Origin: a virus
Strand: one strand, 5' to 3'
IMG/VR virus record: IMGVR_UViG_3300021600_000011
Coordinates: 1-46,176 of that record
DNA: 46,176 nucleotides
Part shown: one piece after another, positions 1 through 46,176 of the stretch
How the letters are laid out: the number at the start of each line of letters is the position of its first letter
How positions within the stretch are numbered: the stretch's first letter is position 1
Made by a program: the position numbers and the translations under genes
The notes under the pieces: generated by a model
The model's database searches: none
What the model was told of the DNA's origin: nothing
Seen by the model: the letters and a program-made list of their open reading frames with translations, nothing else

Positions 1-429
1 TTTAATATCTTCATTCATGGAGTTCATCTGATCGTTGTATGCATTTTGTGCGTACCAACGATTCTGCGCCATCGGCAAAGACTGAATAACTGGCCCGCTC
101 ATGTCGCCGAGCATCTTTAGTCCGGTTGCGCTTTGAAGATCGGACGGAGGAGCAGGAAACGCAGCGGTCGGATCGCCTTTAGCATTCCATTGAACGTATG
201 CAGACTGCCAAGCTTGAATCTTTGGAAGATCAAAAGAAAACTTTTTCTGCTCGGCTAATCCTGTTGCAAGCTGATTGGACGCAACTTGATTCTGAATGTC
301 GTAATGTTCCTTACGCATTTGCTGATCAGCCAACTGCATGTTGACCTGATCAATCATCCGCTTCTGCGTCTGTGCGCGGTCGTACAGCGATGCGCCTAGC
401 TGAAATGCTTCAAGAGATTGGTCGGCCAT
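1..429 (-). CDS. Internal virion-like protein, N-terminal 143 residues only (cut by window start)
   Basis: The frame is open from the ATG at 429 to the first base of the window, so the gene continues outside it. The product starts MADQSLEAFQLG and is nearly the same as the first 143 residues of the complete 467-residue protein at 43144-44547. The DNA aligns without gaps; the first 123 bases are identical and about 17 of 429 bases differ. It lies directly downstream of the 292-residue internal virion-like gene, the same order as at 44552/44547. A role inside the capsid or in DNA ejection is inferred from gene order only. It may be the same gene seen twice because the assembly overlaps itself. 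Confidence 0.7.
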   Translation of the reverse strand, partial: MADQSLEAFQLGASLYDRAQTQKRMIDQVNMQLADQQMRKEHYDIQNQVASNQLATGLAEQKKFSFDLPKIQAWQSAYVQWNAKGDPTAAFPAPPSDLQSATGLKMLGDMSGPVIQSLPMAQNRWYAQNAYNDQMNSMNEDIK

Positions 430-433
430 AAGA

Positions 434-1312
434 TTAGAGTCCGTAGTTTGAGGAGCCGTACTCCCGGAATAGACTCGTAGAAAGCGGAGTAATATCCGAT
501 GTCGTTGGAGTCGGTGAATAGAGATTTGGATTAATCTCAGGATCGTTCTGAGGATTGTACGAGGAAGGTAGACTTGACGGTCCGCGCATTTGCCCCAATC
601 CCTGCTGGAACAATGCCCCACCAACAGTTCCGGTAAAGTTTCCGATGGCGCTTCCGAATGCTTGATTCATTGCAGAAGGTTGAGCGGCAACCTGTGCAGC
701 GGCCATATCCCTAGCGTATTGAGCTTGTTGTTGCTGCTGCATGAATCCAATCCGCTGATTTGGCGTGATGAACATGCTGCTCACCGAGAACGGTTGCGCC
801 ATGCCCATTGTGCGCTGTTGCTGGATGAAGTTCTGCGCTTGGTTAAGACCCTGATTCTGGATCTGCATTGATGTCAGCCCAAAGTCGCGAGCGGACAAGT
901 TCCTGCCAACACCCGAACCAGCGCCAAATCCCCCACTAAGCGCACGCCCAGCGGAAGATCGTTGAAGCTGAGAAGCAACATCCTGCGAAACCTCGCCACG
1001 CAAAGCTGATCCGATATTCTTTCCAGCCTGCTGAATCAACTGATCGTAACCGGGAATCGCACGACGAAGCTGTGCCTCAAGAACGCCTTGCTCGGCAGCA
1101 GTCGTTTTGGTGGCCAACTCAGTTGCAGGCTCAAGCGATGCGATGTTCTGCTGAATCGCCTGCCGCTGCTCTCCCGCAAAATCAATCGGCTTTAGCTCTG
1201 GAACCTTGACTTTTTTAGCTCCAAACAAACCGCCAAGAATACCTCCCACTGACGACAAGCCAGATCCTCCGAGTACAGAACCCAGTCCTGCGGGTAATGA
1301 TGGTAATGCCAT
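434..1312 (-). CDS. Small internal virion-like protein (glycine-rich N terminus), version A
   Basis: The 292-residue product has a glycine-rich hydrophobic start (about residues 5-33), then a lysine-rich KKVKV stretch, a long glutamine-rich helical core and a proline/serine/tyrosine-rich end. Residues 40-215 are closely related to the 285-residue protein at 44552-45409, while both ends are different. The glycine-rich hydrophobic start, size and position after the tail-tube genes resemble the small internal core proteins of podoviruses (T7 gp14-like), but no diagnostic motif is visible. It lies 17 bases after the adapter gene and 4 bases before the next gene, so it belongs to the tail operon. 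The function is inferred. Confidence 0.6.
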   Translation of the reverse strand: MALPSLPAGLGSVLGGSGLSSVGGILGGLFGAKKVKVPELKPIDFAGEQRQAIQQNIASLEPATELATKTTAAEQGVLEAQLRRAIPGYDQLIQQAGKNIGSALRGEVSQDVASQLQRSSAGRALSGGFGAGSGVGRNLSARDFGLTSMQIQNQGLNQAQNFIQQQRTMGMAQPFSVSSMFITPNQRIGFMQQQQQAQYARDMAAAQVAAQPSAMNQAFGSAIGNFTGTVGGALFQQGLGQMRGPSSLPSSYNPQNDPEINPNLYSPTPTTSDITPLSTSLFREYGSSNYGL

Positions 1313-1329
1313 AAATTATTCTTTTTGGT

Positions 1330-2304
1330 TCAGAACCATTGGGAGAATCCACCGCCGTTTAATCCGACGCCGACCATACGGATCGTTGCAACTGCGTCCC
1401 CAAGGTATTGCATCGTTTGCTCTTGAACAGCTTGAACTGCTTTTGCTTCGTAGGCCACTGCTTCCTGAATCAAATCGTTCTCCTCTTTACGAATCGCCAT
1501 GACCATCAGCTTGATGGCGTCCGGCGAAGGCGGAATAAGGTAGTCATTGGCGCTTGTAGCGTTGATATGACGCATCTTCGCCATGACCGTCACCGGCTTG
1601 TCCTCGTCGTTGTTGCAACGATCCGTCAGGTAACTGCGGCGGTACTGCGGCAAAGTTTCATCAGGGTCGTAAACTGCCAGATCAAGTTCCAGCAACGTCG
1701 TTGCATTGTACTCGTACAAACGACTAGCAGTGTTCGTCGCATCGCGAATGACTCCGCTCAACGAGATAAACTTCTTGGTGGACTGAACGTACGGCAAAGC
1801 AAGCGTCAGCTTCTCTCCGTCAATCCACACGCCACCGGACTGAGTGCGAATCCAGTTTCCATTCTGATCGACTCCTTGGAGCGTGATGGTCTTGCCAACG
1901 TCAGAAGCGTCACCGGGATACACTCGCAGGTAACTATTTGTACCGCCGGACATGTCTCGGTAAGAGATGACGGTGCCACGATCTACAAGCTGCTTGCCGA
2001 CGCATGCGCCATTTTCTCCTCCAAGAAGTCCGTATCCAGATTCTTGAAATTCAAACCATTGATTGCGAACCGTTCCGACTCCGCAGCAATCGGCCACAGA
2101 CTCGATGGTTTCAATCTGACGCGGCCAAGTGATGCAACCGCCTACAGTGTGGATCGTGAAACGTCCGTACGCGCCAGCCCATAGACCCTTGTGTAGAAGC
2201 CTTCGACACGCTTGATTGATGTAATCATAAACGCGCTGATCATCGACACATGTGCCGATAACCCGAGCGATAGTCGAGCGAATGTCCTGAACGATGAGCT
2301 TCAT
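1330..2304 (-). CDS. Tail adapter / tail tubular protein A-like
   Basis: The 324-residue protein starts with a helical segment (MKLIVQDIRSTIARV, then a DDQRVYDYINQA segment at about 21-32) typical of head-tail connector and tail tubular A proteins of podoviruses. It continues with a beta-rich middle and a helical C terminus (about 255-305) rich in Glu, Ala and Gln. It overlaps the upstream collar-like gene by four bases and precedes the internal virion genes, which is the expected place for a gp11-like adapter. In this family the protein forms a ring below the portal. The assignment rests on size, helical start and position; no catalytic motif is expected. Confidence 0.6.
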   Translation of the reverse strand: MKLIVQDIRSTIARVIGTCVDDQRVYDYINQACRRLLHKGLWAGAYGRFTIHTVGGCITWPRQIETIESVADCCGVGTVRNQWFEFQESGYGLLGGENGACVGKQLVDRGTVISYRDMSGGTNSYLRVYPGDASDVGKTITLQGVDQNGNWIRTQSGGVWIDGEKLTLALPYVQSTKKFISLSGVIRDATNTASRLYEYNATTLLELDLAVYDPDETLPQYRRSYLTDRCNNDEDKPVTVMAKMRHINATSANDYLIPPSPDAIKLMVMAIRKEENDLIQEAVAYEAKAVQAVQEQTMQYLGDAVATIRMVGVGLNGGGFSQWF

Positions 2305-3017
2305 TTGGTGTAGTAGACTCGGGATGTTCGCTTGATGAAGTAAACACCGTAGAAAGGAGGCAGATTGTTGTGGGCAACATCTCCTCCAGTTGATCCAGTG
2401 TCCTTGATCATGTTGTTCGGAATGTTTGCCTCGGGTCCGTAATAGAGAGTATTAAGCTGATCGCCGCCAGATGTGTCGTTCGAATCCCAAGTCATCGAAT
2501 GTGTGTGCTTTGGCATTTCTGGAACCGTCAGCGTGTGCTTATCCTCTCCAACGATTGAAGTGGACGTCGCCTTACCCATAACAGCAACCGCACCACTCGC
2601 AACAAACGCTCCAACACCGACCGGAAACCGAGCCTCAAACTCAGTGTCAACTTCCCACATCGGTCCGGTTGTGTTTGTCGCCGTAGCCGTTCCGTCGCCG
2701 CCATCGTACGAAAGAAGATCCGTGGTCGTTCCAACAAAGATGCGACGATCATAACCACTCGCTGCAACTATGTTTTTACGAAGCCATAAGCTTTGATCGT
2801 AAATCCACCAATTCCCATCCTGATCGAGCCAAGGGAAAATCCGGTTGTTAATCGCCGGATACGTCGGTCCAAAATTGAAGAACGAGTTTCCAATCGTGCT
2901 GTTGAACGTAGCCTGAGTGCCGCCGATGATATCGTTGGCCAACTTCTGGTAAGATGCAGGGCAATAATTTGCCGGAAGACTTGGAGCTGTAAGCGTGATG
3001 AGAGTTAGGTTTGGCAT
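2301..3017 (-). CDS. Tail-collar-type fibre protein
   Basis: The 238-residue product has the C-terminal signature of phage tail-collar proteins. A GEDKHTLTVPEMPKHTH stretch (about 158-174) is followed by a glycine- and asparagine-rich loop and then HNNLPPFYGVYFIKRT near the end (about 217-232). The paired histidine motifs bind metal in characterised collar and short-fibre domains. The first 130 residues are aromatic and beta-rich and unlike anything I recognise. The gene is translationally coupled to the adapter gene downstream and lies one base after the stop of the stopper-like gene. It probably forms a trimeric tail appendage or part of the host-recognition apparatus. Confidence 0.7.
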   Translation of the reverse strand: MPNLTLITLTAPSLPANYCPASYQKLANDIIGGTQATFNSTIGNSFFNFGPTYPAINNRIFPWLDQDGNWWIYDQSLWLRKNIVAASGYDRRIFVGTTTDLLSYDGGDGTATATNTTGPMWEVDTEFEARFPVGVGAFVASGAVAVMGKATSTSIVGEDKHTLTVPEMPKHTHSMTWDSNDTSGGDQLNTLYYGPEANIPNNMIKDTGSTGGDVAHNNLPPFYGVYFIKRTSRVYYTK

Positions 3018-3018
3018 A

Positions 3019-4866
3019 CTATTCCGATGTGTAGAGGAACGGGTTTACGTCGCAACCTTCAAGAGTTTTGCATCCTTCGAACACGAGGCACTCTCCGACC
3101 GCAGGTTCCTGAACGTCGTAAGCGTGAACTCGAATGCTCTTGATGCGACAATATCCAGTAATCGTGAGGCTCATCTGAACCTCGTACATGTTTCTTGTCG
3201 GTGTGCTGATGCTCAAATTGCACGGGATATCCGAAGGAGTCGGCAATCGCATCTTCGGCCTGTACTGGGGCTGGAAATTGGACAGCGGACAAACAGGCTG
3301 ACACTGCAATGTTGCCGCGCATTCAGTCCAATCCGCCCACTCAATCCAGCCGGGATACTGGTCTGGACGATACTCGATGTTGAACGAAACATCTCCGTCC
3401 AGCGAGTCGATGAAAATGTCGCCTGAATCAAGCCGCTTCAATCCAAACGGAAGCTCAAAATTGTAAGCGCGGGTTTGAACCAGCCACTGAATCTCCTTCT
3501 TACCGTCAGAAAGGTTGTTGTCAAACTTCTCAGTCTTGCTGATTTCCCAAATCTGAATGGTTCCATCAAGCCCACGAGCTATTGAGAAGCATCTGTCTCC
3601 ATAAGCATTCTCGGTTTTGAGAACCTGCAACACGTCAAGTCCGGTCCAGATTCCAGCCCACGCAGGAGGAAACTTTTTCCGCAGCGACGTAATCAGATCA
3701 AAATCAAGAACGACCAACGACTTGTGGACGACGCCTTCGGCATTGTACCGAGGCTGAGACGTCATCAGCAATCGATTGTCGAACACGACAGCAGAACTGG
3801 CCCACAGCAGATCGGTCTGATCATTATCGATGATGTTCAGAACCTCGTTGCTGATCGGGGTATTTCCCCAATCGTTGAACGAACGTCTGGCGATAATGAA
3901 TGAGCGAACACCATCGACTGCACGATAAAACACATCACCGTTGACCGTGATGGCTGAACGCGCACCCAACGCTCCACTAGTCAGCAAGCTAATGGTCTGA
4001 ATCGGATAGTTCAGATTCTTCCAGACATCACGATCAACCGGAGCGTTTATGCTGAAAACGTATCGTGGCGTGAAGATGAGAAGCGGTCCTTGCCCCAGCG
4101 ACGTATCTGGATTGCCGGGGACGGCCATTGTTGTGATGCCTCCTGAATCCGACGGAACCGCAAAGTCACCGCCTTCATTGAGGAAGGTGTTCTCGGTTTC
4201 CTTGAGAACACTGGCTCGTGTACCGTCTCCATAAACAATGTCGGTTGCTCGAAATGAGAATCCATTTGCAAGAGCGTACCAGATACGTCCGTTGACGTAG
4301 GCCATTACTCTGCCGCACTTGATTTCATCGATGGTTGCGCGACGCAGGTTTGATCCGTTGAAGATCAGCGGTGCGCTCTGCCCATCTTGAATGACGACGA
4401 AGTTCTCGGCTTGAACCATCCATCCGTCGAGTATGTTCGATGGATTCTCAAGATCGGGCGTAGCCGAAAGGTTCTGAACGCTGTTTTGAAGGCAGTCGTA
4501 AAGCCACACTTTACCACTGATCAGCATCAGGATGAACGTCGAGCCATTGTCTCCGATGTACGGAAGCGCACACTGGAACACGCCGGTCAGTCCGCCAGAG
4601 CTGTAGCACTCTTCTGAGTATCCATCAGCCGTGACGTTCGTTTGATCCGCAGTGACGAGCGTGTTATCGGCGGTAATCGAAAGGCACGTTTCGTAATCCT
4701 TTTGGATGAAACCCGGTCGAGGAGAAACAAAGCTTTGCCGGAAGCTGGCATTCACCGCAAACGCCACCTGATTCTTGTCCACTTCAGACGGCATAACACC
4801 TGAGTCAACGCCACCCTCAAAGGTGACAGACCCATCCGTGTACCGCCGTGGTGCGCGTTCGCTCAT
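3019..4866 (-). CDS. Tail tubular protein B / stopper-like tail protein
   Basis: The 615-residue protein begins with a pattern known from podoviral tail tubular B proteins: FEGGVDSGVMPSEVDKNQ at about 16-33, then an N-A-S-F-R segment and a PRPGF turn near residue 53. The rest is beta-rich, as expected for a propeller-like nozzle subunit. Residues 65-85 carry three short T-A-D repeats (TADNT, TADQT, TADGY) that recur in the small protein at 18856-19065. The C terminus is cysteine-rich (CAATLQCQPVC and CLVFEGC). It sits between the fibre gene and the collar gene with 1-3 base gaps. The role as the distal tail tube is family knowledge; the match is from pattern and position. Confidence 0.65.
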   Translation of the reverse strand: MSERAPRRYTDGSVTFEGGVDSGVMPSEVDKNQVAFAVNASFRQSFVSPRPGFIQKDYETCLSITADNTLVTADQTNVTADGYSEECYSSGGLTGVFQCALPYIGDNGSTFILMLISGKVWLYDCLQNSVQNLSATPDLENPSNILDGWMVQAENFVVIQDGQSAPLIFNGSNLRRATIDEIKCGRVMAYVNGRIWYALANGFSFRATDIVYGDGTRASVLKETENTFLNEGGDFAVPSDSGGITTMAVPGNPDTSLGQGPLLIFTPRYVFSINAPVDRDVWKNLNYPIQTISLLTSGALGARSAITVNGDVFYRAVDGVRSFIIARRSFNDWGNTPISNEVLNIIDNDQTDLLWASSAVVFDNRLLMTSQPRYNAEGVVHKSLVVLDFDLITSLRKKFPPAWAGIWTGLDVLQVLKTENAYGDRCFSIARGLDGTIQIWEISKTEKFDNNLSDGKKEIQWLVQTRAYNFELPFGLKRLDSGDIFIDSLDGDVSFNIEYRPDQYPGWIEWADWTECAATLQCQPVCPLSNFQPQYRPKMRLPTPSDIPCNLSISTPTRNMYEVQMSLTITGYCRIKSIRVHAYDVQEPAVGECLVFEGCKTLEGCDVNPFLYTSE

Positions 4867-4869
4867 GGT

Positions 4870-6078
4870 TTAAGCCTGAATCCGCTGGACAGAGAATGAG
4901 GAGCCGGTTACGACGTTGACTCCAAATCCAGAAGTTTGAATCAATATGTCGTAGTAATCAGTAATTACAGTAGCTTGATCTATATAAGAAAGTGAAACTG
5001 GAATCAAACTTTGAGGAGAAGCGTTTGTAGCGTTGAACTCCTGAGTCTGCAAAATATTGGAACCGTTCTTACGCAAGAACACAATTACGCTTGCAGTACC
5101 AGTGCTTCCAAGCAAGTTGAACAATGCATCAATCTTGTAGTACCCAGTGAATGGAGCGGTAAATCGACCAGTCGCAGCAGTAAATCCAGACGCGGTATCT
5201 ATTCCTGCCCAAGATCCAGAAGGAAAATCGCCAAGGCTGAATGGGTTTTTAGTTGTTGCCGCTGCAATCAGGTTGTTGCCAGTCAACCTCCGCGTAAACG
5301 TGACGTAGCTAAACGCTGCCCCGCTGGCTGTCGATGCAATGCTGATCGTGCCTGCACCCGGCGTAATCGTGATGTTTGAGCCTGCCGTCAGACTTGCCAG
5401 CGTGTATCCCGTTCCATTGCCAATGAGCAACTGTCCATTGGTTGGAATCGTGGCTACGTTTGTTCCACCTTTGGCAACCGGCAACGTGCCGCTGATGTCG
5501 CCCACAGGAACCGTTGCTGTAGTCGAAAGAAAACCTGATCCGGCTGACCCTTGAGTCTTAAGATAACCGGATGAAAACGAATTGAGGGAAGTCGCACTCG
5601 GAACCGAAGCATCTGGAATTCGTACGATGTACGTTGCTGCGGATGACGCGCCACCAGCGACGCCAGCAGGACCTTGTGGGCCAATTGCTCCTGCAAGCGT
5701 AATCAGTGAACCAGACGGAATAACCGTTGTCGGAATAGCATTTGGGATGCTTAAAAGTCCGGCGGCAGGGTTTTGAAGTGTCAGTCGAAGACCATCAACC
5801 GACAAAACCTGCATGTAGCCAAGACCTTGAACAGAGACAAAAAACTGGCCAGCAACCGATTCTGGAAGAAAGTCTGTTCCAACAACGTACGCAAAAATGC
5901 TCGATCCAAGTGCAGGCGTAACAAACGACGCGGTCGTGTACGAGAACGCGTTTACTCCGTTCGAGCCATTCGTTCCGTTAGTACCCGCTGCACCTTGAGG
6001 TCCGGGCGTGTTTACGACAATCGGATCGGAGTCGCAAGGTTGGCAACAGCCGGTTGAAGAAATAAGTTGCGACGGCAT
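4870..6078 (-). CDS. Tail fibre with collagen-like repeats and C1q-like head
   Basis: I start this at the ATG at 6078 because AAAGGA lies just upstream; a start at 6114 would run into the divergent terminase leader. The 402-residue protein has a short cysteine-rich start (GCCQPC), a collagen-like GPQGAAG stretch with GTNGTNGSNG, a second GPQGPAG at about residue 137, and a fibre shaft (NGQLLIGNGTGYT). The C-terminal 130 residues (FTAPFTGYYKIDALF and onward) resemble the C1q/TNF jelly-roll head that trimerises fibres and binds receptors. It is first in the leftward tail operon and is transcribed away from the terminase gene, so it is likely a host-recognition fibre. Confidence 0.7.
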   Translation of the reverse strand: MPSQLISSTGCCQPCDSDPIVVNTPGPQGAAGTNGTNGSNGVNAFSYTTASFVTPALGSSIFAYVVGTDFLPESVAGQFFVSVQGLGYMQVLSVDGLRLTLQNPAAGLLSIPNAIPTTVIPSGSLITLAGAIGPQGPAGVAGGASSAATYIVRIPDASVPSATSLNSFSSGYLKTQGSAGSGFLSTTATVPVGDISGTLPVAKGGTNVATIPTNGQLLIGNGTGYTLASLTAGSNITITPGAGTISIASTASGAAFSYVTFTRRLTGNNLIAAATTKNPFSLGDFPSGSWAGIDTASGFTAATGRFTAPFTGYYKIDALFNLLGSTGTASVIVFLRKNGSNILQTQEFNATNASPQSLIPVSLSYIDQATVITDYYDILIQTSGFGVNVVTGSSFSVQRIQA

Positions 6079-6132
6079 ATTTTTCCTTTCGCAGAACCTC
6101 AAGTCCAACGACAACTAATGCAAGGCCAAACT

Positions 6133-7812
6133 ATGGCAGAGCAAGTGTCAGAGCATCCATTGATCGACCACAAGTACGGGATTCGTTCGCCCGTCAAGAT
6201 TCCAGACCTAGAACTGGAACTCTACGCATTCCGAAATCGGCTCCAACCGAATGAAGGAGGTCTAGGCACTTTTGATCATTTTCGTAACGCCACGAAAATG
6301 TTATGGCCGAAGATGAGTTGGAACCCGTGGCTCGAAGCACAAGTCGAAGGTCTTTGCGAACACGACTACGTCGGATGGGCTGGTTGCGGTGCGAGCGGAA
6401 AGACTTTCGGCGCGACGCTCTTTGCGACTGTTTGGTGGCTGGCAAACCCCTCCAAGACAACTGTTGTTCTCACGTCTACAACGGCAAAGATGATCCGAAA
6501 GCGTATGTGGGCAAATCTTCAGGATCTTGTTCGGAAATCACGCGGATTCCCCGGAAACATGGTCGATTCAAAGATGAGTCTTCAGGCTATCAAAGGCGAC
6601 GACCGGCACTCGATTTCCGCTATTGCCGTCGCCGAGGGTAACACATCGAAGGCTGTGGCCAACATTCAGGGCATCCACGCCGAGCGTGTGATGGTTATTA
6701 TCGACGAAGCTACGGATACGCCTGAAGCGGCTTTCGAAGCGTGTACGAACCTTTCTAAGGGTTGCCGCGAGTTCAAGATGCTCGTCATCGGCAATCCGGC
6801 TTCAAAGTACGATCCTCATGGACGCTTCTGCACACCGGCAAAGGGTTGGCGCAGCGTAACGATTGAAGACCAGCATTGGCTGACAGAACGCGGGATGTGC
6901 CGACGTTTTGACGGCATGAAGTCGCCCAACATCAGCGAGGGCAGGACAAAGTATCCGTACCTCATCACTCAGGATCAGGTGTTATCGGCAATGCGCCACG
7001 AGGGCGAACAGAGTCCTACGTTCTGGAAGTACACACGCGGATTCTGGTCGCCGGACGGCATGGTGAAGACGGTCTTGTCCGAATCGCTCATCGAGACGCA
7101 CACACCTACAAAGAATTTGGTGTTTACCACCAATGTCCAAGTTGTTGCCGGTCTTGATCCGGGTTTTGGTGGCGACAGATGCGTCCTTCGCTTTGCCAAG
7201 GTTGGCACCGCAAACGACAAACTAAGCATACTTTTTCAGGACATTATCCAGATATCCCCTAATGCGCAGCTAACCGAGCCAGTTCATTACCAGATAGCCA
7301 ATCGGGTTAAAGAAGAATGCAACAAGCGAGGTGTTCCGCCTGACAGGTTTGCTCTTGATTCAAGCGGTGAAGGTGGCGGGTTGGCCGACATTCTGACTCG
7401 CGAATGGGGTGTGGTTCATCGCGTCGAGTTCGGCGGTTCTCCGTCAACGATTCCCGTCAGCGACGAAGACAGTAGGCCATGCAATGAGGCTTACGATAGA
7501 AAGGTGACTGAGCTATGGTTCTCGATGCGCAAATGGGCTGTTGAGGAGCGTCTGGGAGGCATGGACATCGAGACTCTTCAAGAGTTCTGTGCGCGAATGT
7601 TCGATGATTCCAAGCGAAAGATATCGGTCGAATCAAAGACCGTTATGAAACAGAGAACCGGCAAATCGCCTGATTTAGCCGACGCTGCTGTAGTCTTGCT
7701 TGATCTAGTGCGCAAAACTGCGTCATTTGAGCCGCGAGCAACAAAAACTGACAAGGTGTGGGAAAAACTAGTCAGGGACGCTGACTCAATTTATTACGAA
7801 GGAGACGTATGA
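6133..7812 (+). CDS. terL: Terminase large subunit (ATPase and nuclease)
   Basis: The 559-residue protein is the DNA-packaging motor. The ATPase half shows a Walker A loop (GCGASGKT, about 84-91) and Walker B with catalytic acid (VMVIIDEAT, about 186-194). The nuclease half shows the RNase H-like acidic residues in GLDPGFGGD (about 348-356), ALDSSGEGGG and the late DLADAAVVLLD. I choose ATG 6133 because AAGG lies eight bases upstream; ATG 6118 and TTG 6067 have no ribosome binding site and 6067 overlaps the divergent fibre gene. The stop overlaps the next start (ATGA). The likely small subunit is far away on the other strand at 22845-23282. Confidence 0.93.
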   Translation: MAEQVSEHPLIDHKYGIRSPVKIPDLELELYAFRNRLQPNEGGLGTFDHFRNATKMLWPKMSWNPWLEAQVEGLCEHDYVGWAGCGASGKTFGATLFATVWWLANPSKTTVVLTSTTAKMIRKRMWANLQDLVRKSRGFPGNMVDSKMSLQAIKGDDRHSISAIAVAEGNTSKAVANIQGIHAERVMVIIDEATDTPEAAFEACTNLSKGCREFKMLVIGNPASKYDPHGRFCTPAKGWRSVTIEDQHWLTERGMCRRFDGMKSPNISEGRTKYPYLITQDQVLSAMRHEGEQSPTFWKYTRGFWSPDGMVKTVLSESLIETHTPTKNLVFTTNVQVVAGLDPGFGGDRCVLRFAKVGTANDKLSILFQDIIQISPNAQLTEPVHYQIANRVKEECNKRGVPPDRFALDSSGEGGGLADILTREWGVVHRVEFGGSPSTIPVSDEDSRPCNEAYDRKVTELWFSMRKWAVEERLGGMDIETLQEFCARMFDDSKRKISVESKTVMKQRTGKSPDLADAAVVLLDLVRKTASFEPRATKTDKVWEKLVRDADSIYYEGDV

Positions 7813-8429
7813 GTGGATACAAGGTGCTGAACGAACACATGGTGATTCCCGGTGGATGGAGCTATCGAGTTCCTGAAACCGGAATCGAAATCGCCGGAGG
7901 ATCATGGCCGCAACTCCATGAGTTTATTCGTAACCATTACACGGCGAATGCGATTAAAATTCCCGCCAACCTTGACACTTTAATCACCGAATATGCGTGT
8001 CGTAACGGTGCCGATTGCTCTTACGACGAAGTTAATATCCCCAAGCCAGCAGGTTTGAAATCGCTTCAGCTCGGAGATGTTATCCGATTCAGCATGAGCC
8101 TTTTGCACGGGCTTACCGTTGGCGGCGGCAAGGTTGGTCAGGCGGAAGCAAATCGACGCGCAAACATTTGCTCAACTTGTTCATTCAATCGAAAGCCCCT
8201 TGGATGCACTGGTTGTAATGCTCGCGTCCTGAAGGATGCTGTTAAAACTTTTTCTCAACACGGTAGCACTCCAGTAGACGAAAGTCTGCAAAGCTGCGAG
8301 TTTTGCGGTTGCTTCATCAGGAGCATGGTTTGGTTTCCCATTGAAACCCTTCATAAATTCTCGGACGCTACAGAGAACGAAAACCTCCCGGCTCACTGCT
8401 GGAAAAAACGATCATGTACGGAAACCTAG
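7809..8429 (+). CDS. Cysteine-rich zinc-ribbon-like protein between terminase and portal
   Basis: The 206-residue protein has an unremarkable first 115 residues and a C-terminal half with clustered metal-binding residues: CSTCSFNRKPLGCTGC (about 121-136), CEFCGC (about 163-168) and a final HCW. Two zinc ribbons are likely. The start overlaps the terminase stop by four bases and the end overlaps the portal start by 16, so it is translated with both. It could assist packaging or bind the terminase-portal complex, but that is inference from position. No enzyme motif is visible. Confidence 0.6.
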   Translation: MSGYKVLNEHMVIPGGWSYRVPETGIEIAGGSWPQLHEFIRNHYTANAIKIPANLDTLITEYACRNGADCSYDEVNIPKPAGLKSLQLGDVIRFSMSLLHGLTVGGGKVGQAEANRRANICSTCSFNRKPLGCTGCNARVLKDAVKTFSQHGSTPVDESLQSCEFCGCFIRSMVWFPIETLHKFSDATENENLPAHCWKKRSCTET

Positions 8430-10660
8430 CCCAACTACCGCTCGAAACCATTAACGAGGATGGCAAAGCCCCGGAAACTCGTATCGCCGACGCGGCATCC
8501 GCTCGCGAGATATTTCAGAAGCTAATCATGGCCGATGAGCTTCGCAATAGCACTCGCGCAAAGCTTCGCGGACTCGTTGATGGAAACCCTCCGTACAATC
8601 CAGCAGAACTGCGCCGTAATAACCAAGCGTTCCGCACCAACGTCAACTTCCGTGAATCGGAAGCGTTCCTCACGTTGGCCATGTCTTCCTTCTACGACGT
8701 GTTCGCCGAAGTGCCGACGTACGCAAATGTCCGTACTGCTTACGGTAATGACATGGATAAGCGGGAGGAATGGTCGAAGATCATCACCGAAGAGTTTGAT
8801 CGTCTCCAGAAGCTCGACAAGGACTTCGACTACATCATGCAGCTCTCGCAGCGTGAGATGGTTCTCATTGGAGATGGTCCGCTCATCTTTGAGGACAACA
8901 CCAACTGGCGCTGCAAAGCCATCATGGCGACGGACCTTCTCGTCCCCGATGGCACCAAGTCTAACGTCAGCGACTGGAAGGTAGCCTGCGTCCGTACTCG
9001 CATGGGCGTAGATGACCTGTTCGAGAAGATCCAAGATGAAGAGGCGGCAAAAGCTTCCGGCTGGGACGTGAGCTACGTTCGTCAGCGTATCCGCGCTGCG
9101 ATGCCCGAACCGTATCGCTCAGGTGTGCAGTACGACTGGGAGTTTTTCCAGAAGCAGCTTCGCTCGAATGACATCACGTTCAGCGCACGTTCCGAGGTGG
9201 TCTTGATGTGCCACGTTTTCTACAAGGAATTCGATGGTCAGATCAGCCATGCCATCATCGATGAACGCGACAGCGAGAGCTTCATGTATCGCAAGCTTCG
9301 TCGGTTCAGCCGGTGGGAGCAGGTCATTCATCCGATGTATTACGACCGTGGCGACGGAGAGCATCACGGCGTAAAGGGTCTTGGCATTAAGATGCTTCAG
9401 GCGATGGAGCTGAAGAATCGTCTTCGTTGCTCCATGGTAGACAGCGCGTTTGCGCGGACTCAGATTCTGTTCCGACCCCTGAACGCGAACGCCCTAAGCA
9501 AGACCAGCGTCGTTCAACAAGGACCGTATGCGATACTTCCTCCAGACTACGAAGTCATCCAGCAGAACATTGCCGGTGTTCTGGACGCTCCTATGGCGGT
9601 CAACGCGGATCTTGAGAATGTTCTGCAAGGCAATCTCTCTCAGTATCGCCAATCGCTCAACAAGACTGGCAACCCGAGAACTGCCACCGAAATGCAGATC
9701 ATTTCGTCGCAGCAATCGGCCATAGGTAAGACTCAGTTGAGTCGGTATTACAACCAGTTGGATTCTTTCTTTGAGGAGCGGTACAACCGTGCCTCAGATC
9801 CGAATCTCAATCCAATTACCAAGTCGGACAAGGACGCCATCGAGTTCCAGCGCCGATGCAAAGAGCGTGGTGTTCCGATTCAGGCGATGATGGACATCGA
9901 CTACGTTGAGGCGACTCGTACGGTCGGCCAAGGTTCTCAGTTCGCGAAGCAGCAACTTCTTGGAACTCTTCTCCAGTTGTCCGGTTCCCTTCCAGAGGGC
10001 GGCAAAATTAACCTGCTCAAGGACTATATTGCCGCACAGGTTGGCCAACAGATGGTGGATCGTTACTTGCCCTCGCAGCTCCAATCTTCTCGCACTCAAG
10101 ATCAGGCCGCTCTTGCTGTCTTGGAACACGCTTCTCTGCATCAGGGCAACATGCCAATCGTCACCGATACGCAGAATCAGATTATCCACATTGAGACTCA
10201 CCTTGGCGCAGCGAATGAAGCAGCGTCCTCGCTTCAAGGTGGCGGTAACCCAGAGGAAATCATGCTCTTCATGCAGGGTATTGGTCAGCATGTTCAGCAG
10301 CACATCCAGCGGCTCGCAACCGATCCGTCGCGCAAGCAGCAGGTCGATGCGTACGTCCAGCAGCTTGGAATGCTTGGTGAGACTATCAAGCAGCTTGGCC
10401 AGATGCTTCAAGAACAGCAGCAGGCAATGGCGCAGCAGCAGCAAGCTCAGGCAATTCAGCAAGGCTCTGATCCTCGTACCGCCGTGATGAACGCGGAGGT
10501 TCAATCGAAAATCGCTCGCCAGAACGCCGAGACTATGGCCAACATCCAGCGTCAGAACACGAAGGCGATGGCAGATTTGTCACGCCGGAATGCGAAGACA
10601 ACCGCTGATATTCAGCGTGCGAATGCAACTGCGGAATCCAACTTGTCGCGTCAGGGATGA
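8414..10660 (+). CDS. Portal protein (podovirus type)
   Basis: The 748-residue protein follows terminase and has the size and composition of podoviral portals. It has an N-terminal helical region, a central alpha/beta part with many aromatic and charged residues, and a stretch around residues 330-450 rich in Asn and Gln where the stem and crown usually lie. The last 140 residues are glutamine-rich helices with near-repeats (ADLSRRNAKTTADIQRANA), like the long barrel of P22- and T7-type portals. The stop overlaps the next start (ATGA). The twelve-subunit portal is the DNA entry channel; the identification rests on size, position and architecture. Confidence 0.75.
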   Translation: MYGNLAQLPLETINEDGKAPETRIADAASAREIFQKLIMADELRNSTRAKLRGLVDGNPPYNPAELRRNNQAFRTNVNFRESEAFLTLAMSSFYDVFAEVPTYANVRTAYGNDMDKREEWSKIITEEFDRLQKLDKDFDYIMQLSQREMVLIGDGPLIFEDNTNWRCKAIMATDLLVPDGTKSNVSDWKVACVRTRMGVDDLFEKIQDEEAAKASGWDVSYVRQRIRAAMPEPYRSGVQYDWEFFQKQLRSNDITFSARSEVVLMCHVFYKEFDGQISHAIIDERDSESFMYRKLRRFSRWEQVIHPMYYDRGDGEHHGVKGLGIKMLQAMELKNRLRCSMVDSAFARTQILFRPLNANALSKTSVVQQGPYAILPPDYEVIQQNIAGVLDAPMAVNADLENVLQGNLSQYRQSLNKTGNPRTATEMQIISSQQSAIGKTQLSRYYNQLDSFFEERYNRASDPNLNPITKSDKDAIEFQRRCKERGVPIQAMMDIDYVEATRTVGQGSQFAKQQLLGTLLQLSGSLPEGGKINLLKDYIAAQVGQQMVDRYLPSQLQSSRTQDQAALAVLEHASLHQGNMPIVTDTQNQIIHIETHLGAANEAASSLQGGGNPEEIMLFMQGIGQHVQQHIQRLATDPSRKQQVDAYVQQLGMLGETIKQLGQMLQEQQQAMAQQQQAQAIQQGSDPRTAVMNAEVQSKIARQNAETMANIQRQNTKAMADLSRRNAKTTADIQRANATAESNLSRQG

Positions 10661-11388
10661 AAAATATTCACTTCGTACACGGTCTTCACGATGACGGTTT
10701 CAATATCTGTGAACGTGTAGCAATCGCTTCAGCTTGGATGAACAATCCCGACTGGAGCGTTTTTTTGTGGAGTCCTGAAGAGCCAACCGGCGAGCAATGG
10801 GAAAAACTGAAGGCAAAGGTTCCGGTTCGCGTGATGCCGATTGGGAACCCTAAAACGTGGAATGGGAGCAATATCCCAAAGCATCAGCATCGTGCTGATC
10901 TGATTCGCCACACGGTTCTTTACGCGATGGGCGGTGTTTACGCTGACACTGACACTATCACGGTTGCTCCATTTCCCGAAGATTGGCTGAACCACGACAC
11001 GGTCATTGGCCGCGAATTCTGCGATAACGATCCGACGATTGGCCTTTGCAACGCGGTCATGTTCTCGCAGATGCACAGCCGATTCCAATGGAAGTGGCTT
11101 CAAAAATGGCAGGAGTTTGACGGAGGGGGATGGAATGAAATTTCTGTCCAATATCCGCTCAAGATTCATCAGGAAAATCCCGGCCTAGCCAAGTCTGTTG
11201 ACTTTGAAATGCTTGGATTTATGCACTGCGGTTCCGAGAAGTATTGGGAAGGAATCCATTCGCTCGACGGATGCGTCATTGCCCATTTATGGCGTACTTA
11301 TCACGACGAGAAAATGCGCGCACTCACTGAGGAACAGATTCTAAAACGCGAAAACACCTATTGCCTTCATGCTTCAAAATATCTTTGA
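10657..11388 (+). CDS. Glycosyltransferase with DXD motif (sugar-binding DXD family)
   Basis: The 243-residue protein has the layout of the DXD glycosyltransferases that include OCH1-like and capsular-polysaccharide enzymes. It starts with a beta strand (KNIHFVHGL), has HRADLIRHTVLYAMGGVYADTD at about 78-99 with DTD as the metal and nucleotide-sugar site, and an acidic C-terminal half with a YHDEKM segment. It should transfer a sugar from a nucleotide-sugar donor; donor and acceptor cannot be read. It is coupled to the portal gene by an ATGA overlap and is the first of five genes for glycan or methyl transfer inserted between portal and scaffold. Confidence 0.8.
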   Translation: MKNIHFVHGLHDDGFNICERVAIASAWMNNPDWSVFLWSPEEPTGEQWEKLKAKVPVRVMPIGNPKTWNGSNIPKHQHRADLIRHTVLYAMGGVYADTDTITVAPFPEDWLNHDTVIGREFCDNDPTIGLCNAVMFSQMHSRFQWKWLQKWQEFDGGGWNEISVQYPLKIHQENPGLAKSVDFEMLGFMHCGSEKYWEGIHSLDGCVIAHLWRTYHDEKMRALTEEQILKRENTYCLHASKYL

Positions 11389-11935
11389 TCGAATCTACCT
11401 GACAGACGAGTGGAGCGGTGGCTCAGGACCGGGTTCAAACGCTCAAAACGCCGCAAAATACATCAAGTTCCTCAACTCGTTCATCCGAGAAAACAAGATC
11501 AAGTCCATTTTGGATGTCGGATGTGGAGATTGGCAGTTGATGTCGATGATCGATCTGTCTGGGATTAGATACAAAGGCATCGATATCAGCCCCGTTGCCA
11601 CTGCATTCGCGAAGTCAAAGGCTCCGCTCGGAACCGATATCAGCGCCGGAAACATCGAAGACATCCACGAATCATTTGACCTAGTTCACATCAAGGATGT
11701 TCTCCAGCATTTGGAGTTTTCGGAGTGCAGAAGGATTCTGGAAATCATTTCTACTCGCCACAAGTCAGCACTTGTCGTGAACGAGCATCCGGCGGTATCG
11801 CATGACATCAAGAATGGTCAGTATCGACCGTTGAGCATTGTCGCTGAACCTCTTTACTGTCCGCGTTCCACGGTCATAAAAGTCTTTACTGGCCCAATGT
11901 TCAAAAAATCAGTCACCTACATTCACCCAAAATGA
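11369..11935 (+). CDS. SAM-dependent methyltransferase (class I)
   Basis: The 188-residue protein has the Rossmann-type motif I (ILDVGCGDW, about 47-55), an acidic end of strand two (GIDIS, about 70-74) and a motif II-like FDLVHIKDVLQHL at about 105-117. These are the S-adenosylmethionine-binding elements of class I methyltransferases. The late residues (VVNEHPAV) resemble small-molecule or sugar methyltransferases. It overlaps the preceding glycosyltransferase by 20 bases and the next methyltransferase by four. In this company it may methylate a sugar, but a protein target is possible. Confidence 0.75.
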   Translation: MLQNIFDRIYLTDEWSGGSGPGSNAQNAAKYIKFLNSFIRENKIKSILDVGCGDWQLMSMIDLSGIRYKGIDISPVATAFAKSKAPLGTDISAGNIEDIHESFDLVHIKDVLQHLEFSECRRILEIISTRHKSALVVNEHPAVSHDIKNGQYRPLSIVAEPLYCPRSTVIKVFTGPMFKKSVTYIHPK

Positions 11936-12555
11936 ACGATCAATACGACTTGTTGAAGCAGTTTATCTCCGATCAATTTCCAAAAATGGGCGGCTGGTGC
12001 GACGCCGAAAAAGGATTCCAGATTGGAAAGCTTGTCCTCGATTCGAAGCCTCAGAAAATTGCTGAAGTAGGCGTTTTCGAGGGCAAATCCACTCTCGCGC
12101 TTGCCAAGGCTTGCAAGATGAATGGCAGCGGAACCGTTTACGCTATCGATTCTTGGAAGAAAGAGGACTGCATCGACGATGAGGTGGCAGCTAACCAAGA
12201 GTGGTGGTCAACTCTCGATCTGGACGGTCATTATGAGGCTTTCGTAGGCCATACTGTCCGTGCGCAGGTCGTTAAGAATATTCAGTTCTGCCGCATGTCT
12301 TCGTGGGACGCATCGCGATTCCTGCCAGACATGGACATGGTTCACATTGATGCCAACCACGCTGAATGGCCGTCTACGAGCGACGTTGTCAACTGGCTTC
12401 CGAAGCTGAAGGTTGGCGGTTACCTCGTGATGGATGACGTAAACTGGGAATCCACTCAGACCGCGATTCGTTTTGCCGAAAAATACTGCACGTTGATTCA
12501 GCGGTACGACCTCAAGGAAAGCGTGTTTTCAATCTATCAGAAGACTAAAAAATGA
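11932..12555 (+). CDS. SAM-dependent methyltransferase (class I, second copy in cassette)
   Basis: The 207-residue protein has an EVGVFEGKST nucleotide-binding loop (about 45-54), AIDSW at about 71-75 for the ribose-binding acid, and MVHIDANHAEWPSTSDVVNW followed by GGYLVMDDV. This pattern is typical of the cephalosporin-hydroxylase-like and macrocin/TylF-like methyltransferases that act on sugars and small molecules. It is not a close copy of the preceding methyltransferase. ATGA overlaps join it to both neighbours. The substrate is unknown; a glycan made or modified by the flanking glycosyltransferases is the best guess. Confidence 0.75.
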   Translation: MNDQYDLLKQFISDQFPKMGGWCDAEKGFQIGKLVLDSKPQKIAEVGVFEGKSTLALAKACKMNGSGTVYAIDSWKKEDCIDDEVAANQEWWSTLDLDGHYEAFVGHTVRAQVVKNIQFCRMSSWDASRFLPDMDMVHIDANHAEWPSTSDVVNWLPKLKVGGYLVMDDVNWESTQTAIRFAEKYCTLIQRYDLKESVFSIYQKTKK

Positions 12556-13154
12556 TTCCAATTGTCATCACTCAGCGCGGATCTAAGCGGATTGATTTTG
12601 TCACCGAGAGTCTTAAAAAAGCTGGAATCGAACGGTTCAGGTTTTTCTATGGTCTAAACGGCGCAAAGTCTGGGCTTGTCGCAACCATCAGGTATGGAGA
12701 AGACAACCCTCAGAACCCCGAGTCAATTGGTCCGAAGCATATCGGATGCACAATGTCGCATATCATGCTTTGGACGGCGCTTGAGATGGACGAAAGCGGT
12801 GCTGACTACTGGATGATTTTTGAGGACGACATTGTTCTTCGAGATGGATGGCGCGAAAAGGTTGAGCAAGCTTTGCGAGATGTTCCCAATGATTGGGACA
12901 TTCTTTTTGCTGGATCATGCTGCACAAACGGAAGGGTTGAAGAAAAAATCGCTGAAAATCTTTTTCGCTGCCATCCGCTTTGTACTCACGCCTATCTCGT
13001 TCGAAGAAAAGCGTTGAAACCGCTTCTCGAAACAAACACGGAGATTTACGCTCCGATTGATCTACAAATTTACTTCAAAACACGGCATCTTTTGAACTCT
13101 TACTCCATCCTTCCAAGGGTGGCCGACCAGTTCGAAACCGAGATTCCAGATTGA
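12552..13154 (+). CDS. Glycosyltransferase family 25-like (LPS glycosyltransferase type)
   Basis: The 200-residue protein has the features of family 25 glycosyltransferases. It starts MIPIVITQRGSKR, has a loop with GLNGAKS, the conserved IGCTMSH (about 64-70) before a helix, and MIFEDDIVL (about 88-96) with the metal-binding EDD. It ends with an APIDLQIYF segment near residue 170. This family contains lipopolysaccharide galactosyltransferases and collagen-modifying enzymes. It is coupled to the preceding methyltransferase by ATGA. It likely adds a hexose; the acceptor cannot be read from sequence. Confidence 0.78.
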   Translation: MIPIVITQRGSKRIDFVTESLKKAGIERFRFFYGLNGAKSGLVATIRYGEDNPQNPESIGPKHIGCTMSHIMLWTALEMDESGADYWMIFEDDIVLRDGWREKVEQALRDVPNDWDILFAGSCCTNGRVEEKIAENLFRCHPLCTHAYLVRRKALKPLLETNTEIYAPIDLQIYFKTRHLLNSYSILPRVADQFETEIPD

Positions 13155-13168
13155 TTTGCGCATCCATA

Positions 13169-14521
13169 ATGAAAGACATAATCCGAAGCCTTTCCCTTAA
13201 AGCTCTCAAACGATTTGCAACGGGCGGCGATGGTCCTGCCGATCTTCTTCAGGAAATCGAAGACCTTCGCAAAACGCTTGAGATTCGAACCAAAGAACAC
13301 GACGAGCATCTGACCGAGGTCCGCGAGGAGCGCGATCATTGGCTCGCTCTCTACGATGAAATCAAATTCGCAGCCGAGTTTCTAATGAGCTACGCAAAAA
13401 ACGACGTCCCCAAACTGTGCGAACAAACTGATTGGGAGACTGGCAAGATCGTCCTTCCGCAGGAAACCGGGACGTACTACTTCAATCCAGCGATTATGCA
13501 GGAGCCGGATGGCAAGATCCTGCTCTTCGCACGTCGCTGCCGTAACAAGCGCGAGAAGGATGAGGATGTCTACGTCGAGAAGAACGACATCGTTGTCTTC
13601 GAACTGAGTAAAGATTTACGAGCCACAAAGAAGGCTCTGATCCAGCTCACCTCCCATTACCCTCTCGAACAATTTGAAGACCCTCGCGTCATCAAGTTCG
13701 GCGACAAGTACGGCGTCAGTTGCGCCACGTTCATACCGTTCAAGTCATACGCGCATCAGGGCATGTTCCTTCTGGACAAGCAGTTTTTGAACGTAGGCCG
13801 CTTCGATACGATCTACGGCAACAACTACGCGCAGGCCATGATCAATGATGGCCATGAGAAGAACTGGCTCTACTTCGTCCACGATAATGCGCCGCACATG
13901 GTGTATTCGGCCAACCCTCATGTCGTTGTGCGCCTTAATGGGCGTTTAGAAAAGGAGCAGGAGTACGTCACCGACGAGTTCAATCCGCTATGGAAGTTTG
14001 GAGAGGTGCGCGGAGGATCGAATCCTATTCTTGCCGACGGTCTGTATTGGACTTTCTTCCATAGCTCTCTCCCTTGGATCAACAAGAAGCGCCGTTACTA
14101 CATGGGTGCGTACGCTTTCGAAACCAAGGCTCCATTCCGCATCGTTCGAATGACAACGCTGCCGATCCTGAGTGGCACGAACCAGCAGGACTGGTGGCCG
14201 GGATTACCTGCGGTCGTATTCCCGTGCGGCGCATTCTTTGACAGCGCAAAGAATCAATTCGTCGTTTCGTACGGCATCAACGATGTTGATTGCGGCTACA
14301 TCAAACTTCCGTTGGCCGACATGCTGGAGGTGACGAAGGTGATTCGACCCAAGCGCGATGTTGTCAACAAAGAGAAGCCGATGAGGCTAGACGACGTTCT
14401 CGATCCAATTCCCGAAAGACACAAACTCAAACGAAACAAGAAATCAAAGTATGATCAACTGGCTAAGAGGCTCGACGAAGAACCGCAAGGAGACAGCAAA
14501 GAACCTGATGCAGTTGCCTGA
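13169..14521 (+). CDS. Coiled coil plus five-bladed-propeller glycosidase/phosphorylase-like domain
   Basis: I prefer the ATG at 13169 over TTG 13151. The 450-residue protein has a coiled coil at about 24-66 and then a beta-propeller region with family-130-like landmarks: FNPAIMQEPDGKILLFARR (about 105-123), FEDPRVIKFGDKYG (about 169-182), GGSNPILADGLYWTFFHSS near 290-310 and SYGINDVDCGY near 360. Enzymes of this group cleave or phosphorolyse mannosides. The charged C terminus is rich in Lys, Glu and Asp. It closes the glycan cassette. The coiled coil may attach the domain to the virion or to a partner. Activity is not certain because I cannot confirm every catalytic acid. Confidence 0.6.
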   Translation: MKDIIRSLSLKALKRFATGGDGPADLLQEIEDLRKTLEIRTKEHDEHLTEVREERDHWLALYDEIKFAAEFLMSYAKNDVPKLCEQTDWETGKIVLPQETGTYYFNPAIMQEPDGKILLFARRCRNKREKDEDVYVEKNDIVVFELSKDLRATKKALIQLTSHYPLEQFEDPRVIKFGDKYGVSCATFIPFKSYAHQGMFLLDKQFLNVGRFDTIYGNNYAQAMINDGHEKNWLYFVHDNAPHMVYSANPHVVVRLNGRLEKEQEYVTDEFNPLWKFGEVRGGSNPILADGLYWTFFHSSLPWINKKRRYYMGAYAFETKAPFRIVRMTTLPILSGTNQQDWWPGLPAVVFPCGAFFDSAKNQFVVSYGINDVDCGYIKLPLADMLEVTKVIRPKRDVVNKEKPMRLDDVLDPIPERHKLKRNKKSKYDQLAKRLDEEPQGDSKEPDAVA

Positions 14522-14783
14522 GGTAGACATTCTCGAATGGACAACTTCGGGGCAAACAGCAGAACTTGCAGTTATTCTGCAAAATCCGCTTCTTCGGATG
14601 GCTTTACGCATCGTCGCAGAGTCGATGCCAATTCCAATGCCATCCAACGGAACCAAGGAATCTGACATTGTTTTCGCTGCCGGTGTAACCGCTGGCTACG
14701 CGCATTGTCTTGAAAACCTGCGAAAACTTGCAGTAACCGACACAACGAGAGAACCTGAAGCAACATTCGAAAAACAATATTAA
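14508..14783 (+). CDS. Small protein of unknown function upstream of scaffold
   Basis: I choose ATG 14508, overlapping the preceding gene by 14 bases; ATG 14451 in the same frame would overlap by 71 and add 19 basic residues. Neither has a clear ribosome binding site. The 91-residue product is mostly helical with a leucine-rich middle (VILQNPLLRMALRIV) and MPSNGTKESD, and looks like a soluble head-assembly accessory. It lies three bases before the scaffold-like gene. No family is recognised. Confidence 0.5.
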   Translation: MQLPEVDILEWTTSGQTAELAVILQNPLLRMALRIVAESMPIPMPSNGTKESDIVFAAGVTAGYAHCLENLRKLAVTDTTREPEATFEKQY

Positions 14784-14786
14784 TTT

Positions 14787-15971
14787 ATGGAAGAACCACT
14801 CAACTCCCCCGTAATTCACTCCGCGCAACCGCCTGACTTTGGCAACTCGTTCATCGACGCGTTCAAGGCAAACACTCTTGATGACGCCGCATCGGCTGAT
14901 GAGTCGGCCAATTCTGCCTCTCAGGTAACTGAAGAGCCTAAGCAGAAGAAGTCATCGACGCCAAAGTCTGAGTCGAATGCCAAACTCAGTAGGTCTGAGA
15001 TGGATATCGAGCAGATGTTCACTTCAAAGCAGAAGGCTCCAGCTACCGAGGATTCCTCGGCTACTGATGACTCTGGCATCCCTGAGTCCATCAAGTCTAC
15101 GAAGGCCGCTGACGCTTTCCGCAAGATCAAGGAAGAGAAGGCACAGCTCGCAAAACAATTGGACGAGTTTAAGGCTGGCAAGGTTGCCAATCCCAATGCC
15201 GAAGCGCAGTTCAAGACGTTGCAAGAGGAACGTGACGCGCTTTCTGAGCGTGTTCGCTTGCTTGATATCGAGCGTCATCCTGAGTTCGTTAAGAAATACG
15301 AAGGCAAGATTACCGGCGTGTTCGAGTCGATGAAGTCTGTCGTCGGCACTGATGGCGATAGGCTCGTTGGCCTGCTCAAGTCACCTGAAAACGACTACCG
15401 GAACTCGCAGATCGACGACATTGTCGAAGGTCTTTCGCCCTCTAAAAAGGCGAAACTTGGCGCTCTTATCGTCAAGTACGACGAAATTAACGGCGAAAAG
15501 TCTGCCGAGATGTCCGAAGCAAAGGCTGACTACGACTCGATCATCTCGAAGTATCAGCAGGAGAACGAGCAAGGCACTCGCGCTGCATTGGAGTCGGCCA
15601 ATAAAACTTGGACAAAGGTCAGCGAGAATGCCCGTGCGCTTGAAATCTTTGAGCCGCGTGAAAACGACGAGGAATGGAACACGGAGCTGAATGGCCGACT
15701 TAACCTCGCCCAACAGATCTTCAATGGCGAGAACAGCGAAGAAGACCTCGCCAAGGCCGCCCTGTGGGCCGCTGCCGCGCCAAAATACCGTGAGCTTCTC
15801 TATTCTCAGGTGGAGATAAACAAGCGCCTCAAAGCCGAACTGGCGAAGTATCGTGGAAGCGAACCCGGTGTAAGCTCGAAAGCGACGAATCCCGGCTTCA
15901 AGTCGGCGAATACTAACTCTGCCAAGAGCGAGGACTTTGTTGCCAACGTGATGAAGTCGTTAGGACGCTAA
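14787..15971 (+). CDS. Scaffold-like capsid assembly protein
   Basis: The 394-residue protein is highly charged and acidic, with a disordered Ser/Ala/Glu/Lys-rich start (about 20-110), a coiled coil (about 108-165, with repeated LAKQLDEF and RDALSERVRLL heptads), and a helical C terminus. It has no cysteine and no catalytic motif. This composition, the place after the portal operon and the size match scaffolding proteins. The capsid gene itself is on the opposite strand at 20699-21937, an unusual separation. The gene ends the plus-strand head operon just before a terminator. Confidence 0.65.
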   Translation: MEEPLNSPVIHSAQPPDFGNSFIDAFKANTLDDAASADESANSASQVTEEPKQKKSSTPKSESNAKLSRSEMDIEQMFTSKQKAPATEDSSATDDSGIPESIKSTKAADAFRKIKEEKAQLAKQLDEFKAGKVANPNAEAQFKTLQEERDALSERVRLLDIERHPEFVKKYEGKITGVFESMKSVVGTDGDRLVGLLKSPENDYRNSQIDDIVEGLSPSKKAKLGALIVKYDEINGEKSAEMSEAKADYDSIISKYQQENEQGTRAALESANKTWTKVSENARALEIFEPRENDEEWNTELNGRLNLAQQIFNGENSEEDLAKAALWAAAAPKYRELLYSQVEINKRLKAELAKYRGSEPGVSSKATNPGFKSANTNSAKSEDFVANVMKSLGR

Positions 15972-15991
15972 CCTTACGCGTAGAAACAATT

Positions 15992-16028
15992 ATCCCCCGA
16001 TGGTTTTTATTACCGCCGGGGGATTTTC
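15992..16028. terminator. Hairpin terminator between convergent head and lysis operons
   Basis: ATCCCCCG (15992-15999) pairs with CGGGGGAT (16017-16024). On the plus strand the second arm runs into TTTT, so it ends the head operon after the scaffold gene. A-rich bases before the first arm would also give a U-containing tail on the minus strand, so it may act in both directions. It sits 20 bases after the scaffold stop and a few bases beyond the last minus-strand gene of the lysis group. Confidence 0.75.
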
Positions 16029-16035
16029 GTTTGAA

Positions 16036-16176
16036 TCACTTACGATACGGTCCGCTGCCACTTGGAACCGGCTTTGGACTTGGTTTAACCGGAGGCTTTG
16101 GAGGCGGCGACTGTTTGTAAGGTCCGCTTCCACCACCGACGGCGGGTGAACCTTTATACGGTGCGTTATTGCTCAT
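16036..16176 (-). CDS. Small proline-rich protein with GPY repeats
   Basis: This 46-residue frame starts with ATG at 16176, overlapping the lipoprotein stop (ATGA), and ends with TGA at 16036-16038. It is rich in Pro, Gly, Ser and Lys, with short repeats (PYKGSP, GSGPYKQ, GSGPYRK) at the start, middle and end and a PPPKPPVKP centre. It has no membrane segment. It is the last gene of the lysis-side operon, just before the terminator. Coupling to its neighbour and the repeat pattern argue that it is real. Function unknown. Confidence 0.55.
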   Translation of the reverse strand: MSNNAPYKGSPAVGGGSGPYKQSPPPKPPVKPSPKPVPSGSGPYRK

Positions 16177-16415
16177 TTGTCCTTTGGTAGTGCATACCAG
16201 CCTTCGTGGATGATGATGCGGTTATTACTACGCACCGATTTGCCGTTGGCGTCAACCACCCAAACCTTAGCCTTAACGCTCTCAGCGAGGCGCACAGGCT
16301 CACCGTGGGGGACGTAAATCACCCGGCTCGCGCAGCTCACGCTCATGCTCATCAATGCGAGCAAGCAGATCGCGCTTAAGATCGGGTTGTTTTTTCGCAT
16401 CTTCGCTTGTGACAT
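16173..16415 (-). CDS. Small lipoprotein, candidate outer spanin subunit
   Basis: The 80-residue product has a basic start, a hydrophobic segment (about 11-27) and a cysteine at residue 28 in an SVSC context, a plausible lipobox. The mature part (VIYVPHGEPVRL, then AKVWVVDANGK) is a short beta-rich domain. An alternative start is ATG at 16400. It overlaps the 59-residue frame at 16300-16479 by about 115 bases in another frame. An outer-membrane lipoprotein nested in an inner-membrane partner is typical of spanin pairs, which fuse the two membranes at lysis. It lies downstream of a holin-like gene. The spanin role is inferred. Confidence 0.6.
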   Translation of the reverse strand: MSQAKMRKNNPILSAICLLALMSMSVSCASRVIYVPHGEPVRLAESVKAKVWVVDANGKSVRSNNRIIIHEGWYALPKDK

Positions 16416-16479
16416 CCTGCTTCGTCAGCGCGTGAAGCCAGATAACCAGCTTCATCACCAAGTCGGCCAAGAAGTTCAT
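16300..16479 (-). CDS. Short membrane-anchored protein overlapping the lipoprotein gene, candidate inner spanin
   Basis: The frame starts at ATG 16479, overlapping the holin-like gene's stop (ATGA), and ends with TGA at 16300-16302, giving 59 residues. It has a hydrophobic N-terminal helix (MNFLADLVMKLVIWLHAL) and a charged helical rest (DLKRDLLARIDEHERELRE), the general layout of an inner-membrane spanin with a short coiled periplasmic part. The lipoprotein frame starts inside it. It is shorter than classical Rz proteins, so it could instead be a separate small lysis or membrane protein. The four-base coupling to the holin gene supports translation. Confidence 0.5.
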   Translation of the reverse strand: MNFLADLVMKLVIWLHALTKQDVTSEDAKKQPDLKRDLLARIDEHERELREPGDLRPPR

Positions 16480-16673
16480 TCAGTTTTGGCAACCTCGGGC
16501 GCAGTCTTTGCGGCCTTCTTGTTGTTGTAAACAGACCAGCCAACGCCAGCGATGCTTACGACAGCGCCTACGAGTTCAGCGAGCTGATCAGCACTGGCCA
16601 ACCCTTTGGCAACGAGAAAACCACCGGCAGCGGTCAAGATGTGGCGGAGAAGAGAAGAGAGATTGGAGTTCAT
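16476..16673 (-). CDS. Holin-like small membrane protein
   Basis: The start at 16673 (MNSNLSSLLRHIL) overlaps the preceding stop as ATGA, giving 65 residues. It has a hydrophobic glycine-rich segment (LTAAGGFLVAKGL, about 10-22), a short polar turn (ASADQLAEL) and a second hydrophobic segment (VGAVVSIAGVGWSVY), then a basic tail. This two-segment pattern matches a family of small phage holin-like proteins that I know from similar lysis cassettes. Its neighbours are another membrane protein upstream and the spanin-like pair downstream. It would permeabilise the inner membrane at the end of infection; the assignment is from pattern only. Confidence 0.65.
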   Translation of the reverse strand: MNSNLSSLLRHILTAAGGFLVAKGLASADQLAELVGAVVSIAGVGWSVYNNKKAAKTAPEVAKTE

Positions 16674-16864
16674 TTTTCTGTTTTTAGTTTGCGATACAGT
16701 TCGACTGCTTTGACTGCGCAAGTGAGAAGCGCGGCGAGTGCGCCAAGTCCCAACGATACAGTCTTGAGATGAGGATCGGATAAAACCGCGTTCCCGAGAA
16801 TACCGATGATCGGACCACCGACACCTATTGAAATGTCTCTAAAGAAGGTGTGGTGGTCCGTCAT
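16670..16864 (-). CDS. Small membrane protein in the lysis group
   Basis: The 64-residue protein has two hydrophobic segments (about 13-29, GVGGPIIGILGNAVL; and 35-52, VSLGLGALAALLTCAV) and a lysine-rich tail (ELYRKLKTEK). It is coupled to the holin-like gene by ATGA. It could be a second holin, an antiholin or a structural membrane protein. No further family is recognised. Confidence 0.5.
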   Translation of the reverse strand: MTDHHTFFRDISIGVGGPIIGILGNAVLSDPHLKTVSLGLGALAALLTCAVKAVELYRKLKTEK

Positions 16865-16872
16865 CGTGATGG

Positions 16873-17031
16873 TTAGTTAGCGGCTGGAACCTGCGATTTG
16901 GCGGCTTCGAGAATGATTTCGGCCAGAGGTACTCCGACCTTTGCATTCTGGAAACCGCCAGCCTTGATGGCGATATCGATGAGTTGCAGCAGGGTGTTCG
17001 CTTGTTCGACGGTCAGTTCAATTTTAATCAT
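16873..17031 (-). CDS. Small helical protein of unknown function
   Basis: ATG 17031 overlaps the stop of the 126-residue gene (ATGA), giving 52 residues; the frame is open further upstream but the extra residues look like out-of-frame noise. The product is two helices (LTVEQANTLLQLIDIAIKAGG, then PLAEIILEAAKSQ). The helical, leucine-rich pattern suggests a small dimerising protein. Function unknown. Confidence 0.5.
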   Translation of the reverse strand: MIKIELTVEQANTLLQLIDIAIKAGGFQNAKVGVPLAEIILEAAKSQVPAAN

Positions 17032-17408
17032 GCCGCCGGAGCATCGGTGACAGTTTCGACGGGTGCAACCAAAACCGGCGGAATCGGAGGCGGCACCGGC
17101 ACCCACGGCAACGGCGGAGCAATCACCGGAGGATTGATCTGATCGTTGATCTGCTGCGTCACGTTCGCTTCGATAGCGGTCTTATCGACACCGTTCTCGT
17201 AGCACCAGTTCAAGACCTGTTCCTGCGTCAGGTCTTCGTAAGGCGTGAACTCACCAGACGGCGGAGCGAACGAGCATGAGCCGTAGCAAGTGCCGCTGTA
17301 GGTTTCGTCGGTGCCGTTGCATCGCCAGTCGGCGGTGATTACGACATCGGTGAGTGAGCCTTCGGTGGGCTTAACAAGAAGGCGTTCGATGATCCAGAGG
17401 ATGGTCAT
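17028..17408 (-). CDS. Conserved fibre-associated protein with proline-rich tail
   Basis: I start at ATG 17408 (MTILWIIERL); the earlier ATG would overlap the fibre gene. The 126-residue protein has a compact beta-rich domain with four cysteines (WRCNG, GTCYGSC, NWCYENG), a TPYEDLTQEQVLNW segment, and a proline/valine-rich tail. The first domain looks like a small conserved phage protein that I have seen near tail fibres, but I cannot name a characterised role. It is followed by a coupled small gene. A fibre chaperone or accessory is possible. Confidence 0.5.
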   Translation of the reverse strand: MTILWIIERLLVKPTEGSLTDVVITADWRCNGTDETYSGTCYGSCSFAPPSGEFTPYEDLTQEQVLNWCYENGVDKTAIEANVTQQINDQINPPVIAPPLPWVPVPPPIPPVLVAPVETVTDAPAA

Positions 17409-17412
17409 ATTA

Positions 17413-18828
17413 TTAGGCGATTTTGATTGTTCCAGCGTCATTGTACAATGTGCCAGAAGCAAGACCGGCAGATGATGTCGGAATGTTTGATATAATCACA
17501 CGGGTTGTGGTAGTTGCGTGATTCCAGAGTATTTGAAAACCGTTTGAGGCTCCGGTAACTTGAGCCGTGAAAACGTTTCTATCAGCACCAGATGCAACAG
17601 CAAACTGACCTCGGAATGATCCGCTTGTAGTCCCCACCAGCAAATTCCCACTCGCATCGAGGGTCATTGCTTGGGTGAGAGACACACTGTCACCGGCACT
17701 TCCAGCACCGGCAGTAGAAGTGAACCATTTGTATGCTCCATTGGCAGCATCAAGCAGGTAGTTCAACGCATATCCAGAGGCAATTTTCTTGCTACCAGCA
17801 AGAGCATAGTAGTTGGCACCTAGATAAATGCCATTTGATGTATCGTTGAAAAGGCTTCCACCGTTAGGAAGCATAACGAATTTGTATCCTGCACTCCAAG
17901 TGTTAGGCGTAACCCCCACGCCGACGTTGCCGCCAGTGGGTTGTAGAACGAGCGGAAACTGAACGCTGTTTGCAGCATTCGCAGCTTGAAGATTGAACTG
18001 GTACGGAGCAGAAGCCGATTGTTGTCCAAGCAAAGCGGCACCAAGCCCAGTTATCTGGCCAAAGCAGAACGTAGCATTTGTCCGATTGATCGTATCGTTA
18101 GCTGTCTTGAAAACATCCAGCGCGGCGACAGGAGCGTTGAACAACCCCAACCCCGTAGAGTTCAGGGTCATGGCGGTGGTGCCAGCTACGGACCATGTGG
18201 CGGTACCATCGGAAGCGATTCGATAGCGTTCAGCGGTTGCCACTCCGTTTGCGGCAACACCAAACACCATTGCGCTGGCGTAATTACCGTCCGTAGCGTT
18301 TTCCTTGATTGTTTTAATGTATCCCGCACGGCCAATCACCGTGCTTGGAGCTTGGAAAACATAACCCATGCTCAATCCGCCGCCGTTATTAATAGCAAGA
18401 GGAGATGTATCAATCACAGCCAGCGATTGAATGTCTGTTCCAGTTCCAATCGCACTGCGAACATCAAGTCTTGAACCAGCAATCGGACTCGCCGTACCAA
18501 CACCAACCCGATGATTCGTCGAATCAACCTTCAGCGTACTCGTGTCCACCGTCAGTGCGCCGGTGATGGTGGCGGAGCCAGCGGTAACGAGTCCGGCAAC
18601 GGTCAGCGCATCAGTTGTCTTGTCGAACACCAGACCGGCATCGCCTGCCAGATTCGTTCCGCCATCATTGAAGATGACCTGAGTCGTTGCGCCGGGAAGG
18701 GCGACACCACCGCCAAGAGCGGTGTATATCTCAGTGAAGTTCTGGTTGGTATAATCGAACGAGGTCCGCAGCGGCGTCCCCGTTCCGTCGTTCGGCGATG
18801 CGCCGATATTGATGGTTTGCTTTGACAT
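17413..18828 (-). CDS. Long tail fibre protein
   Basis: The 471-residue protein starts MSKQTINIGASPNDGTGTPLRT, a start typical of phage fibre and spike subunits, followed by a short helix (FDYTNQNFTEIYTAL). Many short beta-repeats follow (GNVGVGVTPNT, GNLLVGTTSG, LTVDTSTLKVDSTNHRVGVGTAS) as in trimeric fibre shafts. The C terminus ends in a GLASGTLYNDAGTIKI segment that often precedes a self-cleaving chaperone domain, but no such domain follows here. It is probably a host-binding fibre. The upstream neighbours at 18856-19501 may connect it to the particle. Confidence 0.7.
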   Translation of the reverse strand: MSKQTINIGASPNDGTGTPLRTSFDYTNQNFTEIYTALGGGVALPGATTQVIFNDGGTNLAGDAGLVFDKTTDALTVAGLVTAGSATITGALTVDTSTLKVDSTNHRVGVGTASPIAGSRLDVRSAIGTGTDIQSLAVIDTSPLAINNGGGLSMGYVFQAPSTVIGRAGYIKTIKENATDGNYASAMVFGVAANGVATAERYRIASDGTATWSVAGTTAMTLNSTGLGLFNAPVAALDVFKTANDTINRTNATFCFGQITGLGAALLGQQSASAPYQFNLQAANAANSVQFPLVLQPTGGNVGVGVTPNTWSAGYKFVMLPNGGSLFNDTSNGIYLGANYYALAGSKKIASGYALNYLLDAANGAYKWFTSTAGAGSAGDSVSLTQAMTLDASGNLLVGTTSGSFRGQFAVASGADRNVFTAQVTGASNGFQILWNHATTTTRVIISNIPTSSAGLASGTLYNDAGTIKIA

Positions 18829-18855
18829 ATATGACTAAATGAATGTTTCGTTGAC

Positions 18856-19065
18856 CTACAGAAATTCGGTCATGTCCGCCGTGATGCTCGTCACGTCCGC
18901 GCTTATCACCGTGTTATCCGCCGTGATATCCGCCGTTCCGCCAAGCGTCGCCGCTTCCCAGAGTAGGCCAATCTCCAGCAGAATACGTTCACGCGGACTC
19001 ATGCACGAAGCTCCCTGAGCCTCCGCAATTAGTGTGGCCGCATCGGCGCAAGAAATAATTGGCAT
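18856..19065 (-). CDS. Small virion-like protein sharing its start with the next gene
   Basis: The 69-residue product begins MPIISCADAATLIAEAQGASC, clearly related to the start of the 144-residue protein upstream (MPNITCDEAATLINEAASLGC), so the two share one N-terminal helical domain. Its end carries short TAD repeats (DITADNTVISADVTSITADMT) like those of the tail stopper-like protein at 3019-4866. It is separated from its larger neighbour by one base. The shared start may bind a common virion partner. No known family is recognised. Confidence 0.5.
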   Translation of the reverse strand: MPIISCADAATLIAEAQGASCMSPRERILLEIGLLWEAATLGGTADITADNTVISADVTSITADMTEFL

Positions 19066-19066
19066 A

Positions 19067-19501
19067 TTAGTTGGCGATGATCTTAAACCAAGCGACTCCG
19101 TTGGACATCACAACTACCCCATTCCATTGCGGAGATAGCGTGTGAGTCGCCGAGCCATCAATCGTCTCCGCCGCATATCCATCAACAATGACCGCATTCG
19201 CACCGGAATTGATGCGCTTAAAAGCATAGATACGACCCGGAACAAGTGCCGCCGGGGGAAGCAACATCGTAATCGCTCCCGCCGTGGCATCGCAGATGAT
19301 CATGTAATCACCGCTCACCACGCTGCCGCTCGTCGTCACCGACCGATACGCACCGCGTGTCGCGCCGCCGCCCTGAAGATACGTCGCAATGCGGTTCTCC
19401 AGCGCCAACTTGGCCAACTCAACCTCCCACGGTGAGCGACATCCCAGCGACGCCGCCTCGTTGATGAGCGTTGCCGCCTCGTCGCATGTGATGTTTGGCA
19501 T
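19067..19501 (-). CDS. Small virion or fibre-associated protein, beta-rich C terminus
   Basis: The 144-residue product has the same N-terminal domain as the 69-residue neighbour (MPNITCDEAATLINEAASLGCRSPWEVEL), then a glycine-rich linker and a beta-rich domain with SGDYMIICDATAGAITMLLPPA and GRIYAFKRI. The latter resembles short knot or adhesin domains of phage fibre proteins. It is located between fibre and head genes. The function is probably structural, inferred from composition and position. Confidence 0.5.
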   Translation of the reverse strand: MPNITCDEAATLINEAASLGCRSPWEVELAKLALENRIATYLQGGGATRGAYRSVTTSGSVVSGDYMIICDATAGAITMLLPPAALVPGRIYAFKRINSGANAVIVDGYAAETIDGSATHTLSPQWNGVVVMSNGVAWFKIIAN

Positions 19502-19520
19502 ATCGTTTTAGAGTGAGTTA

Positions 19521-19814
19521 TTAGGACATCGGACCAGCGCCGCGCTGCATCACTTCGGCGATAAAACCCTGCTTACCGCCGCCCATTTGGCCGCCATGAC
19601 CGCTTTCATCCTCGGAAGCATTCTCCGCATGATCCTCGGCCATCTTCTTGCCCTTGGATTTCTTCTCGTATCCGGCGATAGGCATGCCATCAATCTCGAT
19701 AACCTCGGCCTTGCCATTCTTACCAAGAAGGATCGTCGCCATAGTCTGGAACGCTTCGCCTTCAGCGAGATTTTCAGGAACTTCGACGCCTTTAGGGAGA
19801 GTAAAACTCGGCAT
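19521..19814 (-). CDS. Small capsid-region protein, disordered Gly/Met-rich end
   Basis: The 97-residue protein has a small ordered part (TLPKGVEVPENLAEGEAF, and a GKAEVIEIDGMPIAGY segment) and a long charged and glycine/methionine-rich tail (EDHAENASEDESGH, then GGKQGF). It lies on the head side just downstream of the terminator at 19871-19910. A head decoration or minor capsid role is possible, but no known family is recognised. Confidence 0.45.
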   Translation of the reverse strand: MPSFTLPKGVEVPENLAEGEAFQTMATILLGKNGKAEVIEIDGMPIAGYEKKSKGKKMAEDHAENASEDESGHGGQMGGGKQGFIAEVMQRGAGPMS

Positions 19815-19870
19815 ACGGGGAGCATTACTCCATGTATTGGGATGTCAACGCCTATCCGAGTAGCAGGCAA

Positions 19871-19910
19871 TAAAAAACCCGCCACCAACTTTTCGGGAAG
19901 GTGACGGGGT
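19871..19910 (-). terminator. Minus-strand terminator downstream of HNH gene
   Basis: ACCCGCCACC (19877-19886) pairs with the arm at 19900-19910, followed on the minus strand by a run of six T (AAAAAA at 19872-19877 read in reverse). The stem has the same sequence core (CCCGCCAC paired with GTGACGGG) as the terminator at 20641-20676, including the same G-U wobble. It separates the HNH gene from the following small gene. Confidence 0.7.
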
Positions 19911-19974
19911 GCCTCACAACGAGGCGTTTTACAAGCATTTAACCCACTGATCCAACGCGGCAACAATTGTCGCG

Positions 19975-20640
19975 TCACTGACATCCTGCAACAGGAATTT
20001 TAGCGCCTTTGGAAATATTCTCGAACGCGGTTAGAGGCTGAAGATTCGTCCAGTGGCAAAGCCGCTTAATTTCCTCCACAGACTTTGATGAAATCAGAGG
20101 AATGATGTGGTCGATGTGCCAATGCTTTCCGTAGTTCTGCCAAGTCATTCCATCTCTGAACTTCGACTCAAGATGCTTACGAAGGTCATCTTTCGAACAT
20201 CCGATGATTTCAAAGCTGCTCATCTCACCTTTCTGGCCAGCGTCAAGATACCGGCGTATTGAGCGGCGCATAGAGTTGGCCATTCGAACGAGCGGATTAT
20301 TGGCGCGACGTTTTGCTAACGACTTAGCGATTTTATCTCGGTTTTCAACTCCGTACTTCTGTTTGATCAACTTGATTTTCTCGGTGTTTTTTGCGCGGTA
20401 GAGTTTTCTTCTTTCAAAGATCGCAGCAGCGTTTTTGAGTCGGTACTCGCGTTGTACTTGCGAATACTCCAATTTCCTTGATTTGTATCGATTCTTCAAC
20501 CTCTCGTTGTTTTTCTCACGATTCGAATCAAAAACATCCTGCGTAACCCAGTATTGAAACGGGCTTCCATCTGGATTCTTTCCGCAAAAACCCCAGAAAA
20601 TCATCCCGTCTTCTCGCTTAGTTCCTCTTGATAAGTGCAT
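19975..20640 (-). CDS. HNH endonuclease, probable mobile (homing-type) gene
   Basis: The 221-residue protein has a basic lysine/arginine-rich helical N-terminal half and an HNH core at the end: HWHIDHIIPLI (about 169-179) supplies the metal-binding histidines, and NLQPLTAFEN with SKGAK completes the fold. It is a DNA endonuclease of the HNH superfamily. It starts just after the terminator downstream of the major capsid gene and is followed by a matching terminator, so it looks like a later insertion. Such genes often spread by cutting sites in related phages; a cargo role in packaging is an alternative. Confidence 0.75.
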   Translation of the reverse strand: MHLSRGTKREDGMIFWGFCGKNPDGSPFQYWVTQDVFDSNREKNNERLKNRYKSRKLEYSQVQREYRLKNAAAIFERRKLYRAKNTEKIKLIKQKYGVENRDKIAKSLAKRRANNPLVRMANSMRRSIRRYLDAGQKGEMSSFEIIGCSKDDLRKHLESKFRDGMTWQNYGKHWHIDHIIPLISSKSVEEIKRLCHWTNLQPLTAFENISKGAKIPVAGCQ

Positions 20641-20676
20641 AAAAATCCCGCCACAGCGTAAACCGTGACGGGATTT
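20641..20676 (-). terminator. Minus-strand terminator downstream of major capsid gene
   Basis: AAATCCCGCCAC (20643-20654) pairs with GTGACGGGATTT (20665-20676). On the minus strand the only imperfect pair is a G-U wobble and the second arm ends in TTTTT, so the hairpin is a good intrinsic terminator for the capsid operon. The core stem is the same as in the terminator at 19871-19910. Confidence 0.8.
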
Positions 20677-20698
20677 GCGTCAATCACCTAAACTCGAA

Positions 20699-21937
20699 TT
20701 ACGAGCAGATGATCGTGGTCAACGCACCAGTGCAGCGCCTAAAGATAATAGTCATTCCTTGGTTAACGAAGATCGGCTCCGGCGCGTGAATGAACTCAGC
20801 ATAATGCTGACCCTTCTTGTCCAGAGGATCGGGGCAATCAGTGTCGAGCTTGTAGGCACCAGTCACCCACTGCCACTCGCCCATGTAGTTGGTCGGCATC
20901 CACGCCAAATCGCCAACGCGGTTCACAGGACGCACGATGTGCGACTTGAACACATATGGAGTCACGATGAACGCAGCCTCGTACGCGGCGGTGGTCCAGC
21001 TAGAATTGACGCTGAACACAGTACCCTTCGTACCGGAGGTGCTGGTGAACGGCTGAACCAGCGTGTACTTGCCGCCAGCGTAGCTGTACCGAGGAGGGAA
21101 CAAATTCGGCACATGCCGGAAGTTCTTGATAACCCGGTTCGCGCCGATTCGCTTGAGCAACTGCGCACCCTCGCCAGTACCCATATCCGCGAAACGCTGA
21201 TCGTCGCGGAACGCGGGGTTGTTCTGAGCGATACGCTGAGAAGCCTCCAAGCCGATGTACAACGGGAACACCGGGCCGTCGCTGCTGTAGGTGATGAAGC
21301 CAGAGCTGTCAGGATTCGTTGCACCGTTACGGATCAACGTAGCAGCAGCGACATCCAGCATCTCCTGAGTCAACTCAGAGGTGGACTGATTGAGCGCCTG
21401 ACCAACAGAGCCAGTCTGAATCCACGGCAACTCATTCACGCCAGAGGGAATCGTCTCGACCTGAGTGAAAGACGAGTCGGCCACTGCCTTGATGGCATAC
21501 TTGGCGAACATATTCTGATAGCGAGTCTCCCAAGAACGCTGCGCACGGATGGACAGCTTCTCCAAGTACACGCGCAAGAACGCCTCGACGCGATGATCAA
21601 AGGTCAGATCATCCTTACAGAGCAACGGGCCTTTCAGCGCGAAACGCTCAGGACTCCAAGTAACGGCATTATAGCCGACCGGAACGTCGTTGTAGGTGAC
21701 ATCGCAAGCGCCAGAATTGGAACCACTGGCGAGCGTGATGGCCGACCATTCCTCAGCCGCAGTCGGCTCGATGGAAGTGGTGGTGAACGAGGTCTGGGTC
21801 AAACCCGTACCTTGAGGATACTCGCCGCGCTCAATCATATTGAGCCACATCGAGCGATACGAGGCGCGTTTATAGACGTCCTGCGCGAGCGACTCAGTCG
21901 CTACGGCGAAGGCGTTAAAGACATTAGTACAAGCCAT
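20699..21937 (-). CDS. Major capsid protein
   Basis: The 412-residue protein is acidic to neutral, beta-rich and has no enzyme motif. It has features of major capsid proteins: a helical N-terminal arm (VATESLAQDVYKRASYRSMWL), an RVEAFLRVYLEKLSIRAQRSWETRYQNMF helix pair near 113-143 and aromatic-rich beta segments (SSGFITYSSDGPVFPLYIG; YMGEWQWVTGAYKL). The strong hairpin terminator just after its stop fits a highly expressed gene. Its leader (TTTAATTTTTCATCTC before ATG) is AT-rich without a Shine-Dalgarno sequence. It is on the strand opposite to portal and scaffold. The call rests on size, composition and context. Confidence 0.7.
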   Translation of the reverse strand: MACTNVFNAFAVATESLAQDVYKRASYRSMWLNMIERGEYPQGTGLTQTSFTTTSIEPTAAEEWSAITLASGSNSGACDVTYNDVPVGYNAVTWSPERFALKGPLLCKDDLTFDHRVEAFLRVYLEKLSIRAQRSWETRYQNMFAKYAIKAVADSSFTQVETIPSGVNELPWIQTGSVGQALNQSTSELTQEMLDVAAATLIRNGATNPDSSGFITYSSDGPVFPLYIGLEASQRIAQNNPAFRDDQRFADMGTGEGAQLLKRIGANRVIKNFRHVPNLFPPRYSYAGGKYTLVQPFTSTSGTKGTVFSVNSSWTTAAYEAAFIVTPYVFKSHIVRPVNRVGDLAWMPTNYMGEWQWVTGAYKLDTDCPDPLDKKGQHYAEFIHAPEPIFVNQGMTIIFRRCTGALTTIICS

Positions 21938-21948
21938 GAGATGAAAAA

Positions 21949-22041
21949 TTAAACCGACGTTATCTGCATTTGGTAGGCCATTCTATCCATGCCACACGAC
22001 GTGGATTCGTGGCCTACGCGCTGACCGATGCGGAGCGTCAT
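21949..22041 (-). CDS. Tiny ORF (30 residues) upstream of capsid gene
   Basis: The frame runs from ATG 22041 to TAA 21949-21951 and overlaps the preceding 25-residue frame as ATGA. The product (start MTLRIGQRVGHES, end MQITSV) has no membrane segment or motif. The only evidence for a gene is the coupling and the lack of any other content in this 200-base interval. It might be a leader peptide for the capsid gene. Confidence 0.25.
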   Translation of the reverse strand: MTLRIGQRVGHESTSCGMDRMAYQMQITSV

Positions 22042-22115
22042 TGCCGCTTAGACAGTTTTGCGATGGCTGACCAAGCCTCCGCCTTGCTTAGGGTCGATAA
22101 ATCGGACTGACGCAT
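22038..22115 (-). CDS. Tiny ORF (25 residues), coupled to the next
   Basis: The frame runs from ATG 22115 to TGA 22038-22040. The product (MRQSDLSTLSKAEAWSAIAK, then LSKRQ) would form one amphipathic helix. It lies 20 bases after the stop of the nuclease-like gene and overlaps the following tiny ORF. Composition looks protein-like, but a chance frame is possible. Confidence 0.3.
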   Translation of the reverse strand: MRQSDLSTLSKAEAWSAIAKLSKRQ

Positions 22116-22135
22116 AATTGTGTCACTGGAGTCAA

Positions 22136-22663
22136 TTAGAATATAGTTACCTCGTCCGTTAGCTCGCTCTGATCCGCCATGTACGTTTTGAATCCCTTGA
22201 TGAGCGTTCCGATCCTGTGCGGCTGGATGATATGTTCCTTCGCGATGAATCCTCTGAAGGTATACGGACCGGGGAATTGTCCGGTCATCAACGCATAGTA
22301 ATCTACGCCCAGTGTTTTGACGCCCTTGCGAGAATCGACCAGCAGTTTGCCAGTCTCGTACTTGGTCGTCTTCACATCGATGCGAATGCCCGGTGGAATG
22401 GGCGGGATAATCGCGTCGTAGAGCGGGTGCGGAGGCTCGCGGTCCGTATCAATGTCGGGATAGACATTAAATAGCTTACAGAATGCTATCTCGCCGCATA
22501 CGCCCTCCAGATCCACCGTCGCAGGGTCATCCGCGCTAATCTTTAAGTTCGTCACGTTGAAATGACGATTATTGCCGTTGCGATTCTTGGCTACGAAGTG
22601 GGCCAACTTCCTCTCAGCTTGATTGAGAGAAATAACTTGACCAATTTTAATTTTACTTAACAT
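22136..22663 (-). CDS. PDDEXK-like nuclease, putative
   Basis: I choose ATG 22663 (MLSKIKIGQVISL) because the earlier part of the frame is poor. The 175-residue product has the spacing of a PDDEXK nuclease core: a glutamate in EGVCGEIAFCKLF (about 55-65), an acidic residue in PLYDAIIPP (about 85) and IDVKTTKYE (about 98-106), in which D-x-K supplies the metal site and lysine. Later segments (VDYYALM; YTFRGFIAKEHI) are consistent with the fold's last strand. It lies upstream of the capsid gene, next to the small-terminase-like gene. It may process DNA during packaging or attack host DNA. It is a motif-level assignment. Confidence 0.55.
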   Translation of the reverse strand: MLSKIKIGQVISLNQAERKLAHFVAKNRNGNNRHFNVTNLKISADDPATVDLEGVCGEIAFCKLFNVYPDIDTDREPPHPLYDAIIPPIPPGIRIDVKTTKYETGKLLVDSRKGVKTLGVDYYALMTGQFPGPYTFRGFIAKEHIIQPHRIGTLIKGFKTYMADQSELTDEVTIF

Positions 22664-22754
22664 GGTCAAAAAGACGGAAAATTTTTGAGGGGGGTATCGT
22701 AAACGAAGCCCACCCCAAAAGGGGTCCGGCCCAGTCGCCGTCAATCTTGACTAA

Positions 22755-22797
22755 TCCTATAGGAAAACAATCCTTTTGTCCCATTAGATTATCTAAT
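22755..22797. promoter_or_regulatory. Palindrome pair upstream of the nuclease-like gene
   Basis: A perfect 10-base palindrome TCCTATAGGA (22755-22764) and a 15-base palindrome ATTAGATTATCTAAT (22783-22797) lie between two minus-strand genes. CTAATCCT occurs twice in direct orientation (22751-22758 and 22793-22800). Such paired symmetric sites often bind dimeric regulators. The region is the leader of the nuclease-like gene at 22136-22663. No -10/-35 pair is convincing here. Confidence 0.35.
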
Positions 22798-22844
22798 CCT
22801 GAATATTAGTTCCACACCGTTGTACAATGGGTGTTATATTCACT

Positions 22845-23282
22845 TCAAACCGGATTGCTCACAACAACCTCAGCGAACCGATCCGGCATCGAACCCAGCA
22901 AGTTAATGCTGACCGAGGTCGCCTCGCCAGCTTCTGACCAGCCAAACACAAGCGCAGATCGCTTCGCAACGGAGCCTAGTATCGATTCCCTGACCGATTC
23001 ATCTTTGATACCGTCCAACGAATAACCGTCGACTCTTTCAAGCGTTGCAGCTGCATCGGCGGCGAGCTTAGAACGGACTAGAATGGAGAGGCTTTCGATG
23101 GAAATTTCCTTTCTAGGGGAAATTGCCCTCGCCTCTCGCTTTACTTTCGTAATCCCTTCGATACTGGCCTTGTTCGTCAACGTCGCCTTGTTCAGTTGCA
23201 AATCGTTTGCAATTGCGTCCCAGCTTTGCCCCGCAAAGTAAAGGGCCTTCGCCTTTTCCCAAGCTTGTTTTCCAATCCTCAT
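22845..23282 (-). CDS. Helix-turn-helix protein, probable terminase small subunit
   Basis: The 145-residue protein has an N-terminal helix-turn-helix (EKAKALYFAGQSWDAIAND, then a KATLTNKASIEGI recognition part, about residues 9-45), a basic linker (KVKREARAISPRK) and a C-terminal helical region. This order, a DNA-binding head followed by an oligomerising helical part, fits small terminase subunits, which recognise packaging sites. A transcriptional regulator is the main alternative. It is on the opposite strand from, and 15 kb away from, the large subunit. A palindromic hairpin follows its stop on the downstream side. Confidence 0.5.
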   Translation of the reverse strand: MRIGKQAWEKAKALYFAGQSWDAIANDLQLNKATLTNKASIEGITKVKREARAISPRKEISIESLSILVRSKLAADAAATLERVDGYSLDGIKDESVRESILGSVAKRSALVFGWSEAGEATSVSINLLGSMPDRFAEVVVSNPV

Positions 23283-23416
23283 TTCCCATCACCTTAGCCT
23301 GTCGTCGTGAATCGTTCAACGTCGCCCTGTAGCCCATTCTGAAATTTATTTCCCCTCGTTTTCCCCAATGAATCCGCCCCTTTTGCCCCTCTCTCAAAAT
23401 TAATTTGTTTTTTTCT

Positions 23417-23445
23417 TTGACTCCTTCCGCTCCGTCGCCTAGTCT
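23417..23445 (+). promoter_or_regulatory. Candidate early promoter
   Basis: TTGACT (23417-23422) and TAGTCT (23440-23445) are spaced by 17 bases in the divergent gap between the small-terminase-like gene and the early region. The -35 is strong and the -10 matches three of six positions. A start about seven bases after the -10 would fall on or near the ATG at 23452, implying a very short leader. The same -35 type and 17-base spacing recur at 28346 and 28953. Confidence 0.4.
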
Positions 23446-23451
23446 TTACCC

Positions 23452-23619
23452 ATGAAAGAAAAGCAAGCCGTTCGGCAAGTCCTGATCCAAGCGGAAAGCG
23501 CGGCGAAAGCCGGTGACTTGAAGCAAGTCGAGAAGCTTTTGAAGCAAGCCCACGCTATTCGATCCAAGGCCGGTTTGCCTAAGCTTTCCGATATCGGCCT
23601 GTCGTTCGAATACTTTTGA
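23452..23619 (+). CDS. Small early protein, helical (55 residues)
   Basis: ATG 23452 to TGA 23617-23619, short for a gene but with good coding character. The product is lysine- and alanine-rich with two likely helices (KQAVRQVLIQAESAAKAGD; KQVEKLLKQAHAI) and a hydrophobic end (SDIGLSFEYF). It has no membrane segment. It is first in the early operon behind a candidate promoter. Its start lies in the CCCATG context shared by many neighbours. No family is recognised. Confidence 0.6.
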   Translation: MKEKQAVRQVLIQAESAAKAGDLKQVEKLLKQAHAIRSKAGLPKLSDIGLSFEYF

Positions 23620-23623
23620 ACCC

Positions 23624-23731
23624 ATGAAACGAATCACCTTCAAACGCCTTGCCGTTGCAGCCCTAATAATCTGCGCCGTCCTAATCCAAGCCTATCTCGA
23701 AACGTCACTCGGTTTCACTCCAAACCACTAA
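23624..23731 (+). CDS. Small membrane protein (35 residues)
   Basis: ATG 23624 to TAA 23729-23731. The product has a basic start (MKRITFKRL) and one hydrophobic segment (AVAALIICAVLIQAYL) with a short polar end (ETSLGFTPNH), so it is a single-span membrane peptide. It begins four bases after the previous stop and in the CCCATG context. A role in altering the host envelope early in infection is possible but unproven. Confidence 0.5.
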   Translation: MKRITFKRLAVAALIICAVLIQAYLETSLGFTPNH

Positions 23732-23740
23732 ACAAATCCC

Positions 23741-24112
23741 ATGAATTATCCCGAAACTATCCCCACCGCATTCGCCTCCGATTCAACCTTGGAACGTGCC
23801 TATCGAATAGGTTGGAACCATGGCCACGGAATCGCCTGTCACAATGTCCCGTCAATCGGCGACGCTATCGACCGCTCCATGGATTGGATCGGCTTAGGAA
23901 AGGTTGTCACCATCGACAATATTGCAGAGTATCACGAATTGCTTTGCTTTGCTGCGGAAACCAATTCCCGTGACTTTTCACCGTTCGAATTTATTGCCCA
24001 TGAATTCAACGAATCGGAGGATTCTGAATCCCTTTGGGAGGCATTCGAATCAGGGATTGCCGATTCAATCCGCCATGATTTGGAGTTCTATTCGTACGTT
24101 GAATTGGTCTGA
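23741..24112 (+). CDS. Early protein of unknown function, acidic (123 residues)
   Basis: The start lies in AAATCCCATG. The protein is acidic with a histidine/glycine-rich segment (YRIGWNHGHGIACHNV, about 21-36), a middle DRSMDWIGLG and an aspartate/glutamate-rich end. The high acid content is compatible with DNA-mimic or anti-host roles known from phage early genes, but nothing specific is recognised. It is near the front of the early operon. Confidence 0.6.
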   Translation: MNYPETIPTAFASDSTLERAYRIGWNHGHGIACHNVPSIGDAIDRSMDWIGLGKVVTIDNIAEYHELLCFAAETNSRDFSPFEFIAHEFNESEDSESLWEAFESGIADSIRHDLEFYSYVELV

Positions 24113-24182
24113 ATCCTGAACCACTGGTTTTCTGAAATGGAAACCAGAATTCAGTATTCAAATCCAAATCAAATCAAATCCC

Positions 24183-24365
24183 ATGAAAGTCCTAGAATTT
24201 ATCCGCCTCCGTTCCTTTGAAGATCCTTTCGTCATGGATGGCGAAAAATGGCAATTCGTCACCGTCAAACGCGAAGATGGCCACGAAGATATCGGCGTCT
24301 ATCGCTTTGCAACGGACCTTTGCCATGACTATGCAGATTTCCGAAAGCTATTTAATCTCGCCTGA
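24183..24365 (+). CDS. Early small protein (60 residues)
   Basis: The start lies in AAATCAAATCCCATG. The product has a beta-rich start (MKVLEFIRLRSFEDPF), an EKWQFVTVKREDG turn and a charged end with histidine (CHDYADFRKLF). It lies after a 70-base A/C-rich leader and five bases before the next gene. No family is recognised. Confidence 0.55.
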   Translation: MKVLEFIRLRSFEDPFVMDGEKWQFVTVKREDGHEDIGVYRFATDLCHDYADFRKLFNLA

Positions 24366-24370
24366 TTCCC

Positions 24371-24610
24371 ATGACTACAAATCAAATCAAACACAGCGTT
24401 AATCTGTCGAATGCTGGCAGAGTGAAAGGCATCACCGTCACCGATAGTCAGAAACTAGAACTCCGCGAAGCTGGCTACGTAGTCTCAGGCTCAACCGTTT
24501 ACGGTCCTGCATGGCGGGGTGAGCGGGCCATTGTCTATCCGTCAAAGCCGTTAATTGAAGGCGATTACGAGGCAGCAATTCTAGCTCGTCAAAACTATTC
24601 GGGAGTCTGA
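24371..24610 (+). CDS. Early small protein (79 residues)
   Basis: The start lies in a GATTCCCATG context, five bases after the preceding stop. The product is a small mixed alpha/beta protein (KGITVTDSQKLELREAGY; GPAWRGERAIVYPSKP). Nothing specific is recognised. It belongs to the early operon. Confidence 0.55.
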   Translation: MTTNQIKHSVNLSNAGRVKGITVTDSQKLELREAGYVVSGSTVYGPAWRGERAIVYPSKPLIEGDYEAAILARQNYSGV

Positions 24611-24690
24611 CTCCCCGCGCCAGTCCATTCGAAAGAGTGGATTGTAGCGGTGAATCAATCCCGATTCCCGATTCAATAAATCCAAATCCC

Positions 24691-24960
24691 ATGCAATCAA
24701 TCCAAACAAAATTCCTCTCCGTCACCGACACTCGCGGCTCCCGCATCAAAGCAAAGTGCGCTCGCGGTTCAATCACCATTCCACTGGACTACGGTTTGAG
24801 CGGTGAAGCGGTTCACCGTGCGGCGGTGATGGCCTTAGTTCTCCGTTTTATTGACGAAGATTCGGCCAAAGGCACGCCCCGCGAAACTAATTTTTGGAAC
24901 CGCGCTTTTGTCTCCGGTTCGCTCCCTGACGGTTCGATGGCGCATATTTTCCTAAGCTGA
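24691..24960 (+). CDS. Early protein of a widespread phage-type small family (89 residues)
   Basis: I choose ATG 24691 (MQSIQTKFLSVTDTRGSRI) over 24637 because it lies in CCAAATCCCATG. The N terminus up to GSITIPLDYGLSGEAVHRAAV, followed by ALVLRFIDEDSAKG, looks like a conserved small domain seen in uncultured phages. I know no function. Residues 1-35 are beta-like and the rest helical. Confidence 0.55.
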   Translation: MQSIQTKFLSVTDTRGSRIKAKCARGSITIPLDYGLSGEAVHRAAVMALVLRFIDEDSAKGTPRETNFWNRAFVSGSLPDGSMAHIFLS

Positions 24961-25037
24961 CCGTTGACCTATCCTCCGCGCCTTATTCGAAAAAGTAGGG
25001 CGACAGGGTAGGCCACAAGTCCTTCTCAAATAATCCA

Positions 25038-25232
25038 ATGAAAACAGAGCATCTATTCAATTCTGAATATTCCGCGCGCGAAGCATCGCAACTCCTGAAC
25101 GATTGGGGAAGCCGCCGGAATAACGGTAACACAATCGCCTTGCGCGAGGGTTCTAAGGTTATCCTTCGGCCTGAATTCACCAGCAAAGATTCCTCGCGCG
25201 AGCTTGCCTACCTGTCCGAAGCATTCGAATAA
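25038..25232 (+). CDS. Early small protein (64 residues)
   Basis: The start is in ATAATCCAATG. The product has a helical part (EASQLLNDWGSRRN) and charged segments (LREGSKVILRPEF). It is in the same operon; no family is recognised. Confidence 0.5.
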   Translation: MKTEHLFNSEYSAREASQLLNDWGSRRNNGNTIALREGSKVILRPEFTSKDSSRELAYLSEAFE

Positions 25233-25256
25233 CCCTCAAACCAACGAAAGCATACA

Positions 25257-25430
25257 ATGAAATATTCCCTCTTCGACCATTTCAATATGCGCACGATATC
25301 GCGCCATCGCTCATTCGAAACCGCCTCCCGCGCACAGGTCCGCCATTCCCGCGCTCTTAAACGGACGCACGGCAAGAATTCCTATCTTCCGACGGTCATC
25401 ATGCTCAACGGTCAAATCACTCTTAAATAA
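25257..25430 (+). CDS. Early small basic protein (57 residues)
   Basis: ATG 25257 to TAA 25428-25430. The product is arginine-, histidine- and serine-rich (MRTISRHRSFETASRAQVRH, then SRALKRTHGKNSYLP) with a hydrophobic end (TVIMLNGQITL), suggesting nucleic-acid or acidic-partner binding. It follows the previous stop by 24 bases and precedes the next gene by nine. No family is recognised. Confidence 0.5.
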   Translation: MKYSLFDHFNMRTISRHRSFETASRAQVRHSRALKRTHGKNSYLPTVIMLNGQITLK

Positions 25431-25439
25431 TCCAATCCC

Positions 25440-26033
25440 ATGAATCCAAAATTGCTCCCTGTCCTTGAACGCATCCTCTCACGCGATACGGTCCTGTCGC
25501 CGTTTCACGCGGACAGGCTCCCGCAATCCGCGCTCGCGTATATCCGACAAAATTACCGCATGGACTCGTTTCTATCGGACGAGGATCAAGACCTTATCGA
25601 AATGCTCGCGCCTTTCGCGGACCACATAGCGGACTCCTTCCGCGAAGATGAATCGTCGGACGCATCCAAATACCATCTATTTCAGGACGGCTCCTTGTGG
25701 TTCAGCACAAATGCCTACCAGTCAATCTGGGCGGACGCACGCGACTTTGCGGTCGAAGTCCTATTGCCCCAGATGAGCCTGTCCCGCATGGATGCGGATC
25801 TTCTCCGCGCCATCGAAATGGACGATGCCATCGAATCCGTTAGACAGGACTTTTTCACCGCTTTTGCGCGCATCGTGAGCCATGAATTGGAAATCCAATG
25901 GTCCGAAGCTCGGGAGCGTTGGTACAATTATTGCCAATCAACCGGAGAATCTGACCGTTTAGAACTTGGCGGTTACCGTCAAGGTGAAGCCGAAGCGCGA
26001 GAATATCTTGAGTGGATTAAGACGATTGCCTGA
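25440..26033 (+). CDS. Early acidic protein of unknown function (197 residues)
   Basis: The start lies in AATCCAATCCCATG. The protein is acidic and helical (LLPVLERILSRDTVL; MDDAIESVRQDFFTAFARI) with a tryptophan- and aspartate-rich middle (SIWADARDFAVEV). It has no enzyme motif that I recognise. The size, acidity and position in the early operon suggest an anti-host or regulatory protein. Confidence 0.6.
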   Translation: MNPKLLPVLERILSRDTVLSPFHADRLPQSALAYIRQNYRMDSFLSDEDQDLIEMLAPFADHIADSFREDESSDASKYHLFQDGSLWFSTNAYQSIWADARDFAVEVLLPQMSLSRMDADLLRAIEMDDAIESVRQDFFTAFARIVSHELEIQWSEARERWYNYCQSTGESDRLELGGYRQGEAEAREYLEWIKTIA

Positions 26034-26052
26034 ACCCTACGCGCCTGAACCA

Positions 26053-26316
26053 ATGAAAACCCATACCCCCGGCCCTTGGCGGGTCGATCATTCCGGCAAT
26101 TGCCATATTGGAATCATCGACGAAAACGAGCGAACGGTTGCCTTTTGCGCGTTGCAAAACGAGAACTCAGAAGAGGATGAATCGAATTCCTGTCTAATTT
26201 CCTCCGCCCCCGATCTTCTCTCCGCCCTCGAACGCCTCGCGCATCCAATGGCCGACGACGACGACCTAGACTACGCTCGCGCCATTATCAGGCAAGCGAA
26301 AGGACAACAACCGTGA
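26053..26316 (+). CDS. Small conserved protein (HTPGPW type, 87 residues)
   Basis: I start at ATG 26053. The product begins MKTHTPGPWRVDHSGNC, a pattern common to small proteins of phages and bacteria, then has a beta-rich middle and an SSAPDLLSALERLA helix. The final helix (DDDLDYARAIIRQAKG) is acidic. The earlier in-frame ATG lies inside the previous gene. Function unknown. It overlaps the next start by four bases (GTGA). Confidence 0.6.
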   Translation: MKTHTPGPWRVDHSGNCHIGIIDENERTVAFCALQNENSEEDESNSCLISSAPDLLSALERLAHPMADDDDLDYARAIIRQAKGQQP

Positions 26317-26519
26317 AGCACGCCCATAAGCCGAAGCATTTCGTCAGTCGATGTTTCGCTGGTCCGGTTGATTCCTATCGTCCGAATCCTCGCGCACATG
26401 GATGGACGACGGTCGAGCAGACTTGCTGGTGCGGATCGACGCGACTGGTCAACGTGAACCAGCAGCAATTCGAAATAGGTTACTGGCAAGAGGAAACCGG
26501 GTATTGGCAAGAGGGCTGA
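26313..26519 (+). CDS. Small cysteine/histidine protein (68 residues)
   Basis: A GTG at 26313 overlaps the previous stop. The product is rich in His, Trp and aromatic residues, with KHAHKPKHFVSRC at the start and CWCGSTR at about 38-44, a short metal-binding-like motif, and a repeated GYWQEETGYWQEG end. It may be a small zinc- or partner-binding protein. No family is recognised. Confidence 0.5.
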   Translation: MKHAHKPKHFVSRCFAGPVDSYRPNPRAHGWTTVEQTCWCGSTRLVNVNQQQFEIGYWQEETGYWQEG

Positions 26520-26553
26520 AAACCCGTTAAAACATCCCCCGCGCATCAAATCC

Positions 26554-26601
26554 CACGAATAAACCGCATAAACGCATCAAATATTACAAAAACTATTCGT
26601 G
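26554..26601. promoter_or_regulatory. Inverted repeat upstream of the CoiA-like gene
   Basis: CACGAATA (26554-26561) is the reverse complement of TATTCGTG (26594-26601), five bases before the start at 26606. The spacer is A-rich, and CGCATCAAAT occurs twice in direct orientation in this leader. The arrangement could form a stem near the ribosome start or bind a regulator. No promoter pair is obvious. Confidence 0.3.
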
Positions 26602-26605
26602 AGCT

Positions 26606-27196
26606 ATGTTGTGGGCCATTGATTCTGTGAATGGTTCTCGGAGCCTTCCTCGCCCGAACGCTCGCGGAAAATGTCCATCCTGCGAAAGCCCTGTCATTGC
26701 CAAGTGCGGAGTAATAAACGAATGGCACTGGAGCCACTCTTCTCGCGACGACTGCGACTCATGGAGCGAACCTGAAAGCCAATGGCATATCGATTGGAAG
26801 ATGAAATACCCACGAAAATGGCAAGAGGTTCGCATGGGAAAGCATCGGGCGGATGTAAAAACCAAGAAAATGGTCGTAGAATTTCAAGCCAGTCCGATCA
26901 GTCCCGTGGACATAACCGAACGCGAGATTTTCTACGGCGAGATGGTTTGGTTGATTCGCGGCCACGATTTTCGAAAACGGTTTAAAACATGGAGAACAAG
27001 AATGCCAGATTTACACGGTTCCGCCCGATTCCAATTCAAATGGACGCGAAATCGAAAATGCTGGAATTATGCCCATGCGGGGAAGGTCATTGATTTTGGG
27101 CTTGGACAATTATTTTGGATTATCGATCTTAACGATGGCGACGGATTCGGCGAATGGATAACGGAAAACGAGTTTTTAAAATCGACAGGTTTCTGA
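26606..27196 (+). CDS. CoiA-like competence-type nuclease
   Basis: The 196-residue protein has a zinc ribbon at the start (CPSC at 23-26, KCG at 33-35, WHWSH with histidines near 41-44) followed by a nuclease core: ESQWHIDWK (about 57-65), HRADVKTKKMVVEFQAS (about 80-96) with D83, E92 and Q94, and a YGEMVWLIRG strand. This order matches the CoiA family, whose members act in natural competence and DNA uptake; the core resembles PDDEXK enzymes. In a phage it may cut host DNA. It is followed closely by the lytic transglycosylase. It is a strong family-level call; phage function is unknown. Confidence 0.7.
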   Translation: MLWAIDSVNGSRSLPRPNARGKCPSCESPVIAKCGVINEWHWSHSSRDDCDSWSEPESQWHIDWKMKYPRKWQEVRMGKHRADVKTKKMVVEFQASPISPVDITEREIFYGEMVWLIRGHDFRKRFKTWRTRMPDLHGSARFQFKWTRNRKCWNYAHAGKVIDFGLGQLFWIIDLNDGDGFGEWITENEFLKSTGF

Positions 27197-27206
27197 GAAT
27201 AAAAAT

Positions 27207-27563
27207 ATGCATCCATTACTTCTTTCGGCTCTGATTCAAATCGAATCACACGGAAATGACCTCGCTCGCGGCAAACACGGCGAACTTGGCGCGCTCCAGA
27301 TCAAACCAATCATGGTAAGAGATGTTAATCGCATCATGGGGACGCATTACGCGCACCAACAAGTAACGAATCGAGCCGTCGCGACGTTCATCGCAAACGC
27401 ATATCTTTCGCATTACGGCAAACACCTCAGCGACGAAAGCCTTGCTCGACTTTGGCAAGGTGGGCCACGAGCCATCAAGCGTTCCTCCTCCCGCGCCTAT
27501 GGCCGTCGCGTCATGCAAAAACTTTCCTCTCTCGAAACCAGTCAAACAACAGCAAAGAAATGA
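27207..27563 (+). CDS. Lytic transglycosylase (SLT-like), candidate endolysin
   Basis: The 118-residue protein has the core of lytic transglycosylases: LSALIQIESHGND (about 6-18) with the catalytic glutamate at 13, GALQIKPIMVRDVNRIMG (about 28-45) and a helical end with LARLWQGGP (about 84-92). It cleaves peptidoglycan glycan strands. There is no signal peptide. Its small size and single domain fit an endolysin; the holin and spanin-like genes are elsewhere on the minus strand at 16.2-16.9 kb. The stop overlaps the next start (ATGA). Confidence 0.75.
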   Translation: MHPLLLSALIQIESHGNDLARGKHGELGALQIKPIMVRDVNRIMGTHYAHQQVTNRAVATFIANAYLSHYGKHLSDESLARLWQGGPRAIKRSSSRAYGRRVMQKLSSLETSQTTAKK

Positions 27564-27790
27564 AACTAACCATCCAATCCAAACAAAACGCTCAGACGAT
27601 TGTCGATCTTTTCAACGCAATCCTCACGGGCGAGGAGCAAGAAAACGGCGCGAAACCGCTCAGTATTTACGACGACAACAAGCACATTTGCTCTCTCGTC
27701 GCAAAAGACGGCCATCAAATCCTCGAACTCATCATCGAGCGCGAGGAAGGCGACATGCTCGTCCAGATCGGCGAACCGGAGACGTTATGA
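27560..27790 (+). CDS. Small early protein (76 residues)
   Basis: ATG 27560 overlaps the transglycosylase stop. The product is a small mixed alpha/beta protein (MKLTIQSKQNAQTIVDLFN; KPLSIYDDNKHICSLVAKDG; ELIIEREEGDMLVQIGEPE). It has no membrane segment or motif. It overlaps the next start by four bases and belongs to a tightly coupled group. Confidence 0.55.
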   Translation: MKLTIQSKQNAQTIVDLFNAILTGEEQENGAKPLSIYDDNKHICSLVAKDGHQILELIIEREEGDMLVQIGEPETL

Positions 27791-28044
27791 GCCGCAACCT
27801 GTTCGGCAAACCGCTCTACAAGGTCCAGATATCCGGCGCGATTGGCTGGTCCGATCTGAAGCAGCGCGTGGTCAAATTTGAGACGGTCGAATTCGCCTCG
27901 CGCAAGGACGCGGAACGGGCGGCGCGTGAATTGAATCCCGGCGAGTACACACAAGGGAGAATTCGCGTCGTGCCGGTCGAACTCAGCGAGGACTACGATG
28001 TGTATCCGGTCGTTGAGCGAATGAGCGAAAAACACCCAAACTAA
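27787..28044 (+). CDS. Small early protein (85 residues)
   Basis: The ATG overlaps the preceding stop. The product begins MSRNLFGKPLYKVQISG and has a short beta-rich domain (VVKFETVEFASRKDAERAA) with an EYTQGRIRVVPVEL segment. It looks like a small nucleic-acid-associated fold but has no recognised family. Last of the four-gene group starting with the CoiA-like nuclease. Confidence 0.55.
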   Translation: MSRNLFGKPLYKVQISGAIGWSDLKQRVVKFETVEFASRKDAERAARELNPGEYTQGRIRVVPVELSEDYDVYPVVERMSEKHPN

Positions 28045-28072
28045 CCCATCCAATCCTAGCGCATCCAACCCC

Positions 28073-28345
28073 ATGTCCGCTGTCACCATGCCAAAACCAA
28101 ATCAAAACGCGCCAGCGAGGCGTTTAGAGCGTTTAAACGCCAATCCAACATCGTCATCACAATCTTGGAGGGGTTTTAATTCCGCCGATGCTCGCGCCAC
28201 CGCCCTCCAAGGCGGGGGAAAAAGCGATGCAGCGAAAGCGGAATTTATCTCCCTATTTATAGGGAGTACTAGACTCCCTTTTAGGGGAGGTAGAAGGATC
28301 TATGCTAACTTCTCGGTAGCCAAAAGTGCTATGGCTAAAAGTTAG
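28073..28345 (+). CDS. Doubtful ORF over a hairpin-rich segment (90 residues)
   Basis: The frame runs from ATG 28073, in CCAACCCCATG, to the stop at 28345. The translation is rich in Ala, Arg, Ser and Asn and unlike a folded protein (APARRLERLNANPTSSSQS). The segment holds at least five inverted repeats (28119-28345), and the stop coincides with the end of the last hairpin. The frame may be an accident of a non-coding regulatory or origin segment, or the protein may be disordered. Low confidence. Confidence 0.25.
   Translation: MSAVTMPKPNQNAPARRLERLNANPTSSSQSWRGFNSADARATALQGGGKSDAAKAEFISLFIGSTRLPFRGGRRIYANFSVAKSAMAKS
28119..28345. promoter_or_regulatory. Dense hairpin segment, possible origin or regulatory RNA
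   Basis: GGCGTTTA/TAAACGCC (28119-28126 with 28134-28141). CTCCCTAT/ATAGGGAG (28249-28256 with 28259-28266). GGGAGT/ACTCCC (28262-28267 with 28273-28278). CTCCC/GGGAG around 28274-28289. A larger nested stem CTAACTT/AAGTTAG (28305-28311 with 28339-28345) enclosing TAGCCA/TGGCTA (28317-28322 with 28332-28337). The second, third and fourth share arms, so only some can form together. The -35-like TTGACA follows at 28346. A replication origin, an attenuator or a small RNA are possible; none is proven. Confidence 0.5.
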
Positions 28346-28374
28346 TTGACAATGTCGAAAGAAGGTTTCATTTT
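28346..28374 (+). promoter_or_regulatory. Candidate promoter after hairpin segment
   Basis: TTGACA (28346-28351) and CATTTT (28369-28374) are 17 bases apart. The -35 is perfect and the -10 matches three of six. The predicted start falls within a few bases of ATG 28384, so the mRNA would have almost no leader. The -35 abuts the last hairpin of the segment at 28119-28345. Confidence 0.35.
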
Positions 28375-28383
28375 GATTGTACT

Positions 28384-28956
28384 ATGAGTTATCTGGAGAA
28401 TGGTTCCACGCACCGAAGTTTGTTCCGATTGATGTCGCCGATGCACCACGATGCCGATCCGAATCGCTCGCAGGTTCTGGCCTACGTCATGGAGAATATG
28501 GGGTGCGATATCGGCAGGGCGATGGCCGCGTTCAATAGCATGCGGAATCCGAAATCGCGGGTGCTGGTTTTCGATCATATCCACCGGATGTGGAAGGGCT
28601 GCGACTGGCAGGCGAGCGATGAGGATGCGGCCAAGGGGATGGTCTTGAGCGAGCTGCGCGCCTTGCAGCGTCGTGTCGTTGGAATGGATTCCGAGCTTAG
28701 AAAGACCGTGAAGGAACTCAAACGGGTGAGGCAGGAATTGGCCGACTTGTACACCGGGCCGCGTTCTCCAGTGGAGGGAAATCAAGAGGATGACGAAGAA
28801 TCCGTCCAGAACGATGGCGATAGTGACGCTTTCATCCCGCAGATCAACATAGAGGAAGCCAATCGAATCGCGCTGGTAGCCCAGCAAAAGCGTCAAAAAG
28901 AACTGGAATCGGAGCAAAAAGAAAATCTTCGCAAAGCAATGATGATTTCACGTTGA
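28384..28956 (+). CDS. Early protein with central coiled coil and acidic linker (190 residues)
   Basis: The 190-residue product starts MSYLENGSTHRSLFRLMSPM, has an ordered helical front part, a coiled coil at about 92-121 (ELRALQRRVVGMDSELRKTV), an acidic disordered linker (EGNQEDDEESVQNDGDSD) and a second helical end rich in Gln, Glu and Lys. This can be a dimerising regulator or adapter. It follows the hairpin segment directly. It has a good coding character but no recognised family. Confidence 0.55.
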   Translation: MSYLENGSTHRSLFRLMSPMHHDADPNRSQVLAYVMENMGCDIGRAMAAFNSMRNPKSRVLVFDHIHRMWKGCDWQASDEDAAKGMVLSELRALQRRVVGMDSELRKTVKELKRVRQELADLYTGPRSPVEGNQEDDEESVQNDGDSDAFIPQINIEEANRIALVAQQKRQKELESEQKENLRKAMMISR

Positions 28957-29070
28957 CACGACCAAGGGCAACTGCTAGTTTCACCTTACAAATTTCTGCA
29001 ACTAGGCGTAGAGCGCGTTGAGGTAACGCGACGGGATTTTGGATTTTCTCCCTGATTATCACCTAGTTGC
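28953..29070 (+). promoter_or_regulatory. Candidate promoter with repeated GCAACT sites
   Basis: TTGACA (28953-28958) and TAGTTT (28976-28981) with a TG two bases before the -10, spacing 17. GCAACT occurs at 28968-28973 and 28998-29003 and as its complement AGTTGC at 29065-29070; the last two form the inverted pair GCAACTAGG (28998-29006) and CCTAGTTGC (29062-29070). The -10 itself overlaps AACT/AGTT symmetry. This looks like an operator region for the DNA-binding protein encoded next (29086-29301). Confidence 0.45.
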
Positions 29071-29085
29071 GGTTTCCAACGAACC

Positions 29086-29301
29086 ATGAAGTGCTACACA
29101 ACCGAGACTGCCGCCGAGATGCTGAACCTCTGCGAGGAGACGCTGCGACGACTCTGCCGCGAAGGCGCGCAACACCGTCGGGTTGGAAGGCGCATCCTGT
29201 TCACTGAGAGCGACATTGCTGCGCTGCTTGAATCGAAGATCATGCGAGACGAAGTCAATCCGTTCGCCCGGAAACCGAAGGCTCAGGAGGAAGTGAAATG
29301 A
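29086..29301 (+). CDS. Excisionase-like helix-turn-helix protein
   Basis: The 71-residue protein has a winged-helix start of the excisionase/MerR type: YTTETAAEMLNLCEETLRRL (about 4-23) with a wing HRRVGRRILFTESDI (about 31-45). A short linker and a lysine-rich tail follow. Such small proteins bind DNA, either as excisionases or as regulators of phage early genes. No integrase is found in the window, so a regulator is more likely. It is preceded by an operator-like region with GCAACT sites and overlaps the HNH gene by four bases (ATGA). Confidence 0.7.
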   Translation: MKCYTTETAAEMLNLCEETLRRLCREGAQHRRVGRRILFTESDIAALLESKIMRDEVNPFARKPKAQEEVK

Positions 29302-29870
29302 CCACCGAGGTTAAACAGGTTCAGGCGACTAAACCGTGTGGCAAGTGTAAGGTCGAAAAGAGTTTCCAAGAATTCTCAAAGACACGAATAAGCAGTGACG
29401 GCCACCAGAGGTATTGCAAGTCATGCTGCAAGCAATACAAGCGGGACAATAGGGAGAAGCTTTCGGCCTATCAGAAAAAATGGTGTGCCGAGAACAAGGA
29501 GCGGCTGAGCGAGTATGGCAAAGGTTACTACGCAGCTAACCTGTCCAAAAGGTCCGAGTACCATCGACAGACGTATTTCAACATCAAGAATGATGCAGTT
29601 AGATACCAGAAGCATCTTGAACGAGCGCGTCGATTGAACAGGGCATCTCAGATAAAATATCCAGAGAAGCAGAAGTCGAGAAAGGCAGTCATGTTGGCGC
29701 TGAAGTCTGGAAAGCTTATCAGGCCGCAATCCTGTTCAGCTTGCATGAAGACGTGCGTTCCAGAGGCTCATCACGAAAGTTACGATCAAGATAAGCGGCT
29801 TGATGTAAGGTGGCTTTGCAAGCAATGCCATGAAGCGCATCACCGAAAGTATCCGATGATTTCTAAATAA
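29298..29870 (+). CDS. HNH endonuclease with N-terminal zinc finger
   Basis: The 190-residue protein starts with a CGKC/CKSC zinc finger (about 14-44), has a basic helical middle (YKRDNREKLSAYQKKW; KNDAVRYQKHLERARRLN) and an HNH core at the end: CSACMKTCVPEAHHESYD (about 145-162) with the H-H pair, and WLCKQCHEAHH (about 172-182). It is a DNA endonuclease of the HNH superfamily. It is coupled by four bases to the excisionase-like gene. It may be a mobile gene or part of early DNA processing. Confidence 0.75.
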   Translation: MTTEVKQVQATKPCGKCKVEKSFQEFSKTRISSDGHQRYCKSCCKQYKRDNREKLSAYQKKWCAENKERLSEYGKGYYAANLSKRSEYHRQTYFNIKNDAVRYQKHLERARRLNRASQIKYPEKQKSRKAVMLALKSGKLIRPQSCSACMKTCVPEAHHESYDQDKRLDVRWLCKQCHEAHHRKYPMISK

Positions 29871-29921
29871 TTTTGTCTGCTGAATGGCAGGCGTGTCAGA
29901 GAACAAAAACAAGACAAAACC

Positions 29922-30746
29922 ATGAGTAATACATCGATATCAGTCGCGGCAAATCAGCCGCAGTCACTTGAACAGCAGCCTCAATCAGGAGCAGACTTCT
30001 ACTCCCAAGCATGCACGTCTCTAGACGCTGTGAAGACGCTTGGAGAGTGGATGGCCCACTCAGGACTCTTTGGACTTACCAAGGCCGAGCAAGGGTATGT
30101 TCTGGCACTTGAGTGCATTGCGAGTCAGCAAACTCCGCTGACTTGGAAGAGGTCTAACCACGTCATAAATGGCCAGATTGCCATGAAATCCGAGGCTATG
30201 TTGTCCGGTCTAATGGATGCAGGATGGGACGTGGATTGGGTGCAGTTCGACGCCCAAGCTGCCGTTGCTGACTTTTGCAAGGGGCAGAAGAAGATCCGTA
30301 TTTCGTTTACGACTGAAGATGCAAAGTTGGCCGGTTTGCTTCCTGCTAAAGCGGGGAGTGGTTGGCAGAAATTCCCAGCAGCTATGATGCGTGCGCGTCT
30401 GGTGAGCCTTGCCACAAGGATGCTCGACCCTCGCATTACTCAGGGTCGATATTGCGTTGAAGAAGTAGCCGACTTCTCCTCTGCGCCGTCAACACCCACC
30501 ATCACAACTACGACGCGCCAGACGGTGAATGTGACACCGGAACCAGCCTTCTCGCTTGTTGAGCGACTGGAGCAGATCCTTGAGCCACATTCTGATATCG
30601 CCAACGCGTTCCTCGTCAGCAAGAGCCTCATTAAGGAAGGTCAGAACTTCCGCGATGTATCCACGAAGGTGGCCAACATGATCCTCGCCGACAGCGACGG
30701 CTTCATCTCCAAGGCTAAGGCGTTCGCTAACCCTCCCACTGAATGA
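29922..30746 (+). CDS. RecT-like single-strand annealing recombinase
   Basis: The 274-residue protein shows the features of phage annealing proteins of the RecT type. It has an N-terminal polar glutamine-rich segment, LGEWMAHSGLFGLTKAEQGY (about 42-61), an ordered middle with SGWQKFPAAMMRARLVSLATR (about 146-166) that recalls the family's W..P..M..AR segment, and an end with PRITQGRYCVEEV. It anneals complementary single strands. The downstream RecE-like gene overlaps by four bases, which is the classic RecT/RecE pairing. The C terminus is likely disordered. Confidence 0.72.
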   Translation: MSNTSISVAANQPQSLEQQPQSGADFYSQACTSLDAVKTLGEWMAHSGLFGLTKAEQGYVLALECIASQQTPLTWKRSNHVINGQIAMKSEAMLSGLMDAGWDVDWVQFDAQAAVADFCKGQKKIRISFTTEDAKLAGLLPAKAGSGWQKFPAAMMRARLVSLATRMLDPRITQGRYCVEEVADFSSAPSTPTITTTTRQTVNVTPEPAFSLVERLEQILEPHSDIANAFLVSKSLIKEGQNFRDVSTKVANMILADSDGFISKAKAFANPPTE

Positions 30747-31537
30747 GCATTCTCAATCAATTCGTCAACCTCGACATGCCAGCGGAGAAGTATCACGCCG
30801 TTGATGCTCTATCGAAGTCGATGATGTCCAAGATCCTCAAGTCCCCGGCTCATTACAAAGCCGCGCTAGAGGAGCATCAGGAGCCTACAAAGAGCATGCA
30901 GATGGGTACGGCGATTCATACCGCTGTCCTCGAACCACAACTCTACTCGCAAGTCGTCGCCGTTATTCCGCCGGACATCGACGGACGTACGAAGGAAGGA
31001 AAGCAGTGGAAGGAGCAGCATAAGAGCCGCATCCATCTGACTCACGCTGAAGACATCGATGTACAAGGCGTGGCCAACTCTGTCCGTCGCCATCCGTTCT
31101 GGGACATCATTCATCTGCCGCATAGGATCGAAGCCAGCGTGTTCGCTCAAGACGAGGAAACCGGCATCGCCCTTAAAGCACGTCCTGATCTGTGGATCGA
31201 GGGTCATACGCTCGTTGACATCAAAACGACCGACGACGCATCGCCCGAGGCGTTCCTGCGAACCATCGCATCGTTTGGCTACCACATTCAGGCCGCGCAC
31301 TATCTGGAGATGACTGGCGCTGATAGCTTCATCTTCGTAGCGGTCGAGCGCAAAGCGCCATACGCCGTCGCAATCTACAAGCTGGATGCCGAGTGGCTTC
31401 AGGCTGGCGCGAATCTGCGACGCAAAGCAATCTCGACGCTGCACGAATGCCGCGCACTGGACAGTTGGCCAGCCTATCCAACAGCCGTTCAAACACTTTC
31501 TTGCCCTAAGTGGGTCTTGAATAAATCCGAAAATTAA
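30743..31537 (+). CDS. RecE-like PDDEXK exonuclease
   Basis: The 264-residue protein has the PDDEXK signature of phage exonucleases (exonuclease VIII type). It has an N-terminal YHAVDALSKSMMSKILKSPAHY segment (about 17-38), a conserved MQMGTAIHTAVLEP (about 51-64), ALKARPDLWI with aspartate near 149, VDIKTTDDASPEAF (about 158-171) with D and K, and YHIQAAHYLEM (about 181-191) with glutamine. It degrades one strand from double-strand ends to give substrates to the annealing protein. It overlaps that gene by four bases. Confidence 0.8.
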   Translation: MSILNQFVNLDMPAEKYHAVDALSKSMMSKILKSPAHYKAALEEHQEPTKSMQMGTAIHTAVLEPQLYSQVVAVIPPDIDGRTKEGKQWKEQHKSRIHLTHAEDIDVQGVANSVRRHPFWDIIHLPHRIEASVFAQDEETGIALKARPDLWIEGHTLVDIKTTDDASPEAFLRTIASFGYHIQAAHYLEMTGADSFIFVAVERKAPYAVAIYKLDAEWLQAGANLRRKAISTLHECRALDSWPAYPTAVQTLSCPKWVLNKSEN

Positions 31538-31550
31538 AACCAAATAAATT

Positions 31551-31988
31551 ATGTTCTCAGTAAACCGCAAGGACGCCGGAGGCCGATACATTGATGCCGA
31601 AGGCGATTACACAGTCACTGTTTCAAAGGTCGAGGAAACCCTCGATGCCAAGGGCCGCGAGGTCTGCAAGGTGACGTTCAAAACTGAAGACGGCGCATCC
31701 ATCACGGACCGCTACATCAATCAGGAGAATGTCTGGTTCCGCGTCAATCAGCTCGTCGCTGCGACTAAGCACAATGTCCCTGATGGCACTCAAGTAGACT
31801 TCCTTGGCACCAAGGGCAGCTACGCAGCGTTCCTCAAAACGATGATCGGCTTAGAGCTGCTCATCACCGCTCGATCCGAGGAGTATCAAGTCAATGGCGA
31901 GACGAAGAAGACTCTCCGCATCAAGAACATGCGCGAGGTTCCGATTGCTCAAGTCGATGCCGACGACCTTGATCCGAAGCCGTTCTAA
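31551..31988 (+). CDS. Putative single-strand-DNA-binding recombination accessory
   Basis: The 145-residue protein starts MFSVNRKDAGGRYIDAEGDY, has a beta-rich fold (VTVSKVEETLDAKGREVCK) and a charged C terminus ending in acidic DADDLDPKPF. The acidic, phenylalanine-ended tail is like those of single-strand-binding proteins, and the beta-rich body and position next to RecT/RecE fit a phage ssDNA-binding accessory (DUF669-like). A second SSB-like gene lies at 35169. The assignment is from general features. Confidence 0.5.
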   Translation: MFSVNRKDAGGRYIDAEGDYTVTVSKVEETLDAKGREVCKVTFKTEDGASITDRYINQENVWFRVNQLVAATKHNVPDGTQVDFLGTKGSYAAFLKTMIGLELLITARSEEYQVNGETKKTLRIKNMREVPIAQVDADDLDPKPF

Positions 31989-32043
31989 CGCAAATCACGG
32001 AGGGGAGCGTATTCCGCGATAACGCTCAATAAATTTTGTATCT

Positions 32044-32370
32044 ATGAAACCAAAAGAAATTATGACCCCACTCCAGTCAGCTCAGGCGTACTTGCTGGAC
32101 GTAGAACACGAACTAGCCGATGCCCACGACCGCATCCGATTGCTTGTTGCAGAGCGTAACACCGCACGGCTTCAAGCCGATCAAAAGATCAGCCTCCGTG
32201 AGGAGTTCCGCGAATTGCTTGGAACCGATGACATCGAGCAGGGTGTTGCGGTTGTGTGTGATTTGAAGCAACTCGCAGCAGTGCGACTGGCTTACATCAC
32301 GCAACTCGAAACCGAGAACGACGCAATGCGAGCGGATCTGCTGTTGTGGAATGAGAAGGAGGTTAAATGA
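32044..32370 (+). CDS. Small coiled-coil protein (108 residues)
   Basis: The product has helical heptads over most of its length (VEHELADAHDRIRLLVAERN; TQLETENDAMRADLLLWNEKE). Such proteins dimerise; a role in the replication group is possible. It overlaps the next start by four bases (ATGA). No family is recognised. Confidence 0.55.
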   Translation: MKPKEIMTPLQSAQAYLLDVEHELADAHDRIRLLVAERNTARLQADQKISLREEFRELLGTDDIEQGVAVVCDLKQLAAVRLAYITQLETENDAMRADLLLWNEKEVK

Positions 32371-32567
32371 GGTCCAACTACGCCTTCATATACGTCCACG
32401 CATTTAACGGAACGATCCGAGTGGAGTGCTTAGACACAGCTCGAAACATCGACGGCAATCCAGAATGGAAGCACGTTAGCACAGTGAATCCTCACGTTAT
32501 TCTGGAGAGCATTCTTAGAGCGAATGGTAAAGAGCGGAACCTAATCATCAAACACCTGCTGAAATGA
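32367..32567 (+). CDS. Small early protein (66 residues)
   Basis: The ATG overlaps the preceding stop. The product has a beta-rich start (YAFIYVHAFNGTIRVECLD) and a helical end (HVILESILRANGKERNLI). It is part of a chain of coupled small genes. No family is recognised. Confidence 0.5.
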   Translation: MRSNYAFIYVHAFNGTIRVECLDTARNIDGNPEWKHVSTVNPHVILESILRANGKERNLIIKHLLK

Positions 32568-32752
32568 AACACCTGCACGAACTACCTGAAGACGACCGGC
32601 TGCGCAATGTGGCGCTCAAAGATATCGATGTCAGAATCCGGTGCAGACACACCGGGACTACTCGCAATCCTCGCCTCTGGAAAATCAAGGGCGACACCTA
32701 CAACCGCTTAGGCGAATCTTGGAAAACCAACTTCGACTTCATCCTGCAATGA
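32564..32752 (+). CDS. Small early protein (62 residues)
   Basis: The ATG overlaps the preceding stop, and the stop overlaps the next start (ATGA). The product begins MKHLHELPEDDRLRNVALKD and has a short IRCRHTGTTRN segment. No motif is recognised. Confidence 0.5.
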   Translation: MKHLHELPEDDRLRNVALKDIDVRIRCRHTGTTRNPRLWKIKGDTYNRLGESWKTNFDFILQ

Positions 32753-33291
32753 TCTACTCACAAGCTGGCCAACTGCCCCATCATCAATACTGCTTCGTTG
32801 ATGCCTCGTTCATTGGATCTGGTGCTGGCTTCATTCCATGCGTCTGGTTTGGCTTGGTATCCATCCCCGGTCGAATGTGGGGTTGCACCATCATGCTGGA
32901 ATGCGGAGCGGTCTACCGGGCTGTACCGCCTCACGCCATAGCATTCAAACATGACCCTGACCTCATCTGGAGCAAGCAAAACTCTCAGCGATGGGATTGC
33001 TACGGAACCGATTTCACCACAATCGAGTATACGTTCCTGCGAGGACTTGAATGCCAAGTCAAATGCGATGACTTAATCACCACTGGCGACTACCTCTTCA
33101 CCGCCGCACCTATCGGCGATAGCTGGAGCCGTCAGCCTAATCAGGCCAAGGAGTTCATGTTCATACGAACCGATGGCAACAGACTCACCATTCAACCCAC
33201 CGACAAAGTAATCTTCGTCGAGAAGTCATTCACTGAAACTGAATGGCCAACAGGACTTATCACCACCGACACCGTTTACACCTCCGAATAG
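32749..33291 (+). CDS. Protein of unknown function, beta- and aromatic-rich (180 residues)
   Basis: ATG 32749 overlaps the preceding stop and is chosen over upstream starts in the same frame. The product is aromatic- and beta-rich (CFVDASFIGSGAGFIPCVWF; GLVSIPGRMWGCTIMLE) with several cysteines. It is not a clear enzyme. It ends two bases before the next gene. It may be a structural or chaperone-type protein, but nothing specific is recognised. Confidence 0.55.
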   Translation: MIYSQAGQLPHHQYCFVDASFIGSGAGFIPCVWFGLVSIPGRMWGCTIMLECGAVYRAVPPHAIAFKHDPDLIWSKQNSQRWDCYGTDFTTIEYTFLRGLECQVKCDDLITTGDYLFTAAPIGDSWSRQPNQAKEFMFIRTDGNRLTIQPTDKVIFVEKSFTETEWPTGLITTDTVYTSE

Positions 33292-33293
33292 CT

Positions 33294-33806
33294 ATGAGTA
33301 CCCACATCAAAATCGAAAATCAGACCGAAGTCCCAGTATTAGTGGCGCTCTTTGAGCAGCCCAAATGCAACGACCATCCTACGAGGAGCGCGGTCCTGAA
33401 ACCCGGCGAGAGCTGCGACTGGGGCAGTGGCTCCGTACCGCTGGGAAACTATCAGTGCTATGCCGTGATGAGCGGTGATGCATCATCGCACGACGAGTGG
33501 GTGTGGCACTTCCCGGGTATTGCCGAGGTAGTCGCGCCTTTGGAGCTAGGCTTCAAGCTGTGGCATCAGGGCGACATCGACTGGGCCAATGTCAAAGCCA
33601 TGTCATCCGACGATCTAAACGCTACGTTTGGATCTACCTACACATCCGCCAAGAGTAGCACAAAATCATGGAACGGAATGTCTTCCTGCATATTCCACAT
33701 TAGGGGCGGTCCTAGTTGGGTCGAGGAGACGGAGCAAGTGGGAATCTTTAGGCCGAAGACAGTGGCCTACAATGGTGTTCAATCCACGCCGATGAAGAGC
33801 GAGTAA
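33294..33806 (+). CDS. Protein of unknown function (170 residues)
   Basis: The start is ATG 33294, two bases after the preceding stop. The product has a beta-sandwich-like look: IKIENQTEVPVLVALFEQPK (about 5-24), KPGESCDWGSGSVPLGNYQC (about 39-58) and VWHFPGIAEVV. The first part resembles small extracellular or cell-wall-associated beta domains, but no signal peptide is seen. No family is recognised. Confidence 0.55.
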   Translation: MSTHIKIENQTEVPVLVALFEQPKCNDHPTRSAVLKPGESCDWGSGSVPLGNYQCYAVMSGDASSHDEWVWHFPGIAEVVAPLELGFKLWHQGDIDWANVKAMSSDDLNATFGSTYTSAKSSTKSWNGMSSCIFHIRGGPSWVEETEQVGIFRPKTVAYNGVQSTPMKSE

Positions 33807-33810
33807 AAAT

Positions 33811-34002
33811 ATGAAGAAACCAGCCAAATACACAGTTATCACCATCGACTCAGCACTCCACGAAGAGGTTCGCAAACATTGCGATGAGCATGGATTGAAA
33901 ATCGGATTTTTCGCCAATCAAGCGTTAAGGAAGTTGCTGGAAAAGAGGTGCGCCACGACGAAATCGAGCGAGCCTTCTACCGCCAGTACAACGAACGAAT
34001 GA
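33811..34002 (+). CDS. Small RHH-like DNA-binding protein, putative
   Basis: The 63-residue product has a short strand and two helices (KYTVITIDSALHEEVRKHCD; KIGFFANQALRKLLEKR), the order of ribbon-helix-helix regulators, then a serine/threonine-rich tail. It may regulate the replication genes that follow. The call is from pattern and size only. Confidence 0.5.
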   Translation: MKKPAKYTVITIDSALHEEVRKHCDEHGLKIGFFANQALRKLLEKRCATTKSSEPSTASTTNE

Positions 34003-34083
34003 CAGCGAGCCGCACCTTGTGGTGCGGACAATACCCTTCGTTTGCTATGAAGCAGTAGGCGGAGGGGCAAATTTCCTAAAATT

Positions 34084-35172
34084 ATGAATCTAAGAGAATA
34101 CCAAAAGAAAGCAGTAGAGTGGGCCAAAACTAGCGATGGACTGATCATCGCCCCCGCCGGTAGCGGTAAGACATGGATTGCCGCGAGCATTATCAAGCAC
34201 TTCCTAGAACAGCATCACCTCAAAGACTATCCGTGCAAAATTGGCTGGCTCGCTCCAACCCGCGAGACATGCCAGCAAGCGCGCACATCGCTCCGTGTTG
34301 CCGGTGCATCTGACGAGGTTGTTGAGGTGCGTTGTCCGCATGAATCAGTTGACTTCAGCAAGAAGGACATGCTGATCGTTGACGAAGCGAAGCACAGCCC
34401 CGCTGCTGGATGGCGACGCATCATCGAATCCTGCAAAGGCTTTCGCTACGGATTTGACGCAACTCCTTGGGGCGACGACCCAGAACGCAACGCCGTAACA
34501 CGGATGCTCTTCCACAATCAAGTCTACGAGATAAACCGCAACGACATTGGCGATTCATTGGCCGACGCTTACCTCGAAATCAGCCACGCCACGGACCTTA
34601 ACATCCAGCAGAAGATCGACGACAACATCGAGCGGCTGTTCCAAGCGCGACGCAAGTACATGTGGATAACCGACGAGGAATTGAAGCGTATGTGCGCTTG
34701 GGAATCGCTCGTAGACATCGGCATCTGCCAGAACAAACAACGCAACGACTACGCCATCCAATACGCGATGGAGCATGGCGACATGCAGACGCTCATCCTC
34801 ATTCCACGCATCACGCTGGGAGAGGATTACGAGAAACGGATTCCGGGTTCTCGGCTCGTTCATTCCAAGATTTCGAAGAAGCTGCGCAAGGCGGCGATGG
34901 ATGAATTTAAGAGCGGACAGCTCAAAACCATGATAGCCACATCATTGGCCGACGAAGGATTGGATCTGCCCAACGTCGATCTGCTCATCATGGTCAGCGG
35001 CGGTCGGTCGTCGCAGAAAACCATCCAGCGAGCCAGTCGTGCATTGCGCAAAACAGAAACCAAGAACTGCGCGACAATTCTGGACTTCTCTGACAAGTTT
35101 CACCCCATCGGCTCGTTCCACGCAAAAAAGCGTATGACGTGCTACCGACAACTCGGTTGTATTTTCCAATGA
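34084..35172 (+). CDS. Superfamily 2 helicase
   Basis: The 362-residue protein starts NLREYQKKAVEWAK (Q-motif-like), has Walker A APAGSGKT (about 22-29), Walker B with a DEAK-H variant (MLIVDEAKHS, about 96-105) and FDATPW (about 124-129, motif III-like). The second domain includes motif V-like IATSLADEGLDLPNVDLLI (about 281-299) and motif VI QRASRALRK (about 316-324). It is a phage DEAD/DEAH-type helicase that unwinds or remodels nucleic acid. The stop overlaps the SSB start (ATGA), pairing them in replication. Confidence 0.82.
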   Translation: MNLREYQKKAVEWAKTSDGLIIAPAGSGKTWIAASIIKHFLEQHHLKDYPCKIGWLAPTRETCQQARTSLRVAGASDEVVEVRCPHESVDFSKKDMLIVDEAKHSPAAGWRRIIESCKGFRYGFDATPWGDDPERNAVTRMLFHNQVYEINRNDIGDSLADAYLEISHATDLNIQQKIDDNIERLFQARRKYMWITDEELKRMCAWESLVDIGICQNKQRNDYAIQYAMEHGDMQTLILIPRITLGEDYEKRIPGSRLVHSKISKKLRKAAMDEFKSGQLKTMIATSLADEGLDLPNVDLLIMVSGGRSSQKTIQRASRALRKTETKNCATILDFSDKFHPIGSFHAKKRMTCYRQLGCIFQ

Positions 35173-35525
35173 GTGCATCAACGACAGAAAAAGAAACAGC
35201 CACGCCCACAGAGAACGTAGTCTATCTGATCGGTGAAATGCGCGGTATCAGTCGGCAAACCGAAACCAAAACCGGCTCGCTCATGGTGCGCCGCGTCATA
35301 TCAATCGCCCGTCACTGGACCGACAACGAGGGCCGCTTCCACGAAGACTTCGATGAGTTCGAGCTGTCCTCATGGGGACAAGTTGCAGAGAAGATCATCG
35401 AGATTCAGAACGGCGCTCTGGTGCGCGTCAAAGGCCGTGTGAAGGTCGAGAAGTGGTCAGAGGGTGGAGACACCAAATCAGCGGTTCGAATCGCTGCGGA
35501 GAGCGTATCCGTTCTCTGTTACTAA
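35169..35525 (+). CDS. ssb: Single-stranded DNA-binding protein
   Basis: I choose ATG 35169, which overlaps the helicase stop; the longer frame is unsupported. The 118-residue protein has an OB-fold layout: VVYLIGEMRGI (about 14-24), VRRVISIARHW (about 36-46), FDEFELSSWGQVAEKI (about 57-72) and GALVRVKGRVKVEKW (about 78-92). It lacks the long acidic tail of bacterial SSBs. Its neighbours are a helicase and a RuvC-like resolvase. It protects single strands during replication and recombination. Confidence 0.75.
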   Translation: MSASTTEKETATPTENVVYLIGEMRGISRQTETKTGSLMVRRVISIARHWTDNEGRFHEDFDEFELSSWGQVAEKIIEIQNGALVRVKGRVKVEKWSEGGDTKSAVRIAAESVSVLCY

Positions 35526-35541
35526 AAATAATACTAAGCGA

Positions 35542-36003
35542 ATGAAATCAAACCAAACAATCGTTGCGGTCGATCCGGGTGTGGGCGGCGGTTTTGCCGT
35601 CAGTACGTCGGAAGGAATACTGCTCTTCCCAATGCCCGAGTCTCTGCCAGATACGGCGCAGTTACTGGCAGGATTCAAAGTAGCCGACTCTCATCTATGG
35701 GTCGAGAAGGTGCCAAAGTTCGTCAGTAAACTCACGTCGTCGGCCAGCATGGCGACGCTCCATGAAAACTACGGGATTGTGCAGGGGCTGGGCTACGCGC
35801 AAGGCTATGCACTTCACCGTGTCGAACCCAAGATTTGGCAAGAACCACTTGGACTCGGAGGACGTAAATCATGCGAAACCGGACCAGAATGGAAGCGAAA
35901 GCTAAAAAGCAAAGCTCAGGAACTGTATCCGAATCTGGACGTCACACTCAAAAACTGCGACGCCCTTTTGATCCTCCACTACGCGATGGGCGGTGGCCGG
36001 TGA
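35542..36003 (+). CDS. RuvC-like Holliday-junction resolvase
   Basis: The 153-residue product has the RNase H-like layout: QTIVAVDPGVGGGFAV (about 5-20) with first acid, HLWVEKVPKFV (about 53-63) with the glutamate, a helical part (SSASMATLHENYGIVQGLGY) and the C-terminal NCDALLILHYAM (about 138-149) with an aspartate. It should cleave branched DNA before packaging. ATG 35542 is supported by its position after the SSB stop; the frame upstream overlaps SSB. GTG at 36000 of the next gene overlaps its stop. Confidence 0.8.
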   Translation: MKSNQTIVAVDPGVGGGFAVSTSEGILLFPMPESLPDTAQLLAGFKVADSHLWVEKVPKFVSKLTSSASMATLHENYGIVQGLGYAQGYALHRVEPKIWQEPLGLGGRKSCETGPEWKRKLKSKAQELYPNLDVTLKNCDALLILHYAMGGGR

Positions 36004-36119
36004 TACACAAAGCCAATCGTCCGCCTTCGCCCGAGGAGCTGAAGCAATTGCTCATCATGGCGTTCGGAATGGGGATGGTCGTCGCCAGCGCCTACTTCAT
36101 TCTCTTCGTCCTCAAATGA
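36000..36119 (+). CDS. Small membrane protein (39 residues)
   Basis: GTG at 36000 overlaps the RuvC-like stop (GTGA) and the end overlaps the next start (ATGA). The product has a polar start (VIHKANRPPSPEELKQLL) and one hydrophobic segment (IMAFGMGMVVASAYFILFVL). The longer frame upstream is inside the RuvC-like gene. A short single-span membrane protein; role unknown. Confidence 0.5.
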   Translation: MIHKANRPPSPEELKQLLIMAFGMGMVVASAYFILFVLK

Positions 36120-36310
36120 GCGAAAATATCAAACCCATGTCCGAAGAAACAGACGTGGAGACATTGCGAGCGGCCATCGCAGAATACCAATGGTTGACCA
36201 GCGTACTTTTCAAATCTCTCGGGTGCGGATGCAACGGAACTCAAGACCTTTGCTGGAACTGCACCCAAGCCGAGCGACACTACAAACACACAATCGAGAC
36301 ATACAAATGA
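36116..36310 (+). CDS. Small cysteine-rich protein (64 residues)
   Basis: ATG 36116 overlaps the preceding stop. The product has a helical N-terminal part (SEETDVETLRAAIAEYQW) and a CGCNGTQDLCWNC motif, likely one small zinc-binding site, then a basic helix (QAERHYKHTIETYK). It is coupled to the next gene. No family is recognised. Confidence 0.5.
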   Translation: MSENIKPMSEETDVETLRAAIAEYQWLTSVLFKSLGCGCNGTQDLCWNCTQAERHYKHTIETYK

Positions 36311-36501
36311 ACGACGGAAATAAATTATCAATCATGCGGGTAGCAGAATCAGATCAGTCATGCGAAAAGATTCACTTCGCCTACATCGATCAGAAGTACA
36401 AGGAATGGATGATTCGACGCGGATTCGCCAGTGAACTAAGTCCAGAACTTGGAATGAGAAGGTCGATGGGAAGACGCGGAAAATCTGTTAAAAAAGCCTG
36501 A
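36307..36501 (+). CDS. Small basic protein (64 residues)
   Basis: The ATG overlaps the preceding stop. The product ends in a basic Arg/Lys-rich tail (MRRSMGRRGKSVKKA) and has a KIHFAYIDQKYKEWMIRRGF segment that may be helical. It may bind nucleic acid. No family is recognised. Confidence 0.45.
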   Translation: MNDGNKLSIMRVAESDQSCEKIHFAYIDQKYKEWMIRRGFASELSPELGMRRSMGRRGKSVKKA

Positions 36502-36503
36502 TT

Positions 36504-36710
36504 ATGATGAAAAGTGAAATAACTAGAGAACAACTGTTGAAGGAAGCGCCAGCACTGATCGACCATGCGATTCTTCGAGGTTGGATTACTAAGCCAAAGC
36601 CCAAGGCGCAAATAATTGATGGCGCTTGGCAATCGCTTGGAGTCGGACATCTCGATAACGCCTCCGAAGATGAAATTCAAAAACTCAGGAAACAGTTCGG
36701 TGCAGGTTGA
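36504..36710 (+). CDS. Small protein (68 residues)
   Basis: ATGATG start two bases after the preceding stop. The product has a short helical front (REQLLKEAPALIDHAIL) and an acidic helix at the end (NASEDEIQKLRKQF). It is part of the pre-helicase small-gene group. No family is recognised. Confidence 0.5.
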   Translation: MMKSEITREQLLKEAPALIDHAILRGWITKPKPKAQIIDGAWQSLGVGHLDNASEDEIQKLRKQFGAG

Positions 36711-36858
36711 AGTCATTTCAGACGACGTAGAGATACGAATCGGAGAAATGAAATGGGTGGGGGTTGCCTACACCCGCGACGGTAAATCAAAGGTGTACGT
36801 TCGAACGAAGGCTGAATTTAAAGCCAAGTTCATCCCGGTCATTGAACAAGCACCCTAA
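36670..36858 (+). CDS. Small protein (62 residues), overlapping its neighbour
   Basis: ATG 36670 (MKFKNSGNSSVQVEVISDD) overlaps the previous gene by 41 bases in another frame. A start at 36616 would overlap by 95. The product is a short beta-rich domain (VEIRIGEMKWVGVAYTRDG; KSKVYVRTKAEFKAKFIP). Low certainty of the exact start; no family is recognised. Confidence 0.4.
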   Translation: MKFKNSGNSSVQVEVISDDVEIRIGEMKWVGVAYTRDGKSKVYVRTKAEFKAKFIPVIEQAP

Positions 36859-37069
36859 ACTCTACATCGCAGCACAAGAGCAGCTCTTTGCGAAGTTTCA
36901 GTCTCGCTCCATTCCAATTCAACATTGGAGCAAGTACCTGATGACTCCCAAAGAGCTGTCTCTCCTTTTCCTAAAACTCGAAGAATCAAAATCAGTTCTC
37001 CAGCAAATCGCCATCACTGACCTCGGCGAAAGTGGAGAGCTGGCGCGCAAACAACTTGGAATCCAATGA
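36842..37069 (+). CDS. Small protein (75 residues), probable TTG start
   Basis: The likely start is TTG 36842 (LNKHPKLYIAAQEQLF), which overlaps the previous gene by 17 bases; the first in-frame ATG after it leaves only 42 residues. The product is helical (KELSLLFLKLEESKSVLQQI). The stop overlaps the primase-helicase start (ATGA), suggesting it is translated with it. Confidence 0.4.
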   Translation: MNKHPKLYIAAQEQLFAKFQSRSIPIQHWSKYLMTPKELSLLFLKLEESKSVLQQIAITDLGESGELARKQLGIQ

Positions 37070-38883
37070 ATCAATCAAAGATCGACCGTGCGCGAGCATG
37101 GCTCAGAAACACGCCGGGAGCCGTCGCTGGTCAGGGCGGTCATAACGCAACCTTCGCCGTCGCAACCGCGCTCATACACGGTTTTGAGCTGTCGCATGGA
37201 GACGCCGAGACGCTCCTGCATGAGTACAACACGAAATGTATCCCGCCGTGGAAGCCCAATGAATTGGCCCACAAAGTAAATCAGGCGATGAATGTAGCGC
37301 ACGACAAGCCAAGGGGATGGCTTTTATCCGCGCAAAGCGGAACGCCCGTATCAACGACCGGCAAGTTCGTCATTCAGAAGATCCAGTCAGTACCTGAGCC
37401 GCCAGCGCCATTCACGACGAGCGACTTCCTCAAAGCTTGTTTCGAGCCGGATGAAATTGTCTGCATCTGCAACGACATCATCTGCGACGAGGACGGTAGA
37501 GGTAGGCCAAACTCTAAGGGTACGTTCCTCAAGCGCGACGAATGGATTAAGAACCACTTCACGCCGCCCATCAGCGCCATGTGGACGAATGATGATAGCC
37601 GTGGCGCGTATGTCCGAATCAACCCGTGCATTGAGGAGAATGGTTCGGATTCAGGCGTGGCAAACTTCCGCCATGTCCTCGTTGAGATGGACGAGAAGAC
37701 GAAGGATGAGCAATGGACGATCCTCAAGGAGTCGAAGCTGCCGCTATCTGTCGTCATAGATTCCGGCGGCAAGAGCCTGCACGGCTGGGTGCGCGTTGAA
37801 GCGGCCAATAGAGAGGAGTGGAACCAGCGCCGCGACGTCGTCTATCGCCAGCTAGAGGCTCTCGGCATCGATCCGAAGAATAAGAACGCAAGCCGGTTCA
37901 GTCGGTTAGCCGGTGTGATGCGCGATGGCAAGGAGCAGAAGCTCTTGGCTGTCAACGTGGGCGCAGTGAACTGGGACGCCTACACGGACCATCTGGAGTC
38001 GCAGGACATGCCTCAAGAGTTCACGCTCCAGAGCATTGTCGATTACGATCCGCAGAATGATCCTGACAACCTCATCGGCGACAGATGGCTACGACGCGGT
38101 TCATCGCTTCTCTTTGTCGGGCAAAGTGGATGCGGCAAAAGCTCCATGGCATTCTATCAGGGATTGAAGTGGGCCATAGGTAGTGACTGGTTCGGTGTAC
38201 AGCCTGTAAGACCTTTGAGAGTGGCCTACGTCCAAGCGGAGAACGACATAGCCGATCAGCATGACGCTCTCAAAGGAGCCTCGCAGATGGTGTTCGGTAG
38301 CGACTGGGTGAACGGACTCAAACGAGCGAACATGCTGTTCTTCCGTGAGGCGGTTCGTACTGGAGCAGACTTCACGCAGATGCTGCGTCGCCTTATTCGC
38401 AAGACGAAGGTGGACATCGTCTACATCGATCCGCTGCTCTCGTACATCGGCGGCAATCCATCGGATATCGAGGTCTGCGCGAACTTCACGCGTCACTTGC
38501 TCCAGCCGATTATGATCGAGACGGGAGTCGTCATCGTGCTGGTGCATCACTTCCCGAAACCAAAGGGCAAGGATGACAAACCTGAGAGCGTGGCAGATAT
38601 GGCCTACTCAGGATTCGGATCGTCGGACCTGACGAACTGGGCCAGAGAGGTAATCGTGATGAAGGAGATAGGATTCAATCAACCGCGACGCTTCATGCTC
38701 GGAATGGCGAAGCGGGGAGATAGGTCAGGCTTGCAGGATAAGGAAAATAAGAAAGCAGGCTCGATCATCATCCAGCGCGGCGTCGGTACGATATCATGGG
38801 ATTACGCACCGCCCGAACAGTTCGTCGTAGATAAGGAGTCGGCCAAAAAGCCGTACGTCAAAGGACGATATCCTAAGCGTTAG
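37066..38883 (+). CDS. Primase-helicase: AEP-like primase fused to RepA-like hexameric helicase
   Basis: The 605-residue protein has three parts. Residues 1-110 are a helical domain with DRARAWLRNTPGAVAG and KPNELAHKVNQAM. Residues 195-310 look like an archaeo-eukaryotic primase core: FRHVLVEMDEK (acid), DSGGKSLHGWVRV (about 229-241) and NASRFSRLAGVMR (about 273-285). Residues 340-600 are a RecA-type ATPase: SLLFVGQSGCGKSS (about 347-360), VDIVYIDPLLSYIGG (about 448-462), VIVLVHHFPKPKG (about 490-502). Such proteins start replication and unwind the fork. There is no DNA polymerase nearby, so a host polymerase would extend primers. Confidence 0.75.
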   Translation: MNQSKIDRARAWLRNTPGAVAGQGGHNATFAVATALIHGFELSHGDAETLLHEYNTKCIPPWKPNELAHKVNQAMNVAHDKPRGWLLSAQSGTPVSTTGKFVIQKIQSVPEPPAPFTTSDFLKACFEPDEIVCICNDIICDEDGRGRPNSKGTFLKRDEWIKNHFTPPISAMWTNDDSRGAYVRINPCIEENGSDSGVANFRHVLVEMDEKTKDEQWTILKESKLPLSVVIDSGGKSLHGWVRVEAANREEWNQRRDVVYRQLEALGIDPKNKNASRFSRLAGVMRDGKEQKLLAVNVGAVNWDAYTDHLESQDMPQEFTLQSIVDYDPQNDPDNLIGDRWLRRGSSLLFVGQSGCGKSSMAFYQGLKWAIGSDWFGVQPVRPLRVAYVQAENDIADQHDALKGASQMVFGSDWVNGLKRANMLFFREAVRTGADFTQMLRRLIRKTKVDIVYIDPLLSYIGGNPSDIEVCANFTRHLLQPIMIETGVVIVLVHHFPKPKGKDDKPESVADMAYSGFGSSDLTNWAREVIVMKEIGFNQPRRFMLGMAKRGDRSGLQDKENKKAGSIIIQRGVGTISWDYAPPEQFVVDKESAKKPYVKGRYPKR

Positions 38884-38919
38884 ACTTGACTTCTCCATAC
38901 TTCGTTCTACGGTTATTTC

Positions 38920-39681
38920 ATGCGCCAGTTCAACCTTACATGCAAGAAGTGTGGAGCCGGATTTGCCGCTGAAAGTGGGGCTTCAAAAACCTGTTCTGAT
39001 TGCAGAAAGTGCAAGCAATGTGGAAATGTCGTAAGATTATCTCATCATCAGTTTTGCTCTCAAAGTTGCTCTGCAAGATTTAATTACAACAATAATCCAA
39101 AATGCAAACAAGCAATAGACAAAAGGATTTTTGTAAAAACTTGTGACACTTGTTTGGAAAAATTTGATTCAAAATCTGGAAGCAGAATTCGATGTCAAAA
39201 ATGCTGCGCGTGTAAGCTGTGTGGAAAACAAATGCGGGATGCCACCGATGATTTTTGCGGGTTGAGTTGCGCTGGAAAATGGAAGTATCAAAATTATGAA
39301 AAAGTAAGAGCTGCGATGCTTTCCGGCGTGTACTGCAAACAAAGAGGAGAAGCTATTTCAAAAGCTCATGCAGGAAAGCCAAAGCTAAACATGCGAGGCG
39401 AAAAGAATCCGAATTGGAAGGGTGGCACTTACGGAACAGAAAGACATGCTGACATGGGGCGTGTTGAATACATTGAATGGAGAAAGTCTGTGTTCGCTAG
39501 AGACGCATTTAAGTGTATGAACAAGCTATGCACATCAGGATCATCAAGACTGCATGCGCATCATATTCTTTCATGGAAGGATCATCTCGATAAACGGTAC
39601 GACATTGCAAACGGAGTCACCGTTTGCGTTCCATGCCACAAGATAATCCACAGCAGCAAAAGCTGCTTGGTCCAACTTTAA
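38920..39681 (+). CDS. HNH endonuclease with duplicated zinc-finger head
   Basis: The 253-residue protein has two tandem cysteine-rich modules at the front (CKKCGAGF...CSDC then CGNVV...FCSQSC; and CDTCLEKF...CQKC then CGKQM...FCGLSC), a GEKNPNWKGG linker known from homing-type endonucleases, and an HNH core near the end (LHAHHILSWKDH and CVPCHKIIH). The bases are more AT-rich than the neighbours, which fits a recently acquired mobile gene. It stops at 39681, overlapping the stop of a minus-strand gene by four bases. Confidence 0.8.
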   Translation: MRQFNLTCKKCGAGFAAESGASKTCSDCRKCKQCGNVVRLSHHQFCSQSCSARFNYNNNPKCKQAIDKRIFVKTCDTCLEKFDSKSGSRIRCQKCCACKLCGKQMRDATDDFCGLSCAGKWKYQNYEKVRAAMLSGVYCKQRGEAISKAHAGKPKLNMRGEKNPNWKGGTYGTERHADMGRVEYIEWRKSVFARDAFKCMNKLCTSGSSRLHAHHILSWKDHLDKRYDIANGVTVCVPCHKIIHSSKSCLVQL

Positions 39682-39866
39682 GCGTTTGATTTTTCGCGAA
39701 GTGCGCGGCGACGGCCTTTCGCGGCGAGGCTTTGAAATTTTTTCGAACCCAGCTTTTTGCGACCAATGGAGGCTGCAAGAGCCGCAGGATCTTTGACACC
39801 CTTGCTCTCAAGACTGCTAACGAGTTTCTCGTAACGTCCGCCACCACCAAGTTTCATCTTGTCCAT
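39678..39866 (-). CDS. Small basic conserved phage protein (62 residues)
   Basis: The product begins MDKMKLGGGGRYEKLVSSL and continues SKGVKDPAALAASIGRKKLG, a pattern seen in small conserved phage proteins. It is lysine- and arginine-rich at the end (GRRRALREKS). A nucleic-acid or virion-associated role is possible. It ends the minus-strand operon that starts with the sulfotransferase-like gene. Confidence 0.55.
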   Translation of the reverse strand: MDKMKLGGGGRYEKLVSSLESKGVKDPAALAASIGRKKLGSKKFQSLAAKGRRRALREKSNA

Positions 39867-39870
39867 AAAT

Positions 39871-40182
39871 TCAAATAGGGTTTGAGGTTAAAACCGACAG
39901 AACAATCGCCAGAATCCATGCCGCGCAGCTCCAAAATTTAGGCGTCGTCTTGTCCTTCGCCTCCGCACAGTTATGCCGCGCACGGAAATTCTTGCGACGC
40001 TCAGGATTCGACTTCTTGATCGTCATATCAGGATCGCCGAAGCGAACGATTACAACTTTGTCCGCCGGATTCTTAACGTACACCGCGCTCTTCTTACGCT
40101 CACCCGGCGTGTAGAAGGGCTTGTTCAGCGTCACCTTCTTGCCCTGATAGGTATTACCTTTCTTGGAGAGTGAGGTTTTCAT
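39871..40182 (-). CDS. Small conserved phage protein with basic core (103 residues)
   Basis: The product has a lysine-rich start (MKTSLSKKGNTYQGKKVT), a VVIVRFGDPDMTIKKSNPE segment and an RRKNFRARHNCAEAKDKTTP segment with histidine and cysteine, then a hydrophobic end (SCAAWILAIVLSVLTSN). Similar short proteins occur near structural genes of phages. It may be a virion or DNA-associated protein. Its ATG overlaps the stop of the 987-residue gene. Confidence 0.55.
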   Translation of the reverse strand: MKTSLSKKGNTYQGKKVTLNKPFYTPGERKKSAVYVKNPADKVVIVRFGDPDMTIKKSNPERRKNFRARHNCAEAKDKTTPKFWSCAAWILAIVLSVLTSNPI

Positions 40183-43142
40183 CGTTCAAGATTTTGCAGT
40201 TCGTCGATGTCCGGTGAATCTTCGCCTTCATTTGCGGCAATCGCTGCTGCTGTTCCACGAAGAACAGCATTAAGCTCATCCTTCGAAAAACGACCGATTG
40301 GCTTCATCGCAAGCTCTCTTAACTGAGGAGTAGAAAGAACATGCGCCGCTATCTTGTACCTCACACCGGGGGTCAGTTTAGCAATTCGCACAGCTTGATT
40401 TGCCATGCCTATAGGCACAACCCTTGCCATACCTCCAACAACTTCACCAGTTACAGCCCCAGCTCCTCTGATTACTGCTTCTGCAAACGCGTCATTAGAT
40501 GCAATCGGAGTTTTCAGTTGTTCAAGTCTGGCGACATTATCTAAGACTGACTTGAGTTTGGAAACTTTTCCGCTTCCAAGCACAGAGTCAGCATAGTTTC
40601 TGACATCGCTTGCTTTTCCAAGAATTGACTCTCCCGCAAGCTCTGACGCCAACTTCTTCGAGTTCAAAACACCTGATGTGGTGTACTTTTCAATAAGGTC
40701 GTTGACGTATTGAAACTGGAGCTGCTCAACCAGCATCGGACTTTCGCGTCCAATCATGTCAAGTGCGGCCCGGCTTTGTTGGGGCGTGTACGTCCCGTCA
40801 ACAATTCCGCTAATAAAATTCTTTGGATTCTGAGAAACAATGTCAGTCACATCGCTCGACGATGCTTTCTTCAGTGCGCCAAGAATGGTTCCGCGTAACT
40901 GCTTGTCTCTTTCTCCAGCAGCTTTTATGGCGTCTGCAATAGTTTTTTGAATCTCTGGAGCTTTTGAGCCAAGCGCATCAGAGAGAACATTTGCATCTAC
41001 AGTAAGGCTTGAAACCACCTTGTTAGGATCAAGGCCAGCCAGAGCGGATTGACGTTTTGCCAAGCCAGCAATTTGCTTCGCGTTCGGAAAGAATTGATTT
41101 TGAATCTCAGGTGCAAGTCCGTTGATGTAGTTGACGACTTTAGAAACCGAAATTTCTCCAGTAACCGGATCGAGGCCAGATTTTGCGGCCTGATTAAACA
41201 GATACTCTTTTGCGGTAGAATCGATTGCCGCAGCGTCTTCTGGTCGAGCCGCACTCTTGATGGACTCCAAAAAAGTAGGAGCATCAGCAGACTCTAGTTT
41301 GCTGGCGATTGACGCAGGTCCAGCGCCACCTTCTGCGCCAACATCTTTAATCAGCGACTGAATCTGTTTTCCAACAAACTTGTCTACGTTTTCGCGATGG
41401 AACTTGTTGGCCAAATCAAGCTGACTTCGAAGTGTTCCGGTTGGAAGATTTTGAATCCCCTTGTCGATATCGCGAGTGATTGCTCCGTAAAGTTCGATCT
41501 TAGATCTATCTGAAAGACCGGGTAGAATGTCACTTTTTCCAATAGAATCGCCAATCTGAGTGCGATATCGACGCAGCGCATCAAGCGACTGATCTTCAGT
41601 CATATTGCCGATGGCAGCAACAAACTCTCGCGTACCTTTGGGATAGGTTGATGGGATTCCGCGAGTCGCTAAAACTTCATCTGTTGGAACTTGAAAACCA
41701 AACTGATCGACAAGACCACCAGCTTGCTCAGGTGTTCCCTTAAACATCTGGACTGCTTGTGCGTCGATGTTATTGGCCCACTCAGACATGCTTGGTGTTT
41801 TTACAATCAGCTTTTGATACGCGGTATTATTCCGAAGCGTGTTAAAATTCTTGGTGTCAGTTTGCTTGAAGAAATCGTATCCAGCCTGTTGAAGTTCTCG
41901 GAACTTGTTTCCAAGAAACGAAGGTGTTGCGGCAGTGCCGGGAATCAGCGCATTGGCTGAGTTCTGAACATCAATCAAACCTTTGTCGATTGAAGGCTTC
42001 AACTGCGCTGAAAGCGTTCCAATTGCGTCTTCAAAAGGCTTTGAAACGGTTCCGAGGCGCTTCCTCAAAATATCGACAGCACTCTTTGCCAGCTCGTCGG
42101 TTGTGATTCCAGTGTTCTTTCCGCCAAGTTCTGTGGCATTTAGGACGATCAGCCTCTTAAGGCTTTCCATGTGTTGAGGTGTAACCTCTGCTCCAATTGG
42201 AGCATTCTTGATTGCTTCAACAAGTCCCGGTTCACCAATCGCCTCGGCAACACCGACGGGAACTCTTACACCTGTAGAAGACTCAATGGTGTCCCGAATC
42301 TGAGAAGTCTCCAACGAACCGACTCTCGGAGAATATCTTGGACGAAAGAATGTCGCTTTTGCTCCACTGAATCCCCCGCCAGTAAGAAATTCTTTTGCGG
42401 CATAAGCTGGCTTTACAAACTGCCTCGCTCCAGCAGCGACAAGGGGAACACCCACCTCGCTAATGAGTGGTCCAAGAGCTGTTCCAGCAAGAATGTTCTC
42501 TCCAAAGGTTTCTCCAGCTTTCTTGTATTCTCCGCGAGCGAGTTCAGGCAACGCTTCAACGGCTCCAGTTGCTGCGCCACCGACTCCACCTCCAAGTGCT
42601 TGCGATCCTGCGCGTTCAAGAAATTGTCCAGTGCGAGCCATTTTTGTGGCACCACCAGCGACTGTCATTCCAGCGGCAACTTCGGGAATTGCTGCGGCGA
42701 GAAGTTCTGGGGCAACTATTCCGGCTCCAGTGGCAGCTTGGAATCTTGCTGCTTGTCGATATTTTTGACCTTCAGGAGTTTCAGCTCCAGAAATAGGTGC
42801 GACAAGAACTTCGCCTCCAGCAACGCCAGAACCAGCCGATCCGATTCCTCGAAATGTTTCTTTTAAATTTCTAAGAAAACCGCCTTCTTGTTGGCCAACA
42901 TTCTTTGAATCTTGAACCGCCTGACTCAACTGATCCGTCGATCCGATAGCCGCTTGAACCTGCTCAGGAGGCAACGCAGAAACCATACCCTGCTCCTCAC
43001 GCCGACGCATTTCGCCGATAGTAGGGGTTGGTGGAGTGGACCTAGATTTTAGACCAAGAAGACCCTCGTTTGAAAGGGAAGAATAATTTCCACCTTTCAA
43101 CGCAAGAAGGTCAGAATCTGATAAAAATGAATAATCTTCCAT
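40179..43142 (-). CDS. Large internal virion-like protein (987 residues)
   Basis: The start has a short repeat (YSFLSDSDLLALKGG then YSSLSNEGLLGLKSR, about 4-34). A proline-rich stretch (STPPTPT) follows, then a hydrophobic glycine/alanine-rich segment (about 135-225). Most of the rest is predicted helix with long coiled segments (LGAL and ALDMIGR types) and few cysteines. No lytic domain is visible. In T7-like phages the largest internal protein forms a tube for DNA ejection; its size and place after two smaller internal proteins match that pattern. It is one base from the preceding gene. Function is inferred by order. Confidence 0.6.
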   Translation of the reverse strand: MEDYSFLSDSDLLALKGGNYSSLSNEGLLGLKSRSTPPTPTIGEMRRREEQGMVSALPPEQVQAAIGSTDQLSQAVQDSKNVGQQEGGFLRNLKETFRGIGSAGSGVAGGEVLVAPISGAETPEGQKYRQAARFQAATGAGIVAPELLAAAIPEVAAGMTVAGGATKMARTGQFLERAGSQALGGGVGGAATGAVEALPELARGEYKKAGETFGENILAGTALGPLISEVGVPLVAAGARQFVKPAYAAKEFLTGGGFSGAKATFFRPRYSPRVGSLETSQIRDTIESSTGVRVPVGVAEAIGEPGLVEAIKNAPIGAEVTPQHMESLKRLIVLNATELGGKNTGITTDELAKSAVDILRKRLGTVSKPFEDAIGTLSAQLKPSIDKGLIDVQNSANALIPGTAATPSFLGNKFRELQQAGYDFFKQTDTKNFNTLRNNTAYQKLIVKTPSMSEWANNIDAQAVQMFKGTPEQAGGLVDQFGFQVPTDEVLATRGIPSTYPKGTREFVAAIGNMTEDQSLDALRRYRTQIGDSIGKSDILPGLSDRSKIELYGAITRDIDKGIQNLPTGTLRSQLDLANKFHRENVDKFVGKQIQSLIKDVGAEGGAGPASIASKLESADAPTFLESIKSAARPEDAAAIDSTAKEYLFNQAAKSGLDPVTGEISVSKVVNYINGLAPEIQNQFFPNAKQIAGLAKRQSALAGLDPNKVVSSLTVDANVLSDALGSKAPEIQKTIADAIKAAGERDKQLRGTILGALKKASSSDVTDIVSQNPKNFISGIVDGTYTPQQSRAALDMIGRESPMLVEQLQFQYVNDLIEKYTTSGVLNSKKLASELAGESILGKASDVRNYADSVLGSGKVSKLKSVLDNVARLEQLKTPIASNDAFAEAVIRGAGAVTGEVVGGMARVVPIGMANQAVRIAKLTPGVRYKIAAHVLSTPQLRELAMKPIGRFSKDELNAVLRGTAAAIAANEGEDSPDIDELQNLER

Positions 43143-43143
43143 A

Positions 43144-44547
43144 TTACTTTAGAAGGCTTCGCTTTTTAAGCTCAGCGTCGAGAGCATTTGAATCTATCGA
43201 AAGACCGCCAGCAGCGGGGGCTGACTGCTGTCCGGCCCGTGTGGGAAATTTGTAAAGGCTGGTAGACGAAGTTCCAAATGGAGTCTGAACCCATTCTTCA
43301 GCAAAGCTCGGAAGATCGCGGTCCATGTTCCTTTGGATTACGCCACGAAGACCTTCTTCTTTCCTGTTTCTGAATGCTTTCAGTTTAACCAAAGAATTCT
43401 TGTCAAGTCTGCTGCCGATTTCTCCTTCGATTCTTTTTCCTTCTTGCGCTGTAACAGTAAGGCCAGAGGTAGTGGTTCCAACTTCGTTTAACAAACCATA
43501 AAAATTGGAAATAAATCCAAGAGCTTCTAATTTTTTAGGATCTGTTTCTTTTGCAATTCTTGATTTTATTCCATCAACAGTTGTTGGTATAATACCAAGA
43601 TAACCGGTGAAATCAACATTGTTTGATTTTTCAAAATCAGAGATATTATCTAAAACAGAATCAACAGCTTCAACAACAGCAAAATCGTTGTTTATTTTCT
43701 TTGAAATAGTAGCATCAAGTGGTCTTACTTTCCCTCCTGCTTGAGACAAATCATTACGCAAGTTTTTGATCTTTGTCTCGCTTAATGGAGCGCCAGCCGC
43801 TGCGGCAGCTTCTGTTTTAGCTTTTATTATGTACTCTGTATTTCTAGTAACAGCAGTAGGTGCGTTAAGTTTTTTTGCATCAAGATTTGAGGAAGCAACA
43901 TTAATTCTTTCTTCAATTGTCTTTCCGTCTTTTGGAAGCTTAATGAATTCAGCTTTTAACTCAGGCTGCATATTCGTCAAAGCTTCTGTTTCTTGTTTGA
44001 ATGGCAATGCAGCAACAGCAAATGCTTTTATTGCTTCTGGATTTATTCTTTGAGTTTTAGGATCAATTCCAGCGTTGTATTGATTTATTAAATCAAAATT
44101 ACCTTTTGCCTTTAGAATTTTAATATCTTCATTCATGGAGTTCATCTGATCGTTGTATGCATTTTGTGCGTACCAACGATTCTGCGCCATCGGCAAAGAC
44201 TGAATAACTGGCCCGCTCATGTCGCCGAGCATCTTTAGTCCAGTTGCACTTTGAAGATCAGAAGGAGGAGCAGGAAATTCGGCGGTCGGATCGCCTTTAG
44301 CATTCCATTGAACGTATGCAGACTGCCAAGCTTGAATCTTTGGAAGATCAAAAGAAAACTTCTTCTGCTCGGCTAATCCTGTTGCAAGTTGATTGGACGC
44401 AACTTGATTCTGAATGTCGTAATGTTCCTTACGCATCTGTTGGTCGGCCAACTGCATGTTGACCTGATCAATCATCCGCTTCTGCGTCTGTGCGCGGTCG
44501 TACAGCGATGCGCCTAATTGAAATGCTTCAAGAGTTTCGTCGGCCAT
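43144..44547 (-). CDS. Internal virion-like protein (467 residues), complete copy
   Basis: The product begins MADETLEAFQLGASLYDRA and is helical and glutamine-rich in the first 150 residues, with a charged, aspartate- and lysine-rich middle and end (FNLRNDLSQAGGKV-like segments near 265). Residues 1-143 match the partial gene at 1-429. Bases about 43480-44118 are clearly more AT-rich than the first third of the gene, so it may be a mosaic. It sits between the 285-residue and 987-residue proteins, an order shared with gp14/gp15/gp16-like internal proteins. Confidence 0.6.
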   Translation of the reverse strand: MADETLEAFQLGASLYDRAQTQKRMIDQVNMQLADQQMRKEHYDIQNQVASNQLATGLAEQKKFSFDLPKIQAWQSAYVQWNAKGDPTAEFPAPPSDLQSATGLKMLGDMSGPVIQSLPMAQNRWYAQNAYNDQMNSMNEDIKILKAKGNFDLINQYNAGIDPKTQRINPEAIKAFAVAALPFKQETEALTNMQPELKAEFIKLPKDGKTIEERINVASSNLDAKKLNAPTAVTRNTEYIIKAKTEAAAAAGAPLSETKIKNLRNDLSQAGGKVRPLDATISKKINNDFAVVEAVDSVLDNISDFEKSNNVDFTGYLGIIPTTVDGIKSRIAKETDPKKLEALGFISNFYGLLNEVGTTTSGLTVTAQEGKRIEGEIGSRLDKNSLVKLKAFRNRKEEGLRGVIQRNMDRDLPSFAEEWVQTPFGTSSTSLYKFPTRAGQQSAPAAGGLSIDSNALDAELKKRSLLK

Positions 44548-45409
44548 AAGATTAACCTATTCTTCCCTGATAGAAAGTTGATGGAGGTACTGCGTAATTG
44601 GCGGCAGGAGACATCAGGTTTGGATAAGCTGTTTCACCTGTGCTATAATCGATTGTCGTACTGTTTACGCTTGGTGAACCGCCGGGAGTCGTGGCGTACA
44701 AACTTGGCATCTGCTGCATCAACCCGCGCTGCATACTTGCCCCTCCGTACATTCCGCCAGCAGTAGAAATTGCGCTTCCAAACGCTGCCATCGTAGGATC
44801 AGGCATTGCTGCCACTTGTGCAGCCTGCAAATCACGTCCGTACTGCTGTTGGTTTTGTTGCTGCATCGCTCCAATGCGCTGTCCGGGAGTGATGAACATG
44901 CTGCTTACCGAGAACGGCTGCGCCATTCCGAACATCCGCTGCTGCTGGATAAAGTTCTGAGCTTGATTAAGACCCTGATTCTGGATCTGCATTGATGTCA
45001 GACCAAAGTCGCGAGCGGATAGATTCCTGCCCATACCAGTGCCACCGCCAAATCCTCCACCAAGCGCACGTCCAGCGGCAGAGCGTTGAAGCTGAGAAGC
45101 AACGTCTTGCGAAACCTCGCCACGCAAATTCGCGCCAATGTTCTTTCCAGCCTGCGAAATCAGTTGGTCGTAACCGGGAATTGCACGACGAAGCTGCTGC
45201 TCAAGCTGCGACTGCTCGGCAGCGGTCGTTTTGGTGGCCAAGTCAGTCGCCGATTCCAACGATCCAAGATTCTGCTGAATCGCTTGCTTCTGTTCTGCCG
45301 CAAAATCAATCGGCTTGAACGCCGGAACATTTGGCTTGCTGCCCTTGCTCAAGAGTGAACCGGCCAAACTTGCTCCACCTATAATTGCCGCACCTGCTAT
45401 GAGTCCCAT
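44119..45409. repeat. Right copy of a diverged two-gene repeat (partner 1-1312)
   Basis: Bases 44119-44547 align without gaps to 1-429, and the gene at 44552-45409 is a diverged version of the gene at 434-1312. Identity is complete for 123 bases, then lower. The left boundary of the repeat is exactly the first base of the window. The right neighbour differs from the left copy's neighbour. Confidence 0.9.
44552..45409 (-). CDS. Small internal virion-like protein, version B
   Basis: The 285-residue product starts MGLIAGAAIIGGASLAGSLL, a hydrophobic glycine-rich segment, and has the same glutamine-rich core as the 292-residue version A (GYDQLISQAGKNIGANLRGE; NLSARDFGLTSMQIQNQGLN). The first 30 residues and the last 70 differ from version A. 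It lies four bases before the 467-residue gene and after the sulfotransferase-like gene. If the ends of the window are an assembly overlap, this is the allele of another strain. Confidence 0.6.
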   Translation of the reverse strand: MGLIAGAAIIGGASLAGSLLSKGSKPNVPAFKPIDFAAEQKQAIQQNLGSLESATDLATKTTAAEQSQLEQQLRRAIPGYDQLISQAGKNIGANLRGEVSQDVASQLQRSAAGRALGGGFGGGTGMGRNLSARDFGLTSMQIQNQGLNQAQNFIQQQRMFGMAQPFSVSSMFITPGQRIGAMQQQNQQQYGRDLQAAQVAAMPDPTMAAFGSAISTAGGMYGGASMQRGLMQQMPSLYATTPGGSPSVNSTTIDYSTGETAYPNLMSPAANYAVPPSTFYQGRIG

Positions 45410-45412
45410 AAA

Positions 45413-45958
45413 TTAAAAAACCTCCTTCGCAAAACGATTTCCATTCTCTATCGAGAAGACCTTTTCGGGTTCGTGACGTTGGATGTTCATGGTAATCAGA
45501 CGTGCAGCTTTCTCCTCGGGAAAAGCTCGCTCGTTATGAAAGCAATGAACCCATATCCGACGTAAAGTATCCACCTTAAAAAGTTCCCCCTCTCCGATTG
45601 TCATCACGCTGTTCGACGCCGCCCATTTGTCAGCATATTCGCGAAGCATCTGAATTGATGGCAGATGAACCTCGTAACCGAATCGCTCGGTGCATTCTTT
45701 GGCCGACGACTCCGCGTCCTTCTTGACGTACACCTTGACCGAATCATGCACGATAGCCTTCGGAAGATATCCGTAGGTCGAGCAATCGGCGACGTACTTG
45801 TAACGGTTCCGGTAATCTTCAATCGACTTTTGCCAATTTGAGTCAGTCGCACCCTGCTCATGTAGGCCAATGCAATCAGTCTCCAACGAGAAAAGGACCG
45901 ACATGAATGCCGATCCGAATCGTGGCAACCCGCAGATTTGAAAGAGTTTACCGTTCAT
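45413..45958 (-). CDS. Sulfotransferase-like P-loop protein
   Basis: The 181-residue product starts MNGKLFQICGLPRFGSAFMS. The GLPRFGSAF part matches the phosphate-binding loop of sulfotransferases (usually LPRSGT), and the following helix and HEQGATDSNW segment are compatible. Later acidic and aromatic residues (YGYLPKAIVHDSVKVYVKKD) fit the fold loosely. It would transfer sulfate from PAPS to a sugar or protein; the usual 3'-phosphate-binding residues are not obvious. It overlaps the following ORF by 11 bases. A modified-glycan role would fit the phage's other glycan genes. Confidence 0.5.
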   Translation of the reverse strand: MNGKLFQICGLPRFGSAFMSVLFSLETDCIGLHEQGATDSNWQKSIEDYRNRYKYVADCSTYGYLPKAIVHDSVKVYVKKDAESSAKECTERFGYEVHLPSIQMLREYADKWAASNSVMTIGEGELFKVDTLRRIWVHCFHNERAFPEEKAARLITMNIQRHEPEKVFSIENGNRFAKEVF

Positions 45959-46169
45959 TTTTCATGCACAAAGATGTCCAAGCCGCTGTTCGAGCTAACA
46001 CGAAGATGGCCGACTCTGAACCGTGAATCATTCCTAGTTCGTTGCAAATCACTGCGCTGTAAAGAGCCGCATTCGGATGAACGTCTTTTCCGACTTCTTT
46101 CATCCAGCCATGAAGCTGATTGATGCGGTCGTTCGCCTTCTTGAAGTCTGCCTCAATAATTTCGCGCAC
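45948..46169 (-). CDS. ORF reaching the right edge of the window (73 residues or longer)
   Basis: The annotated start is GTG 46169, but the frame is open to the last base, so the gene may begin outside the window. The product has a helical front (ADFKKANDRINQLHGWM) and a hydrophobic middle (HPNAALYSAVICNELG) with a few cysteines. It overlaps the sulfotransferase-like gene. No family is recognised. Confidence 0.45.
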   Translation of the reverse strand: MREIIEADFKKANDRINQLHGWMKEVGKDVHPNAALYSAVICNELGMIHGSESAIFVLARTAAWTSLCMKNER

Positions 46170-46176
46170 TTGACTC

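Follow-up and report, generated by a model that had tools for sequence, protein, structure and literature searches.

A variable set of glycosyltransferase and methyltransferase genes beside a fixed GH130-like gene in the head gene run of a phage lineage

Background

Temperate phages of the P22/Sf type carry gtr clusters, which encode membrane proteins and act on the host O-antigen in lysogens; as in the locus described here, glycosyltransferase alleles at one site give different glycan types. Phage-encoded glycans on the virion itself are known from few phages. In the mycobacteriophages Che8 and Rita, phage glycosyltransferases have been linked to capsid glycans, as discussed for Maravista (PMC11256854). 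Phage-encoded glycosyltransferases are common to that system and ours, but there the glycans are on major capsid proteins, whereas here a virion product is proposed. In Maravista the genes have been described close to the 3' genome end, and that paper describes no swappable set beside a fixed GH130 gene.

Viral glycosyltransferases are also combined with sugar O-methyltransferases in PBCV-1 (A064R and A061L), where A064R unites two glycosyltransferase domains and a methyltransferase domain and the states of the enzymes result in antigenic types of the particle (PMC9614988). PBCV-1 is, however, a eukaryotic giant virus whose variants of one three-domain protein arise by mutation or deletion, while the proteins studied here are separate and are exchanged as sets. 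Short variable islands in conserved genomes, as found here, have been described for marine phages (metaviromic islands, PMC3909814) and for freshwater actinophages (PMC10202952). Unlike our locus, these islands hold mainly host-recognition genes, and PMC3909814 mentions neither glycosyltransferases nor methyltransferases.

Results and discussion

Gene content of the locus

The window, by which we mean the whole analysed stretch of 46,176 nucleotides (IMG/VR record IMGVR_UViG_3300021600_000011), belongs to an uncultured freshwater phage lineage. The initial annotation placed five co-oriented, tightly packed ORFs at 10657-14521, within the head operon, and assigned them to a glycosyltransferase with a DXD motif, two different SAM methyltransferases, a family 25-like glycosyltransferase and a propeller glycosidase-like protein. 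Both the arrangement and the enzyme assignments were confirmed; all five proteins match Pfam families above the curated cut-offs. The features of the locus are as follows:

4870..6114, minus strand: collagen-like, fibre-like protein with GXY stretches
6067..7812, plus strand: terminase large subunit (TerL), conserved left backbone (phrog_2, 6.8e-24)
8414..10660, plus strand: portal-like protein that bounds the variable slot on the left, named from gene order and size only
10650..10660, plus strand: exchange junction on the left, at the stop codon of the portal gene, seen as a drop of identity
10657..11388, plus strand: GTd, DXD glycosyltransferase that opens the type A cassette (PF04488, Gly_transf_sug, 2.6e-13)
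11369..11935, plus strand: MT1, class I SAM methyltransferase (PF08241, Methyltransf_11, 2.5e-9; phrog_3382, 2.8e-18)
11932..12555, plus strand: MT2, Methyltransf_24 O-methyltransferase (PF13578, 1.4e-19)
12552..13154, plus strand: GT25, glycosyltransferase family 25, closing the swappable set (PF01755, Glyco_transf_25, 2.1e-13; phrog_2835, 6.8e-17)
13155..13230, plus strand: exchange junction on the right, at the start codon of the GH130-like gene, seen as a recovery of identity
13169..14521, plus strand: GH130-like propeller-family protein with an N-terminal helical region; its fixed gene bounds the slot on the right (PF04041, 6.5e-10)
14451..14783, plus strand: small conserved gene overlapping the end of the GH130-like gene
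14787..15971, plus strand: scaffold-like protein, named from order and size, 25% identical to its sister-lineage counterpart
29922..30746, plus strand: RecT-like annealing protein (phrog_561, 1.8e-8)
30743..31537, plus strand: RecE/exonuclease VIII-like protein (phrog_412, 2.9e-78; PF12684)

The cassette ORFs are all on the plus strand, overlap by 4-20 nt within the cassette and form a single run with TerL, portal and scaffold. The proposed head-operon position holds. TerL probably starts at the ATG at 6133. GTd carries an ADTD motif near residue 97 and has no transmembrane helix. The MT2b homologue scores above the cut-off for TylF (macrocin O-methyltransferase; 31.1 versus 23 bits), so that the MT2 family touches the sugar O-methyltransferases. 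The GH130-like gene is present as annotated except for its start, which we moved from 13151 to the ATG at 13169; this codon is conserved in 62 of 62 loci and gives a protein of 450 aa.

The names portal and scaffold agree with gene order and size: the order TerL-x-portal-small-scaffold matches the annotated terminase-x-connector-small-scaffold-capsid of MW202879. Sequence support did not follow, as neither protein is backed by a Pfam or PHROG profile, and profile comparison of portal and capsid with MW202879, PHROGs and PDB gave no match. The AF2 models of the portal (pLDDT 39) and of the GH130-like protein (pLDDT 38) were too poor for fold search.

Relatives of the locus

A DNA search of 50,697 deposited phage records returned nothing similar to the locus, and a protein search of the same records returned only terminase-level similarity and one weak GH130 match; MT839999, an unannotated record of 5.6 kb, was matched at E 5e-3. 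Thus the view that this gene combination was absent from described phages holds for the deposited records. Relatives were found in IMG/VR, at least 135 by GH130 and at least 150 by portal, and we read the 80 best of each group. Although a search by portal has no bias towards GH130, a GH130 gene is present in every contig that reaches far enough. After removal of identical sequences, the dataset comprises 62 distinct loci with complete cassettes, the window included, and the GH130-like reading frame is open in all of them; an alignment-based search for distant relatives led back to the same loci. There is no scatter of homologues: the 50 relatives that we found for GTd are in contigs of this lineage, and those that were read in context occupy the interval between portal and GH130.

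Fixed and variable parts of the slot

We defined the slot as the interval from the portal stop codon to the GH130 start codon. It holds one of at least nine gene sets, while the GH130-like gene is fixed:

Type A (window): GTd-MT1a-MT2a-GT25c
Type B: MT2a-GT25b-F3-GT25a
Type C: GTd-MT1b-GT25d-MT2b
Type D: F6-F3-GT25a
Type E: GTd-GT25d-MT2b
Type F: MT2a-GT25b
Type G: F6-MT2a-F3-GT25a
Type H: GT25e-F3-GT25a-MT2b
Ninth architecture (L085 and L380): GTd-MT1b-GT25d

In all relatives the slot contains only glycosyltransferases and methyltransferases, arranged without gaps; among them, F6 matches Glyco_transf_7C (E 5e-5) and exopolysaccharide glycosyltransferases, and F3 has a weak methyltransferase match that is below the cut-off. 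The earlier reading of the five genes as one system does not agree with this distribution, in which the GH130-like gene belongs to the fixed core and the four genes before it make up one of the interchangeable sets. Many close relatives do not have the set of the window and carry a different one in its place. The amino acid identity of TerL to relatives is mostly 87-100%; the portal-like protein is 85-99% and the GH130-like protein 86-96% identical. Among five complete relatives, strong variation from TerL to scaffold is confined to the cassette. It is very likely indeed, in our assessment, that glycan enzymes are exchanged in this slot while the neighbouring GH130 gene stays fixed.

The sister lineage, whose portal is 25% identical to that of the window lineage, has a portal-scaffold distance of 247-260 nt in 57 of 57 measurable loci, with one small gene in between that is similar in size to the one at 14451..14783. 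Relative to this lineage the cassette is rightly called inserted. The 74 sister loci have no homologue of the glycosyltransferases and methyltransferases of the window lineage, nor of its GH130 or collagen-like protein. As two lineages are compared, the difference represents either a gain in the window lineage or a loss in its sister. Other islands of the window-lineage genomes vary too.

Exchange and selection

On the tree of portal DNA, cassette type requires at least 25 changes, the minimum being 7 and the mean after shuffling 34.5, so that the types are still somewhat clustered. The borders of exchange are sharp. On the left, pairs whose portal ends are 95-100% identical lose this similarity in a single 60-nt step at the stop codon, where identity goes down to about 40%. 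On the right, most pairs climb from about 40-55% back to 88% or more in the space of 60-180 nt at the GH130 start codon, but in the pair L148/L149 the difference continues into GH130. The window is 96, 95 and 96% identical to L003 in TerL, portal and GH130, with 75-87% in the cassette, and 90, 89 and 88% identical to L007 in the same three genes, with 92-95% in the cassette (DNA). Judged from these identities, the window itself is a recombinant of an L007-like cassette and an L003-like backbone. Different types occur in the same metagenome, for example A and B in 3300002835, B and C in 3300031951, and A and F in 3300037042.

Purifying selection acts on the cassette enzymes: each cassette family tested has a median dN/dS of 0.05-0.13 (GTd 0.05, MT1 0.08), near the values for portal (0.06) and TerL (0.04), and stop codons are absent. 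Given the low dN/dS and the intact frames, the diversity of the slot reflects the swapping of whole conserved enzymes. Homologous recombination in the conserved flanks would carry whole sets from one phage to a related one, probably with the help of the phage's own RecE/RecT-like proteins; the phage also encodes SSB and a Holliday junction resolvase, and together these proteins are plausible exchange machinery. Exchange of whole sets would place different glycans on near-identical phages, and trading of the slot is probably how related phages come to differ in their sugar coats.

The possibility that genes are merely shuffled at a permissive site, with no adaptive value and no common functional theme, is very improbable: phage genomes are mosaic and further islands vary here as well, but the slot holds only glycosyltransferases and methyltransferases in every relative, is never empty and always intact, and is under purifying selection.

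The GH130-like protein

The protein scores 38.9 bits against PF04041 (Glyco_hydro_130; cut-off 26 bits) and 3.3e-12 against NF050092, the latter far under the equivalog cut-off; its PDB matches are beta-mannoside phosphorylases. In BT3780, D142 is the invariant catalytic Asp and the residues of the -1 subsite have been defined (PMC4599007). The phage residues N106, E170-D171 (in the motif FEDPR) and D372 are invariant in 16 aligned rows and, when aligned at low identity with 5b0p and 7fip, are the apparent counterparts of key BT3780 residues. Thus the Pfam-level score and, apparently, the ED motif and other key residues are shared with the GH130 beta-mannoside phosphorylases and mannosidases (PMC4599007), from which the phage protein differs by its extra N-terminal helical region. 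The coiled coil noted earlier in this region is plausible (helices 24-44 and 50-78), though the AF2 model is poor (pLDDT 38); it might, as first suggested, tether the protein to the particle.

In a low-identity profile alignment, D239 and E279 occupy positions of basic residues in 5b0p and 7fip. The three basic phosphate-binding residues of the GH130_1/2 phosphorylases therefore appear to be missing, a provisional verdict given the low identity, and acids apparently stand in for them, a substitution that characterises the BT3780-like hydrolases. The spacing of these acids is 40 residues, compared with 41 for E227-E268 of BT3780, and E170, the Glu before the putative catalytic Asp, is present in the same alignment to 5b0p/7fip. 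The acids at positions where phosphorylases have basic residues point, provisionally, to hydrolase chemistry. The profile phrog_28262 (765 positions) matches GTd near its N-terminus (3.6e-5) and GH130 near its C-terminus (1.1e-5), which suggests that the two are fused elsewhere.

Possible function and acceptor of the glycan

We propose, with a probability of roughly one half, that a short, partly O-methylated glycan is built by the cassettes and carried by a virion protein. The glycosyltransferases and O-methyltransferases would be cytosolic, would be co-translated with the head genes and would draw on host sugar nucleotides and SAM; the acceptor would most likely be a late virion protein. The GH130-like protein may carry out a step shared by every type, for instance trimming or scaffolding. 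The slot would then be an allelic, serotype-like glycan locus of one phage lineage. Somewhat more tentatively, it may represent a phage analogue of bacterial serotype loci, in which GH130 is fixed, the slot is exchanged by recombination and selection keeps many virion glycan types within one population.

None of 13 representative cassette and GH130 proteins has a transmembrane helix (maximal 19-residue hydropathy 0.57-1.49), and by hydropathy none of them is a gtr-type membrane protein (GtrA flippase, GtrB or Gtr). No integrase was found among the ORFs scanned, which included part of the small ones. The solubility of the enzymes, the context of head genes and the viral precedents together favour a virion protein as acceptor. 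One candidate is the collagen-like protein, by analogy with GT25, which includes collagen galactosyltransferases. Its GXY stretches are found in 14 of 16 near-complete genomes and in L150, the other two genomes being incomplete near the region, and a protein of this kind is absent from the sister lineage. This distribution is suggestive, and the protein may simply be a gene of the lineage.

In 16 genomes, with backbone distance removed, no gene outside the slot clearly covaries with cassette type, at low statistical power. The hypervariable genes at 40179 and 43144 give r -0.02 and 0.10, the tail fibre gene at 17413 gives r 0.17 (p 0.037, uncorrected for 26 tests), and the lowest uncorrected p among 24 non-cassette genes is 0.027. 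The lack of clear covariation mildly disfavours a tuning to receptor type.

It is possible, if rather unlikely, that the cassettes modify a host surface glycan late in infection (LPS core or a lipid-linked intermediate at the cytosolic face), thereby blocking superinfection or keeping progeny off debris, so that types would track host surface types. GT25, a family of LPS biosynthesis, and Methyltransf_24 are both frequent in surface polysaccharide loci, and proteins of both families act on LPS and exopolysaccharides too, which speaks against a virion glycan; enzymes of the LPS core are likewise soluble. In phages, variability is also typical of host-facing genes (PMC3909814). The location of the cassette within the head gene run, the lack of GtrA/GtrB-like membrane proteins and transmembrane helices, and the lack of clear covariation with variable adhesin-like genes in the 16 genomes argue against such a host target.

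We consider it doubtful that the glycan or the GH130-like protein sits on the particle as a receptor-binding aid, tuning weak binding or degradation of host envelope glycans, with cassettes matched to host glycan types. The apparently intact, hydrolase-type active site of GH130 (PMC4599007) and, in a low-confidence model, the N-terminal helical region would suit this role. However, GH130 is constant whereas cassettes and adhesins vary, it bears no tail-protein signature, and the 16 genomes show no clear link between cassette type and adhesin genes. Hypermodification of phage bases against restriction, a common interpretation of phage glycosyltransferases (PMC10202952) to which the match of MT2 to a PHROG named 'DNA methyltransferase' might be added, is hardly credible given the position in the head operon, the families involved (sugar/protein glycosyltransferases and small-molecule O-methyltransferases) and the absence of a base-precursor enzyme (hydroxymethylase or thymidylate synthase-like) among the scanned ORFs, which included part of the small ones.

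If the product is on the virion, the surface chemistry of the particle would evolve by cassette exchange, independently of the tail fibres. The natural swaps on near-identical backbones (for example L148/L149, L134/L037 and L055/L056) provide matched sets that could reveal the role and the carrier protein of the phage glycan, and could show what glycan type tracks: the host, the receptor or competition between phages.

Among 84,980 genomes searched for a host, a Nitrosomonadales MAG contained one 4.8 kb phage contig (L161), a weak result that gives a hint at the host, short of an assignment. The 92.5 kb contig L150 was considered as a twofold concatemer, which is ruled out by its second terminase (30-32% identical); this shows that L150 is a join of two different phages.

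Gene starts and related contigs

The listed 5' ends of the genes for the terminase large subunit (TerL) and the collagen-like protein overlap head to head:

6067-6133 (+), 5' end of TerL
6078-6114 (-), 5' end of the collagen-like gene

The true TerL start is probably ATG 6133, and that of the collagen-like gene is probably an internal ATG, because the ORFs of relatives (those of the related locus L044) start at these positions. The reported TerL stretch of three relatives (G006, G008 and G010) carries one in-frame TAA, which probably lies upstream of the true start.

Two different phage lineages were found on one contig of 92531 bases (IMGVR_UViG_3300021962_000056, loci L150 and L177). Its terminases at 9.6 kb and 49.6 kb are 94% and 32% identical, respectively, to that of the window, and the contig is probably a chimeric assembly. 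Another related phage contig (L161, 4.8 kb), with 93% identity to the window, was assigned to the bin of an uncultured Nitrosomonadales MAG.

Variable, patchily distributed and other genes

Comparison with relatives, combined with profile and domain matches, distinguished the following genes:

40179-44547 (-), a hypervariable gene pair (products of 987 and 467 aa) that loses identity or coverage among close relatives
17413-18828 (-), tail fibre connector-like N-terminus (profile match), remainder very variable among relatives
32641-33291 (+), ferredoxin-like (phrog_3704, 5.6e-16)
38920-39681 (+), HNH endonuclease
26606-27196 (+), CoiA-like N-terminal domain (domain match)
27207-27563 (+), SLT transglycosylase domain (domain match)

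The hypervariable pair, which weakly matches an internal virion protein (phrog_342), may encode host-contact proteins. The ferredoxin-like gene was found in some relatives only. The HNH endonuclease gene had no match across the five relatives compared, the gene at 19975-20640 (-) is also patchy among relatives, and both are possible mobile endonuclease genes. The CoiA-like gene is missing in the five complete relatives compared. The SLT transglycosylase-domain protein is likely a lysis or entry enzyme.
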